A program made the translations under genes and the position numbers. A stretch of DNA of 50,271 nucleotides from Candidatus Omnitrophota bacterium (GTDB lineage: Bacteria; Omnitrophota; Gorgyraeia; 1-14-0-20-64-10): the NCBI GenBank assembly GCA_023818695.1, contig JAMWCF010000004.1, positions 1 to 50,271 of the forward strand, given 5' to 3'. Shown one piece after another: positions 1-50,271 of this stretch (its first letter is position 1; every line of letters begins with the position of its first letter). Under the pieces are notes generated by a model. It was not told the origin of the DNA. It made no database searches and saw nothing but the letters and a program-made list of their open reading frames with translations.

Positions 1-3000
1 TCCAGCTTCACGTTCGTCACCGTCGACGGACTCGTCGTCGTAATCCGAATCGTGTGGCCGCTCGAGGACACCGGCAAATCCGCGTTCGGATTCGGGTACA
101 GGTCCACCGTCACCACCGGCCGGATCGCGAAGTTGTTGTCCGAGGCGTCCCACACCACTGACGGATAGTCCGGGTCCTCCACCTTGATTTTGGCCGTCTC
201 CGTCTTTACATCCGCCACCACCCAGTCGTAGCTCTGCGGCCCGTTGCCGCTGTTGACGATGTTCTGGCCCGCCGGCCCCCCCACCGTCGCCTGACCAATC
301 AACGTCCAGTTCGACCCGCCGTCCGTCGAGTAATACAGGTTCACCGGCTCGACATTCCCCGTTCCGGTCCACGTGATCTGTTTCGTCACCCCCTCATTCC
401 AAATGATGCCGGCCCCGCTGGGAATGTTCACCTGCAGCCGCCCCAGGATCCGGTTGTTCGTGGTGGATGTCGCCACCACCGTGTTTGGATAGTTGGGATC
501 GCGGACCCGGATCTTGAACTGGGAGGTGATGTGATTCGGCGCCGGCGCCCAGTTGTTATAGGTCTGCTCCACCCCGCTGACGCCGGCCGCCACCGTGTCG
601 ATCGACGTCCAGTCGGATCCCCCATTGAGCGAATAGAGCAGCTCCACCTGGCTCCAGGTCCCGGTCGGCGTCCATTTGATGTTCCCCGCCGTCCCCACCT
701 CCCAATCTTCCGATCCGGTCGGGGCTCCCAGCGCCAGTTTCCCGGATATCTCAAAACTGTATTCGGAAACATCATTCACGTTGGGGTTGCCGGTATCCAC
801 GATCTTCACCTTCATCACCTTGCCCAGGATCTGGTCCGGTACCCCTCCCGGCCAGGGGAAACTCAAATCGGCCGGGTTAACGGCAGATCCATTGAGCTGG
901 TTCGGGAAGGTGGAGCCGCTGTTCGTCGAGTAAAAGATGTTGAGCCCGGAAAGGTTTCCGTATTTCGTCCAGGTGATCGAGTACGGCTCTCCCACATGGA
1001 GTTCGATGTTATCCGCGTTGGGGGCTGTCAGAACCACCTGCCCCTTGACGGTGAAGACGGCGTCCGAATCATCATTGACCGTCGAGTCCTGGTTATCCAC
1101 AATCTTGATCTTCGCCTGGTTGCTCGTCTGGATCGCCTCCGAGATGTACCAGGGGAAAGACAGGTCGGCCGCCGCCAGCGCCTCCGCCCCGGCGATCGTG
1201 GTGTAGGTGGGAGTGGTGGAGCTGCCGTCCGGCGCGTACTGGATCTTCACGGTGTGCCCGGCGGTCGCGAAATCTCCTTTCTTCGTCCAGGTGATGTTGT
1301 AGGTGGACCCGACGTCCCACGATTCGGTGCCGAGGGTCGGCGAAGTGAGGGTCAGGTCTCCCTCCAGTTTCGCCAGGCCGCTTCCGGTATTCACCGTGAT
1401 CCCGGTGGACGGATTGTACGCCGGGTCATAGACCCTCACCTTAAGCTGGTTCGATATGACAGCAGGCGTTGGATTCCAGTAATAAGATCCGGAGTTCGGA
1501 ACCGTGTAGGGATTGGTCCCGTTGACGTAGCTCCAAGTCGATCCGCCGTCCGTGGAATACTGGAGGATCACGTTCGAGATGCCGGTGGCCGTTCCCGGAT
1601 CCCAGTTTATGGAGTAGGTGCTCTCCGCCGTCACCGTGTGTCCGTTTTCCGGCTGCAGGATATCGAAGACGCCGACCAGGTGGAAGTCGGTCGAGGCATC
1701 CTGGATCACCAGCGCGTATCCCTCCGAGTTCGCGTCGGTCACCTTCACCCTGGCCGTCTGCGTCACCGCATCCGGCATCTCCGTCCATACATGGGAATAG
1801 GTACCGGGAACCGCGTGGGATTTTGTCGTCACCAGACTGTAGGTCGAACCGCTGTTGGAAGAGTAGTAGATCTTGACCGAGGTGATCGAACCGGTGGTCT
1901 GGTAGGTGATGTTCCGGTTCTTCGGGCTTACGCCCCAGTACTCCCCGCCGACCGGGGACTGCAAGTCGATGCCGCCGACGATGTGGAAGACCCCGGAATT
2001 CCCGTAAACGTTCGGGTTGCCGGTGACCGGTGTTGCGTCCGTGACCCGGACGACGGCGTTCTGGGTGATCTGGTCCGGCACGTAGGGGGCCGGCCAGGTG
2101 TAGGTGGTGCCGGAGGCGTTGGCCACGCCGCTTTCGATCGTCACGAAGGTGCCCCCGTTGACGCTGTAGGCGAGGTCGACGTTGGTGATTTTCGTGCCGG
2201 TCCTGCTCCAGCGGATCGCAGCACTTTGGCTCCCAACCGTCAGGTCCGCGCCCGCCGCCGGCTGCGTCACGGTGATGACAGGTCGGATTTTGAACTGGGA
2301 AGAGATCAACTGGGTCGCCGGTTTGTTCACATCGGTCAGCCGGATATAGCAGTCGTCGCTGTTCTCATCCGCCACCCCGGCGCTCCAGGGATAGGTGTTG
2401 CCGCCGCTGGAATTGTCGAAATTGCTGACGATCGTGGTGTAAGAGCCGGCCGCAGAGGTCTTGTACTCGATCTTGACGTTGGTGATGGCACCCGTGGTGG
2501 TCCAGGTGATCGATTTGCTGGTGTCTCCCACGTTCCAGATCTCACCAAACGCGGGGGAGGTAATCGTGTTGAAGGCCGGTTTCACCTCGAAGATATTATC
2601 CGACACGTCGAAGATGTTGCCCGCATAGGCATCGGTCCCTGTCTGGATCTTAACCTTGACGTCGGTGTCGATCGCCGCGGCCGGAATCGTCCAGAGATAG
2701 GGGCTGCTGTTGGTGATGGCGGTGCTTTCGATCACGCCCGGGTAGGTGCTCCCGCCGTCCGTGCTGTAATAGAGTTTCACCGTGGAGACCGGCCCGTCGG
2801 TGGTCCAGCTGATATTCTGCGACGTGCCGGCCGACCAGACCTGCGTCCCATCGGACGGGACAAGGATGACCAGTCGGGAAACCATCGTGAAAGGGTCGGT
2901 GGAGACTACCCCCTGCGAGGGATCGGCGCTTAAGCGGAGCTTGATTTTCATTTGCGTGTTCTGCTCGGTCGATATCGCGTTGCCCGGAATCAGCCAGTCG

Positions 3001-6000
3001 TACTGTCCCAGGGAAGAGGCCACGCCGTCCTGCACCGTTCCCAGGTAGGTCGAACCGCCGTCTGTCGAGTATTTGATGTCGATGTTCCCCATTGAGGCCC
3101 CGACGCGGGTCCAGGTGATCTGCTCCGTGGTCCCCATCTTCCAGTTGTTCGGGTAGGGGGCGGTGGCAGGGTAGGTGAGGGTCAGTTTCTGAATCTTGAA
3201 GGAGCCGGAGACCCCTGCCACGCCGCCGGCAGACGGGTCACTGTCATCCGGATCGGACACTTTGATTTTGCAGGTCTCCGAGGTCTGATCTGTAACCGGC
3301 CAGTCGAAGAAGCTCACCGTGTCCGGGTTCAGCCCCGTGGTGATGGAAATCGGGTAATCGTTGCCGGCGCCGCCGTTGGTCTTGGAGAGGTCGATATTCA
3401 AGTTGCCGTACGTCGCCTGGGTGACGCCGGCGACAGTCCAGCTGATCCTCTTGGTCGATCCGACAAGCCATGTCTCCCCGGCGATGGGAGCGTCGACCAC
3501 GATGTCTCCCTTGATCTTGAAGATGCCGGACTCCCCGTAAACGTTGGCCGGATCGGAACCGACGCCGGTCTCTTCCACTCGAACCTTCACGTTGTTGCTC
3601 ACCGAAGGGGGCGTATCCCAGCTCAAGGAGCCCTGGTCGGCATCCACGCTGGCGCCGCCAGGCACCTCGGTCCAGGTGCCGCCGTTTATGCTGTAAAGAA
3701 TCTTGACCTGGTCCAGGGCGGCGGCCGGGTCCACCACCCAGGTGATTGGATAAACGGTATCAACCCGCCGGATATCGTTGGTCACCGGGGAGGTGACGGT
3801 GATGGAGGGAACGATTTCAAAGGTTTCATCCTGGCCCACCAGGTCGGGGCCGGTGTCCATGTTGTCATGGTCGACCGTTTCCCAGATCCGTATTTTCCCC
3901 GCCGTGGTGGGGGTCGTGCCGGCCGGGATCAGCCAGGCGTAGGTCCTGTTGGCTGCTGTGCCGGCGTCATAATCGGTGACGATCGCCGGATCGACCCAGG
4001 AAACACCGGTGGTCCGGGAGTAATAGATGTCGACGTTGCCAACCTGCCCGTCTACCGTCCAATCGATGTTGTAGGCCTTCCCCGTGGCCCACACATCGGT
4101 GACAGCCGGCGAGGTGATGGTGATCGTCGGACGGATCTCAAAATCGCCATTCGATGCATCTTGGACGGTGTCCACCGTCAACCCGGACCCTTCGTGCTTG
4201 ACCCGGATCCTCATCGTCTCGCCGGTGTAGTCAGGCGCAATGGTCCAGCTCTTGGTGCCCGCCGTGCCGCTGACGCCGGTGAAGAGGGCCGTTCCCAACC
4301 AGCTCGAGCCGCTGTCGATGGAAAGCTCGATCTTGACGGTACCGATGTTGCCGGTGTGGTTCCACTCGATATCGTGGGTGGTGCCGACGTTCCAAATCTC
4401 GCTGCCGTTCGGGGCCGTCACCGTGACCGACCCTAGGATCACGAATGGGCCGTTGGAGACATCGAAGTTCCGACTACTGGTGGAGATGCTGGGGTCTGAG
4501 ATCTTGATCTTGCAGTTGCTGGAGATGATGCTGTCGTTGCCGCTGCCCATGGTGGCCGGGATGTTCCAGGCGTATTGCCCGGCGTCGGCCTGAATGTTCG
4601 CGGTGGTGTCCACAATCATGTAGGGGAAGGTCGAACCGCCGTCTGTGGAGAGCTCAATCCGAATGTTGTCGTCCTTGATATTGTGAGCCCAGTTCCAGGT
4701 GATCATGTGGGTGCCAGCCCCCGGCTGGTCGATCGCCCATATCTCAACGTCGTCCACCTCCTGGAAAATGCCGTCTCCGTCCAGGTCCCCGTTGGGGCCG
4801 GTGATATTCAGCGGGGGGAACTCCCCGACCCAATAGCTGGTGGTAACTGTCGACGTCGCCGCAGTTTCGCGAGTCAATACCAAGCTTTGCGCGCCGGAGA
4901 GCTGCCCTCTGACCATGATCTCATCCAGGCCGTTCTGGTCACTCGTGTTGCCCGCCGTAGAGATAAAAGCGAAAGAACGGTTAAGATCAATGGTGTTCCC
5001 CAAACTGATGGTCGATGCCGTCCCGGTAAAGGAGCCCGTCCCTTTTTGCGAAAAAACCTCGTTTTTGAACTCCAGGAGCTGCCAAACGACGTTTGTCGCA
5101 TTGGTGGTGCCGTACCGGGTGAATGTCAGATTATTCACCGTGTTTCCTGTGCCGGTCATGGTGGCATAGACGCTGTACCGGTTCTCGCGGCCGGCGGCGG
5201 AGGAGGTCGGCCGCCTCTGGACAAAAAGCATCGATTTGTCCCCCTTCACAGCGTTGTAGCCGCCGCTGGTCAAGCTCACCGAGGCTTGGGTGGCACCGTT
5301 GGCGATCTGCGTCACCCCCTGCTGGATGTCCACATCGGTGTCGAACTCGATCACCTGGTAAGAGATATCGTTGTTATAGGTGGAAGTGGCCTCGCCTCTC
5401 TCAATCAGCAGAGACTGGGTGGTTGGCTCCGCCCCGGTCAGGCGGGCCGCGTATTGGTTGAACTCGTCGCCGGTTGTGCTGTTGGCCAGCGATTTCCAGC
5501 TGATGATCGGGAAGGAGCGGTCCAGCACGACGGAGGATGGCAGGGTGATCGTCTTGGAGGTGGTTGTCTCCGAAAAGACGCTGAACCCCGTTATCACATT
5601 GACCCCGGAATCAAACTCCACCACCATCCAATCGATGGTTATCGCCACCGAGGACACCTGTCGCGCAAATTGGATAGCGGTGGGGTCATCGATCATAGCC
5701 ATGACGTCCTGCCTTCTTCGGTCATTATCGTTGCAGGAAGCGGTGGCGATGATGAACGTCTTGTTGAGATCCAGATTGACCCCTCCCAACTGGCCCGACA
5801 AGCTCACGACCAGGTTTTCCTGGGAAGTACTCATCGTGGTGGTCCCGCGCAGGACCCTCTTGATCTGGAAGGCGGCCGCCTTCGGCGCGTCAATCCCCTC
5901 CAGGAGCGCTTTCAGAGGCCGGGGGGCGGAAGGTGGAATCGGCAGGGGGACACCAATCACCGCCATCATCAGGACCAGCAGGTGGACAAGCGTCTTGAAC

Positions 6001-6017
6001 CAGAGGGTCCCTTTCAT
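1..6017 (-). CDS. Giant secreted repeat protein, C-terminus beyond window edge; N-terminal beta-rich modules followed by about 15 Kre9/KNH- (Ig-like) repeats
   Basis: Reverse-strand frame from ATG at 6017 (MKGTLWFKTLVHLLVLMMAVIGVPLP...) is not interrupted by any listed ORF in that frame and reads coherently to the left edge. Repeats every ~300-315 bp match 'W..G....I.W...G.....V.L.YS.DGG..W..I......Y.W.VP.....KI.V.D......SD..F.I', e.g. GTTHDIEWNHTGNIGTVKIELSIDSGSSWLG. Confidence 0.88.
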   Translation of the reverse strand, partial: MKGTLWFKTLVHLLVLMMAVIGVPLPIPPSAPRPLKALLEGIDAPKAAAFQIKRVLRGTTTMSTSQENLVVSLSGQLGGVNLDLNKTFIIATASCNDNDRRRQDVMAMIDDPTAIQFARQVSSVAITIDWMVVEFDSGVNVITGFSVFSETTTSKTITLPSSVVLDRSFPIISWKSLANSTTGDEFNQYAARLTGAEPTTQSLLIERGEATSTYNNDISYQVIEFDTDVDIQQGVTQIANGATQASVSLTSGGYNAVKGDKSMLFVQRRPTSSAAGRENRYSVYATMTGTGNTVNNLTFTRYGTTNATNVVWQLLEFKNEVFSQKGTGSFTGTASTISLGNTIDLNRSFAFISTAGNTSDQNGLDEIMVRGQLSGAQSLVLTRETAATSTVTTSYWVGEFPPLNITGPNGDLDGDGIFQEVDDVEIWAIDQPGAGTHMITWNWAHNIKDDNIRIELSTDGGSTFPYMIVDTTANIQADAGQYAWNIPATMGSGNDSIISSNCKIKISDPSISTSSRNFDVSNGPFVILGSVTVTAPNGSEIWNVGTTHDIEWNHTGNIGTVKIELSIDSGSSWLGTALFTGVSGTAGTKSWTIAPDYTGETMRIRVKHEGSGLTVDTVQDASNGDFEIRPTITITSPAVTDVWATGKAYNIDWTVDGQVGNVDIYYSRTTGVSWVDPAIVTDYDAGTAANRTYAWLIPAGTTPTTAGKIRIWETVDHDNMDTGPDLVGQDETFEIVPSITVTSPVTNDIRRVDTVYPITWVVDPAAALDQVKILYSINGGTWTEVPGGASVDADQGSLSWDTPPSVSNNVKVRVEETGVGSDPANVYGESGIFKIKGDIVVDAPIAGETWLVGSTKRISWTVAGVTQATYGNLNIDLSKTNGGAGNDYPISITTGLNPDTVSFFDWPVTDQTSETCKIKVSDPDDSDPSAGGVAGVSGSFKIQKLTLTYPATAPYPNNWKMGTTEQITWTRVGASMGNIDIKYSTDGGSTYLGTVQDGVASSLGQYDWLIPGNAISTEQNTQMKIKLRLSADPSQGVVSTDPFTMVSRLVILVPSDGTQVWSAGTSQNISWTTDGPVSTVKLYYSTDGGSTYPGVIESTAITNSSPYLWTIPAAAIDTDVKVKIQTGTDAYAGNIFDVSDNIFEVKPAFNTITSPAFGEIWNVGDTSKSITWTTTGAITNVKIEYKTSAAGSYTTIVSNFDNSSGGNTYPWSAGVADENSDDCYIRLTDVNKPATQLISSQFKIRPVITVTQPAAGADLTVGSQSAAIRWSRTGTKITNVDLAYSVNGGTFVTIESGVANASGTTYTWPAPYVPDQITQNAVVRVTDATPVTGNPNVYGNSGVFHIVGGIDLQSPVGGEYWGVSPKNRNITYQTTGSITSVKIYYSSNSGSTYSLVTTKSHAVPGTYSHVWTEMPDAVTQTARVKVTDANSEGYALVIQDASTDFHLVGVFDILQPENGHTVTAESTYSINWDPGTATGISNVILQYSTDGGSTWSYVNGTNPYTVPNSGSYYWNPTPAVISNQLKVRVYDPAYNPSTGITVNTGSGLAKLEGDLTLTSPTLGTESWDVGSTYNITWTKKGDFATAGHTVKIQYAPDGSSTTPTYTTIAGAEALAAADLSFPWYISEAIQTSNQAKIKIVDNQDSTVNDDSDAVFTVKGQVVLTAPNADNIELHVGEPYSITWTKYGNLSGLNIFYSTNSGSTFPNQLNGSAVNPADLSFPWPGGVPDQILGKVMKVKIVDTGNPNVNDVSEYSFEISGKLALGAPTGSEDWEVGTAGNIKWTPTGTWSQVELLYSLNGGSDWTSIDTVAAGVSGVEQTYNNWAPAPNHITSQFKIRVRDPNYPNTVVATSTTNNRILGRLQVNIPSGAGIIWNEGVTKQITWTGTGNVEPVNLYYSTDGGSNWTLIGQATVGGPAGQNIVNSGNGPQSYDWVVADVKTETAKIKVEDPDYPSVVWDASDNNFAIRPVVTVDLYPNPNADLPVSSSGHTIRITTTSPSTVTNVKL

Positions 6018-6424
6018 GGCGCGGTCTGCTCCCTGGAGCTGTAGGCCCCTTTCAACGTCTGCTTGACGAGACCAATCTGAACGGCGGCTGTTTTCGTGAC
6101 GATCCGGGTCCCCTCCCGGTCGAGCCGGTAAGCCTGCTTGTACTTCACCTCGACGGTGTCTCCCCGCTGCAGTTCGGCCAAAGACTTCAGGGGGGATTTC
6201 AGCTTCGTTTCACTCGTGATGGGAATCAGCATCTCCTCCGCCTGGCCCTTGGACCTGGAAAACTCGACGCTGATCGACCGCTTGCCAACATGGACCAGCT
6301 GGCCGATGACCTCCCGCAGATCGGTCTTCTCATCTTCTACGGCGAATTCAGCTCGCGCGCCGACCGGACAGGACAAGGCCGACAGAAGAACGAAAGCAAG
6401 CAGAAAGACGGTCGGTATTCTCAT
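6014..6424 (-). CDS. Small secreted protein (signal peptide plus OB/SH3-like beta domain), function unknown
   Basis: 136 aa, MRIPTVFLLAFVLLSALSCPVGARA signal; beta-rich body (GQLVHVGKRSISVEFSRSKGQAEEMLIPITSETKL...GDTVEVKYK). Stop overlaps next start (ATGA) and start overlaps upstream stop (TGATG). Confidence 0.8.
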   Translation of the reverse strand: MRIPTVFLLAFVLLSALSCPVGARAEFAVEDEKTDLREVIGQLVHVGKRSISVEFSRSKGQAEEMLIPITSETKLKSPLKSLAELQRGDTVEVKYKQAYRLDREGTRIVTKTAAVQIGLVKQTLKGAYSSREQTAP

Positions 6425-7746
6425 CAGAGCGTCCTCCGGGGGCTGTCAGACGGCTGGACCCCGATGAAAACGAAATCCTGCGGCGGCCCCTCTTTCGGGT
6501 GCCGGCTGCAGATCCCTCTCATCTCGCCGCCCCGCAGCTCCCCTCTCCAGAAGACAACCTCCTCCTTGGGCCCTTCCTGCATCGTCTCCCATCGCAGGGT
6601 GCCGTCCGCGTGAAGCACGGAGGTGTAATTGGACCCTTCAAACCCCCGGCCGGAAAGGTGCGAAGAAACCATGGTTCTGCCGTCAAAACGCAGGGTATCC
6701 ATCTCCAGCTCCGGATTCCCGGAGGCGTACATCGGCTTCATCTGAATTTCCCAGCGGGTGCCGGCCAGCTCCGGCGAAGAAACGAAAGAGGCGGAGCGGA
6801 CTTCCGGATTCGATGACACGGCGATCTCCTGCCGAGCAATCGCCGGCCCCTTTGAGATGCGCGGCTCCCCGCCGCCGACCGAGGCGGTCTTTTGCGCCGG
6901 CTGCGGTGCGGGAAGGCCCACCCCGGGACCGACGTTCACCAGACCGGCGGTATTCAGCGAAATCCAGGCGGTCAACACAAGCGCCACGCTGGCCATCGTG
7001 AGGGAAAAACGCTTGTCCAGATCTTTCTCAAGGGCGGTCAACGCGACAACCGGTCCTCCGGGCGTTGACGCTTTCGCGGCCTCCGGAGAGGGAAGATCCT
7101 GCGCTTGTTCCCGGACGGAATCCACGAAAGCGGCCGGGCCAACCACCGGTCTGCTCAAAAGCTTTTCCCGGCGGAGCCACTCCTGCTCCGGGATCGAAAC
7201 CAGGTAATCTTCATAGGTCATGCCGGAATGGGCGGACTGCATGTGATACAGCAGCTCCCCGGCTTCAGCGGAGAGGTCCAAATGGGAGAGAATCCCCTTG
7301 CCCTCCTCCAGATAGCTTGGCAGACTGCTGAACCGGTAAGAGGAAGGCCTCTCGGCCAGCCCCTTTCGGACAGGCAAAGCATGGATGTAATCGACCAGCG
7401 CGGAAAGGGAGCTTTTCTTCTCCACCACAGACGCCTTGTACCTCCCCTTGAAGAGATGGCCGGTGAAATCGTGGCGTTTGCGGAACAGCTTGGTGTAGCG
7501 GGAATTCAAGGCATGCATCAGATCGGAGACGGTGGTGCCGCGGGCCACCTCCAGAACAAGGTGGATCTGGTCCGGAAGCAGGAGATAGCCGTACAGCTTG
7601 AAGTCGTACTGGCCGCGGTAGCCATCCAGAAGTTCCTGGAAGGTCCGGAAATCGGCTTCATCCTTGAAGAGGAAGCCGTGGGCCCCTGCCTGACAGGTCA
7701 CGTAATAGAGAACCCCTTCCATATGGATCCGCAGGGGTCTAGGCAT
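6424..7746 (-). CDS. RAYT/IS200-like Y1 transposase-domain protein fused to a TM segment and a C-terminal exported-type domain
   Basis: MPRPLRIHMEGVLYYVTCQAG...LLLPDQIHLVLEV...RYTKLFRKRHDFTGHLFKGRYKASVVEKKSSLSALVDYIHALPVRKGLA is RAYT-like; TM segment FSLTMASVALVLTAWISLNTAGLV; C-terminus GTRWEIQMKPM...FWRGELRGGEMRGICSRH. Listed ORF start 7932 rejected because the extension translates the palindromic repeats; ATG at 7746 preferred. Confidence 0.85.
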   Translation of the reverse strand: MPRPLRIHMEGVLYYVTCQAGAHGFLFKDEADFRTFQELLDGYRGQYDFKLYGYLLLPDQIHLVLEVARGTTVSDLMHALNSRYTKLFRKRHDFTGHLFKGRYKASVVEKKSSLSALVDYIHALPVRKGLAERPSSYRFSSLPSYLEEGKGILSHLDLSAEAGELLYHMQSAHSGMTYEDYLVSIPEQEWLRREKLLSRPVVGPAAFVDSVREQAQDLPSPEAAKASTPGGPVVALTALEKDLDKRFSLTMASVALVLTAWISLNTAGLVNVGPGVGLPAPQPAQKTASVGGGEPRISKGPAIARQEIAVSSNPEVRSASFVSSPELAGTRWEIQMKPMYASGNPELEMDTLRFDGRTMVSSHLSGRGFEGSNYTSVLHADGTLRWETMQEGPKEEVVFWRGELRGGEMRGICSRHPKEGPPQDFVFIGVQPSDSPRRTL

Positions 7747-7808
7747 GGGGGATCCCCCCCTCGGACAGGGAAACCGGCTGGCGGGAGTAGGAGCGGATGA
7801 GCGGCCCG

Positions 7809-7863
7809 GGTGCCTGGCACCGGCGCTCGGGTGCCCAGCACCTGCCCAGGAGTGCCTGGCACT
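7809..7863. repeat. Three near-palindromic 13-mers (GGTGCCTGGCACC / GGTGCCCAGCACC / AGTGCCTGGCACT) at exact 21-bp spacing; REP-like
   Basis: Copies at 7809-7821, 7830-7842 and 7851-7863, each separated by an 8-bp spacer, directly upstream of the RAYT-domain gene. Confidence 0.85.
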
Positions 7864-7871
7864 TGAGCACG

Positions 7872-7900
7872 AAAACAAAAAAAAGAGCGGCTTCCACCGC
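7872..7900 (-). terminator. Possible intrinsic terminator between riboswitch and RAYT-domain gene (expression platform)
   Basis: Minus strand GCGG-TGGAAG-CCGC stem-loop followed by TCTTTTTTTTGTTTT. Stem is only 4 bp. Confidence 0.45.
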
Positions 7901-7972
7901 ACGATCGATCGCTTTGGCCGCCTGCCGGCCAAGGCGCTTCACCCAATTGTGCCCTTCTTCTGTTTTCGTCAT

Positions 7973-8053
7973 CACTGGCAACCCGGCGGCCCAACCATCC
8001 TCGGGCCCGTAGTTTTGCGCCCCCGCCTTTCGGCGGGTTTGCCTTTTTCAGTG
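7973..8053 (-). ncRNA. GEMM-I cyclic-di-GMP class I riboswitch aptamer
   Basis: Minus strand CACTGAAAAAGGCAAACCCGCCGAAAGGCGGGGGCGCAAAACTACGGGCCCGAGGATGGTTGGGCCGCCGGGTTGCCAGTG. P1 CACTG/CAGTG, GGCAAACC, CGCC-GAAA-GGCG tetraloop hairpin, GCGCAAAAC, and a 3' GCCGGGTTGCC element match the GEMM-I consensus. Confidence 0.9.
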
Positions 8054-8073
8054 CTGTGGTGCTTCTAAAGGAA

Positions 8074-8103
8074 AAGGTACCTGATTTTTCAAGCCCCTGT
8101 CAA
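8074..8103 (-). promoter_or_regulatory. Putative sigma70-like promoter for the riboswitch transcript
   Basis: TTGACA (8103-8098), 18-bp spacer, TACCTT (8079-8074), ending about 20 nt upstream of the aptamer P1 stem. Confidence 0.6.
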
Positions 8104-8236
8104 CCCAGGCGGCAGATTATTACAACCCCTTCCATGCCAAAGAATTATATTCTTGCAAAAGGTGCATTTTAAACCTTAGTTTGTCATCTGCTTTCTCCTG
8201 CGGCAGGATTTTGCATGGAAATAGGTATCCCCCTAT

Positions 8237-8563
8237 GTGAATCAAGAGATCGAACCCCTGGTCCGGTCACCGGTTACCATTGAATTCCTGGATGTGGCCG
8301 AATCGGCCTGTTTTCCAAGCGGCATCTCCCAGCATTACGTGCTGCAGGTCGACATCGCGCTGACGACGAGCCCACGCTACCACTACACCGCTCAAAAACT
8401 GCTGGTCCTGCGCAAAAGAACCGGGAAGACGGAATACGTGGAAGACGAGAGGGCGATTCCTGATTTCTTCGATTCGGACACATACCGGCGCTTGAAGGAA
8501 CGGCTCCTGCAGCTCTTCCAGGAAGCGGCGCAGCCCTCTCCCGCCTCCGATCCTGCCGGTTAA
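8237..8563 (+). CDS. Hypothetical protein, 108 aa
   Basis: Only long plus-strand ORF in this interval with no competing minus-strand gene; acceptable composition (MNQEIEPLVRSPVTIEFLDVAESACFPSGISQHYVLQVDIALTTSPRYHYTAQK...). Confidence 0.6.
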   Translation: MNQEIEPLVRSPVTIEFLDVAESACFPSGISQHYVLQVDIALTTSPRYHYTAQKLLVLRKRTGKTEYVEDERAIPDFFDSDTYRRLKERLLQLFQEAAQPSPASDPAG

Positions 8564-10332
8564 GGGCCAGCGGATTCCCTCGCCTTGAGCATCTTGAGAT
8601 TCGAAGCCGCCATCTCAAAGTCCGGGTCGATCTGGAGCGCTTTTTCCCACATCTCCTGCGCCTTCCCGAATTCACCCCTCTTGAAATAAACCGCCCCGAG
8701 GTTGTTGTAGACCGCCTTGTAGCCGGGGTTCAGCTGGAGGGCCTTCTCGTAGCTCCTGATGGCCTGTTCAAACTGGCCTGATTTCAGACAGGCGTTGCCC
8801 AGGTTGTTGTAGGTCTTCGGGTTATGCGGATTGAGCTGAAGGGCTTTCTGGTACTGGACAATGGCCCTTGGATAATCCCCTTTCAGGTCGTAGGCGATCC
8901 CCAGGTTGTCGTGGGCCTGATCGAATGCTGGGTTGATCCGGACCGCTTCCTGGAACTCCCGCACCGCCCTGTCGACCTCCCCCCGATCGAGAGAGAGAAC
9001 CCCCAGCTCGTTGTGCGCCCGGAAAGAACCGGGAGAATAGCGGATCGCCAGCTCGAAAAAGCCGACAGGGTCCCTCCAGATCCGGTTCTGCCGGATGGTC
9101 AGCGCCGAAAAAAGAACGAGGACGGCAACGGATACAAGAAACCCTCCCCTGCGAACGCTCCCTTTCAGTTCCGGCTTCAATAACTCCGTCCCATCGGCGA
9201 TCCCTCCTAAAATCGAGGCAAAAAAACCGATGGAGGGCAGGTAGAGCCAGTGATCCGCAATCGTTGTGTTGATCGGCACGATGTTGGCCATCGGCAGGAG
9301 AGCGATGAAAAACCAGCTCAAGCCGAAAAAACACCCTTTGGACCGTTTGTAAACCCAGGCCATGAAAAAGCCGATAGCCAGCAGGGCCGCTATCGAACCC
9401 CATGTTCGGAACTCCCAAAACCCGGCTGAAAACGGGATGCTCTTCTCTATGTGAATCCGGACCGGCACGAAGAGGGATCCGATGAGGCGGACGAAGGCCT
9501 CTGCCGTCGTCAGCAGGCGTACCGTCAGGGGAGGGGCCGCCTGCTCGGACGGCGTCGGGAAATTCAGGACGGTCAACCGGAGCGCCGCGTAAAGGCCCAG
9601 GAGGAGCACGAACGGAATCGTTTTCCAGGCCTGATCCTTCCGAAAAACCAGCACAGCCGCCAGCAGAAGCAGGGGAAAGGCCACAGCCATCTCCTTGGAC
9701 AGCAGAGCGCACAGGAAAGAAGCGAGGGACAGGAGATAGAGCAAAGGATTCAACGGCGCGCAAGCCGGTCTCCCTGTTTTCCCTGGTTTTCCGGGCTTCC
9801 CCTTCTTTGCCTCCGCCCCAACCCTGCTCGCTTCGTACCCCCATGCCTTGAAGAAGAGCCACAGGGAAAGGAGCGAGAAAAAGGCCGCCTGGGAATCGGC
9901 CCTGGAGGAGATGTAGTCGACCACGGTGCTGTTGATCGGGTGAACCAGGAAAAGCAGACCGGTTCCAACGGCGACCCACCGCCTCCCGAAAAGGAGATCG
10001 AAGAGCAGGAAGGAGAAAAAGGCGCACAGGATATGGAACACCAGGGAGGTGAGGTGGTAGCCCAACGGGTTCAGCTTCCAGATGGAAAAATCGAACAGAA
10101 GGAAAAGGGTCTGCAGGGGCCGGTAAAAGTTGCTCACCCCCGCCGTGCTGTCATAGAGGTGCCGGCTGAAGATTTCCGGCAGGTACCGCAGATCCCGGAT
10201 CAGGTGGTTGTTGACAACCAGGTACGGGTCGTCCCAGATAAAAGGGCTTTGCAGGGAGTTGGCATAGACGGCCAAGCCAATCAGCGCGTATCCCAGCAGG
10301 ACAACCGCGTTGAAAACCGGTTTTCTCCCCAT
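8560..10332 (-). CDS. Polytopic membrane protein with C-terminal TPRs (TMTC/DUF1736-like putative O-mannosyltransferase-type)
   Basis: MGRKPVFNAVVLLGYALIGLAVYANSLQSPFIWDDPYLVVNNHLIRDL..., many TM segments, then three or more TPR units (AHNELGVLSLDRGEVDRAVREFQEAVRINP...). Start at 10332 overlaps upstream stop (TGATG). Confidence 0.85.
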   Translation of the reverse strand: MGRKPVFNAVVLLGYALIGLAVYANSLQSPFIWDDPYLVVNNHLIRDLRYLPEIFSRHLYDSTAGVSNFYRPLQTLFLLFDFSIWKLNPLGYHLTSLVFHILCAFFSFLLFDLLFGRRWVAVGTGLLFLVHPINSTVVDYISSRADSQAAFFSLLSLWLFFKAWGYEASRVGAEAKKGKPGKPGKTGRPACAPLNPLLYLLSLASFLCALLSKEMAVAFPLLLLAAVLVFRKDQAWKTIPFVLLLGLYAALRLTVLNFPTPSEQAAPPLTVRLLTTAEAFVRLIGSLFVPVRIHIEKSIPFSAGFWEFRTWGSIAALLAIGFFMAWVYKRSKGCFFGLSWFFIALLPMANIVPINTTIADHWLYLPSIGFFASILGGIADGTELLKPELKGSVRRGGFLVSVAVLVLFSALTIRQNRIWRDPVGFFELAIRYSPGSFRAHNELGVLSLDRGEVDRAVREFQEAVRINPAFDQAHDNLGIAYDLKGDYPRAIVQYQKALQLNPHNPKTYNNLGNACLKSGQFEQAIRSYEKALQLNPGYKAVYNNLGAVYFKRGEFGKAQEMWEKALQIDPDFEMAASNLKMLKARESAGP

Positions 10333-11213
10333 CAAGCAGCCTTCCCCAAAACCCACAGGACGTTGCAAGGCGTCAGAAAATTCAGCGGGGTCGACAAACT
10401 GCTTATCATCCCCTTCGGGTTGAAAAGCTCGTAAAATCGGGCCGGGAACCGCCGGAGCCGCAGAAACCGGTAAAAGCTCGGCACCCAATTGGGGATCGTG
10501 TCGGTCCCCCTGTCGACGATCCGGATCCCGAGCCGGTCGAACAGGGCGAACAGCGACCGGCTGTTGAAATGCCACAGGTGCCGGGGAGGATCCCACAGGT
10601 TCCAGTACCTGCCGAAGAGCCGGCGTTCGAAACAGCCGGTGTTCGGCACCACGACATAAAAGGAGGAAACACCCGATTCCCTCAGATTGTTCAGCAGCAT
10701 GGCCGGCTCTTTGACGTGCTCCAGAACATGCCGGATGATTGCCGTCGCGCAGCCCCGAATGCCTGGATTTTCAATCCGGCAGCGGTCATAATCGATGCGG
10801 GCGTAAGGAACATCCTGTCTCTCCTTCAGCAGCAGGGGCCGTTCCGGCTGCGAATCAACAGCCAACACGGGAAATCCCCTGGACCAGATGAGGCGCGAGA
10901 AATCCCCCGTCCCGCATCCTATGTCGACGAACATCCCCGGCTCGATCCGGCGAAGGATCCTGTTGAGTTCCATGGAAAGCAGGATGTTTTTGAGGACGGA
11001 ATGGATCCTGCCGGGGGCCGACTTCATCAGGATGCCGACGTCCGCCTGGTAATACCTGCTCAAGTCGTCCGGCACAGGGACCGTCTTCATCACCGAACAG
11101 CAGTCCCACTCTTCGATCGAAAAGGTTTCCGGACCCGCGATATCCGGCACACCGTCGATCCTCCGGCCGGGTTTTGAACCGGGTCGACCGCAGATCAGGC
11201 AACCGGACGTCAC
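10332..11213 (-). CDS. Class I SAM-dependent methyltransferase with N-terminal CxxC motif
   Basis: FVDIGCGTGDFSRLIW (SAM motif I), RHVLEHVKEP, YVVVPNTG. GTG start at 11213 inferred from a GTGA overlap with the upstream stop; N-terminus MTSGCLICGRPG. Listed ORF 5' extension is antisense-derived. Confidence 0.8.
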   Translation of the reverse strand: MTSGCLICGRPGSKPGRRIDGVPDIAGPETFSIEEWDCCSVMKTVPVPDDLSRYYQADVGILMKSAPGRIHSVLKNILLSMELNRILRRIEPGMFVDIGCGTGDFSRLIWSRGFPVLAVDSQPERPLLLKERQDVPYARIDYDRCRIENPGIRGCATAIIRHVLEHVKEPAMLLNNLRESGVSSFYVVVPNTGCFERRLFGRYWNLWDPPRHLWHFNSRSLFALFDRLGIRIVDRGTDTIPNWVPSFYRFLRLRRFPARFYELFNPKGMISSLSTPLNFLTPCNVLWVLGKAA

Positions 11214-12361
11214 CCCTCCCTCCGGGGGAGCAGGAGATCCGACGCCGCAGCAGCAATCTCCTGCGCTGGAATCTCCTGAAGGCACCGGACATGGATCGGA
11301 CAGGCGGGGGTATAGCCGAACCGGGTGCAGGGACTGCAGGGCAGATGCCGGTTCAGGACCCGGACCAGGCCGCCCGGGGGAGCCCATTTCTCCTCGATCC
11401 CGGAGCCGAAGAGGGCGACCACCGGCGTCCCGAGGCCGTAAGCCAGATGCATCAGCCCGGAGTCGGCGCCGATAAAAACCGTGGAAGCCCTCAAAAGGGC
11501 GGCTGTCTGGAGAATGCTTGTTTTCCCCGCCATGTTGATCAAGGACGTTCCTTGGCACGATCCCTCAATCCGTTCCGCCAGAGGAGCTTCCTGCTTGCTC
11601 CCTATCAGGCAGACCGAAAATCCCCTCTCAAGCAGAAGGGAAACCAGCCGGAGGAGCTTTCCCTCTTCCAGCCGGCGCTCCCGGATCGACCCTCCCAAAG
11701 CGACCGCCGCGGCATTCCTGCCCTCCAGAAGCCGGCGCGCCCAATCGGCCTCTTCCCGGGGGAGAGCCAGAAACGGCCTGCTCCAATCCCACCGGTGCAT
11801 CCGCCCGGTGACGGCCCGCAGCATGTTCAGGAAAGAGATCCCTTCGAACTCATCGTGCCGGTACGCGACCATCTTCGTGTAGCAATGGCGGCGCAGGGGA
11901 TTCGTGTCAAAACCGATCCGGCACGGGGCGTTCAAAGAGGCGGCGATAAAGGCGTTGAGCAGGTGCCATTGCTCGGTGTCGAACACGAGATCGTATCTGT
12001 CGGCTTTCAGGATCCCCCACCACCTCCAGGGAGCCGTATCATAGCAGTAAACGCGGCGGATCGCCGAGTCCGGCGCCATCTTGAAAACTCCTGCGTTTCT
12101 TCCTTCCGCCAGCACATCGATGGTCGCTTGTGGAAAGGTCTCCTTGAGCTGTCGGATCATCGGCACCAGAAGAACCGCGTCCCCCAGCCCCCCCGGCCGG
12201 ATGATCAAGACCCGGTTCACCTCCTCCGGCACCGGCTTCTCCGCCGGGCGCCGGAAGCGGCCGGGAAACAGGAGAATCCGCCCAACGCACCAGTCGAGGA
12301 GCTTCAATCCCTTGATGCGCCACGGACCAGAACAGGCGACGACCTCCCTTAGAGTCGGCAT
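11210..12361 (-). CDS. Heptosyltransferase family (GT9) glycosyltransferase
   Basis: NRVLIIRPGGLGDAVLLVPMIRQLKETFPQATIDVLA...GADSGLMHLAYGLGTPVVALFGSG...CSPCTRFGY is typical of the ADP-heptose:LPS heptosyltransferase family. Confidence 0.92.
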   Translation of the reverse strand: MPTLREVVACSGPWRIKGLKLLDWCVGRILLFPGRFRRPAEKPVPEEVNRVLIIRPGGLGDAVLLVPMIRQLKETFPQATIDVLAEGRNAGVFKMAPDSAIRRVYCYDTAPWRWWGILKADRYDLVFDTEQWHLLNAFIAASLNAPCRIGFDTNPLRRHCYTKMVAYRHDEFEGISFLNMLRAVTGRMHRWDWSRPFLALPREEADWARRLLEGRNAAAVALGGSIRERRLEEGKLLRLVSLLLERGFSVCLIGSKQEAPLAERIEGSCQGTSLINMAGKTSILQTAALLRASTVFIGADSGLMHLAYGLGTPVVALFGSGIEEKWAPPGGLVRVLNRHLPCSPCTRFGYTPACPIHVRCLQEIPAQEIAAAASDLLLPRREG

Positions 12362-12368
12362 CCAACTC

Positions 12369-13238
12369 TCAACGATACAGGGTCAGGATGACCGATCCGA
12401 TCCATAAAAGAAGGGCCAGGAGCAGCGGCGGATCCGATAAAACGGCGTCGGTCGGATCCAGCGCTTTCTTCTGGATGTGCATCAAGTAAAGGTACCGGAA
12501 AATCCCGTAAACCACAAAAGGAACCGTGTAGATGAAGCCGAACTGGCCCACTCTGGAGGTCACCTCCGGGGAGACGCAGTAGAGGGCGTAGCAGAGGATG
12601 GCGGAGGCGGTCAGGATGGCGGTCAGCTGATCGATGAAAGCCGGGCTGTAATCGGACAGAACTTTTCGGTGGCGCAGGGCGGAGGAATGCAGGACGGCCA
12701 ATTCCTGACGGCGCTTCGACAAACCAAGAAAAAGCCCCAGGAAAAACATGCTCAACTGCAGCCAGTGGGAAGGGATCACGTTCACCGCGACGGCCCCGGC
12801 CCAGACCCTTACGACAAACCCTCCGGAAATGGTCATGGCGTCGAGAATAACCTGCTTCTTGAGGACGGCGGAGTAGGCGGCGTTCATGGCAAGATAAACC
12901 AGAAGGACCCCTCCCAGACGGGGATCCTGCCGGTAGGCCAGCGCCTCGGCGGCCGCCATCAGCGCGGCCGAAAGAACCCAGACCTGCCGGAGAGGAATCT
13001 TTTCGGCGGCAATCGGCCTGTTCCTTTTCATGGGGTGGAACCGGTCCACCCGCCTGTCTAAGAGGTCGTTCATCAAGTAGACGCCGCTGGAGGCCATACA
13101 AAAAATGCCGACTGCGAAGAGGGCGTCGGCGATCAGGGCCGGATCGGTCATCTTCGCGGAGAAAATGAGGGGAGCCATAATGACGACGTTTTTCAGCCAC
13201 TGCCTGACCCGCAGACTATCTAGAAACGCCGCGATCAT
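12369..13238 (-). CDS. UbiA-family prenyltransferase, decaprenyl-phosphate phosphoribosyltransferase-like
   Basis: LRVRQWLKNVVIMAPLIFSAKM...ASSGVYLMNDLLDRRVDRFHPMKRNRPIAAEKI: NDxxDxxxDxxHPxKxxRPIA motif; multiple TM segments. Confidence 0.88.
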   Translation of the reverse strand: MIAAFLDSLRVRQWLKNVVIMAPLIFSAKMTDPALIADALFAVGIFCMASSGVYLMNDLLDRRVDRFHPMKRNRPIAAEKIPLRQVWVLSAALMAAAEALAYRQDPRLGGVLLVYLAMNAAYSAVLKKQVILDAMTISGGFVVRVWAGAVAVNVIPSHWLQLSMFFLGLFLGLSKRRQELAVLHSSALRHRKVLSDYSPAFIDQLTAILTASAILCYALYCVSPEVTSRVGQFGFIYTVPFVVYGIFRYLYLMHIQKKALDPTDAVLSDPPLLLALLLWIGSVILTLYR

Positions 13239-15184
13239 GCCGCCTCCTTGATCGAAATTTTTCCGAAAGGAATATCCAGAGGGCTGGGAAAGAGTCCTTC
13301 CCTCTCCGCGTGAGGAACGACGCGCCGGTTCAACTCATCCAGAAGGCGGACCATGACGGTGTAAGTGCCCGCCGGAATCCTCTTCGGGACAAGCAGCCAC
13401 AGGTGTTCCCGGAACAGATACCCCGGCTCCCAGAGCGAGGTGGGGTAAAACCGGTATCCGATCGGGTGGATCGTCTCCTTGACCGGTTTGCCCTCCGCAT
13501 TGAACCACGTCAGCTGAACGGCATACATCGTCTGTCCCTCAAAAACCGTCTGCCAAACAAGGGAAAGTGGTATCGCCTGACCCGGCTGTGCCGAGCCCAC
13601 TTCCTGCTGTTCGGGCTTAAGAAGACGCATCCCCCCTTCAAACTGCCAGTAAGATTCCCTGCGCAACTGGATCTTCTCCTGGCTTATTTCGAAGAGATGG
13701 ATCGGGGAGGGTTCGCCCCTCTTTAAAAAGACAAGCCCCTCAACCGCTTCGATGAGCCGCCACGGGTGCCGATGGTAGAAAATGTAGAGGTTGTTTGCCA
13801 GCTTCGGCATCTGGAGGAGCTTGCTGATCATCTGCGGGTCGTTGACATCGATCAGCAGGTATTCGGCCTGCTCCGGCATGACGTATTCCTTTCGCTCATC
13901 GGCCATTCGGTTGCGGTTCATGTAGACGTTGTGAAACCCATACAGATGCTCTCTGGAAGACAAGGGGGCGAGGAAGTGGAAAGAGGCGATCACTCCGGCA
14001 TCGGTCGGGATTTTCCGGATCAATTCGGCCCGCTTCCAGTCCATGTCATCCCGAAAAAGCTTCACGGGAAAGGAAAACTGCTCCGGCGTCGTGACCCCCC
14101 AGGGACCCCACATCCACTGTGAAAAAATGGATGAGCCGATCAGCGCGAGGCCCAACAGCAGGGGAAGCGGCCTGAATCCCGGAAAGAGCTTCAGAAGGCG
14201 GCCGGCGCCGTAGGCGGCCCCCAGGAAAACGAAGGAAGAGGGGGTCGCCGCGTAATGGTAAAAGATCTGCTGTTCGGGAAACCTCTTCGAAAACATGTTC
14301 AGGAGGAAAACCGGCGCCGCCATCAGCATCTTATCCACGCCGAGGAGGTTCAGAAACCCGACTGGCGCCGACAGGAGCAGCAGCCACCAGGCGTTGCTTT
14401 TTGAGAAGAAGAAATGGAGCGCCGGGCCCGGATGGAAGAAGAAATTCTTGACCACCGCCCCGGGCGAATCCCCCAGGTGATCGTAGAGGGTCCAATAGGC
14501 GGAGATCTCACCCCGGTGGGATGGAATGATCCAGAAGACGGCTGCGACAAAATAAGCCGCGGCCGCCGCCCCCACAACCGCCCACCATCCCTTTTCTTTC
14601 CTGGAAAAGAATCCCGCGAGAGCGAACATCAGGACGACCAGAGGCAAACTCTCCTTCAGCAGAATGGACGCCGCGGCGGCCGCCGTGAAGAGGAGGCGGC
14701 GGTTCTCGATGAAGGCCAGACAAAGCGTCATGAGCAGCAGCGGCGCCAGCGACTCGAAATCGAACTCAAAAGCAATCGTGTGGGTCAGCGGCGGATAGAG
14801 GAGGAAGGCGACGGCAAAACAGCGCGCCAGCAGGGGGCCGCAGATCGGCCTGACGATCGCGTAGAGCGGGATGGCCGCGGCCGTGCAGAAAAAAACCTTC
14901 AGTAGAAGCAGAAAAACGGGGGAACCGGCAACCCTGTAAAGAGGGGCGAGGAGGTAAACCAGCAGGTTCGCGTGGTTTCCGAGGATGTGAACCTGCATGA
15001 TGGAGCTGACCGGATTGCCGTGGCTTAAGTTCCACAGCATTTGGGCCGAGAGGGCCAGATCCCAATCGAAAAATTCGAAGGTCCAGAAGCGAAGGAATAG
15101 AAGAGCCGACCAGACGAGAAAAGCGGCGGCCGTGACAGCAAGGAGGAACGGGTCGACTTTTTTAGTCAGAGATCCCAGGGTCAT
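13235..15184 (-). CDS. DUF2079-type polytopic membrane protein
   Basis: FFDWDLALSAQMLWNLSHGNPVSS...HILGNHANLLVYLLAPLY...FEFDFESLAPLLLMTLCLAFIENRR; ATGA overlap with the next gene. Confidence 0.85.
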   Translation of the reverse strand: MTLGSLTKKVDPFLLAVTAAAFLVWSALLFLRFWTFEFFDWDLALSAQMLWNLSHGNPVSSIMQVHILGNHANLLVYLLAPLYRVAGSPVFLLLLKVFFCTAAAIPLYAIVRPICGPLLARCFAVAFLLYPPLTHTIAFEFDFESLAPLLLMTLCLAFIENRRLLFTAAAAASILLKESLPLVVLMFALAGFFSRKEKGWWAVVGAAAAAYFVAAVFWIIPSHRGEISAYWTLYDHLGDSPGAVVKNFFFHPGPALHFFFSKSNAWWLLLLSAPVGFLNLLGVDKMLMAAPVFLLNMFSKRFPEQQIFYHYAATPSSFVFLGAAYGAGRLLKLFPGFRPLPLLLGLALIGSSIFSQWMWGPWGVTTPEQFSFPVKLFRDDMDWKRAELIRKIPTDAGVIASFHFLAPLSSREHLYGFHNVYMNRNRMADERKEYVMPEQAEYLLIDVNDPQMISKLLQMPKLANNLYIFYHRHPWRLIEAVEGLVFLKRGEPSPIHLFEISQEKIQLRRESYWQFEGGMRLLKPEQQEVGSAQPGQAIPLSLVWQTVFEGQTMYAVQLTWFNAEGKPVKETIHPIGYRFYPTSLWEPGYLFREHLWLLVPKRIPAGTYTVMVRLLDELNRRVVPHAEREGLFPSPLDIPFGKISIKEAA

Positions 15185-15187
15185 TGA

Positions 15188-15230
15188 TTGTCATGTACGA
15201 TCCCTCCATAGTATACTTCGACTACGAAGT
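15188..15230 (+). promoter_or_regulatory. Putative promoter TTGTCA-N18-TATACT with adjacent ACTTCG-ACTA-CGAAGT inverted repeat
   Basis: TTGTCA 15188-15193, TATACT 15212-15217, inverted repeat 15215-15230, 16 nt before the TTG start at 15246. Confidence 0.45.
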
Positions 15231-15245
15231 CAGTGGAGGAATGAA

Positions 15246-17099
15246 TTGCGTCGATTATCGGCTGCGAGGTGCGCCATCCTGGGAATCGCGCTGTGGGGAA
15301 CGTTGGCGCTCGCGATCTGCCCCTATCCCCTCCTCTCTCAAGAACAGACGGACCCTCGAAGCGGGCCGGTCCAGATCGACAAGCCGGCCGAAGGACAGTT
15401 CATCAGAGGGACCGTTTCCATCCGGATTCGGACGGACTCCTCCGAAGCAATCGGGCAGGTCATGGTGTCGCGTGACAACTCTTTCCTGGACTCCTCGGAC
15501 AAAGCTCCCTACGACGTTTCCTGGGACACGCGGCTGGAAGCGGACGGACCGCACACGCTGACGGCCCGTCTCCAGACCTCCGACGGGCGGTGGAGCGGCT
15601 CCTCCGAACCGGTCGGCGTCGTCGTTGACAACACCCCTCCGGAGATCCGGATCCTCTCCCCGGAGGACAAAAGCGTGATCGCCGGAAAGATGGAGCTTCG
15701 GGCGGACGCCTCCGACAACTTTGGGGTGTCCGAGGTTCGCTTCTTCATCGGGAATGTCATGGTGGGGTCGGTCTCCGCCGACCCCTACGCGATCAGATGG
15801 GACCCCGCTTCCTTTCCGAACACCACCCATATCCTGAAAGCATCCGCCGTGGACCGAGCCGGCAATGAAGCCGTCTCCCAGAGCGTCCGGATCAAGGTCT
15901 CCAACCCCAACAATCCCCCCCTGCTGAATCCCCTGCCCGCCGTCCTGGAGGCCAACGAAGGGGAAACCTTCTCCCTTTCCCTCTCCGCCTACGACCCGGA
16001 GGGTCCCCGGGACCCGGTCACTTTCAAAGCACAGGGACTTCTGCCCTGGATGAGCTTCGATGAAAAAAAGGGAGAGCTCCTGGGAACGGCCCCTTTCAGC
16101 CTGGCGTCGATGGTGGAACCGGAGTGGACGGCCCAAATGACTTTCCGGGCGTGCGACCCCCAGCCACTGTGCAGCGAACCGCAGATCGTGACCCTGCGCG
16201 TCTTCCATGTCAACCGAGCGCCGGAGATCTCTCCCCTGCCCCGGCGTGAGGTTTACGAAGGGGAACCCCTTATCTTCACCATCGGCTCCGCTCTGGACCC
16301 GGACAAAGATCCGCTCACCTATTCGGCGCGGCGGCTTCCTCCCTGGCTGAAATTCGACCCGAAAACCCTGACTTTCAGCGGGACGCCCGGTTTCGACACC
16401 GCTTCCACCGATGAGCCGGAAACCGACTATCCTAAGGTCCGGGTCATCGTCTGCGATCCGGAACCTCTGTGCGCCGCCGCCGAATTCGACGTCGTCGTCC
16501 GAGACACGAACAGGCCGCCGGAGCTGGAAAAGATCGGGTCACAGATCGCCGTCGAAGGGACGCTCCTCGAGTTCGAGGTCCGGGCCGAAGACCCGGATGG
16601 TGACGCGCTCGCCTTTTCCGCCGCACCGCTGCCCGAAGGGGCCTCTTTCATCGGCGACCGGGACGGGACAGCAACCTTCTCCTGGAAGACGCGGCTCGAC
16701 CAGGCAGGCCGGTATCTGGTGACATTTTCAGTTGAGGAAACGCAAGGCCGGCTTTCCGACAAGGAAGAGGTGGCGATCGTCCTCCAGGAAACATCCCTTT
16801 CGATTTCAGGATTCGTTCACAGGAGCGGTTCAGGAGAGCCGGTCGAGGGGGCGGTCTTGAGTTTGGAGCGATCCGGACAGGTCAGCAAAACAGCGACAAC
16901 GGACAAGGATGGTTTCTACCTGATCAGCGGCGCTGCCCCGGGCACCTATTCAGTCAGAGTCAGCTACACGCCGAACTATGAATTTTCATCCGAAGGCCAG
17001 AGTCTCGCGGGACTGCACTTCGATCCAATCAGCCGTCCGATCACCCTGACCGACTCGGACCAGCAGAAGGTCAACTTCACCGGCATTCCGTACGAATAA
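15246..17099 (+). CDS. Exported protein with Ig-like and cadherin/dystroglycan-like domains and C-terminal carboxypeptidase-regulatory-like domain
   Basis: TTG start with GGAGGA 5-6 nt upstream; MRRLSAARCAILGIALWGTLALAICPYPLLSQ signal; VSIRIRTDSSEAIGQVMVSRDN..., NRPPELEKIGSQIAVEGTLLEFEVRAEDPDGD..., SISGFVHRSGSGEPVEGAVLSL. Confidence 0.85.
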   Translation: MRRLSAARCAILGIALWGTLALAICPYPLLSQEQTDPRSGPVQIDKPAEGQFIRGTVSIRIRTDSSEAIGQVMVSRDNSFLDSSDKAPYDVSWDTRLEADGPHTLTARLQTSDGRWSGSSEPVGVVVDNTPPEIRILSPEDKSVIAGKMELRADASDNFGVSEVRFFIGNVMVGSVSADPYAIRWDPASFPNTTHILKASAVDRAGNEAVSQSVRIKVSNPNNPPLLNPLPAVLEANEGETFSLSLSAYDPEGPRDPVTFKAQGLLPWMSFDEKKGELLGTAPFSLASMVEPEWTAQMTFRACDPQPLCSEPQIVTLRVFHVNRAPEISPLPRREVYEGEPLIFTIGSALDPDKDPLTYSARRLPPWLKFDPKTLTFSGTPGFDTASTDEPETDYPKVRVIVCDPEPLCAAAEFDVVVRDTNRPPELEKIGSQIAVEGTLLEFEVRAEDPDGDALAFSAAPLPEGASFIGDRDGTATFSWKTRLDQAGRYLVTFSVEETQGRLSDKEEVAIVLQETSLSISGFVHRSGSGEPVEGAVLSLERSGQVSKTATTDKDGFYLISGAAPGTYSVRVSYTPNYEFSSEGQSLAGLHFDPISRPITLTDSDQQKVNFTGIPYE

Positions 17100-17102
17100 A
17101 AA

Positions 17103-20100
17103 CTACTGGGATTCGGTCTGGCCGGCGGCGGAAGAAACGGAAAGAGGAACCGGCCTGGCTGAAAGGAAATCCCCCTGGCGGATCGAAAGGCGGTTCTCCA
17201 TTTTCCTGGTGATATAGGCCATCGCCAAACCACTCTGATCGATGTCGCCCAGCTCGACCTCCACCACCTCTTTGCCTCCGGCGCTCAAGCGCATCGCCGA
17301 CCCGGCCTTCGCCCACTCAACATTCTCGACGGAGAGAACCAGGAATCCGAGTTTATCCTCCACGCGATAGACCTTGACCGGAGAAACCGGTCCCTCGGCG
17401 AGGGCGGGTGGCGGTTCCTGCGGCTGGAGCGCAGCCGTTTCCGTGCCAGCCGACGGCCGACTGATGGAGGGGATGGGGGCCGACGGCGGTTCCTGTTCGA
17501 TCGGACGCCTTAACTCCTCGCGCAATCGCTTCAAATCCCGCTCCTTTTCATCCAGCTGTTCCGTTAGGGTCCTGATCCGGTCTTCGTAACCGCTTTTCAC
17601 GGTGTCCCTTTCCTGCAGACTCTGCTGGTAGGCGGCCTGCGCTGTCTGAAGATCTTTCTGGAGCCGATCCAATTCCAGCCGGATGGAACGCTCCTCGGTC
17701 AGGAACTGGTCCTCTCTCCCCTGGGCCTGGATCCGGTACCTCTGGGTCTCGGACTGGGCGTCGGCCAACTCCTTCCGGAGCGCCGTCCTTTCGGACTGCA
17801 TCCTGTCCAGCTGCTCATCCCGTTCTCCCAGCGTCAGCTTGAGGGTGTCCCTCTCCTGCTCCAGCAGACCGATCTGGTCCCGAAGACGACCGGCCTCTTC
17901 CCGGAGCCCACGGAGTTCATTGAGCTGTTCGGATTGGACCCTCTGGCTGATCCTCAACTGTTCCTGGATATCGGCCAAAGTCTGCTGCGTGCTGGTGTAA
18001 TCGGACTTCACCTGCGAAGATGCGGATTTCAGGTCGGCCAGAGAGGAGGTCAGCCGCCGGAGTTCCTCCTCTTTCGCTTCAAGTGTCTGCTTGAGGCGGT
18101 CATTTTCCGTTACCAGCGCGGCCTGCTGCCTCTCCAGGCGCCGGATCTCTTCCTGCTGACCGGCTATCTTCTGCTGGGCATCCGTCGAGAATTTCGAAAG
18201 ATCCGTCGCCTCCCGCTGAAGGGTCTGCTGCAGCTCTTCCAAATGCTGAATCCTCTCCTGCAAATCGGACACATGGGCCTGCGAGGCCTCCAACCGGACC
18301 TCCTGCCTCTCCCGGCTCTGGCTCAATTCGGTATTCAGCTGCCGAACATGGGAAAGAGCCTCCGACAGCTTCAAACGCTCGCTCTTCAACTGCGCCAGTT
18401 GCTGCTGGGCCTGGTCAAGCGCGGTGCTTCGATACGCGGCCTCCTCCTGCTGCGCCTGGATCTTCATCTGGGCCGCTGCCAACCCCTTCTGCGCTTCCAC
18501 CATCTGGGCTTGGATCTTATCGGCCGCCTCCTGCTGCGCCTTCACCTGTTTCTCCAGAAAATCCGCTCTCTGAAGCAGCGTGCCTCTTTCCTCGGATAGG
18601 GCTTCTATCTCCTTCTGCGCGGCCCGGATCGCTTCTTCTCTCGATTGAAGGGTCCCCTTTAACTCATCCAACGTTTTCTGGAGTTCGGCCTCCCGCTGGT
18701 TCAGGCGGACGTTGTTGTCCCGCTCTTGCGCCAGCTGTTTTTCCATCTGGGCAAGGGCGCTGCGCCCCGCCTCAAGCTGGGCGCTTTTTGCCTGCAGCGA
18801 CTCCGTCAGCACCGCTCCCTCCTTCTTCGCCTGGGAAAGCTCCTGGACAATCTCCTTGATCCGGCTGTCCAGCTGGCTCTTCTCCTTCTGCGCCCCTTTT
18901 AGGGAGTTCTCCAACTGGGCGATCTTCCTGGCTGCCTGGGTCGCCTCATCCTCCAACCGGGATTTCATGTTCCGGAAATCATCCAAAGATCTGGAAAGAT
19001 CCCCCTGCGTCTCCTGAAGCTGCTGCTGTAGCTTGGCCTCCTTCTTGGACGCTTCCTCCAAACGGCGGACCAGGGAACCACGCTCTTCCTGGACGCGCTG
19101 AATCTGCTCCTTCAGGCCGACGATGAGATCATGCTGCTCTTCCCTGGCCTTGCCCAGCTCACCAGCCAGCTTCTGGAGCCGATCCAGCTCCTTGGCCTGA
19201 AGGGAGCGCTCCTGCGCCATCAAGGCCAGATCATTCTCGAGAACCGCCGTCGCCTCCTTCTGCTTGCGGCGCTCTTCCCGCTCCGTCTGCAACTGCTGGT
19301 TGGCGGCGGCGAGCTCTTTCGACAGGCGTTCCGCGGTCCTGCCGGCGTTTTCCACCTCCTGTTTCAGCTTCAGCACCGATTCTTCCGACAGCCCGAGCGT
19401 TTTCCTCATCTGGGCAAGATCGGCTTCACGCTGGGCGAGCTCTTTCCGAAGCTGCTCGACCGCCTTCTTCCCCTCCTGGTCCGACTGGGACAGACGGCGG
19501 ATCTCTTCTGACTTCGCCCGGATCTCTTTCTGGTCGATTCTCCCCTGTTCCTCCAGCGCATTCGAAGAGGCGGCAAGAGCCGATAACTCCTTGCGCGCCG
19601 AAGCCAGCTCCGCCTCCATCTGCTGCCGCGTCCTCTTCAAATCGGCATACTCCCGGCGCAGGTTTTCCAACTCGGCGGAAAGAGCCCTGACCTTTTCCTG
19701 TTCCTCTCGCACAGTGGCTTCCAAACGGGCTTCGGACGCTTCCTTGGCTTGCCTGGCCTCTTGAAGTTCTTTGTCGGTCTTCTGAAGCCGCTCCTCCAAA
19801 CGGGAGGCCTGTGTCGAAGCCGCTTCCAGCTCCTTCTCCAGCGCCGCCTTTCTATCCTGGAGCCCCAACACCTCCTTTTTCAGATCGGCCAGAACAAGCT
19901 GCTGCTCTGCCCGCTCCGCCCGAAGATCGTCGTTGAACTGCCTCTGTTTGGCCAGTTCGGCCTCCCGCATTTTCAGATCCTCCGTCAAAACAGCCGCCCG
20001 CCTTTCGAGCTGATCGATGGAAGTGGTGAGATCCCGGTTCCTCTTTTCACTGCTGCGAAGGGATTCCTGCGCGGAACCGAGCTGCTTGCCTAGAACCTGC

Positions 20101-21938
20101 GATGTCTCCCTGAACCGCATTGCCTCTTTTTCCAAAGAGGCGATCCTTTCACTGGCCTTCTTCAGCTCTCCCTGCACACCCGCCAAAAGGGCTTCCTTCT
20201 CCTGCCACTCTTTCTGCAAGTCGGCCAGCTCTTGCTCGACCTCCTCCAAGCGGCCGCGCAGCGTGGACTCCCGCTGGCGGCTTTCCGCCAGTTGCTGCGA
20301 AAGCTCCCTCTCCTTCCGGCGAACCACCTCCAGCTCCTTTTCAAGCTCACCCTGCGTCTCGCGCTTGGATTTCTGAAGTTCCGCAAACGCAATTTCCTTC
20401 TCTCTCAAAGTCGACTGGGTCTCTTTCAGACCCGCTCGCGCGCTCTCCAGCTCTTTTTCCAAGCTGGCTTTACCCGCATCCAACCTTTCAACCTGCCTCT
20501 GAAGAGCCGCCAACTCCGCCCGTTGCTTCTCCCCCTCCCTCGTCAACTCCATGGAAAGGGACTGGAGCCGCTTCAACTCCTCCTCCCTGATTCTTCCCGC
20601 TTCTTCAGCGGCTGCCAGTTTCGTCTCCAGACCGCCTATCCTCTGCTGAAGATCCTTGTTCTGCTTCTGCTCTCTCCACAGCTCATCCCGGGCGGCGCGC
20701 AGGGTCTCGGAAAAGGATTTTGACTCCTCCCTCAACCGGGCGACCGTCTGATCCAGCGTCGCGGAACCCCCTTCCAGATCCTTTAATTCCCGCTCAAGCA
20801 GACCAATCCGGTCCTCCTTTTCCTTCAACTGCTTTTGGAGCGAAGCAACCTGCTTTGTCAGCAATTCCTGGGATGAAACCGCCTGCCTTATCTGATTCGC
20901 CTTCTCCTGCAGCTCTTTCTGAACCGCAGCGTGCTCTTTCCGAAGTTTTTCATACTCCTGATCCCGCTTGGCGAACGATTCCTTTTCCGCGCGCGATCCT
21001 TCCAGGGCGACCGACAACCGCTGTTTCTCCGATTCCGCCGATGCCAACCGCTCCTTCAGATCCAGCTCTGATTTCCGGACGGCTTCCAGCTCACCCGTGA
21101 GAGACCCGATCCTCCTCTGAAGGTCCTGTAGCGCGGCATCATGATCGGATTTGGCCTTCAGGAGATCACCCTGTTCCCGCTGGGCGGCCGCAGCCATCTT
21201 CCGGGAGGCGTCCAGCTCCTGGTTCAAACGAGCGATCTCAAGGCGCAGCGGCTGGGCCGTCTGTTCGGTCTGCGCTCCCGCTGCCCTCGACAAATCCATC
21301 TGTCGGTTCAGGGAAATCAGCTGTTCCTTCAGCTCCTCCTGCGAACGGCGAAGCCGCCGGATCTCTTCCTCCTTCTGTCCGAGCAGAAGCTCCATATCCG
21401 ACGCCGGCGCGGGAGCCGACTCGGACCGGACAGCCGGCTCCCGCGCCGGCGGTTCCGCAGCGGAATCACCCAAAGCAGCGGCGAGGCGGTAAAAATCCAG
21501 GAAAACCTTCTCCCCGGAAAGATTCTGGAAAATCTGGTCCAGAAGAACCGGGAAATCCCCCGCCAACGGGTGTCCCTCGAACTTATCCTCGGCAATCCCC
21601 AGCAAGGGGATGGCCCATCTTCTGGCGTAATTCACCTCTTCGTCGGGGCCGTAATAGTGGACCCGGCTGACCGACGGCTGCTCGGCAAGCTGGATCAGCG
21701 CGGAGGTGAGGGAGCCGTCATCGATCAGAATCCGGGGAAAGAGATTCGCCGCCCTCTGCGCGGCCGGATAGCGGGACAGCGCCGTCTGGCTCACGACGAC
21801 CCACACCCCGGGCTGGGGATTCAGTCCCTCTCTGGCCTGGTCGATAATCTCCTCCTGCGCCCTTGAAAAGGGAACAGGCCCGCACACCGCCATGCTGAAA
21901 ACGACGGTAAAAATAAAAAGCTTGAAGCTGACTTTCAT
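17103..21938 (-). CDS. Giant exported coiled-coil protein (1611 aa)
   Basis: Signal MKVSFKLFIFTVVFSMAVCGPVPFSRAQ; N-terminal globular part; roughly 1200 aa of E/K/Q/L/R heptads; C-terminal small domain VEDKLGFLVLSVENVEWAKAGSAMRL. Confidence 0.92.
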   Translation of the reverse strand: MKVSFKLFIFTVVFSMAVCGPVPFSRAQEEIIDQAREGLNPQPGVWVVVSQTALSRYPAAQRAANLFPRILIDDGSLTSALIQLAEQPSVSRVHYYGPDEEVNYARRWAIPLLGIAEDKFEGHPLAGDFPVLLDQIFQNLSGEKVFLDFYRLAAALGDSAAEPPAREPAVRSESAPAPASDMELLLGQKEEEIRRLRRSQEELKEQLISLNRQMDLSRAAGAQTEQTAQPLRLEIARLNQELDASRKMAAAAQREQGDLLKAKSDHDAALQDLQRRIGSLTGELEAVRKSELDLKERLASAESEKQRLSVALEGSRAEKESFAKRDQEYEKLRKEHAAVQKELQEKANQIRQAVSSQELLTKQVASLQKQLKEKEDRIGLLERELKDLEGGSATLDQTVARLREESKSFSETLRAARDELWREQKQNKDLQQRIGGLETKLAAAEEAGRIREEELKRLQSLSMELTREGEKQRAELAALQRQVERLDAGKASLEKELESARAGLKETQSTLREKEIAFAELQKSKRETQGELEKELEVVRRKERELSQQLAESRQRESTLRGRLEEVEQELADLQKEWQEKEALLAGVQGELKKASERIASLEKEAMRFRETSQVLGKQLGSAQESLRSSEKRNRDLTTSIDQLERRAAVLTEDLKMREAELAKQRQFNDDLRAERAEQQLVLADLKKEVLGLQDRKAALEKELEAASTQASRLEERLQKTDKELQEARQAKEASEARLEATVREEQEKVRALSAELENLRREYADLKRTRQQMEAELASARKELSALAASSNALEEQGRIDQKEIRAKSEEIRRLSQSDQEGKKAVEQLRKELAQREADLAQMRKTLGLSEESVLKLKQEVENAGRTAERLSKELAAANQQLQTEREERRKQKEATAVLENDLALMAQERSLQAKELDRLQKLAGELGKAREEQHDLIVGLKEQIQRVQEERGSLVRRLEEASKKEAKLQQQLQETQGDLSRSLDDFRNMKSRLEDEATQAARKIAQLENSLKGAQKEKSQLDSRIKEIVQELSQAKKEGAVLTESLQAKSAQLEAGRSALAQMEKQLAQERDNNVRLNQREAELQKTLDELKGTLQSREEAIRAAQKEIEALSEERGTLLQRADFLEKQVKAQQEAADKIQAQMVEAQKGLAAAQMKIQAQQEEAAYRSTALDQAQQQLAQLKSERLKLSEALSHVRQLNTELSQSRERQEVRLEASQAHVSDLQERIQHLEELQQTLQREATDLSKFSTDAQQKIAGQQEEIRRLERQQAALVTENDRLKQTLEAKEEELRRLTSSLADLKSASSQVKSDYTSTQQTLADIQEQLRISQRVQSEQLNELRGLREEAGRLRDQIGLLEQERDTLKLTLGERDEQLDRMQSERTALRKELADAQSETQRYRIQAQGREDQFLTEERSIRLELDRLQKDLQTAQAAYQQSLQERDTVKSGYEDRIRTLTEQLDEKERDLKRLREELRRPIEQEPPSAPIPSISRPSAGTETAALQPQEPPPALAEGPVSPVKVYRVEDKLGFLVLSVENVEWAKAGSAMRLSAGGKEVVEVELGDIDQSGLAMAYITRKMENRLSIRQGDFLSARPVPLSVSSAAGQTESQ

Positions 21939-22972
21939 TGTTCTCTCCTGGCACGCTGGGCGTTTAGTTGTTCCGACAAATCGAGGGCAAGCACGAGATC
22001 GGCTATCCGGTTGTTGGCGGCCGCCAGCTCATTCTTCATCCGAGCATACTCATCCTGGCGCTGCTGAAGCTCCCGAGCCAGCTGTTCTTTGGCGTTCACC
22101 GCCTCCTGAAGCTCCCGCTGGAGATGCTCCAACCGCTGCTGGGACTCCGTCTTGAGATCCGCCATCTGGCGCTCCAGCTTATTCATCCCGGATCGCGCGC
22201 TCTTGGCGCTTCGTTCAAAGTGGTTGCGCTCCTCCTCCAGTTTCTCCATTTTGGCTTCCAGGAAATCGAGCCGGTCCTGCAGTTTCTCCTTCTGCCGGAC
22301 GACCGGCTCCGCCTGCCGCCGGGCCTGCTGGACAGCTCTCTCCAAGCTCTTTTTCTCCGACTCCAAACGGCGATTCTCGACATCCAAGGAGGCTACTCGC
22401 TCTTTCAGGCCGGTTATTTCGTTCTGCGCCTCCTGCAAAGAAAGCTCCACCCTGGCCAACTGGCGATTCTTCTCATTCAGGGCCTGGCGTTCCGCTTTCA
22501 ATTCCGCCTGCAGCCCCTTTTGGAACCTCTCGATCCCATCCATACCGCTCTGGATCGCCTGAAGCCGGGCGGTCCGTTCCTGCAACATTCGGATCAATTC
22601 TTCGGGGCTCTTTTTGCCCAACTGGACCGGATCCAGATTGACCGCGCCCGGCCGAACATCCATGCTGGAAAGCTCCAAGCGCGTCCGTTCCAGGTCGCTT
22701 TTCACACGGGCCAGCTCCTGCCGCTGGCCCGCCAACTCCTGCTTCGTCTCTTCCAGCTCCTTTTCGAGATGGTCCCGGCGCTCCTGGACCTTGGCCAGCT
22801 CCTCGCGGATTCCTTTGACCTGCCGCATTTGAGAGGCCAAGGCCTGACGGTCTTGAAGACGGCTCTTTACCGCTTCCGAACGGGAAATTATTTTCCAGGC
22901 GACGCTGGTGAGCAGGACGGCGGCGATGGCGATCAAAAGGTACTTACCCCACAGCCCCCGGGGCTTGGTCAT
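21935..22972 (-). CDS. Membrane-anchored coiled-coil protein
   Basis: MTKPRGLWGKYLLIAIAAVLLTSVAWKII TM anchor then long coiled coil. ATG at 22972 preferred over the listed TTG start at 23008. ATGA overlap with the 1611-aa gene. Confidence 0.85.
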   Translation of the reverse strand: MTKPRGLWGKYLLIAIAAVLLTSVAWKIISRSEAVKSRLQDRQALASQMRQVKGIREELAKVQERRDHLEKELEETKQELAGQRQELARVKSDLERTRLELSSMDVRPGAVNLDPVQLGKKSPEELIRMLQERTARLQAIQSGMDGIERFQKGLQAELKAERQALNEKNRQLARVELSLQEAQNEITGLKERVASLDVENRRLESEKKSLERAVQQARRQAEPVVRQKEKLQDRLDFLEAKMEKLEEERNHFERSAKSARSGMNKLERQMADLKTESQQRLEHLQRELQEAVNAKEQLARELQQRQDEYARMKNELAAANNRIADLVLALDLSEQLNAQRARREQ

Positions 22973-23014
22973 GGACCCTTCCTGTCCCCTCTGTTTTTCT
23001 TCAGGCAAGGATTA

Positions 23015-23291
23015 GAGCCCCTTTCACAACCTGGCGTGAGCCGGGTTGCGTGCGCCAGGCGGCCAGATCCAAGGAACGACGACGAAGGCGTACTCCCTGG
23101 AGCACGTCGAGGAGGAGTGACGCCGGAGATGGCCGCCTGCCGCCGCAACCCGAAGGGCTGGGTTGAAATGCATCGCATCGCTTCGTCGCTCGTCGTCGCC
23201 GTATCTTGGTTCCATGATACGTCTCCTCCTCGCTCCTCGCGCTGCTCGCATTTGAGCCCAGCGCGGCCACGCGAGGTTGTGAAAGGGGCTC
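23015..23291. mobile_element. MITE-like element, ~277 bp, ~24-27 bp terminal inverted repeats, 3-bp TTA target duplication
   Basis: Left TTAGAGCCCCTTTCACAACCTGGCGTG (23012-23038); right CACGCGAGGTTGTGAAAGGGGCTCTTA (23268-23294), inverted with 2 mismatches in 27. Interior also contains inverted arms (GGGTTGCG..CAGGCGGCCA / TGGCCGCCTG..CGCAACCC) and no plausible transposase. Confidence 0.85.
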
Positions 23292-23924
23292 TTATTTTTT
23301 CTTCGTTTTCTTGGTTGTTGCGGCCGGCTTCTCCGGTTGAGCGGCCGGCGGGGATGTCGGCTGCGCCTGCTGCGAGACAGACGTCTCCTCGGCAGGCGGC
23401 TGCGCCGGCGTTTCCGTGGCCGGAGGCGGTTCAGGGGGGGCAGCCGGCTTGAGCCGCCCGGAGAAGGACCAGTCGGTCACTGTGCCGCTGGCATCATGCT
23501 GACTCAAGATGCCGCTCATGGTTTCTCCAAAGAGCTGTCCCTGCCAGAAAACCACGTCTCCCCCCTCCGAAGCGCTCTGCATCGTCTCCCAGACGGGCAC
23601 CCCGCCCTTGATCGAAATGCTGAAATTGGTCGGTTCGTATCCCTTCTTCCCGAACCATTCGGAGCTGATTTTTCCCTTTTCGAAACGGAGGATGTCCGCA
23701 ACGGCCTTTTCCTTTTTGTCGCTCATGGGGGCCAGTTGAATTTCCCACTGGGTGCCGTTCAGGGCTTCGCGGGCCTTCTTCTCCGCTTCCAGGGCCAGCT
23801 CTTCCGGGGTTTTCTGCGGCTTCGCCGTCGTCGGCGCGGGTTTCTTGGCGCTCCAGCCATCCGAAGCCCACAGAAAAACCGCGAGAAAACCGGCCAACCA
23901 CACGAAGGACTTTCTATTCGTCAT
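23292..23924 (-). CDS. Secreted protein with linker-rich C-terminus; shares its central domain with the RAYT fusion
   Basis: Start 23924 after GAGAGAAG: MTNRKSFVWLAGFLAVFLWASDGWSA signal; domain GTQWEIQLAPMSDKKEKAVADILRFEKGKISSEWFGKKGYEPTNFSISIKGGVPVWETMQ...DVVFWQGQLFGETMSGILSQHD. Stop codon lies in the TTA target site of the MITE. Confidence 0.82.
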   Translation of the reverse strand: MTNRKSFVWLAGFLAVFLWASDGWSAKKPAPTTAKPQKTPEELALEAEKKAREALNGTQWEIQLAPMSDKKEKAVADILRFEKGKISSEWFGKKGYEPTNFSISIKGGVPVWETMQSASEGGDVVFWQGQLFGETMSGILSQHDASGTVTDWSFSGRLKPAAPPEPPPATETPAQPPAEETSVSQQAQPTSPPAAQPEKPAATTKKTKKK

Positions 23925-23947
23925 CTTCTCTCTCCGATCTGTCCCGA

Positions 23948-25099
23948 TCATTCTACCAGTTTCTTTTCTGTCTCCAAAGTTTCCCATGACGCGATGTATT
24001 TTCTCACCCAGGAAGCGTCCTGCGCGTGAGGCTTCAACTGAAGGTACTTCCGAAAAAACTGGACCGCTTTTTCGGTATCCGGAATATACTCGGCATAAAT
24101 GACGCCGATGTTGTAATAAGCATCGGCGTCATCGGGCCTGATCTCAACGACCTTCTTGAATTCTTTCAGCGACTTGCCGTACTGTTTCTGCTCCGTCAGC
24201 AAAACGCCCAGGTTGTAATGCATGTCGGCCGTTTCCTTCACCAGCCGCTCATGCTGGCGGGCCAGCTTCGTCACTTCCGAGGGGACCCTGTTTGCCCTCC
24301 TCTCCAGCTCTTCGCTCTCGGCGACGAGGGCGATATAATCTTTTTCGAGCTTCTTGAGCCGGTCCATCAACTTCTGCAGCTGCGCTCTGCCTTTCTCCTC
24401 TTTGTCCGAGACCTCGCGCAGCGCTTTCTCGGCCGCCTTCAGTTCCCTTTCATTTTCCGCTAGCTCTTTTTCCCGCTCAAGCAGTTCCTTCTTCAGCTGC
24501 TGCTCCTTCGCCCCTTTCTGTGCGAGAGTCAGCTGGCGCTGGACCGCATCCCGCTGGGCCGTCAGCTTCTCGTTCATCTCCTTCAGGGAGGCCATCTGGC
24601 TCTCCAGCGGTTCCCTCTGTCCCAACAAGAGTCTGTTTTCGCGAGTCAGCCGCTTGATCACGGCATTCAGGCGCTGTCTTTCCCCCGCCAGAAGCTGGCG
24701 GTCCCCCTGCAGCCCTCTCAACTGCGACGCCAGACTGTCCCGCTCCTCGATCAAAACCTGTTTTGCCTGGTCCCACACCGCCTGTTCCCGCTGCAGCCGG
24801 GCATGCTCTTTCTCCAGATCCGCGTATTTCCGACTCAAGCTGTTGTAATCCTGCTGGAGCAGCTCCCATTGGTGGCCCAGAGAAGCGTACTGCTCCGAGA
24901 GGATCCTCTTGCGCTCTTTGGTCTGGGCCAGCTGGGTGGAGAGATCACCGTTGAGATAAAACAAGACGAAGACCACGCTGATCCACACCAGCGTCCCGGT
25001 CAGGTAAATGATCCTTCTCTTCCAGCTGAACGGCGCGGGAGCGCTTCTGGGCGAAAAGGACGCCGGCTGCGGCGGGGGAGTGGGTATCTCTGTCGTCAA
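23948..25099 (-). CDS. TM-anchored coiled-coil protein with C-terminal TPRs
   Basis: RRIIYLTGTLVWISVVFVLFYLNGDLSTQ TM, coiled coil, then MHYNLGVLLTEQKQYGKSLKEFKKVVEIRPDDADAYYNIGVIYAEY TPRs. Confidence 0.88.
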   Translation of the reverse strand: MTTEIPTPPPQPASFSPRSAPAPFSWKRRIIYLTGTLVWISVVFVLFYLNGDLSTQLAQTKERKRILSEQYASLGHQWELLQQDYNSLSRKYADLEKEHARLQREQAVWDQAKQVLIEERDSLASQLRGLQGDRQLLAGERQRLNAVIKRLTRENRLLLGQREPLESQMASLKEMNEKLTAQRDAVQRQLTLAQKGAKEQQLKKELLEREKELAENERELKAAEKALREVSDKEEKGRAQLQKLMDRLKKLEKDYIALVAESEELERRANRVPSEVTKLARQHERLVKETADMHYNLGVLLTEQKQYGKSLKEFKKVVEIRPDDADAYYNIGVIYAEYIPDTEKAVQFFRKYLQLKPHAQDASWVRKYIASWETLETEKKLVE

Positions 25100-25100
25100 T

Positions 25101-26828
25101 TCAGGACCGTTCCCTCATGCTTTTCCGGAGCCGGAATCTGGGCGGTGACGGCTCTTCTTCCCGCGGTTTTTCCTCCAGCTCTTCGAGGCGGGGATCATCC
25201 TCCCTGATCGGATTATAATCCCGGAAGGACTTGAAAGCCCCGGTCTTCTCGTCCCCGGAAACGAACTCATCCCCGCTGACGATGTGGGGCGTGATGAAAA
25301 CGACGAGCTCCTGGCGAGAATTGTCCCTGTCCCTCTGGCGGAAGAACTCTCCGAATAGCGGAATGCGGCCGAAAAGCGGGACCTGGTCGTTCTCGTATTT
25401 TTTCGTGTCCTGGGCCAATCCCCCCAGAACAACCGTCGTACCATCCTTGACCATCACAAGCGTCTCCGCGGTGGAGGTGCTGACGATCGGGATCTGGTTG
25501 CCAATGGGAGTCGTAAGGGTCCTAACCACGCTGCTGACCTCCGGCTTGATTTTCATGGTGATGTATCCGTCGGAATTGATCGACGGCGTGACGGAAAGCT
25601 GGGTCCCCACATCGATGAACTGCACCTGCTCGGCGGTCGTGCTCGTGGACTGTCCGGTGGTGGTGGTCGTGGTCACGTAGGCCTCCCTCGTCCCCACGAG
25701 GATCTTGGCCTCCTGGTTGTGCACCACGAGCACCCTCGGGGTCGCCACCAGCTTTGTCTGCCCCAGGGTTTCCAGATAGCGTAGCAGCTCGTAGCCGTCG
25801 TTATTCAGGAGGCCCAACGCCAGCTTCCCCCATTTGTTGCCCAGCGGAACCTGGGCGACGGAGGCGGCCGTGGTGGTGGAGGTCTGGCGGAAGTCCGCCA
25901 CTTTGTCGACCCCATGGAACTTGATGTTCCTGAAAACGGCGTCCCAGTCGATGCCGCTGTCCAGATTGTCCGTGAGGTTCACCTGGATGATCTTGGCGTC
26001 GATCAGAACCTCCCGCGTCTTCCGATCCAGCAGGGCGATCATCCTCTCCACATCCTTCATCCGGTCAGGCAGTGTTTTGACGATCAGCTGGTTGCTGCGT
26101 TCGTCCGCCTTGACGAACCCGAGCTTCCGGAGCTCCAGATGGTCCTTCAACCGCTCCTCTATCTGCTTGGCGTTAGCGTACCGAAGATCGAAAACACGGA
26201 TCGTCGCCTGCTTCTCAAGGGTCTCCAACGCGCTCTCGATCCGCTGAAGAGCGGCCGGCGTGTCCATGATGACCACCGTGGCGGAATCCTCATCGACGAG
26301 CAGGCGGCCGATTTCGCTCTTCAGCGCGTCCAGCATGTTGAAAGCCGCCTCCGGCGCGGCGTATTTCAGTCGGAACGTCTGAACCTGCCTCAAGTCCGAG
26401 TATTTCTTTCCGTTGAGGACCTTGTACTCCTCCTCGGACATCACGTGGTAGATGTTCCCCTGCCTCATGTAAGCCAACCCGTTGCTGCGCAGAATCAGCT
26501 CAAACACATCCCGGATCGGCACGTCCGTCAAAGAAAGGGTGACCCGGCCGGTCACCGTCTTGGTCGTCGCCAGGTTGAACCCACCTTTCAGGGCCAGATA
26601 TTTCAGAGCGTCCACGACATCGGTGGATTTGAAATCAAGGGAAACCGGCTCCTCCATGCCCCGGGAAGGTATGGCCGCCGCTTCAGGCGTCACGGCGGCG
26701 AATTGCTGACTCTCCTCTTGAGCGAGAGCCGGAGAAGGGTGCGCGGCGAGGGACGCGAGTAAAAAGGAAAAGGCGGCGACTCCGGCCTTCGCTGTTTTTT
26801 CAATACGACAGACGGATCTCTTTGCCAT
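25101..26828 (-). CDS. Secretin (GspD/PilQ family outer-membrane pore)
   Basis: Signal peptide, STN-like VSLDFKSTDVVDALKYLALKGGFNLATTKTVTGRVTLSLTDVPIRDVFELIL, N-domains, and secretin core LVATPRVLVVHNQEAKILVGTREAYVTT...QLSVTPSINSDGYITMKIKPEVSS...VVLGGLAQDTKK...VPLFGRIPLFGEFFRQRDRDNSRQELVVFITPHIV. Start at MAKRS inferred. Confidence 0.95.
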   Translation of the reverse strand: MAKRSVCRIEKTAKAGVAAFSFLLASLAAHPSPALAQEESQQFAAVTPEAAAIPSRGMEEPVSLDFKSTDVVDALKYLALKGGFNLATTKTVTGRVTLSLTDVPIRDVFELILRSNGLAYMRQGNIYHVMSEEEYKVLNGKKYSDLRQVQTFRLKYAAPEAAFNMLDALKSEIGRLLVDEDSATVVIMDTPAALQRIESALETLEKQATIRVFDLRYANAKQIEERLKDHLELRKLGFVKADERSNQLIVKTLPDRMKDVERMIALLDRKTREVLIDAKIIQVNLTDNLDSGIDWDAVFRNIKFHGVDKVADFRQTSTTTAASVAQVPLGNKWGKLALGLLNNDGYELLRYLETLGQTKLVATPRVLVVHNQEAKILVGTREAYVTTTTTTGQSTSTTAEQVQFIDVGTQLSVTPSINSDGYITMKIKPEVSSVVRTLTTPIGNQIPIVSTSTAETLVMVKDGTTVVLGGLAQDTKKYENDQVPLFGRIPLFGEFFRQRDRDNSRQELVVFITPHIVSGDEFVSGDEKTGAFKSFRDYNPIREDDPRLEELEEKPREEEPSPPRFRLRKSMRERS

Positions 26829-27453
26829 CGCGCTCCAGGACAACACCGTGTGCCGTCACCTCTTTGACCATCATCCCATTGACCTCCTCTCCGACTCCCA
26901 CAAAATAGGTCCTGCCCCCCTTCGCGTCCTCGATGAGGGCGCGGGGAGTCCCCGACCGGTCTATGCCCACCACGGTCAATCCATCCGCCAGATTCTCGAC
27001 CTGCGGCGACGCGGTTGCGCGGACGTCGGGGATTTTCTTTACCGTCGTCTCAAACGGCGTACGAACGTCCGCGGAACCGATGTAAACGGAGACCGGCCGC
27101 ATGTAATCCTCCGGCTTTTCCGACGTCTGCCCGCCCGGCGCGCGGATGTCGATCGTTTCGTTCAGAGGCGCCTTCTTCCCGGTTTCATAGGGAGCCATAA
27201 CGTCCCTGACGACATAAACGCCCAGAGCCAGCAGAACGATCCATAACAGACGGCTGCTCAAGCGGATCCGCTCCAGGAATTCATCCTCGGACCGCCGTCT
27301 CCTGAAAGAGGACCCTCTTCTCCCGAACCGGGCAAAGATCCCCAGCCATCCCTCCTTGGAACTGGAAAAGGAGAGAGCGGCCGACCGGATGCCGGACGGG
27401 TCTTCGATCAGCTTCAGCAAACGCTCTTCTGCAGTGCTTCTGTCGGCGACCAT
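26800..27453 (-). CDS. Single-TM protein with periplasmic GspC/PilP-like domain
   Basis: TM SSRLLWIVLLALGVYVVRDV and C-terminal LTVVGIDRSGTPRALIEDAKGGRTYFVGVGEEVNGMMVKEVTAHGVVLERDGKEIRLSY, resembling GspC HR/PilP beta domains; overlaps secretin and ATPase genes. Confidence 0.75.
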   Translation of the reverse strand: MVADRSTAEERLLKLIEDPSGIRSAALSFSSSKEGWLGIFARFGRRGSSFRRRRSEDEFLERIRLSSRLLWIVLLALGVYVVRDVMAPYETGKKAPLNETIDIRAPGGQTSEKPEDYMRPVSVYIGSADVRTPFETTVKKIPDVRATASPQVENLADGLTVVGIDRSGTPRALIEDAKGGRTYFVGVGEEVNGMMVKEVTAHGVVLERDGKEIRLSY

Positions 27454-28277
27454 CCCGCTTCAATATCCTCCTGAAGGACGTTATCCACCAATTCCCGGTC
27501 CACCACGGACCGGTTATACATCACCAACCCCCGAAGGGCCCTGTGGCAGAGCATGGCAATTTTCCTCGGATAGCCGGAGGAGGCCCGATAAATGGCGTGG
27601 ATCGCTTCATCCAAAAAGAGGGGGGAAGGGAAATGGTACCCGGCCTCATACAGCCGGAATTCCACCATCTCGCGGGTCTCTTCGAAGGTGAGCGGGGTCA
27701 GCATTGATTTCATGCTGATCCTGTCGACCACGTTGGGCATGCTCTTTAAGAGGGGCAGCAACTCCATTTGGCCCAGCAAGACCAGCTGGAGAAGTTTTGT
27801 CTCGTTGGTCTCATAGTTGAGCAGAACCCGCAGCGCCTCCAGGGAAAGAGGATTCAGCTTATGGGCCTCATCAATGATCAGGACGACCGTTTTGTGCTCC
27901 TCCACCCCTTTGCGGAAAAGAAACCGTTCCAGCCCTTCCCTGTAATCCAAAAGGGTGGGACGGACGGCCGCCGTCTCAATGCCGAAGGAGCGGATGAGGG
28001 CTTGATAAAACTGCTCCTCCGACGGGAAGGTGGGATCCAGCATCATGTGGAAGATGAAGCCCTCCCTTTCGCTCAACATCTGAATCAACTTCCGGCCCAA
28101 GGTGGTTTTGCCCACCCCCACATCCCCTATGACGACGCTCAAACCCCGCTTGAGGCGGAATTCAATGACCAGGTTGGCCAGTGTCGCCCGGTGCCGCTGG
28201 GACTGGTAGAAAAAGAGCGGATCGGGACTGGTGGAAAAAGGTTCCCGATCGAGTCCCAGAACCTGAAAGTAGCTCAT
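27414..28277 (-). CDS. ExeA/GspA-like AAA ATPase
   Basis: MSYFQVLGLDREPFSTSPDPLFFYQS..., Walker A GDVGVGKTT, Walker B VVLIIDEAHKL, SSGYPRKIAMLCHRAL. Confidence 0.92.
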   Translation of the reverse strand: MSYFQVLGLDREPFSTSPDPLFFYQSQRHRATLANLVIEFRLKRGLSVVIGDVGVGKTTLGRKLIQMLSEREGFIFHMMLDPTFPSEEQFYQALIRSFGIETAAVRPTLLDYREGLERFLFRKGVEEHKTVVLIIDEAHKLNPLSLEALRVLLNYETNETKLLQLVLLGQMELLPLLKSMPNVVDRISMKSMLTPLTFEETREMVEFRLYEAGYHFPSPLFLDEAIHAIYRASSGYPRKIAMLCHRALRGLVMYNRSVVDRELVDNVLQEDIEAGWSPTEALQKSVC

Positions 28278-28423
28278 CGAGGCGAGAAACTCCCTGCAGA
28301 GAGCTGGCTTGACTGCCCGGAGTTTTTAGTCTCTGATCCTGTGCCCATACCCTTTCGCCGGTTCCTGGATGTCGGGGAGCCAGTCACCCAGCGGTGGTAT
28401 TGCTCTCTCGTCGAGTTTCACTC

Positions 28424-28452
28424 AGCATAATATCGCCACGCACGGCTGTCAA
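28424..28452 (-). promoter_or_regulatory. Putative sigma70-like promoter of the secretin/coiled-coil operon
   Basis: TTGACA (28452-28447), 17-bp spacer, TATGCT (28429-28424), about 145 nt upstream of the ExeA-like start. Confidence 0.6.
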
Positions 28453-28486
28453 GAGAAAACAAATGTAACTTGAAGAGCCGCCTCAA

Positions 28487-29623
28487 CTAACGTTCCAAGA
28501 TCCCCTGCTCTACGCGGGACCACTTTTCGGCCGGAAAACCGGCTTCAAAAGCGTCCGGCACCGCTTCCCCGATGGAAAGCCGCTTCAAAAATTCCTTGAA
28601 ACGCTCGATCCCGTGCTTCTCGATGAGATAAGAGACGACGATCCTCGCCTGCGCGTAGGCCCGTTCCATGTCGGCCGCATCGGATGGCTGCTCGAAATGG
28701 GCGTCCAGCCATTTCAAGGGGACCCAGAGAACCTTTCGGTGGATTTTATCGGCGATCTCCTGCTCCCTCTCTGAAAGAGGACGCGCCGGCTCCTTCCACT
28801 GCGCATATCCTTCGTGGATCCACACCGGCAAGCGGGAGCCGTACAATTTATGAAGAAAAGCGTGGGCCAATTCATGGGAAAGGATGGCGGCCTCCCAGGG
28901 GGTCTGGACATCCTCCAGGCGGATCCGGATCCTTCCGTCATAGAAACCGATCGCATAGTCGAACTGGGCGTTGACCTTTTCAAATTGCCCCACCCGGTAA
29001 AGGATCACCGTCACCTGCCCCCCGATCTGGCCCAATTCCTGCGCCAGGTACCGGTATTCCCTCTCCAGGACCGCCCCGACATGCTGGGCCTTCAGCCGCT
29101 GCGCGTCCTCGGGAAACCGAACCTGAAAATGATCGGTGGACTCGATGAGAAACCGCCGCTCCACCGCCTGGTCCCGCTGCGCCTGACTGATCCGTTTGGA
29201 AACCACCTCCCACTGCGGTTCAGGAACGAGCCCGTGCGCCTTTTCCCATGCCCGGATGGCGTTTGCAAAGTCGTTCCTCTGCAGATAGTACAAATCCCCC
29301 AGACGGACCCAGGCCAGCCCATTCCGGTCGTATAAACCGACCGCCTCCTGGAGAAGATCGAACGATTCGGAGACCTTCTCGCCGCCTGCTTTGTGCATGG
29401 CGAGGTCGCTCAAGGCGAAGGAGAGGTTGCGGCGTATCTGTTCGTCGTCCGGCGCGATGGAAAAAGCTTCGCGCAGAAAAGAAACCGCCTGTTCCAGCCG
29501 GCCGTCGCGCGCCTCGGCGATGGCCCGGTTGTTCAGTTCAGACGCGGTGGACTCCGACCCGCAGGCAGGCGGCTGGACTCCTAGCATGAACAAACCGATG
29601 AAAAAGAGGACCGGCGGCTTCAT
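28487..29623 (-). CDS. Exported TPR plus HExxH (peptidase MA-like, gluzincin) protein
   Basis: Signal MKPPVLFFIGLFMLGVQPPACGS; TPR region; AILSHELAHAFLHKLYGSRLPVWIHEGYAQWKEP (HELAH plus downstream EGYA glutamate). Confidence 0.87.
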   Translation of the reverse strand: MKPPVLFFIGLFMLGVQPPACGSESTASELNNRAIAEARDGRLEQAVSFLREAFSIAPDDEQIRRNLSFALSDLAMHKAGGEKVSESFDLLQEAVGLYDRNGLAWVRLGDLYYLQRNDFANAIRAWEKAHGLVPEPQWEVVSKRISQAQRDQAVERRFLIESTDHFQVRFPEDAQRLKAQHVGAVLEREYRYLAQELGQIGGQVTVILYRVGQFEKVNAQFDYAIGFYDGRIRIRLEDVQTPWEAAILSHELAHAFLHKLYGSRLPVWIHEGYAQWKEPARPLSEREQEIADKIHRKVLWVPLKWLDAHFEQPSDAADMERAYAQARIVVSYLIEKHGIERFKEFLKRLSIGEAVPDAFEAGFPAEKWSRVEQGILER

Positions 29624-30096
29624 GGCCCAGCTTGATTTTGATTCTGTTCGACGTGGTGCCTGGCTCGCAGCTCATCCTCGGCGGCCTTCAGCCGTTTCTC
29701 AAGGAACTCCAGCCGCTTCTCGAGGTCCGTGATCCGGCGTTCGGCGGCGGAAAATTTCCGGCCCACGTAGTCTTCCACCGGAATAGGACCCACGACGCCG
29801 TCCTTCTCTTCAAGCGGCCAGTCGGCGGGAAGCACGAACCGGATTCCCCGGCTCTCCTTGACGACCATTGCCGGCTTGTTCGTTTCCCGCTCCTCTCCCG
29901 CGGCGACGGGGCCGCAGACCATCGCCGCAATAATCCCTCCCAGTAACCCGAGGATAAAAACACCCCTCAAAATCGGCGACTGCCATCCTCCGACGGGGCA
30001 GCCGGCGCAGCACATCCGCAGGCCGCGCGGCACGGTTTTGTGCGCGGCCGAGGACAGAGCAAGGCGCCGCGCTGGGCGGAGGTGCGCCATCTTCAA
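29620..30096 (-). CDS. Hypothetical TM/exported protein with C-terminal coiled coil
   Basis: SPILRGVFILGLLGGIIAAMVCGPVAAGE hydrophobic segment; RKFSAAERRITDLEKRLEFLEKRLKAAEDEL coiled coil; 4-bp overlaps with both neighbours. Confidence 0.7.
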   Translation of the reverse strand: MKMAHLRPARRLALSSAAHKTVPRGLRMCCAGCPVGGWQSPILRGVFILGLLGGIIAAMVCGPVAAGEERETNKPAMVVKESRGIRFVLPADWPLEEKDGVVGPIPVEDYVGRKFSAAERRITDLEKRLEFLEKRLKAAEDELRARHHVEQNQNQAGP

Positions 30097-31160
30097 TCGG
30101 TCACCGCCCTGCTTGGCCTGCCACGCGGCTGGACCGGCAGCATCGGTTTTCGATGAACCAGAATCGACAAGAGCCGGTAGCCCTCATCCGGATTGTCCGT
30201 CTGCATGAAAAATCCGGAAAATCTGGCCCGGTCAGTGGAAGCGAATTTCTGATGGACCTTCACGAAAACCCGACCGATCATCTCCTCCTTCCCTATAAAA
30301 CTGGCGGAACCGGGGCGGGTCGCGGTGACGGCGGTCACGCCGATCTGGAAAGCGCTCTGCTCCTGGGCCGCCCGTTCCCGGACGGGCCGGGAGGCGATTT
30401 CCACATCATCGGCGGTGTTCTGGTAGGTCATGGCGGCGATTTGCGTCAGCGGAACCGGTCTGAACCCCCGCACGACGGTGCCGTCCTCCATCACATGGCC
30501 GTTCTTGTACCACCAGGGCTCAAACCGGGTGAGAAACGGCGACTCGACGATCGATCCGCCGCCGGGATGGCGGTGCGCCTGGGCGAAATCGGTCAGTTTG
30601 GGCATCACGACGCCCTCGATCAATTCCATATAAGGGCCGAAATCCCCGTCCCAGCCCGGCGGCCGGCTGCGGCCCGTTGAATCGGAGAGCTCCAAGTGGA
30701 TCCCGAAAGCCACCCGCAGGTCCTTCCAATCCAGACCGGCCAGATCCTCCAGCAGATCCTCATAGTGTCGCACGGCCGCCGAATTCTCCCGCAGCCAAGC
30801 GGGGTCTCCATCAATGAAGCCGACGGTCTGCAGGCCGCTTCTGGAAGCCCGGTCCAGGATCGCCTGTTTCTGCCCCTTTTCTAAACCCAGAAAAGAACCG
30901 CCCCTTATCCAGACGGTGTCGATCCCGGCCCACACCGCCAGAGGAAAGAAATAGGGCTGATCCAGAAGGGGGCCGGCGTCGCCGATGATCACGGAAAGAT
31001 GTTTCGACTCCCCTATCTCCTTCTTGACCGGCACCAGTTCCCCTTTCTGTTTGACGCTGGCCGCCCAACAGGGAGGAACCGGCGCGGCGCATAAAAGAAA
31101 AACAGCGGCAAAGAGAAATATCCCTTGCCGCCGTTGGGGCTGTCCGGTAAGCGCCGCCAT
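30093..31160 (-). CDS. Exported protein, possibly TIM-barrel-like, function unknown
   Basis: Signal GIFLFAAVFLLCAAPVPPCWA; AVWAGIDTVWIRGGSF...LQTVGFIDGDPAWLRENSAAVRHYEDLLEDLAGLDWKDLRVAFGIHLELSDSTGRSRP resembles the layout of the 352/777-aa proteins. Confidence 0.75.
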   Translation of the reverse strand: MAALTGQPQRRQGIFLFAAVFLLCAAPVPPCWAASVKQKGELVPVKKEIGESKHLSVIIGDAGPLLDQPYFFPLAVWAGIDTVWIRGGSFLGLEKGQKQAILDRASRSGLQTVGFIDGDPAWLRENSAAVRHYEDLLEDLAGLDWKDLRVAFGIHLELSDSTGRSRPPGWDGDFGPYMELIEGVVMPKLTDFAQAHRHPGGGSIVESPFLTRFEPWWYKNGHVMEDGTVVRGFRPVPLTQIAAMTYQNTADDVEIASRPVRERAAQEQSAFQIGVTAVTATRPGSASFIGKEEMIGRVFVKVHQKFASTDRARFSGFFMQTDNPDEGYRLLSILVHRKPMLPVQPRGRPSRAVTD

Positions 31161-31181
31161 GCACTCTATTTTACTACGCCG

Positions 31182-33182
31182 CTACGCGGATGTCGCTCCG
31201 TGCTTGGCGAATTCTCCTTTTCCGGCGGAAGCCGTCTTTCCGACCGCAGCCAGAAGCCGCTGGACATCCTGTTTGAGTTTTTCGGTCACCGCCCAGGTCT
31301 CCTTGATGAAGGAGTCCTGCGAAGCCGGTTTATGGGCCTGCGGGTAATCCTCGATCACCTCGGCCCCGCGCTTGTCATCCTTCTCCTTGGAGCTCTGCAC
31401 GTCGGCGGCGATCCTCTCCTGCATCCGAACCAGCTCTTCCAGCAGCTGCGCCGGCTCGGCGCCCGGAAACTCCTTGGAGAGGAGTCCCCTTTCATGCTCC
31501 CATCGGGGAGAACCAGTTGTCGATGCCAGTAGTTTTTTCGCCGTCTCCTTGGGATTGGAGGAATTCTTGGAGATGACCGCCTCCAGTTCCCTCTTGAAGC
31601 CCAGCAGCGCGTAATACCGGATGTAGAAGGTGTACGCCTCGATCCCCTTCTTCCGGGCCCCCTCCAGACAGACGTTTTTGCCCAGCCCCTTGATCTCCTT
31701 GGAGGTGTAGTAATCCTTCACCTCTTTGACCAAAAGGCGCTGGCGGGCATCCACCATCATGTCGACGATATCGGGCCGGAAGACTTCGAAATCAAAGGTG
31801 GAGCGCTTGGCTTTATTCCGCTTCTGGTACTTGCCTTCGTTGCGCCGAACCATGTAGATGTTGTCAGACAGGACCCATCCCGGCATGATCTCCATGTAAG
31901 CGGGGGAAACGCCGGCGTAAGCGGCGGCGGGGGTGTTGATCAGTGAAAAAGGGAACTCCACCTTCTGGGGAAGCAGGGTGGCGCCGCTGGCGATGATCGT
32001 GTAGGGGGACTGCGTCAGGTCGGTCGGGAATTTGATGTTGACCCCCAGGCCGAAGAAGGTCCCCTCGCCCGGCCAAATCTCCTGGTCGGGAGCCTTGGCG
32101 GTGTGGTTCGAACCGACGTTGGCGCCGTAGCCGACGTTCCCCTTCCCTTCGGGCCACAAAGCGGCGATCAACAGGGCCTGATGATGGAAGCCGACGAAAG
32201 GACCTAACAGGGCGCTGGTAACCTCCCCCTCCGCCACACCGGTATTGGGACCGAGGATGGAATGGGTCACCTTGCCATGCCGCTCGACGTGGGAGTGCTC
32301 GACCAGAAGGGAGGTATCGACGATCGCCTCGCTGGTCACCTCGCAGCCCCATTGCAGCACGCTGTTCTTGACGATCGCCCCGTGCGATATCTCGGTCGCC
32401 TCCTCGACGTTGCTCAAAACGGTCGCGTGGGCCACCAGCTGCGCCGCGTCGATGTGAGCAGCCTCACCCAGAAGGACCCCCACCACTTTCGGGGTGTGGA
32501 GGATCGTCGCGGAGGGGCCGATCACGTTGCAGGGGGCGGACACTTGCTTCAGGTACTTCTCAATCCCCTTGGCGACGCCTTCGATCAGCTTCTTGTCCCC
32601 CCGGGAGCGGGTCAAAACCCACGCCCCATCAATGGTCAGTTCCGCGAACAGAGGGACTTCCCGGCCGCCGGTTTCGATGGCGATGAGGATCTCCGATCCG
32701 TTGGCGAAACTTTCCGTGCCGTCAATCGTCACCACGCCCACATCAAAGAGCACCGCCCTCTCATTCAGAACGGTCCTGTTCAGCAGGCGGACGTTCCGGA
32801 TGAAAACGTTCTCTCCAACTACGCAGTGAGAGAGGGTGGCGTGCGAAAGGCCGGTCGGCAGGACAGCTCCCTCCACGGAAACGGTTCCGGAACAGGAGGA
32901 CAGCAGCACAGGACCCGCGAAATGGCAGCGGTTGACCCTCTTCGGGTCAAAACCCTTGCCGACCCACACCTGCTTCCAATCCTCCGCGGTGTTCCCCTGG
33001 GATTGGAGCACTTTCAGCTGGGCGGCCGTCAGCGGCTGGTAGCCGGCCTTCTGCCTTTTAGCGGGCGCGGCGAACAACAGGGCGAACAGGTTCCGTGCCT
33101 TTTCAGCCGCTATGACGGCCTCCGATTTCGAACAAGCGGCTTCCAACGCTTTCAAGAGATCGAACTTCGGGGGATTCATCAT
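31182..33182 (-). CDS. DUF4954-like / left-handed beta-helix protein
   Basis: Hexapeptide-rich HFAGPVLLSSCSGTVSVEGAVLPTGLSHATLSHCVVGENVFIRNVRLLNRTVL..., WPGEGTFFGLGVNIKFPTDLTQSPYTIIASGATLLPQKVEFPFSLI. Confidence 0.8.
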   Translation of the reverse strand: MMNPPKFDLLKALEAACSKSEAVIAAEKARNLFALLFAAPAKRQKAGYQPLTAAQLKVLQSQGNTAEDWKQVWVGKGFDPKRVNRCHFAGPVLLSSCSGTVSVEGAVLPTGLSHATLSHCVVGENVFIRNVRLLNRTVLNERAVLFDVGVVTIDGTESFANGSEILIAIETGGREVPLFAELTIDGAWVLTRSRGDKKLIEGVAKGIEKYLKQVSAPCNVIGPSATILHTPKVVGVLLGEAAHIDAAQLVAHATVLSNVEEATEISHGAIVKNSVLQWGCEVTSEAIVDTSLLVEHSHVERHGKVTHSILGPNTGVAEGEVTSALLGPFVGFHHQALLIAALWPEGKGNVGYGANVGSNHTAKAPDQEIWPGEGTFFGLGVNIKFPTDLTQSPYTIIASGATLLPQKVEFPFSLINTPAAAYAGVSPAYMEIMPGWVLSDNIYMVRRNEGKYQKRNKAKRSTFDFEVFRPDIVDMMVDARQRLLVKEVKDYYTSKEIKGLGKNVCLEGARKKGIEAYTFYIRYYALLGFKRELEAVISKNSSNPKETAKKLLASTTGSPRWEHERGLLSKEFPGAEPAQLLEELVRMQERIAADVQSSKEKDDKRGAEVIEDYPQAHKPASQDSFIKETWAVTEKLKQDVQRLLAAVGKTASAGKGEFAKHGATSA

Positions 33183-33233
33183 TCCTCCATGAGTCTAAGA
33201 GCCGGTTTCACAGCCTGCTCTAGAAAGTGGAGT

Positions 33234-33273
33234 GGGCCGCGGAAGTGTCCTCCTCCCGCAGCCCACTTTTTTA
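33234..33273. terminator. Hairpin between nagB and the DUF4954-like gene; stronger U-tract on plus strand
   Basis: GTGGGCCGCGG AAGTGTCCTCCT CCCGCAGCCCAC TTTTTT. On the transcribed minus strand the U-tract after the hairpin is weak. Confidence 0.4.
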
Positions 33274-33302
33274 ACCGTTTATAGATCCGTCCTTTTCGGG
33301 GT

Positions 33303-34070
33303 CTAGGACAGGACGAGAACGCGGGGTTCAGCCGGGTATTCCTTGGTCAGCTTCGCGCCCGCTGCCTTGTCGATACAGATGGTCGCCTTCGGATGCAGTT
33401 GAACGATGGTGGCCGGAACCATGGCCGTAATCGGCCCTTCCACCGTCTTCTGGATGGCGTCCGCCTTGCCGGCACCGTTGGCCAGAAGGATCAGCTGCCG
33501 GGCATCCATGATCGTGCCGATGCCCATGGTGATGGCGTACTTCGGAACCTCGTTCATGTTCCGGAAGAACCGGGCGTTGTCCTGGCGGGTCTTCTCATCC
33601 AGCGTCTTGACGCGGGTCCTGGAGCCCAGGGAGGAACCCGGCTCGTTGAAAGCAATGTGCCCGTTCGAACCGATCCCCAGAAGCTGGATATCCAAGCCGC
33701 CGGCCTTGACGATCTGCTCCTCATACCAGCGGCAGAAACCGGGAATATCCTTGGCCGTCCCATCCGGAATATGGACATTCTTCGAGTTGATGTTGACGTG
33801 CTTGAAGAGGTTCTCCCACATGAAATAATGGTAGCTCTGGGGGTGATCATGGGTCAAACCGACGTACTCATCGAGGTTGAAGGTGACCGTTCTGGAAAAA
33901 TCGAGTCCTTCCTCTTTGTGCAGGCGAATAAGCTCCTTGTAAGTCCCCAACGGGGTGGATCCGGTTGCTAACCCCAGGATGGCACGGGGCTTGCGGCGAA
34001 TAACGTCGGCTATCAGCTCCGCCGCAAACTTGGAAACTTCCTCATACGTTTCCTTAATAATGACTTCCAT
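33303..34070 (-). CDS. nagB: Glucosamine-6-phosphate deaminase
   Basis: ILGLATGSTPLGTYKELIR, TFNLDEYVGL, HPQSYHYFMWENLFKHVNI, DIQLLGIGSNGHIAFNEPGSSLGSRTRVKTLDEKTRQDNARFF, GIGTIMDARQLILLANGAGKADAI. Confidence 0.97.
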   Translation of the reverse strand: MEVIIKETYEEVSKFAAELIADVIRRKPRAILGLATGSTPLGTYKELIRLHKEEGLDFSRTVTFNLDEYVGLTHDHPQSYHYFMWENLFKHVNINSKNVHIPDGTAKDIPGFCRWYEEQIVKAGGLDIQLLGIGSNGHIAFNEPGSSLGSRTRVKTLDEKTRQDNARFFRNMNEVPKYAITMGIGTIMDARQLILLANGAGKADAIQKTVEGPITAMVPATIVQLHPKATICIDKAAGAKLTKEYPAEPRVLVLS

Positions 34071-34134
34071 GGCTTAGAAAAACTCCTCCTTTTTGTCGAT
34101 TGTTAACGCATGCAAGACTGCGGGGTGAACCTCC

Positions 34135-34164
34135 CTTATATCACAGGAACAACCGTTTCGTCAA
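34135..34164 (-). promoter_or_regulatory. Putative sigma70-like promoter of nagB
   Basis: TTGACG (34164-34159), 18-bp spacer, TATAAG (34140-34135); AAAGGAGGA RBS precedes the nagB ATG. Confidence 0.55.
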
Positions 34165-34190
34165 GAGGTTCAGCGAAATTCAGGCGGTCT

Positions 34191-34724
34191 TTAGAACCAG
34201 GGTTTCCTGGTTTCTTCCTGCGGGATAGAGCCCGTTTCCCGGTCCACCGCGCCGTCAAAATCGGTGTCCTGCTTGAAGCCGACGACTTTCATGCCGGATT
34301 CTCCGTAGTAGAACCAGGCGTCCGGTGCGTCGTCGAAATTCTTGTCGCGGATCATCAAGTCCTTGACCCCGGCTTTGTGGAAAACCCAGGTGTCCGGCCT
34401 CCCGTCGAAATTCAGATCGTGGGACTCCTTTTCCGGCTGCCCGTTCTGGTAATAGCGGAACATGTCCGGCCGGCCGTCCTTGTTCCGGTCCACTTCGGCC
34501 CGCTCCGATTTCCCCTCCTTCAGGAAAACGGTGATCTCCCGCTTGCCGTCGCCATCCCTGTCCCGCTCGATCCGGACCATCTGCTGGTCATCGAAGATCT
34601 GCCACTGGTCCGGCCGGCCGTCCTCATCGGTATCTTTCGCTTCCTCGCGCGCGTATGAGGCAGCAGGCGTCAATTGACCGGCGATAAGAACGGACGCAAG
34701 CAGAAAAAGGGGCTTGCCTTTCAC
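34191..34724 (-). CDS. Secreted Asp-rich repeat protein (DxDxDG Ca-binding-like)
   Basis: Signal MKGKPLFLLASVLIAGQLTPAAS; repeated DTDEDGRPDQW / DRDGDGKREI / DRNKDGRPDMF / DLNFDGRPDTW / DKNFDDAPDAW / DTDFDGAVDRE every ~22-25 aa. Confidence 0.87.
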   Translation of the reverse strand: MKGKPLFLLASVLIAGQLTPAASYAREEAKDTDEDGRPDQWQIFDDQQMVRIERDRDGDGKREITVFLKEGKSERAEVDRNKDGRPDMFRYYQNGQPEKESHDLNFDGRPDTWVFHKAGVKDLMIRDKNFDDAPDAWFYYGESGMKVVGFKQDTDFDGAVDRETGSIPQEETRKPWF

Positions 34725-34734
34725 CTGTCCCCTT

Positions 34735-35304
34735 TTACTCGAGGACTTTCAGCGTGTCGGCCAGGAAACTGACCTTCCGGTGGACTTCCTGACCCGCCGA
34801 CGGAAGGCGGGAAAGATCGGCGCGCAGCTCCTGGACCGTCTGCTGGAGGGACTCGATCAGTTTCTTCCTTTCCCGGAACCGGGGACCCAACTGCGCCGTC
34901 ACCTCGTTGATCAGTTGGGCCACATCCTTGAGTTCGTCATAGGGACGCAAGACCAGGGGGGCCAGATCGAATTCCCCCTTCGCCATCAGGCGCAGGTACC
35001 GCTTGATCCGGACGAGTGGACCGGCGATCGTATGGGACAGAAGCAGCGTGATGAGCACGGCCACAGGCAGAATCAGCAGAAACCCGATGGAAAGGCGCAG
35101 GTAGATCAAGCGCAGGATTTCCACCAGACGGCCCTGGGGGTAAACCTGGGAAAGGCGCTCCACCAGGTAGACCCATCCCGTGTTGTAGACGATGCCGATC
35201 GATATCCCGAAGAAGACGAGCAGAAGCAGGAAGGTAACAACCATGTACCGCAGCTGGAGCGATACGTCGGTGATAAACTGCGCCCGTCGGAATTTACCGC
35301 TCAT
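34735..35304 (-). CDS. Two-TM HAMP-domain protein without output domain
   Basis: Two TM segments, HTIAGPLVRIKRYLRLMAKGEFDLAPLVLRPYDELKDVAQLINEV HAMP, then helical tail. Confidence 0.87.
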   Translation of the reverse strand: MSGKFRRAQFITDVSLQLRYMVVTFLLLLVFFGISIGIVYNTGWVYLVERLSQVYPQGRLVEILRLIYLRLSIGFLLILPVAVLITLLLSHTIAGPLVRIKRYLRLMAKGEFDLAPLVLRPYDELKDVAQLINEVTAQLGPRFRERKKLIESLQQTVQELRADLSRLPSAGQEVHRKVSFLADTLKVLE

Positions 35305-35347
35305 TGTCCAATTCCTCCTTGAATAAGAATAACGGCACTGGTTGACT

Positions 35348-36214
35348 TCACTCTCTTTTGACCAGAAGATCGCGGTGAATCAGAAAGACGGCCTCGGTTT
35401 TCGTGCCGTTGAGGATTTTCCTGGCTTCCCCCAGCGGCATATACCGGGTCGATAAGCTGTTAAGCTCCAGAATCCGATCCAGCAGGCGCAGCCCCGATGC
35501 GGCGGCCGGTCCGTCAGGCTTGATCTGTTTGACCGTCAATCCCTGCGGCTCCATGTCGAGAGTGATCCCCGGCCATCCCCACAGCGATTTCCGGGGAAAG
35601 ACAACCCGGCGCTGGATGGTGATCTGCACGGAGGTGGCGGCAGGCCCCAGAAGTATTCCGGCAACCTGCTCCGCCCCCATGAAAGCCAGGGAGTACCCCC
35701 AGGAGCTGACGATGAAATCCCCCGGCTCGATGCCGGAGCGGTCCGCCAGCGAATCTTTCCTGACCCCTTTGACCTCCGGCAGGTTCTTGTTGATCTCCAG
35801 CGTCAACCCCCACTGTTGAAGCAGTGCCTCTGTGGGATCGCCGACCGGCTGCATCAGCTCCGCCTTGTTCTTCATGTCGGCCAAGCGGTTGAGGGCGTCT
35901 TGCGCCTCCCTGAATTCAGGCTTGATCTGCAAAGCGCGCCGGTAAAACATCCTGGCGAGACCAAAGTTCCCTTCCTCCAACGCCTGGTTGCCCATGAAGA
36001 GGTAGTTGCGCTCCGGATCATCGTAGAAGATCTCCTGCATATCGCGCTTTAAGATCGTCCATTCCCCCGCCTCGGTGCTGACAATCACCCGGTCATGGTG
36101 TTCCTCCACAACAAGGCCCTTGAGGGACTCCCCCGACTTGTAGTAGACCACATCCGCGTAAGCCGCCGGCGCCAGGCAGAAGGCGAGAGACAGGGAAAGA
36201 ATCAGTCTTTGCAC
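35348..36214 (-). CDS. Exported protein with TPR-like and PDZ domains
   Basis: Signal MQRLILSLSLAFCLAPAAYA; NQALEEGNFGLARMFYRRALQIKPEFREAQ TPR; PDZ-like VRKDSLADRSGIEPGDFIVSSWGYSLAFM and IKPDGPAAASGLRLLDRILELNSL. Confidence 0.85.
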   Translation of the reverse strand: MQRLILSLSLAFCLAPAAYADVVYYKSGESLKGLVVEEHHDRVIVSTEAGEWTILKRDMQEIFYDDPERNYLFMGNQALEEGNFGLARMFYRRALQIKPEFREAQDALNRLADMKNKAELMQPVGDPTEALLQQWGLTLEINKNLPEVKGVRKDSLADRSGIEPGDFIVSSWGYSLAFMGAEQVAGILLGPAATSVQITIQRRVVFPRKSLWGWPGITLDMEPQGLTVKQIKPDGPAAASGLRLLDRILELNSLSTRYMPLGEARKILNGTKTEAVFLIHRDLLVKRE

Positions 36215-37161
36215 AGTTTCCTGTAGCTTTCGTAGTGATGAATGGCGAATCCCCCGAAACTTTTCTTCGAACCCAAAGCGGTTCGGACCTTGACGAGCTC
36301 CCGCATGAAATCGGAGCAGGTCTGCCCGCCGAAAGTGACGTACGCCGGGAAAAGACCGTCCTGGGTTTCCTGTCCGACCATCACGGTCTTTCCGATCTGC
36401 TCCGCGTAATCAATCTCTTTTTGGACCAGGAAAATCGTCCCGTCCGGCCCTTCCGCGAAATTCCGGTAAGCCAGGACCGTCACGGAATCGGCCGTGTCGA
36501 TCACATGATAGGAAGCCGGCTTGATCTGCCCCCGCCACAGGATCCGGTAATTGGAGTCGTCGTCGAACCAGAAGGGGATGTCGACGCCGAAGTGAAGGGG
36601 GGCGGAATCCGCCTGAAGCGCGTCGGCGATCCTGGCGTGGAGATCGAGAAACCCGCCTAGCAGTTCGGCGGGACGCTCGTTCCAGGATTTGGAGAGCAGG
36701 TAGACCTCGATGTCCGTGTGGATCCCGTCGAACCGCTCGGAGGGGCTGGCGGCGGCGTTGAGCTGCCGGATCGATTCCACCCATTGCATGGGAACTGCGT
36801 GGTAGCGGGTCATTCCCCACCGGGGATCCCCCGCCAGGGCGTGCACCCTCAAGCCGGCCGAGTGGGCCTGCCGGTTGAAATCCCGGTAGACCTTGTCCAT
36901 CGGGGCTTTCAGGTTGTAGGCGGACACATAAAGGATGTCAATCCCGTGCCGGCGGCAGAACTCGAGCAGTCTGCTGCGCGAATCCGGCTTAACCAGAAGA
37001 CCGGCGTCCCAGACCCACATCGCCCGAGACTCATACGCCCTCGACAGAACCGCTTCCGCCGCCGTGGGGGCTGCGGTAAAGAAACAAGACACTACCCCCA
37101 TCGCTGCGAGGAGCCTTTGTGCGGACACTCCGGCGGACCTGTTACTCCAGGGCGATTTCAT
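36202..37161 (-). CDS. Exported putative TIM-barrel (glycosidase-like) protein
   Basis: Start inferred at 37161; ESRAMWVWDAGLLVKPDSRSRLLEFCRRHGIDILYVSAYN...RFDGIHTDIEVYLL...VTVLAYRNFAEGPDG...IGKTVMVGQETQ...FGGFAIHHYESYRKL parallels the mid-region of the 777-aa protein. Confidence 0.8.
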   Translation of the reverse strand: MKSPWSNRSAGVSAQRLLAAMGVVSCFFTAAPTAAEAVLSRAYESRAMWVWDAGLLVKPDSRSRLLEFCRRHGIDILYVSAYNLKAPMDKVYRDFNRQAHSAGLRVHALAGDPRWGMTRYHAVPMQWVESIRQLNAAASPSERFDGIHTDIEVYLLSKSWNERPAELLGGFLDLHARIADALQADSAPLHFGVDIPFWFDDDSNYRILWRGQIKPASYHVIDTADSVTVLAYRNFAEGPDGTIFLVQKEIDYAEQIGKTVMVGQETQDGLFPAYVTFGGQTCSDFMRELVKVRTALGSKKSFGGFAIHHYESYRKLCKD

Positions 37162-37813
37162 CCAGATAGATTGTTCCCGCGTGTCCCGCGTCTGAAAAGA
37201 GGTCTCCCTCAAAAACAATGGAAATCGACGCCAGCTGCGAATGGTCAATGAAATACTCATCCAAGGGGATCGTGGCCTTCTGCCACTGCTTCGTCAATTT
37301 GCCGGCGGGCAGGTACTTGCCGATCTCCTCCGACTTGACCGAATCCCCCACCCGGTCCCAATGCCTGTCGGAGAGCCCCACCACGAAGTTTTCATCCCCA
37401 TTCTCCCCCCGCACCCAGAAGGTGATCGCCTTGAAATCGGAGCCATCCAGATACTGCTCCTCGATCGGCGCCGGGTTGGGGTTATCCTCCGTCGGGGCGA
37501 CCAAAGCGCCCGGCGACTTCAGCAGGGTGTAATAACCGCACCAGCCGCCGGAGTCGTATGGCCCTCCCTGGTTCTGCTTTTCATATCGAAGCATCAGAAC
37601 ATGCGTGCTCTTTCCCTCAATGTTTTCCTCCCGGCGACCGACCATCGCCTTGGAGGGCGCTTTGATGAAAACGTTGCACCGGTTGTCCAGCTTGTTTTTG
37701 ACCTCGGAACCCTCAAAATCATCCACCACCAGGGTGGCGGCGGCGGTGTCCGCGGCGAATCCGGCGATCAGCACGCCGCTCAACAGAACGACGATTATCC
37801 TCATCTTTTTCAT
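37142..37813 (-). CDS. Secreted CIA30-like/CBM-like jelly-roll protein (paralog 1)
   Basis: Start 37813 after AAGGAGTG; signal MKKMRIIVVLLSGVLIAGFAADTAAA; DDFEG...GGPYDSGGWCGYYTLL...ITFWVRGENGDENFVVGLSDRHWDRVGDSVKSEEIGKYLPAGKLTKQWQKATIPL. Confidence 0.88.
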   Translation of the reverse strand: MKKMRIIVVLLSGVLIAGFAADTAAATLVVDDFEGSEVKNKLDNRCNVFIKAPSKAMVGRREENIEGKSTHVLMLRYEKQNQGGPYDSGGWCGYYTLLKSPGALVAPTEDNPNPAPIEEQYLDGSDFKAITFWVRGENGDENFVVGLSDRHWDRVGDSVKSEEIGKYLPAGKLTKQWQKATIPLDEYFIDHSQLASISIVFEGDLFSDAGHAGTIYLDEIALE

Positions 37814-37826
37814 CGCATTCCACTCC

Positions 37827-38453
37827 TTACTCAAACTGCAAATCGTCCACGTAGACCGTTCCCCGACCCGCGCCGCCTGGCAGAACGGACCCCTCAAAAC
37901 AGACCGCCAGCGATGCGAGCTCCTTCAGATCGACCAGAAAAACGCTCAACGGGATGGTGGCCTTCTGCCACTCCGTGGTGAGTTTTCCCGCCGGCAGATA
38001 ACTGCCGATCGCCTCCGATTTCACCGAATCGCCAACTTCATCCCAATGGCGGTCCGAGACGCCGATCACGAAATTCTCGCTGCCGGTCTCCCCTTTCACC
38101 CAGAATGTGATGACCTGGTAGGGGGTGGCGTCGAAATACTTCGAGCTGGTCTTCAGCAGGGTGTAATAACCGCACCAGCCGCCGGAGTCGTACGGCCCTC
38201 CCTTGGCTTTCTTGTCGTATTTGATCATCAGGGAGCCGCTGCCGGAATAGGCCTGCTCCTTGACCCGCAGCGCCAGGGCCCGGGAGGGCTCCTGAACGTA
38301 GGTGTTGGATCGGCCGCCAATCTTGTTGCCTGAAGTCTCAAAATCATCGATCAGCAGCGCCGCAAAAGCCGGAACAGCCGACATGGTCATGAAAAAGACA
38401 GTGAGAACAGCCACCCATTCTTTCTTATCCGCTTTCATCCTCATTCTCCCCAT
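37827..38453 (-). CDS. Secreted CIA30-like/CBM-like jelly-roll protein (paralog 2)
   Basis: Signal EWVAVLTVFFMTMSAVPAFAA; DDFETSGNKIGG...GGPYDSGGWCGYYTLL...ITFWVKGETGSENFVIGVSDRHWDEVGDSVKSEAIGSYLPAGKLTTEWQKATIPL. Confidence 0.88.
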   Translation of the reverse strand: MGRMRMKADKKEWVAVLTVFFMTMSAVPAFAALLIDDFETSGNKIGGRSNTYVQEPSRALALRVKEQAYSGSGSLMIKYDKKAKGGPYDSGGWCGYYTLLKTSSKYFDATPYQVITFWVKGETGSENFVIGVSDRHWDEVGDSVKSEAIGSYLPAGKLTTEWQKATIPLSVFLVDLKELASLAVCFEGSVLPGGAGRGTVYVDDLQFE

Positions 38454-39664
38454 TCGTTCAGCAGGTCTTCCTGCGACTTTCGGTTCAACCGAAGGTTGTC
38501 GATAAAAACGGCACCTCTACCGGGCTTCGGGAAATTAATCACGAAGGAGCCCATCTGCGTCCAATCTAGCTTACCAAAATCGGACAGCGGTATCACTACT
38601 TCTTGCCACTGGGTTGTCACCCCCTGAGGAAGGTATCTGTCCACCATGCCGGCCTTGACGGAATCGCCGATCGTCAGCCAGGATTTATCCGCCATCCCGA
38701 TCTCAAAGGTTTCCCCTCCCTTCTCCCCCCGGACCCAGAAGGAGACGTTCTTGTAGGGGGTCAAATCGTAATAGGCGCCGTCGATCTGGTTGAGGAGGGT
38801 GTAATAGCCGCACCAGCCGGTGGTCTGCTTGTCGAAATCCAGCCGCAGGCTCCGACCGTGCTCCCCCATGCGGGGGTCCTCCACGCGGCTGAACTCGCAG
38901 ACCGACGGCAGCCGCTTGTAGGCGTTGGCCTTGCGCCCCAGCAGGTTTACGTCGGTGTGGTCGAAATTGTCCAGCAGCAGATACCCCTTCTCCTGAATCT
39001 CCCCTTCCCGGTCCACCAGAAGCTCCTTGTGGAACTCGATATCGCTGATCCAGAGGGTCCCCTCCCCCTCCTCGTTGAAATTCAGGACGATGGTGTAGAC
39101 TCTCTTCAGGTCGGCGCCGAAAAAATCCTCGAGGGGAACGATCACCTGCCGCCACTCGGTGGTGATCCCATCGGGCAGGTAGCGGTAGATGGAGCCGGCG
39201 ATGACGGCGTCCTCCCTTTTATTCGAGACGGTGTCGTTCATCCCCAGTTCAAAGGTCTCCCCTCCCTTCTTGCCCCTAACCCAGAAGGTCATCGTCAGGT
39301 ATTCCGAAAGATCGCCGAGGATCACGATGTAGCCGCCGACGAAAGCCGGGTAAGGGGTTTTCAGGTACCGGAAATACATCGCCTCTTCGGAATCCTTCGT
39401 CCTGCGGTTCTTGGCGTCGCGGAAGACGCCGTATTTGCAGGGGCGCATGGCGTATCCACCGATCCGGCCCCGCTGAGCGAACTGCAGCTCTCCCCAGAAC
39501 AACTGGGTTCCCTGCGGCAGCGCCGGAATGTCGTCGAGCGGAACCGGAGACGCCTGGGAACCGGCCTGCTGCGCCTGCGCAGCGCCGTCGGCGGCCCAGA
39601 CAAGCGGCAAGGGGCCAGCGGCCGGTGAAAAAAGTAGCACAAAAAGAACAACGCTCCTTTTCAT
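38441..39664 (-). CDS. Secreted protein with two tandem CIA30-like/CBM-like modules
   Basis: Start 39664 (MKRSVVLFVLLFSPAAGPLPLVWA; ATGA overlap); module A LTMTFWVRGKKGGETFELGMNDTVSNKREDAVIAGSIYRYLPDGITTEWRQVIVPL, module B TTGWCGYYTLLNQIDG...VSFWVRGEKGGETFEIGMADKSWLTIGDSVKAGMVDRYLPQGVTTQWQEVVIPL. Confidence 0.87.
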   Translation of the reverse strand: MKRSVVLFVLLFSPAAGPLPLVWAADGAAQAQQAGSQASPVPLDDIPALPQGTQLFWGELQFAQRGRIGGYAMRPCKYGVFRDAKNRRTKDSEEAMYFRYLKTPYPAFVGGYIVILGDLSEYLTMTFWVRGKKGGETFELGMNDTVSNKREDAVIAGSIYRYLPDGITTEWRQVIVPLEDFFGADLKRVYTIVLNFNEEGEGTLWISDIEFHKELLVDREGEIQEKGYLLLDNFDHTDVNLLGRKANAYKRLPSVCEFSRVEDPRMGEHGRSLRLDFDKQTTGWCGYYTLLNQIDGAYYDLTPYKNVSFWVRGEKGGETFEIGMADKSWLTIGDSVKAGMVDRYLPQGVTTQWQEVVIPLSDFGKLDWTQMGSFVINFPKPGRGAVFIDNLRLNRKSQEDLLNEWGE

Positions 39665-41994
39665 TCCTTCAACTCCAGTATATTGAAGCTCGTGGGATCG
39701 CCCCACTGCCGTTCCGGAGAAGTCGACATCAGGCATTTCTGCGGCTGGCGGGTCTCATCCGTGTCGGAGCCGTCGAACATCATCCCCAACCGGAAACCGG
39801 CTTGAAGCTTCCTGGCGTTCAAAACCCCCATCTGCAGGGCGTACTGTTCCTTGGAAATCCCGCCGGGAAGCTTCTCCCCTTCTTCCGGCTTGACTCCGAC
39901 CTTCTTGACGACGCCTTGGAACAGGACGGAGGCCGGAATCCGGATTTCCATCGCGTAGCCGCGCTCCATTGTCCGGGCGGCGATCTGGATCTGCTTCAGG
40001 ACGGCGGCTTCGATGGAGGGGACCCACACGTGCGCCTCCGGCTTCAAGGAGCCGAAATTGCCGGGGCTGAAGCCGAACTGGAAATCATCGGAGGAATTCA
40101 CCGCCTCCTTGAAATCGCCGTAGAGGTCGGCGTCGAACCAGACCTCGAGATGATCCCCCTCCCACATGTCGCCGCCGGTCTTCTCCTGAACAATCGTGTT
40201 GTCCTGCACCTCCACCGCCATCAGAATCGCATCCGGCTCCCAGCGAAGCCCCAGCTTAAAGCTGATGTCATGCGGCCCGCTCCAAGCCCCCACCCCGTAC
40301 ACCACCTGGTTCTTCTTATTGAGAAGAATCCAGTTGGTCCCCTCCCAGTCGGCGAGGTCCCCGTCTATGGCGACCGGTTTCTCGGACCGGGCCACGTCGA
40401 GCTTCGGGATCTTCTCGGAACGCTCCCGCACCGGAACATTGCGTCCCTTCTGCAGAAGCCGGTAGCTCTCGTAGCAGTGGATGGCCAACCCCCCGAAGCC
40501 GGGCGCCTCCATGAAGGTCTCCGCCACTTTGATCAGCTCCCTCTCCATGTCGGCCCATCCCTCTTCATGGAAGGTGTTCCGGCGCTTGCCCTGGTTCATC
40601 TGGACTAGATCCTGGGTCTCCACGCCGATCACCATCTTCTTTCCGGTCCGGTTGGCCATGTCGATGTGGAAACGGGCGTTTTCGATGATATCGGTGGCGG
40701 TGTCGTAATAATCCATCAGGGCGGCATAATCGACATTTTTCAGAATCCCCTCCTCCAGCTCCGGGCTGCTCTTGTAGAAGACCGGAATGGCGGCTCCCAT
40801 TTCGAAATGGTGGTCCCCCTGCTTCTTGTCGATCAACTCCCGAAGGGCCGCCAGCAGTTCCAGGAAGTCGGCGGTCAGCTGCTCCCGGTCGCCGGTTTCC
40901 CATTCGGAGGTGAGGTACGGTTCGATGTCCAAAGAAACGCCGTCGATCTTCTCTTCAGCGGGACGTTTTGTGTTGTAGTTCAGGTAGCCCCCCACCCAGT
41001 CGAGAACCTGCTGGTGGTTGGCCTTCAAAGCCCAGAGGGGATTGCCCTGCAGAGCCTCGACCTTGACCCCCGCGGCATGCGCATCTTTCAGGAATTCGGC
41101 CAGCGACTGCTGGTAGCTCTCCGGGGTCCGGTCGATCGGCTCCTCCCCGAGGTAGATGTAAATTACGTCGATCGCCGTCGCCTTGCAGAAACCGAGCAGC
41201 TCCTGGCGGACATCCATCCGGGCCAGCGGATCGGTCTTCCAAACCCACATGTACCGCGGGAAGCGGGGATCCTTGACGGCCTTGGGCTTGTTCTCCTCCT
41301 GCATCCGCTCGACATCCTCATCGTAGGTGAACATGATGTCGTCGATCTGGATGGCCCCCTGCCCCTCGTAGCGGAACCAGAGAACCAACGACCCCATGCG
41401 GGACATGTTCATTTCGGTCCGTAGCCCGATCAAAGGAACCTTGACCTGCTGCCAATCGGTGGTGACCCCTTCGTCCAGAAAGGACATGATGGAACCGACG
41501 TAGACGGAATCGATCTCCAGATCCTGCATCGTTTCATCCGCCATCCCGATGTCGAACCGCTCCCCCCCCTGCTCCCCCCTCACCCAGAAGGTCAGGGCGT
41601 TGTGCTTCGTCACATCGATGCCGTTCAAGAGGGTGTACCAGCCGCACCAACCGCCGGTCTTGGAGAATTCCAGACGAAGGACCCGCCCCTCCTTGCCGGG
41701 ACGGGTGTCCGGAACTTTGGTGATGACAGTATAGGAAGGCCTGCGCGCCCAGGTTCCCTGGAAAGCGTCCAAACGGTTGTTCCGTTCGGCGAAAAGCCCT
41801 TGGGTTGCCCCGGTTTCAAAATCATCCACAAGGATCGATTCCGGCCGCTTAGGGGTGGAGGCCGCGGCATCCGGGGGGGATTGTTGAGCCGCTGCCGGAA
41901 GACAGAGTCCAACCATCGCGGCGGCCAACAGGAGTGCAAACAGGAGAAACGCCCTTCTGTGGGGTGACATCAGATGCAATTCTCTACCTAACAT
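39661..41994 (-). CDS. Exported three-part protein: CIA30-like module, TIM-barrel-like domain, C-terminal CBM9-like domain
   Basis: Signal (MSPHRRAFLLFALLLAAAMVGLCLPAAAQ), DDFETGATQG...GGWCGWYTLLNG...LTFWVRGEQGGERFDIGMADE; YMWVWKTDPLARMDVRQELLGFC...DGVSLDIEPYL...GLAIHCYESYRLL; PVAIDGDLADWEG...LGLRWEPDAILMAVEVQDN...GDHLEVWFDADL. Confidence 0.85.
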   Translation of the reverse strand: MLGRELHLMSPHRRAFLLFALLLAAAMVGLCLPAAAQQSPPDAAASTPKRPESILVDDFETGATQGLFAERNNRLDAFQGTWARRPSYTVITKVPDTRPGKEGRVLRLEFSKTGGWCGWYTLLNGIDVTKHNALTFWVRGEQGGERFDIGMADETMQDLEIDSVYVGSIMSFLDEGVTTDWQQVKVPLIGLRTEMNMSRMGSLVLWFRYEGQGAIQIDDIMFTYDEDVERMQEENKPKAVKDPRFPRYMWVWKTDPLARMDVRQELLGFCKATAIDVIYIYLGEEPIDRTPESYQQSLAEFLKDAHAAGVKVEALQGNPLWALKANHQQVLDWVGGYLNYNTKRPAEEKIDGVSLDIEPYLTSEWETGDREQLTADFLELLAALRELIDKKQGDHHFEMGAAIPVFYKSSPELEEGILKNVDYAALMDYYDTATDIIENARFHIDMANRTGKKMVIGVETQDLVQMNQGKRRNTFHEEGWADMERELIKVAETFMEAPGFGGLAIHCYESYRLLQKGRNVPVRERSEKIPKLDVARSEKPVAIDGDLADWEGTNWILLNKKNQVVYGVGAWSGPHDISFKLGLRWEPDAILMAVEVQDNTIVQEKTGGDMWEGDHLEVWFDADLYGDFKEAVNSSDDFQFGFSPGNFGSLKPEAHVWVPSIEAAVLKQIQIAARTMERGYAMEIRIPASVLFQGVVKKVGVKPEEGEKLPGGISKEQYALQMGVLNARKLQAGFRLGMMFDGSDTDETRQPQKCLMSTSPERQWGDPTSFNILELKE

Positions 41995-42028
41995 TATACC
42001 AGATAAGGAGATGGGTTGGAAGGTGGGA

Positions 42029-45000
42029 TTACGCCATGACGGCCAGCGCCTGCTCGACCTCCAGCAGCTCCGATTCCGGGATCACCGACGGCTCCACGCC
42101 GGCCAAGTTGGCAACCAACTGCCTCAAGATGGAACGGAAACTCTGCCCTTCCAGAGGACGGCGTTCCAGAAGGGTGAAACGGAGGAATTCGGCTTTTTGC
42201 TTGAACAGGTTCAGCGTCGTGTCCGATTCGGCGCCGTATTCCTGAATGGTAACCGAGAAACCGCGGCTCATCCAGCCGATCAGAAGATCCTCCATCGTCT
42301 TCTTCTCTTCCGGCACGATCACGATCTGGGCGCTGCCGATGGTCATCGGGCGGCCGATCAGCCGGGCCAGCGTCGGATCGGCTTGCGCAATCTGCGGGGT
42401 CACCGCCACGATCCGAAGCTCCTGCACGACCGCCTCCGGTTCCACCAGCGGGATCCCCCACTTCTCGGAGAAACGGCGGATCACCCCGCCGGCCCACTCG
42501 GTCGACGCCTCCAGGCCGGCGGTGGGGGCCGGCGGCTGGGGGACCTGGATCGGATGGGAGCGGAGGGAAACGGCCGCCTCCCCCGTCGCTTCGCTGACAA
42601 TCACCAAGACCTCCTGCTGTTTGGGGATGAAAGCAGCGCCTCTCTGCTCGTAAATCTCTGGAAGCCGGGGACCTTGCTGATCCCTCTTGCCGCCGAAAAT
42701 CCGTTCCCCCTTTTCGCCGTAGGTCACCTGGCCGCCCCGGTAAAAATCGCCGTAAATCGGTCTGCCCCTCGCATCCTTTCCAATCGGCTGCAATGTGATG
42801 GGCGCTTCCCTGCCGTCCGGCCCTTTTCTGTTGTATTCATCCAGGGTCACCTGCTGGGTGATCAGACCAACCGGCAGGCCGTCCTCGAAAGTCTGGAAAC
42901 CAACCAACCCGTGCGTGGGGACCAGGACCCTGGCGGCATTCTCCGGATCCCGGTTGATGACGATCCCCAGACGAATCGCCCTCTGATCGACGAACAGACC
43001 GCTGGGGGCCAGCCGGAACGGGCCAGTGACCAGCTCCCCGACCGGTCCGGTCATGTAAACGTTGAAGGTCTGCCTCCCTTTCAGATGCAGAAGACGGCCT
43101 GAAATCTGGACAACCCGTTCGACCGGCCGGATCACCCCATCCTTCTTGACAAAGACCATGCTCCTGCCCCACCGGTCTCCTCCCTCAAAGACCGGATCGA
43201 CCAGCCAGATTTGGTTCGTCTTCGCGCCGTCGATCGAAACAGGGGCCACCTCTCCTGGCTTCCCATGGATCCGGACGACCCCGCCGGCCCCGAAACCGCC
43301 GGCGCCGGCCGCCGGATCGACCCCCAGTAAAGGATCCAGAACAGAGGCGGTGGCTGGGGTCGGAATCGGAAGACTGGAGAGGGTCGGGATCGGTTCCCCG
43401 CGGCTGTCCCTGTCTTTCAGGTCCGCGAGCAGGAGCCGGAGTCGCGTCTTCTTCGTTTCAAGCTGGCGGATATGCAGATCCATCCCCTCCCGGACCGCCG
43501 GGATTATCTCCACGCCGGGACCGGTTTCCCCTGGCCGTCGGAAAGGAACCGGATGGGGACCCCGGGTCAGATCTCCCTGATGAAAATCGACCAGCGCAAT
43601 CTGCGCCTCCGTCTCCCGGATGGCCGCGGCGTTGGCGACCGCCCACGCCGCCTTCAGTTTGTCGGCATCCTTGCCGGCATCCAGCACGGCGATCTGGGCC
43701 TTCTTATAATCGATCTGGGCCCGCCAGACCTTTTCCACCAAGCGGAACCCATCCTGGGAGTGGACCAGCACCTCTCCTTTCATCGGCTGCTGGGTCAACT
43801 CCATCCGTCCCTGCCTGATCTGCAATTGCAATTGGTCAATCTGAGACTGCAACCGGGCCTTCTCCTGGGCGAAAAACTGCTCGGAGGCGGTCACCACTTT
43901 CGCCGCATCCGGCGGCGGATCGGCCACACCGGGCGACACCGACGGGGTGAGTCCCTCCCATCCAAGTATGGTCGCGCTGAACTCCGCGCGCAGGATCCCG
44001 CCGACCACGTAGGTCACCGCCAACTGCTCGTAATGGTCCCTGGCGGAATGGGCCCCCTGAATTAGCTGGAGGTAAACAGCGGCTTGGTACTCGGTCCCTT
44101 CCATCGATTTCCGGACCCGATCCAGGTGGTACTGCAGGCCTCGACGCGCTTCCTGAAGCCGGCCGATCTGGTACTGGAGCCCGGCTCTCGCATCGGACAG
44201 GCGCCCAGTGAAGAAAGGGACTCCCCCCATCGCTTCTATTCTTTCCTTCTGGCTGGCCGGAGGCCGGCCCGGCCCGCCGCGGCTCAAAACCTCCTTCAGA
44301 TAAGCGTTGGCCTGGTCAAGCCGGCTCTGCGCCTTGCTCACTTCCAGAAGAGCCAAGTCGATAGCTAATTCGATCTGCTGGATCTCCCCCAGCGCTTTCT
44401 GTACGGCAATTTTGGAGTCACGCAGTTCGCTCTCCGCCAGGCTGATGCGGATCGGCTGGGACACCAGCGCCTTGTAGGCCAGGTTGATATTGACAAAACC
44501 CTGGTGCACCTCCAGAAGCCCCAGCACCCTCGCCCGGACCGGGTCGCTGATCTGCAGGGGATCGTCACCGGTCCCGGTGCCAGAAGCCGGCAGGGGAAGC
44601 CCAAGCGAATCCAGGAGTTTCAGGTTGGCCAGCCCTCCTTGCCGGCGGGAGAGTTCCAACTGATCGGCCTGAACCTCCAACTGGTAGAGGCGGGCCTCAG
44701 TCGCCGTCAACGGCCTGGGAGGCGGGATCTTCAGCTTGGCCCGCATCTGGTCAACCCGGACCTGCGCGACCCGGATGGTGGCCGTGTTGACCGCCTTCTG
44801 GGCGGCGGCCGCGGCTGCCGGATTGGCCGGACCCACAGCGGCCTGCGCCTGCCTGGCTTTCGCTTCGTCGATCAGCGCCTGCACCACCGGGATCTGTCCG
44901 GAGAGAACCAGCGACATCTGACCCAGTTGCTGCCGCTCCTTTCTGGCCTGCAGGATCTCTTCGGAGGCCTGCCTCATATCCCGCAGCGCCAGCTGCTGCT

Positions 45001-48000
45001 GCCCGGCATCCGCGGCCGCCCGGAACCGGGCAAAGGCATCCTGATACTTCCAGTTGGCCACGGCGACCGCCTGTCCGCTTTTCGACGACTGATCGGTGAA
45101 GGCCGCCTCCCGCGTGAGTCGCGCCTGTTCCACTTCCAGCAGCTGGACCTTGAACCCCCACAGAGCGGCCAGACGGCCGCGCACCGCTTTTTCCAGCGCG
45201 GCCCTTGCATCGACGGCCAACGGCTGGTTGTCGGTCAGGTACGGAATCTCCTGGGGCCCATCCAAGGCCACGAGGCCGGAGACCTGCGGAAGGAGCAGCC
45301 GCCCGAGTTTAGCCATCTCTTCCTGGAGCGACCTCTGTTCATCCAGCATCTTGATTCGGACGGCCGCTTTTTGCCTGGCCTCCACGAAAAATCCGATCGT
45401 GGAACCGTAGAAAGGGTCGGTCCGGGAAAGGCCGCTGAGCTGGGTGACCCACCCATCGAGGAAAATGATCAGAGCCTGTTCATGGCGTTTTTGGAGGTCG
45501 AAGAGCTCCAGCACCTCGGCCTGAATCTTTTTTTCCAACGCCGGCCGGCCAGCGGCAGCGGCCGCCCTGTGCTTGGAAACGAGATCCCGGATCTTCTCCA
45601 CCTGCAAGCGGATCTCCTGCTCCTGGGTGCCGGTCATCTTTTCATACTGCGGCAGAAACTGAACTGCCACATTTTTGTTGCCCTGACCGGCTAGGAGTTT
45701 GTAATGATCGGAGGCGGCCTGATGGAGCCGGTCAAACCGCTCCTGGTCCCACCCGAAGGTCAGCTGGAGCCGCTGGAGATCCAGCTGGGCCTGCAGGGTA
45801 TTCATCTGCTTCATGTAAGGCGGCAGGATGGAAAACGGATCGAACGCAACCGACCCGGCGTTCGGCATCACCATGGGCCGCAGAAACGGAGAGGGAAAGA
45901 GGACAGTGTTTGGGTTCTGCTGGAGCCAGAACTCCATCTGCGGCGAAACCGGCTGGGTCGGATCGTAAAAGAGAACGCGCGGAGCCACACCCGCGCCGGC
46001 CTGCTGGACCAGCGGCAGAGGGGCCGCGGGCAGGCCGCCCGGTGGGGGCGGCAGCAGGTCGATGACCGGCGGGGGGATTCCCAGCGTGTCTCCCGCAGCG
46101 GGATCGATCGTCCCGTCTGCCGTCAGGAAACCAACCCGGACGTAACGGTTCAATCCCTTGTCCAGGACCACCAGCTGGCCATAGGCGGCTGTGTGAGGCA
46201 GCAGATAGGCGGTTTCCCCGCGGTAAGTGGTGGTCAAAATCCCGTTGGCGTTCCGCTCGGTCCCTTTTGGAAGAGGAATCGCCTTCCCTTCGAAGGTCGG
46301 CACCCAGGTTTTCAAAGGATTGGCGGTCAGCGGCGGAAGCTGGGCGATCAAGGAGGGGGTCAGGGCGTAATCGGAGGCGCCGGCGTTCCGAATCGATCCG
46401 TCCCCCAGGATAAGCCCGACCGTACCGTAATTCCCCCAGAGGGGGTCCAGCGCCGCCAGCTGGCCGTAGGTCTGCGGATGCGGCAGAACATGAACGGTCT
46501 GCCCCTGATAGGTCCCCGTCAAGATCCCGCTGGGACCGGTTTTGGTTTCAAAAGGAAGGGTCAGCGGCCTGCCGTCTATCATTGGAACCCAGTTGGCGGC
46601 GGGGCTGGCTGGCAACGGCGGCAGATGCTCCAGCATAGCGGAGGTCACCTCCGATGCTTTCCCTCTGTCGGCTTTCAGCGAGCCATCCAGTTGAACGTAG
46701 GCCACCCTTGCATACTGCCCGGAGACCGGGTCGACGGCAACCAGCTGTCCGTAGGTGACCGAATCCGGCATCAGATAAGCGGTCTGTCCCTGATAAGTGG
46801 TCGTCAGAATCCCATGATGGCCCGGTCTGGTTTCAAACTGGAGATCGATCAGCCTGCCTTCCGCCGTCGCCGGCCTCCATCCCTCGTACGGATTGGCAGG
46901 AGGATCCGGTAGAAGGTTCAAGACCGCCGGGGAAACGTGGAACGGGATCTGACCCGGTGGAGCCAACGTTCCATCCCCCCGCAGGACCGCCACGATGGTG
47001 TATTCGTTCCAGACCGGGTCGATCGCCACCAGCTGACCGTACGTCAGGCCATGCGGCAGAAGATAAGCCGTCTGCCCCCGGTAGCTGGTGGTCAAAATCC
47101 CGTTGGGGCCTTCCTTGGTTGTGAACTGCAGCTTCATAGGGTTTCCCTCGGAATCGATCGGCTGCCAGCCCTCCATCGGGTTGGCCGGCGGCGGAGGCAG
47201 GGAGGCAAGGACTGCCGGAGGAATCTGGGTTTCGCTCAAAGAAATGCCAATTGTCCCATCCATTCGGATCAACGCGATCGATTCATACTCTCCCCAGATC
47301 GGGCTGACCCCGACGAGCTGGGCGTATCCCAGCGGATGAGGGACGATGTAAGCGGTCCTTCCCCGGTAGGTGGTGGTCAGGAAGCCGTTCGGTTCTGGTT
47401 CATTCTTGAATTGAAGTTTTATCTCCCTGCCGTCGACAGTGGGACGCCACCCCTCCGTCAGCCGGACCGGCGGGGTGGGAAGCTGTTTGAGGATGACGGG
47501 CGTGAGGCCATCCGTGTCCCCTTTCGCCGGCTGGAGAGAGCCATCTCCCATGATGTAAGCGGCGGCCGCGTACTCGTTGGTCCCTTTATCCACCACAACC
47601 AGCTGGCCATACCGGACCGGATAAGGCACCACGTAAGCGGTCTGCCCCTCGTAGGTGGTGGTCAGCAGCCCGTTGGGACCCGGCTTGGTTTCGAACTTCA
47701 ACGACAAAGGGACCAGCTCGGCATCGACCGGCACCCAGCCGGAAAGAGGGTTGGCCGGCGGAGACGGCAGGTTGGAAAGAACGTTTTCCGGAATCTCCGC
47801 CGGAGTCCCGGCACTCCAGCGCAGAGAGCCGTCGGCATTCAGATAAGCCACCCTCGCGTACTGCCCGGAGGCGGGGTCCACCGCCACCACTTGGCCATGG
47901 TAGCCGATTGCCGGGACGACGTAGCCGGTCCGGTGATCGGGCAGTTTCGTCGTCAGAACGTTGTCGGCGTTCGGTTCCGTCTTGAACTTCAACGGGATCG

Positions 48001-50113
48001 CTGCGCCGTCCGAGACAGGCCTCCATCCCTTCACCCAATCAGCCCGCGGTTCCGGAAGCTGGGCCAAAACATCCGGAGCGATGACACTCCCTTCCACCGG
48101 ATGGATCGACCCGTCCGCCCGGATGATCCCGACGGAGCGGTACCGGTTGGTCCCTGGATCGACAGCGGCCAGTTGACCGTAGCCGTTCTTCAGAGGAACC
48201 ACGTAGGCGGCGGCGTTGTTGTAGACGGTGGTCAAAAGCCCGTTGGGACCCGGCTTGGTTTCGAACTTCAGGGGAACAGGGACCCCTTCCCTGACGGTCG
48301 GCACCCAGCCGTTGAGCCAATTGGACGGCGGTGCAGGCAGTTTTGCCAGAACGTCGGCATCGGGCGGACCGCCGGAGTAAGAGCGCAGGGATCCATCCCT
48401 CAAAACCAGGGCCACCGCCCTGTATTGGTTGGTGCTTGAATCGACCGCGACCAACTGGCCGTAGCCGACCCGGATCGGCACGACAAAAGCGGTTCTTCCC
48501 TCGTAAGTCGTGGTCAGGTAACCGCTGGTGCTGGGAGCGGTCTTGAACTGCAGAGCGATCGGCCGGTCGTCCGAATCAACCGGCACCCAGCTCTTGACCG
48601 GGGTCGAGGTGACCGGATGGATGATCTCATCCGGAGGGGGAACACCCGGGCCGGGCCCGACCCCGACAAGGGGCCCTCCCAGATTGCCGCCCTGGAGTCC
48701 CGGAACGGTCTTCGGTTCCTCAACAATCTCTTTTTTCTGTTCCTCTTCTTTGACAGGCGGTTTCGCCTCGGCTTTATTCTGGACCGGCAGATCCACCGGC
48801 ATCCCGAGGTCAACAGGCCGTTCCGCCGGGTTGCCCAAAATCAGCTCGCCGGCCGGGTTGTCCGGCAGCTCCAAAATCTCTCCGGCGTTGCCCAACTGGA
48901 GCGTCGTCGATTCATCGGCAACGATCCCGTCCAGCTGGTCGCCTGTCGAAGAATGCATCACGGCGACGATCCCCAAGACGGCCACGGCAAGCCCTGCCGC
49001 GACGTAACCCAAACGCCGGAAGAACGGCGACCATCTGCCGCGGGCCGATTCCCGTCCCCTAGCGACCCCCTTCTCCCTGGCCTCCTCGGCCGCCTCCTCC
49101 ATCTGTTCCTTTAAGTCAACCTCCGCCCGCCTGTCCAGCACAGAGGCGATCACCGGAGCGATCTGCTGATCAGCCAGCAGAGGGGCCAAGTCTTCCGGCA
49201 GGCGGACAGCCACCTGCCCGTTGTACCACTGCAACTGCGTTTCAACCACCCGGATATTTTTTGGAGATCTCCCGAAGATATTGGCCCCATAGCCTGGGCT
49301 GTGGGAACCCAACAGAGCGACCGCTACGGTATATCCCGCTTCAGCCAGGGTCTTGGCCTGTTCAACGGCCGCTTCGCTGATCCCGATCGGATTGACCCGG
49401 CTCTTTAAATCATCCAGGCGCCGCTGGACCTCTCCGTCGTTCCCGTTCAGGTTCACGGCCCCTCCGGCTGAAGCCAGGCGGGCCTGCTGATCGAGGACCC
49501 TGGCCAAGTCTGGATAGAACGACTCGAAGACTATGGAAGAGAGGATTTCCAGATCGATTGTTGAACCCCACCGGGCCTTAATCTGCTTCTTCAACCGGCC
49601 GAAGGAGCCCTTTTCGACGGAGACGGCGCTGGTCCGGTCTATCTCCGACCGGATCTCATCCAGATAGGCGAAAAGGGCGCGGCCGAGTTCTTTGGAAGCG
49701 AGCCCCTGTTCCTCCCGGGCGTGGCGAAGCCATGTCAGGATGTTGGCCGCCATCTGCCGGGACCATCGTTCGGCCTGCTCGACGCGGCGGTCCATCTGCG
49801 CCGCCTCCTCCTGTCCATCGTCCCATTGGCCGAGGGAAAGGATCACCGCTTTTTTGAGTTTTTCATCCCGAAGCAGGATGAAATCCTTGTGGGCCCACCG
49901 GACGAACTCCGGCCCCAAGAAAGGGGCTTCCGGCAAAACGGCAGGGGCGTTGACGGTTCCCTTCAAGGCGGCATTCAGCTCCTCCAGCCCGCCCGACGGC
50001 TGTTCGGCCACCTGTGTGGCGCGCAAGGCATGGACTGGTGCCGGCTGAATCAACCCGAGAGCGACCGCCAGGATGGATGACCCTGTTTTTATAAAAACGT
50101 TCCTGACCCGCAC
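42029..50113 (-). CDS. Giant exported protein (2694 aa): N-terminal region, TM, nine ~95-aa repeats, long TolC-like coiled-coil region, C-terminal beta/globular region
   Basis: Single uninterrupted ORF; signal MRVRNVFIKTGSSILAVALGLIQPAPVHALRATQ; TM RRLGYVAAGLAVAVLGIVAVM; repeat block; helical LAESELRDSKIAVQKALGEIQQIELAIDLALLEVSKAQSRLDQANAYLKEVL resembling TolC-type helices. Confidence 0.93.
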   Translation of the reverse strand: MRVRNVFIKTGSSILAVALGLIQPAPVHALRATQVAEQPSGGLEELNAALKGTVNAPAVLPEAPFLGPEFVRWAHKDFILLRDEKLKKAVILSLGQWDDGQEEAAQMDRRVEQAERWSRQMAANILTWLRHAREEQGLASKELGRALFAYLDEIRSEIDRTSAVSVEKGSFGRLKKQIKARWGSTIDLEILSSIVFESFYPDLARVLDQQARLASAGGAVNLNGNDGEVQRRLDDLKSRVNPIGISEAAVEQAKTLAEAGYTVAVALLGSHSPGYGANIFGRSPKNIRVVETQLQWYNGQVAVRLPEDLAPLLADQQIAPVIASVLDRRAEVDLKEQMEEAAEEAREKGVARGRESARGRWSPFFRRLGYVAAGLAVAVLGIVAVMHSSTGDQLDGIVADESTTLQLGNAGEILELPDNPAGELILGNPAERPVDLGMPVDLPVQNKAEAKPPVKEEEQKKEIVEEPKTVPGLQGGNLGGPLVGVGPGPGVPPPDEIIHPVTSTPVKSWVPVDSDDRPIALQFKTAPSTSGYLTTTYEGRTAFVVPIRVGYGQLVAVDSSTNQYRAVALVLRDGSLRSYSGGPPDADVLAKLPAPPSNWLNGWVPTVREGVPVPLKFETKPGPNGLLTTVYNNAAAYVVPLKNGYGQLAAVDPGTNRYRSVGIIRADGSIHPVEGSVIAPDVLAQLPEPRADWVKGWRPVSDGAAIPLKFKTEPNADNVLTTKLPDHRTGYVVPAIGYHGQVVAVDPASGQYARVAYLNADGSLRWSAGTPAEIPENVLSNLPSPPANPLSGWVPVDAELVPLSLKFETKPGPNGLLTTTYEGQTAYVVPYPVRYGQLVVVDKGTNEYAAAAYIMGDGSLQPAKGDTDGLTPVILKQLPTPPVRLTEGWRPTVDGREIKLQFKNEPEPNGFLTTTYRGRTAYIVPHPLGYAQLVGVSPIWGEYESIALIRMDGTIGISLSETQIPPAVLASLPPPPANPMEGWQPIDSEGNPMKLQFTTKEGPNGILTTSYRGQTAYLLPHGLTYGQLVAIDPVWNEYTIVAVLRGDGTLAPPGQIPFHVSPAVLNLLPDPPANPYEGWRPATAEGRLIDLQFETRPGHHGILTTTYQGQTAYLMPDSVTYGQLVAVDPVSGQYARVAYVQLDGSLKADRGKASEVTSAMLEHLPPLPASPAANWVPMIDGRPLTLPFETKTGPSGILTGTYQGQTVHVLPHPQTYGQLAALDPLWGNYGTVGLILGDGSIRNAGASDYALTPSLIAQLPPLTANPLKTWVPTFEGKAIPLPKGTERNANGILTTTYRGETAYLLPHTAAYGQLVVLDKGLNRYVRVGFLTADGTIDPAAGDTLGIPPPVIDLLPPPPGGLPAAPLPLVQQAGAGVAPRVLFYDPTQPVSPQMEFWLQQNPNTVLFPSPFLRPMVMPNAGSVAFDPFSILPPYMKQMNTLQAQLDLQRLQLTFGWDQERFDRLHQAASDHYKLLAGQGNKNVAVQFLPQYEKMTGTQEQEIRLQVEKIRDLVSKHRAAAAAGRPALEKKIQAEVLELFDLQKRHEQALIIFLDGWVTQLSGLSRTDPFYGSTIGFFVEARQKAAVRIKMLDEQRSLQEEMAKLGRLLLPQVSGLVALDGPQEIPYLTDNQPLAVDARAALEKAVRGRLAALWGFKVQLLEVEQARLTREAAFTDQSSKSGQAVAVANWKYQDAFARFRAAADAGQQQLALRDMRQASEEILQARKERQQLGQMSLVLSGQIPVVQALIDEAKARQAQAAVGPANPAAAAAAQKAVNTATIRVAQVRVDQMRAKLKIPPPRPLTATEARLYQLEVQADQLELSRRQGGLANLKLLDSLGLPLPASGTGTGDDPLQISDPVRARVLGLLEVHQGFVNINLAYKALVSQPIRISLAESELRDSKIAVQKALGEIQQIELAIDLALLEVSKAQSRLDQANAYLKEVLSRGGPGRPPASQKERIEAMGGVPFFTGRLSDARAGLQYQIGRLQEARRGLQYHLDRVRKSMEGTEYQAAVYLQLIQGAHSARDHYEQLAVTYVVGGILRAEFSATILGWEGLTPSVSPGVADPPPDAAKVVTASEQFFAQEKARLQSQIDQLQLQIRQGRMELTQQPMKGEVLVHSQDGFRLVEKVWRAQIDYKKAQIAVLDAGKDADKLKAAWAVANAAAIRETEAQIALVDFHQGDLTRGPHPVPFRRPGETGPGVEIIPAVREGMDLHIRQLETKKTRLRLLLADLKDRDSRGEPIPTLSSLPIPTPATASVLDPLLGVDPAAGAGGFGAGGVVRIHGKPGEVAPVSIDGAKTNQIWLVDPVFEGGDRWGRSMVFVKKDGVIRPVERVVQISGRLLHLKGRQTFNVYMTGPVGELVTGPFRLAPSGLFVDQRAIRLGIVINRDPENAARVLVPTHGLVGFQTFEDGLPVGLITQQVTLDEYNRKGPDGREAPITLQPIGKDARGRPIYGDFYRGGQVTYGEKGERIFGGKRDQQGPRLPEIYEQRGAAFIPKQQEVLVIVSEATGEAAVSLRSHPIQVPQPPAPTAGLEASTEWAGGVIRRFSEKWGIPLVEPEAVVQELRIVAVTPQIAQADPTLARLIGRPMTIGSAQIVIVPEEKKTMEDLLIGWMSRGFSVTIQEYGAESDTTLNLFKQKAEFLRFTLLERRPLEGQSFRSILRQLVANLAGVEPSVIPESELLEVEQALAVMA
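46040..48600 (-). repeat. Nine tandem ~95-aa protein repeats within the 2694-aa CDS (period ~284 bp)
   Basis: Consensus GW.P...G....L.F.T.P..NG.LTTTY.G.TAY.VP....YGQLVAVDP....Y..VA....DGS......VL..LP.PP.NP; nine occurrences counted in the ORF translation; boundaries approximate. Confidence 0.9.
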
Positions 50114-50137
50114 CTGACCCCTCTTTAAAAGAAAGAA

Positions 50138-50271
50138 TTACGCGAGCGAATCCAGGTAGGCCTGCACTTTCTGGAAGTCGACCTTGAAATCCTCAATGTA
50201 GAAGACGATCCCCATCTCCTCCAGAATCCTCTTCATCACCTCGAACCCGACGTTCGGCCGAACATCGGTGA
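50138..50271 (-). CDS. C-terminal fragment of an upstream gene, function not assignable
   Basis: Open frame to the window edge: ...TDVRPNVGFEVMKRILEEMGIVFYIEDFKVDFQKVQAYLDSLA*, stop at 50138. Confidence 0.5.
   Translation of the reverse strand, partial: TDVRPNVGFEVMKRILEEMGIVFYIEDFKVDFQKVQAYLDSLA

Follow-up and report, generated by a model that had tools for sequence, protein, structure and literature searches.

Members of Candidatus Omnitrophota are uncultured, tiny and widespread, and predation or parasitism is suspected for them. The window analyzed here (50,271 nt, the entire contig C1 of a 937 kb assembly that is 61% complete) carries a secretin operon on the minus strand at 17103-28277, and the question is whether this operon encodes an apparatus that works without a type IV filament motor, as the initial annotation proposed, or one part of a larger secretion machine.

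The seven-gene operon and its coiled-coil proteins

The operon consists of seven open reading frames (ORFs), all on the minus strand and with ends that mostly overlap or nearly touch. The gene set proposed initially, from an ExeA-like ATPase to a 1611-aa coiled coil, was recovered from the ORFs and Pfam matches. The first gene encodes an ExeA-like AAA+ ATPase of 287 aa in the GspA/MshM position (27414..28277, minus strand, as are all window features below; Pfam AAA_22, 2.4e-22), with 47-58% identity to the counterpart gene in relatives. It has no TM segment and, by Pfam, no peptidoglycan-binding domain, and thus lacks the C-terminal periplasmic part of ExeA/GspA. An XrtA/PEP-CTERM system was dropped as a candidate because this ATPase scored below the cut-off of TIGR03015 (167.6 vs 324.5 bits). 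Next are a GspC-like (GspC/PilP-like) inner-membrane protein (26800..27453; 217 aa) with one TM segment and a C-terminal HR domain at residues ~159-216, and a secretin of the GspD/PilQ type (25101..26846; 581 aa; Pfam Secretin 2.6e-48, two Secretin_N domains, and STN). The fourth protein (23948..25099; 383 aa), in a MshN/TadD-like position, is a TM-anchored coiled coil with C-terminal TPRs (TPR_1, 3e-11) and is referred to here as CCTPR. The fifth (23292..23987; 231 aa) is a secreted protein with a domain of ~105 aa, referred to as Nov, which is a predicted beta barrel. Upstream of the operon, a DUF4954 protein with hexapeptide-like repeats is encoded at 31182-33182, and a 2694-aa ORF at 42029-50113 has no Pfam match at E 0.01.

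Two coiled-coil proteins complete the operon. The TM-anchored coiled coil (21935..23008; 357 aa, or 345 aa from an internal ATG) has ~275 coiled-coil residues, and a similar gene occupies the equivalent position in the related locus L042 (26% over 230 aa). The giant coiled coil (17103..21938; 1611 aa) has a signal peptide and is free of proline at residues 231-1478. The protein has 1229 heptad-periodic residues, compared with a mean of 232 and a maximum of 501 in 200 shuffles, and its coiled coil is not a product of chance. Pfam matches of the coiled coils to ATG16 and SMC were taken as composition, not homology. Residues 231-1478, if fully helical, would extend ~185 nm, and this long coiled coil could serve as a spacer, as a scaffold in the periplasm, or as a fibre. 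Among loci, the long coiled coils range from about 370 to 2670 aa and also vary widely in sequence; because of this range in length, the conserved feature is the protein class and not one sequence. The 2670-aa protein (L063:940-8952, plus strand) has a C-terminus that by eye resembles the TonB C-terminal domain. A proline-free coil of 1250 residues is long enough for a fibre, which agrees with the apparatus proposed initially, a periplasm-spanning or surface fibre machine made of the ExeA-like ATPase, the GspC-like protein, the secretin, and the coiled coils, without GspE/F or a pseudopilus.

Relation of the secretin genes to type II secretion

In the related locus L050, the homologous ExeA-GspC-secretin triad ends a complete type II secretion system (T2SS) operon in the order GspE-F-G-J-K-PilM/N-PilO-ExeA-GspC-GspD, where PilM/N is GspL and PilO is GspM, and the same triad order was found in many other loci. 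The window GspC-like protein matched Pfam T2SSC weakly (0.0055). Its AlphaFold model has a C-terminal beta domain with pLDDT ~90, for which the best PDB match in Foldseek is GspC of the GspC-GspD complex (3oss_C; TMt 0.77, rmsd 1.5, E 1.8e-3), and the fold also matches the HR domains of LspC and PulC. As modeled, the protein carries the HR-domain fold of a T2SS GspC, which argues against a stand-alone apparatus.

The secretin also points to a T2SS type. The nearest solved chains are T2SS protein D (6i1x, 2e-38), and the N-domains and the C-terminal secretin domain of T2SS secretins are both present. The score against the curated GspD model TIGR02517 was 258 bits, below the cut-off of 351, and a secretin from the same phylum that belongs to a complete T2SS operon likewise fell below it (255 bits). 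In a quick FastTree phylogeny, read with FastTree’s own branch support only, the secretins of Nov-containing modules formed one clade (also holding a few loci without Nov or with cut context) nested among CCTPR-type secretins, which were sister to ordinary T2SS secretins, with pilus secretins outside.

The gene set also resembles the MSH locus (PMC6668835). An MSHA-like type IVa pilus would have the ExeA-like ATPase as MshM, the GspC-like protein as MshK, the secretin as MshL, and the TPR protein as MshN, with a motor supplied by a histidine-kinase (HK)-linked E/F/pilin/PilMNO cluster found in other Omnitrophota genomes. Against this assignment, the window secretin scored 176.6 bits with the MshL model TIGR02519, short of the cut-off of 250.2.

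Conservation of the module and its downstream genes

The Nov protein had no match in Pfam, NCBIfam, or PHROGs, and a phage origin of Nov was dropped because of the lack of a PHROGs match. The domain was modeled by AlphaFold with pLDDT ~97 and has distant fold matches to lipocalin/avidin/nitrobindin-like barrels (E 3.6e-4 to 0.07, low TM), which are too weak for a ligand to be assigned. Nov occurs in 46 of the 246 class genomes, and the named relatives of the domain are nearly all from Candidatus Omnitrophota MAGs, with one from Ratteibacteria.

Co-conservation of the secretin, a check suggested initially, was borne out for CCTPR and Nov and often for a long coiled coil. Secretin and CCTPR accompany Nov in 19 of the 20 Nov loci fetched (L121-L140), and in the exception, L130, the Nov gene lies at a contig end. 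A separate search gave the exception L086, which has CCTPR, Nov, and a 1252-aa coiled coil but no adjoining secretin, and the further exceptions L080, L089, and L090, which are short contigs. When the comparison was limited to non-redundant triads followed by five or more genes, CCTPR came directly after the secretin in 23 of the 24 triads with Nov; it also follows the secretin in some T2SS-like loci. A further long coiled coil is present in 13 of these 24 Nov-type triads vs 1 of the 25 other triads (p = 1e-4), and the order ExeA-GspC-secretin-CCTPR-Nov is repeated over many families within one secretin clade. Tandem secretin-CCTPR duplicates occur in several lineages. In one family, a gene for an HD-type phosphohydrolase lies inside the module (L078:9511-10662, L065:2848-3981, L066:7699-8802); the L078 copy matches Pfam HD_5, and the module there has tandem secretin-CCTPR duplicates.

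The repeated gene order and the enrichment of long coiled coils argue against an ordinary T2SS secretin locus to which the coiled coils, Nov, and the giant proteins are unrelated neighbors. Such a locus would agree with the variation in coiled-coil length and sequence and with the ExeA-GspC-GspD order that is usual for T2SS in Omnitrophota, and we regard it as very improbable. The upstream context is closer to the expectation for a stand-alone apparatus, as same-strand copies of at least two of GspE/F/L/M were seen among the upstream ORFs read for none of the 24 Nov-type triads, compared with 14 of the 25 others.

Downstream, many loci encode a Y1-Nov fusion, a protein of 136-154 aa, and then a giant Ig-repeat protein, as does the window from 7932 to 3. 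The fusion (6424..7932) joins an IS200-like Y1 domain (RAYT-type; Pfam Y1_Tnp, 1.5e-10) to a Nov match. A 14-row alignment shows that the HUH histidine pair survives in part of the rows; the window copy is among those that have lost it. Fusions are also found at L044:13668-15110, L063:9916-11322, L122:5450-6880, and other loci, where they adjoin the giant gene, and the two parts are joined mostly via a TM segment. The fusion is possibly an exapted transposase turned into a membrane-bound DNA-binding regulator. The small secreted or anchored protein (6014..6424; 136 aa) lies between the fusion and the giant gene, and a small protein is found at the equivalent position in the relatives L044, L121, L122, L123, L130, L133, and L136. 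The giant Ig-repeat surface protein (3..6017; 2005+ aa, cut by the contig end) has Kre9_KNH and Reelin-type repeats and begins with a hydrophobic signal-like segment, and homologous giants are found at the equivalent position in relatives.

The motor locus and its linkage to the module

The initial annotation also pointed to the absence of a motor from the window. This observation stands in that no T2SSE ATPase was found on contig C1 and no GspF or prepilins were found among the window ORFs examined. It says little about the machine, because the window is the whole contig and its left end interrupts the giant Ig-repeat gene; when a contig breaks within a repeat gene, a motor that is in fact normal can seem to be missing. 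The full-genome secretin search that had been suggested detected two further secretins, each in a separate pilus-type operon with its own motor genes, and a search of the contigs of the same genome with the window GspC-like protein gave no match.

A further GspE-GspF pair is located on contig C2 of this genome, with no secretin nearby and none listed on C2. At the left end of C2, a 1844-aa ORF open to the contig start has the same Ig repeats as the window giant. It is followed by ATP synthase b-delta, alpha, gamma, and beta, GspE, and GspF, and then by GspG (157 bits with the equivalog model, cut-off 88.85), GspK, PilM/N (GspL), and PilO (GspM), so that all of GspE, F, G, K, L, and M are present on this contig. 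The F-ATPase loci of genomes G137, G244, and G050 are likewise preceded by the C-terminus of a giant protein. The simplest reading of these sequences is that C1 and C2 are probably neighbors broken inside a repetitive giant gene, although no sequence connects the contigs and each giant ORF could belong to a gene of its own. The initial annotation named a standard T4P/T2SS cluster elsewhere in the genome as a possible home of the secretin, and this probably applies in a modified form, with a C2 core that lacks GspD and has matching giant repeats.

The F-ATPase-linked GspE has a C-terminal PilZ domain (e.g., L202:9435-11609, minus strand, and relatives), which suggests control by c-di-GMP. On the same locus, from G137, one ORF (L202:4644-5405, minus strand) encodes a GspG-type pseudopilin behind a response-regulator receiver (Response_reg + T2SSG). 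With a positive set that we drew ourselves from full-length matches (open frame from ~700 aa upward, score of 830 bits or higher), PilZ-type F-ATPase-linked GspE was found in 39 of the 246 genomes, comprising 26 of the 46 genomes with Nov and 13 of the 200 without it. The co-occurrence was strong (Fisher 1.5e-13; CMH by family 2.6e-13, with strata that leave some shared ancestry). In five genomes from five families (G137, G079, G131, G140, and G238), the module precedes the F-ATPase on a shared contig and strand, the gaps in the first four being judged from coordinates only. In the 26 Nov-positive genomes that have the F-type GspE, the 15 kb on either side of this gene yielded no secretin, although some contigs are short; the nearest were a weak partial one at ~16 kb in G189 and one at ~21 kb in G190. 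Only two secretins each were detected in G046, G127, and G204, and one of the two is the Nov secretin. The other 20 Nov-positive genomes have no PilZ-type GspE; among them, the F-ATPase adjoins GspE in G000, G077, G097, G115, G140, and G216, lies on the contig of the module in G238, and was not seen in others (e.g., G129 and G142).

A stand-alone apparatus would fit the Nov-positive genomes without an F-ATPase. Against it, the module co-occurs strongly, and is linked in a fixed order, with a T2SS core that has no secretin, and we consider it unlikely. The claim of an apparatus without a type IV filament motor is not supported, in view of the T2SS triad in L050, the GspC fold, and the GspD-less core on C2.

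The second, HK-linked GspE clade was not significantly associated with Nov (Fisher p 0.11, CMH p 0.13) and was rejected as a general partner on the latter value. In G140 and G133, an HK-linked pilus-type E/F/pilin cluster does precede the module farther upstream in the same orientation, and in G025 and G143 the 20 kb read for such a cluster contained no secretin; both points favor an MSHA-like pilus. The pilins beside the F-ATPase-linked GspE, however, are of GspG/J/K type, and GspE of the HK-linked clade was not found in the 61% complete genome of the window. An MSHA-like pilus is accordingly a rather improbable reading.

The operon is probably the outer-membrane (A-C-D) half of a split T2SS-like machine, with a motor half beyond the contig end and the giant protein as the object served, although a T2SS does not include Nov, the coiled coils, or the giant protein. 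The motor half would consist of GspE, GspF, the pseudopilin GspG, GspK, GspL, and GspM, encoded behind the giant gene and beside a non-respiratory F1-type ATPase. ExeA and CCTPR would help to insert and hold the secretin, and an assembly or anchoring role of CCTPR is plausible by analogy with the TPR proteins of Tad and MSH. By analogy with solved T2SS complexes, the GspC HR domain would dock on secretin N0 and link the secretin to the GspL/M/F platform. A GspE-driven GspG/GspK pseudopilus, perhaps with the F1-like ATPase, would then drive the giant protein out of the pore and onto the cell surface, where it would meet prey or host cells; the long coiled coil may be exported too. Two features make the giant Ig-repeat protein the leading candidate for the substrate or for a product displayed on the surface: its gene is placed between the two halves, and its sequence opens with a hydrophobic, signal-like segment. 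The sequences directly show the gene content and its conservation, the GspC fold match, the co-occurrence across genomes, the linkage in five relatives, and the lack of a secretin near the F-ATPase-linked machine, whereas the contig join, the substrate, what the coiled coils do, and what the machine is for are inferred. More tentatively, and with some doubt, the whole could be an Omnitrophota-specific predation or attachment organelle, derived from a T2SS and equipped with an F1-type rotary ATPase of its own and a c-di-GMP-sensing GspE, that extrudes or anchors an Ig-repeat adhesin of 3,800+ aa, with coiled coils of 100-300 nm as a spacer or fibre through the dedicated secretin and the Nov barrel as a periplasmic adaptor.

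Comparison with known systems

The module is apparently an undescribed, conserved extension of a T2SS-like machine and is probably not motor-less. It shares with the T2SS the secretin type, the GspC HR fold, and the ExeA-like ATPase, and complete operons with the same triad exist in other Omnitrophota. It differs from the T2SS in that the window module is split from GspE-M and adds CCTPR, Nov, giant coiled coils, and a giant Ig-repeat protein, and in that the motor locus is linked to an F1-type ATPase, with a GspE that often has PilZ.

As in mshK-L-M-N of the MSHA pilus, an ExeA-like ATPase, a PilP/GspC-like protein, a secretin, and a TM-TPR protein occur together; mshL and mshM are obligatory members of the MSH locus, whose MshN is homologous to TadD (PMC6668835). 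In contrast to MSHA, no mshA, mshE, or mshG is present in the window and no MSHA-type E/G/A cluster was found in its own genome, the linkage statistics favor an F-ATPase-linked GspG-type machine, and the HK-linked cluster adjoins the module only in the two genomes named above. In the Tad secretin-pilotin pair RcpA-TadD, a TPR protein also aids the secretin (PMC10499894, PMC6668835), whereas the TPR protein described here is TM-anchored with a long coiled coil, and no TadA/B/C were seen in the locus.

Beyond Seymour et al. (2023), searches of open-access literature found nothing on Omnitrophota secretins and no description of the combination of module, F-ATPase, and giant gene. In the accessible portions of that paper (PMC10066038), F-ATPase/T4aP loci and giant ORFs are reported as separate signs of predation or parasitism, and the secretin module, Nov, and GspG/K-type pseudopilins are not mentioned. 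The loci described in those portions resemble the present ones in having an F-ATPase beside type IV filament genes and in the giant surface ORFs; they differ in that the pilus is treated as a T4aP and not tied to a secretin-Nov-coiled-coil module and the F-ATPase is not tied to the giant ORFs (PMC10066038). The reading proposed here would join these two features, reported separately in the portions available, and one secretin module with one T2SS-like machine across many families would provide concrete genes for how Omnitrophota act on other cells.
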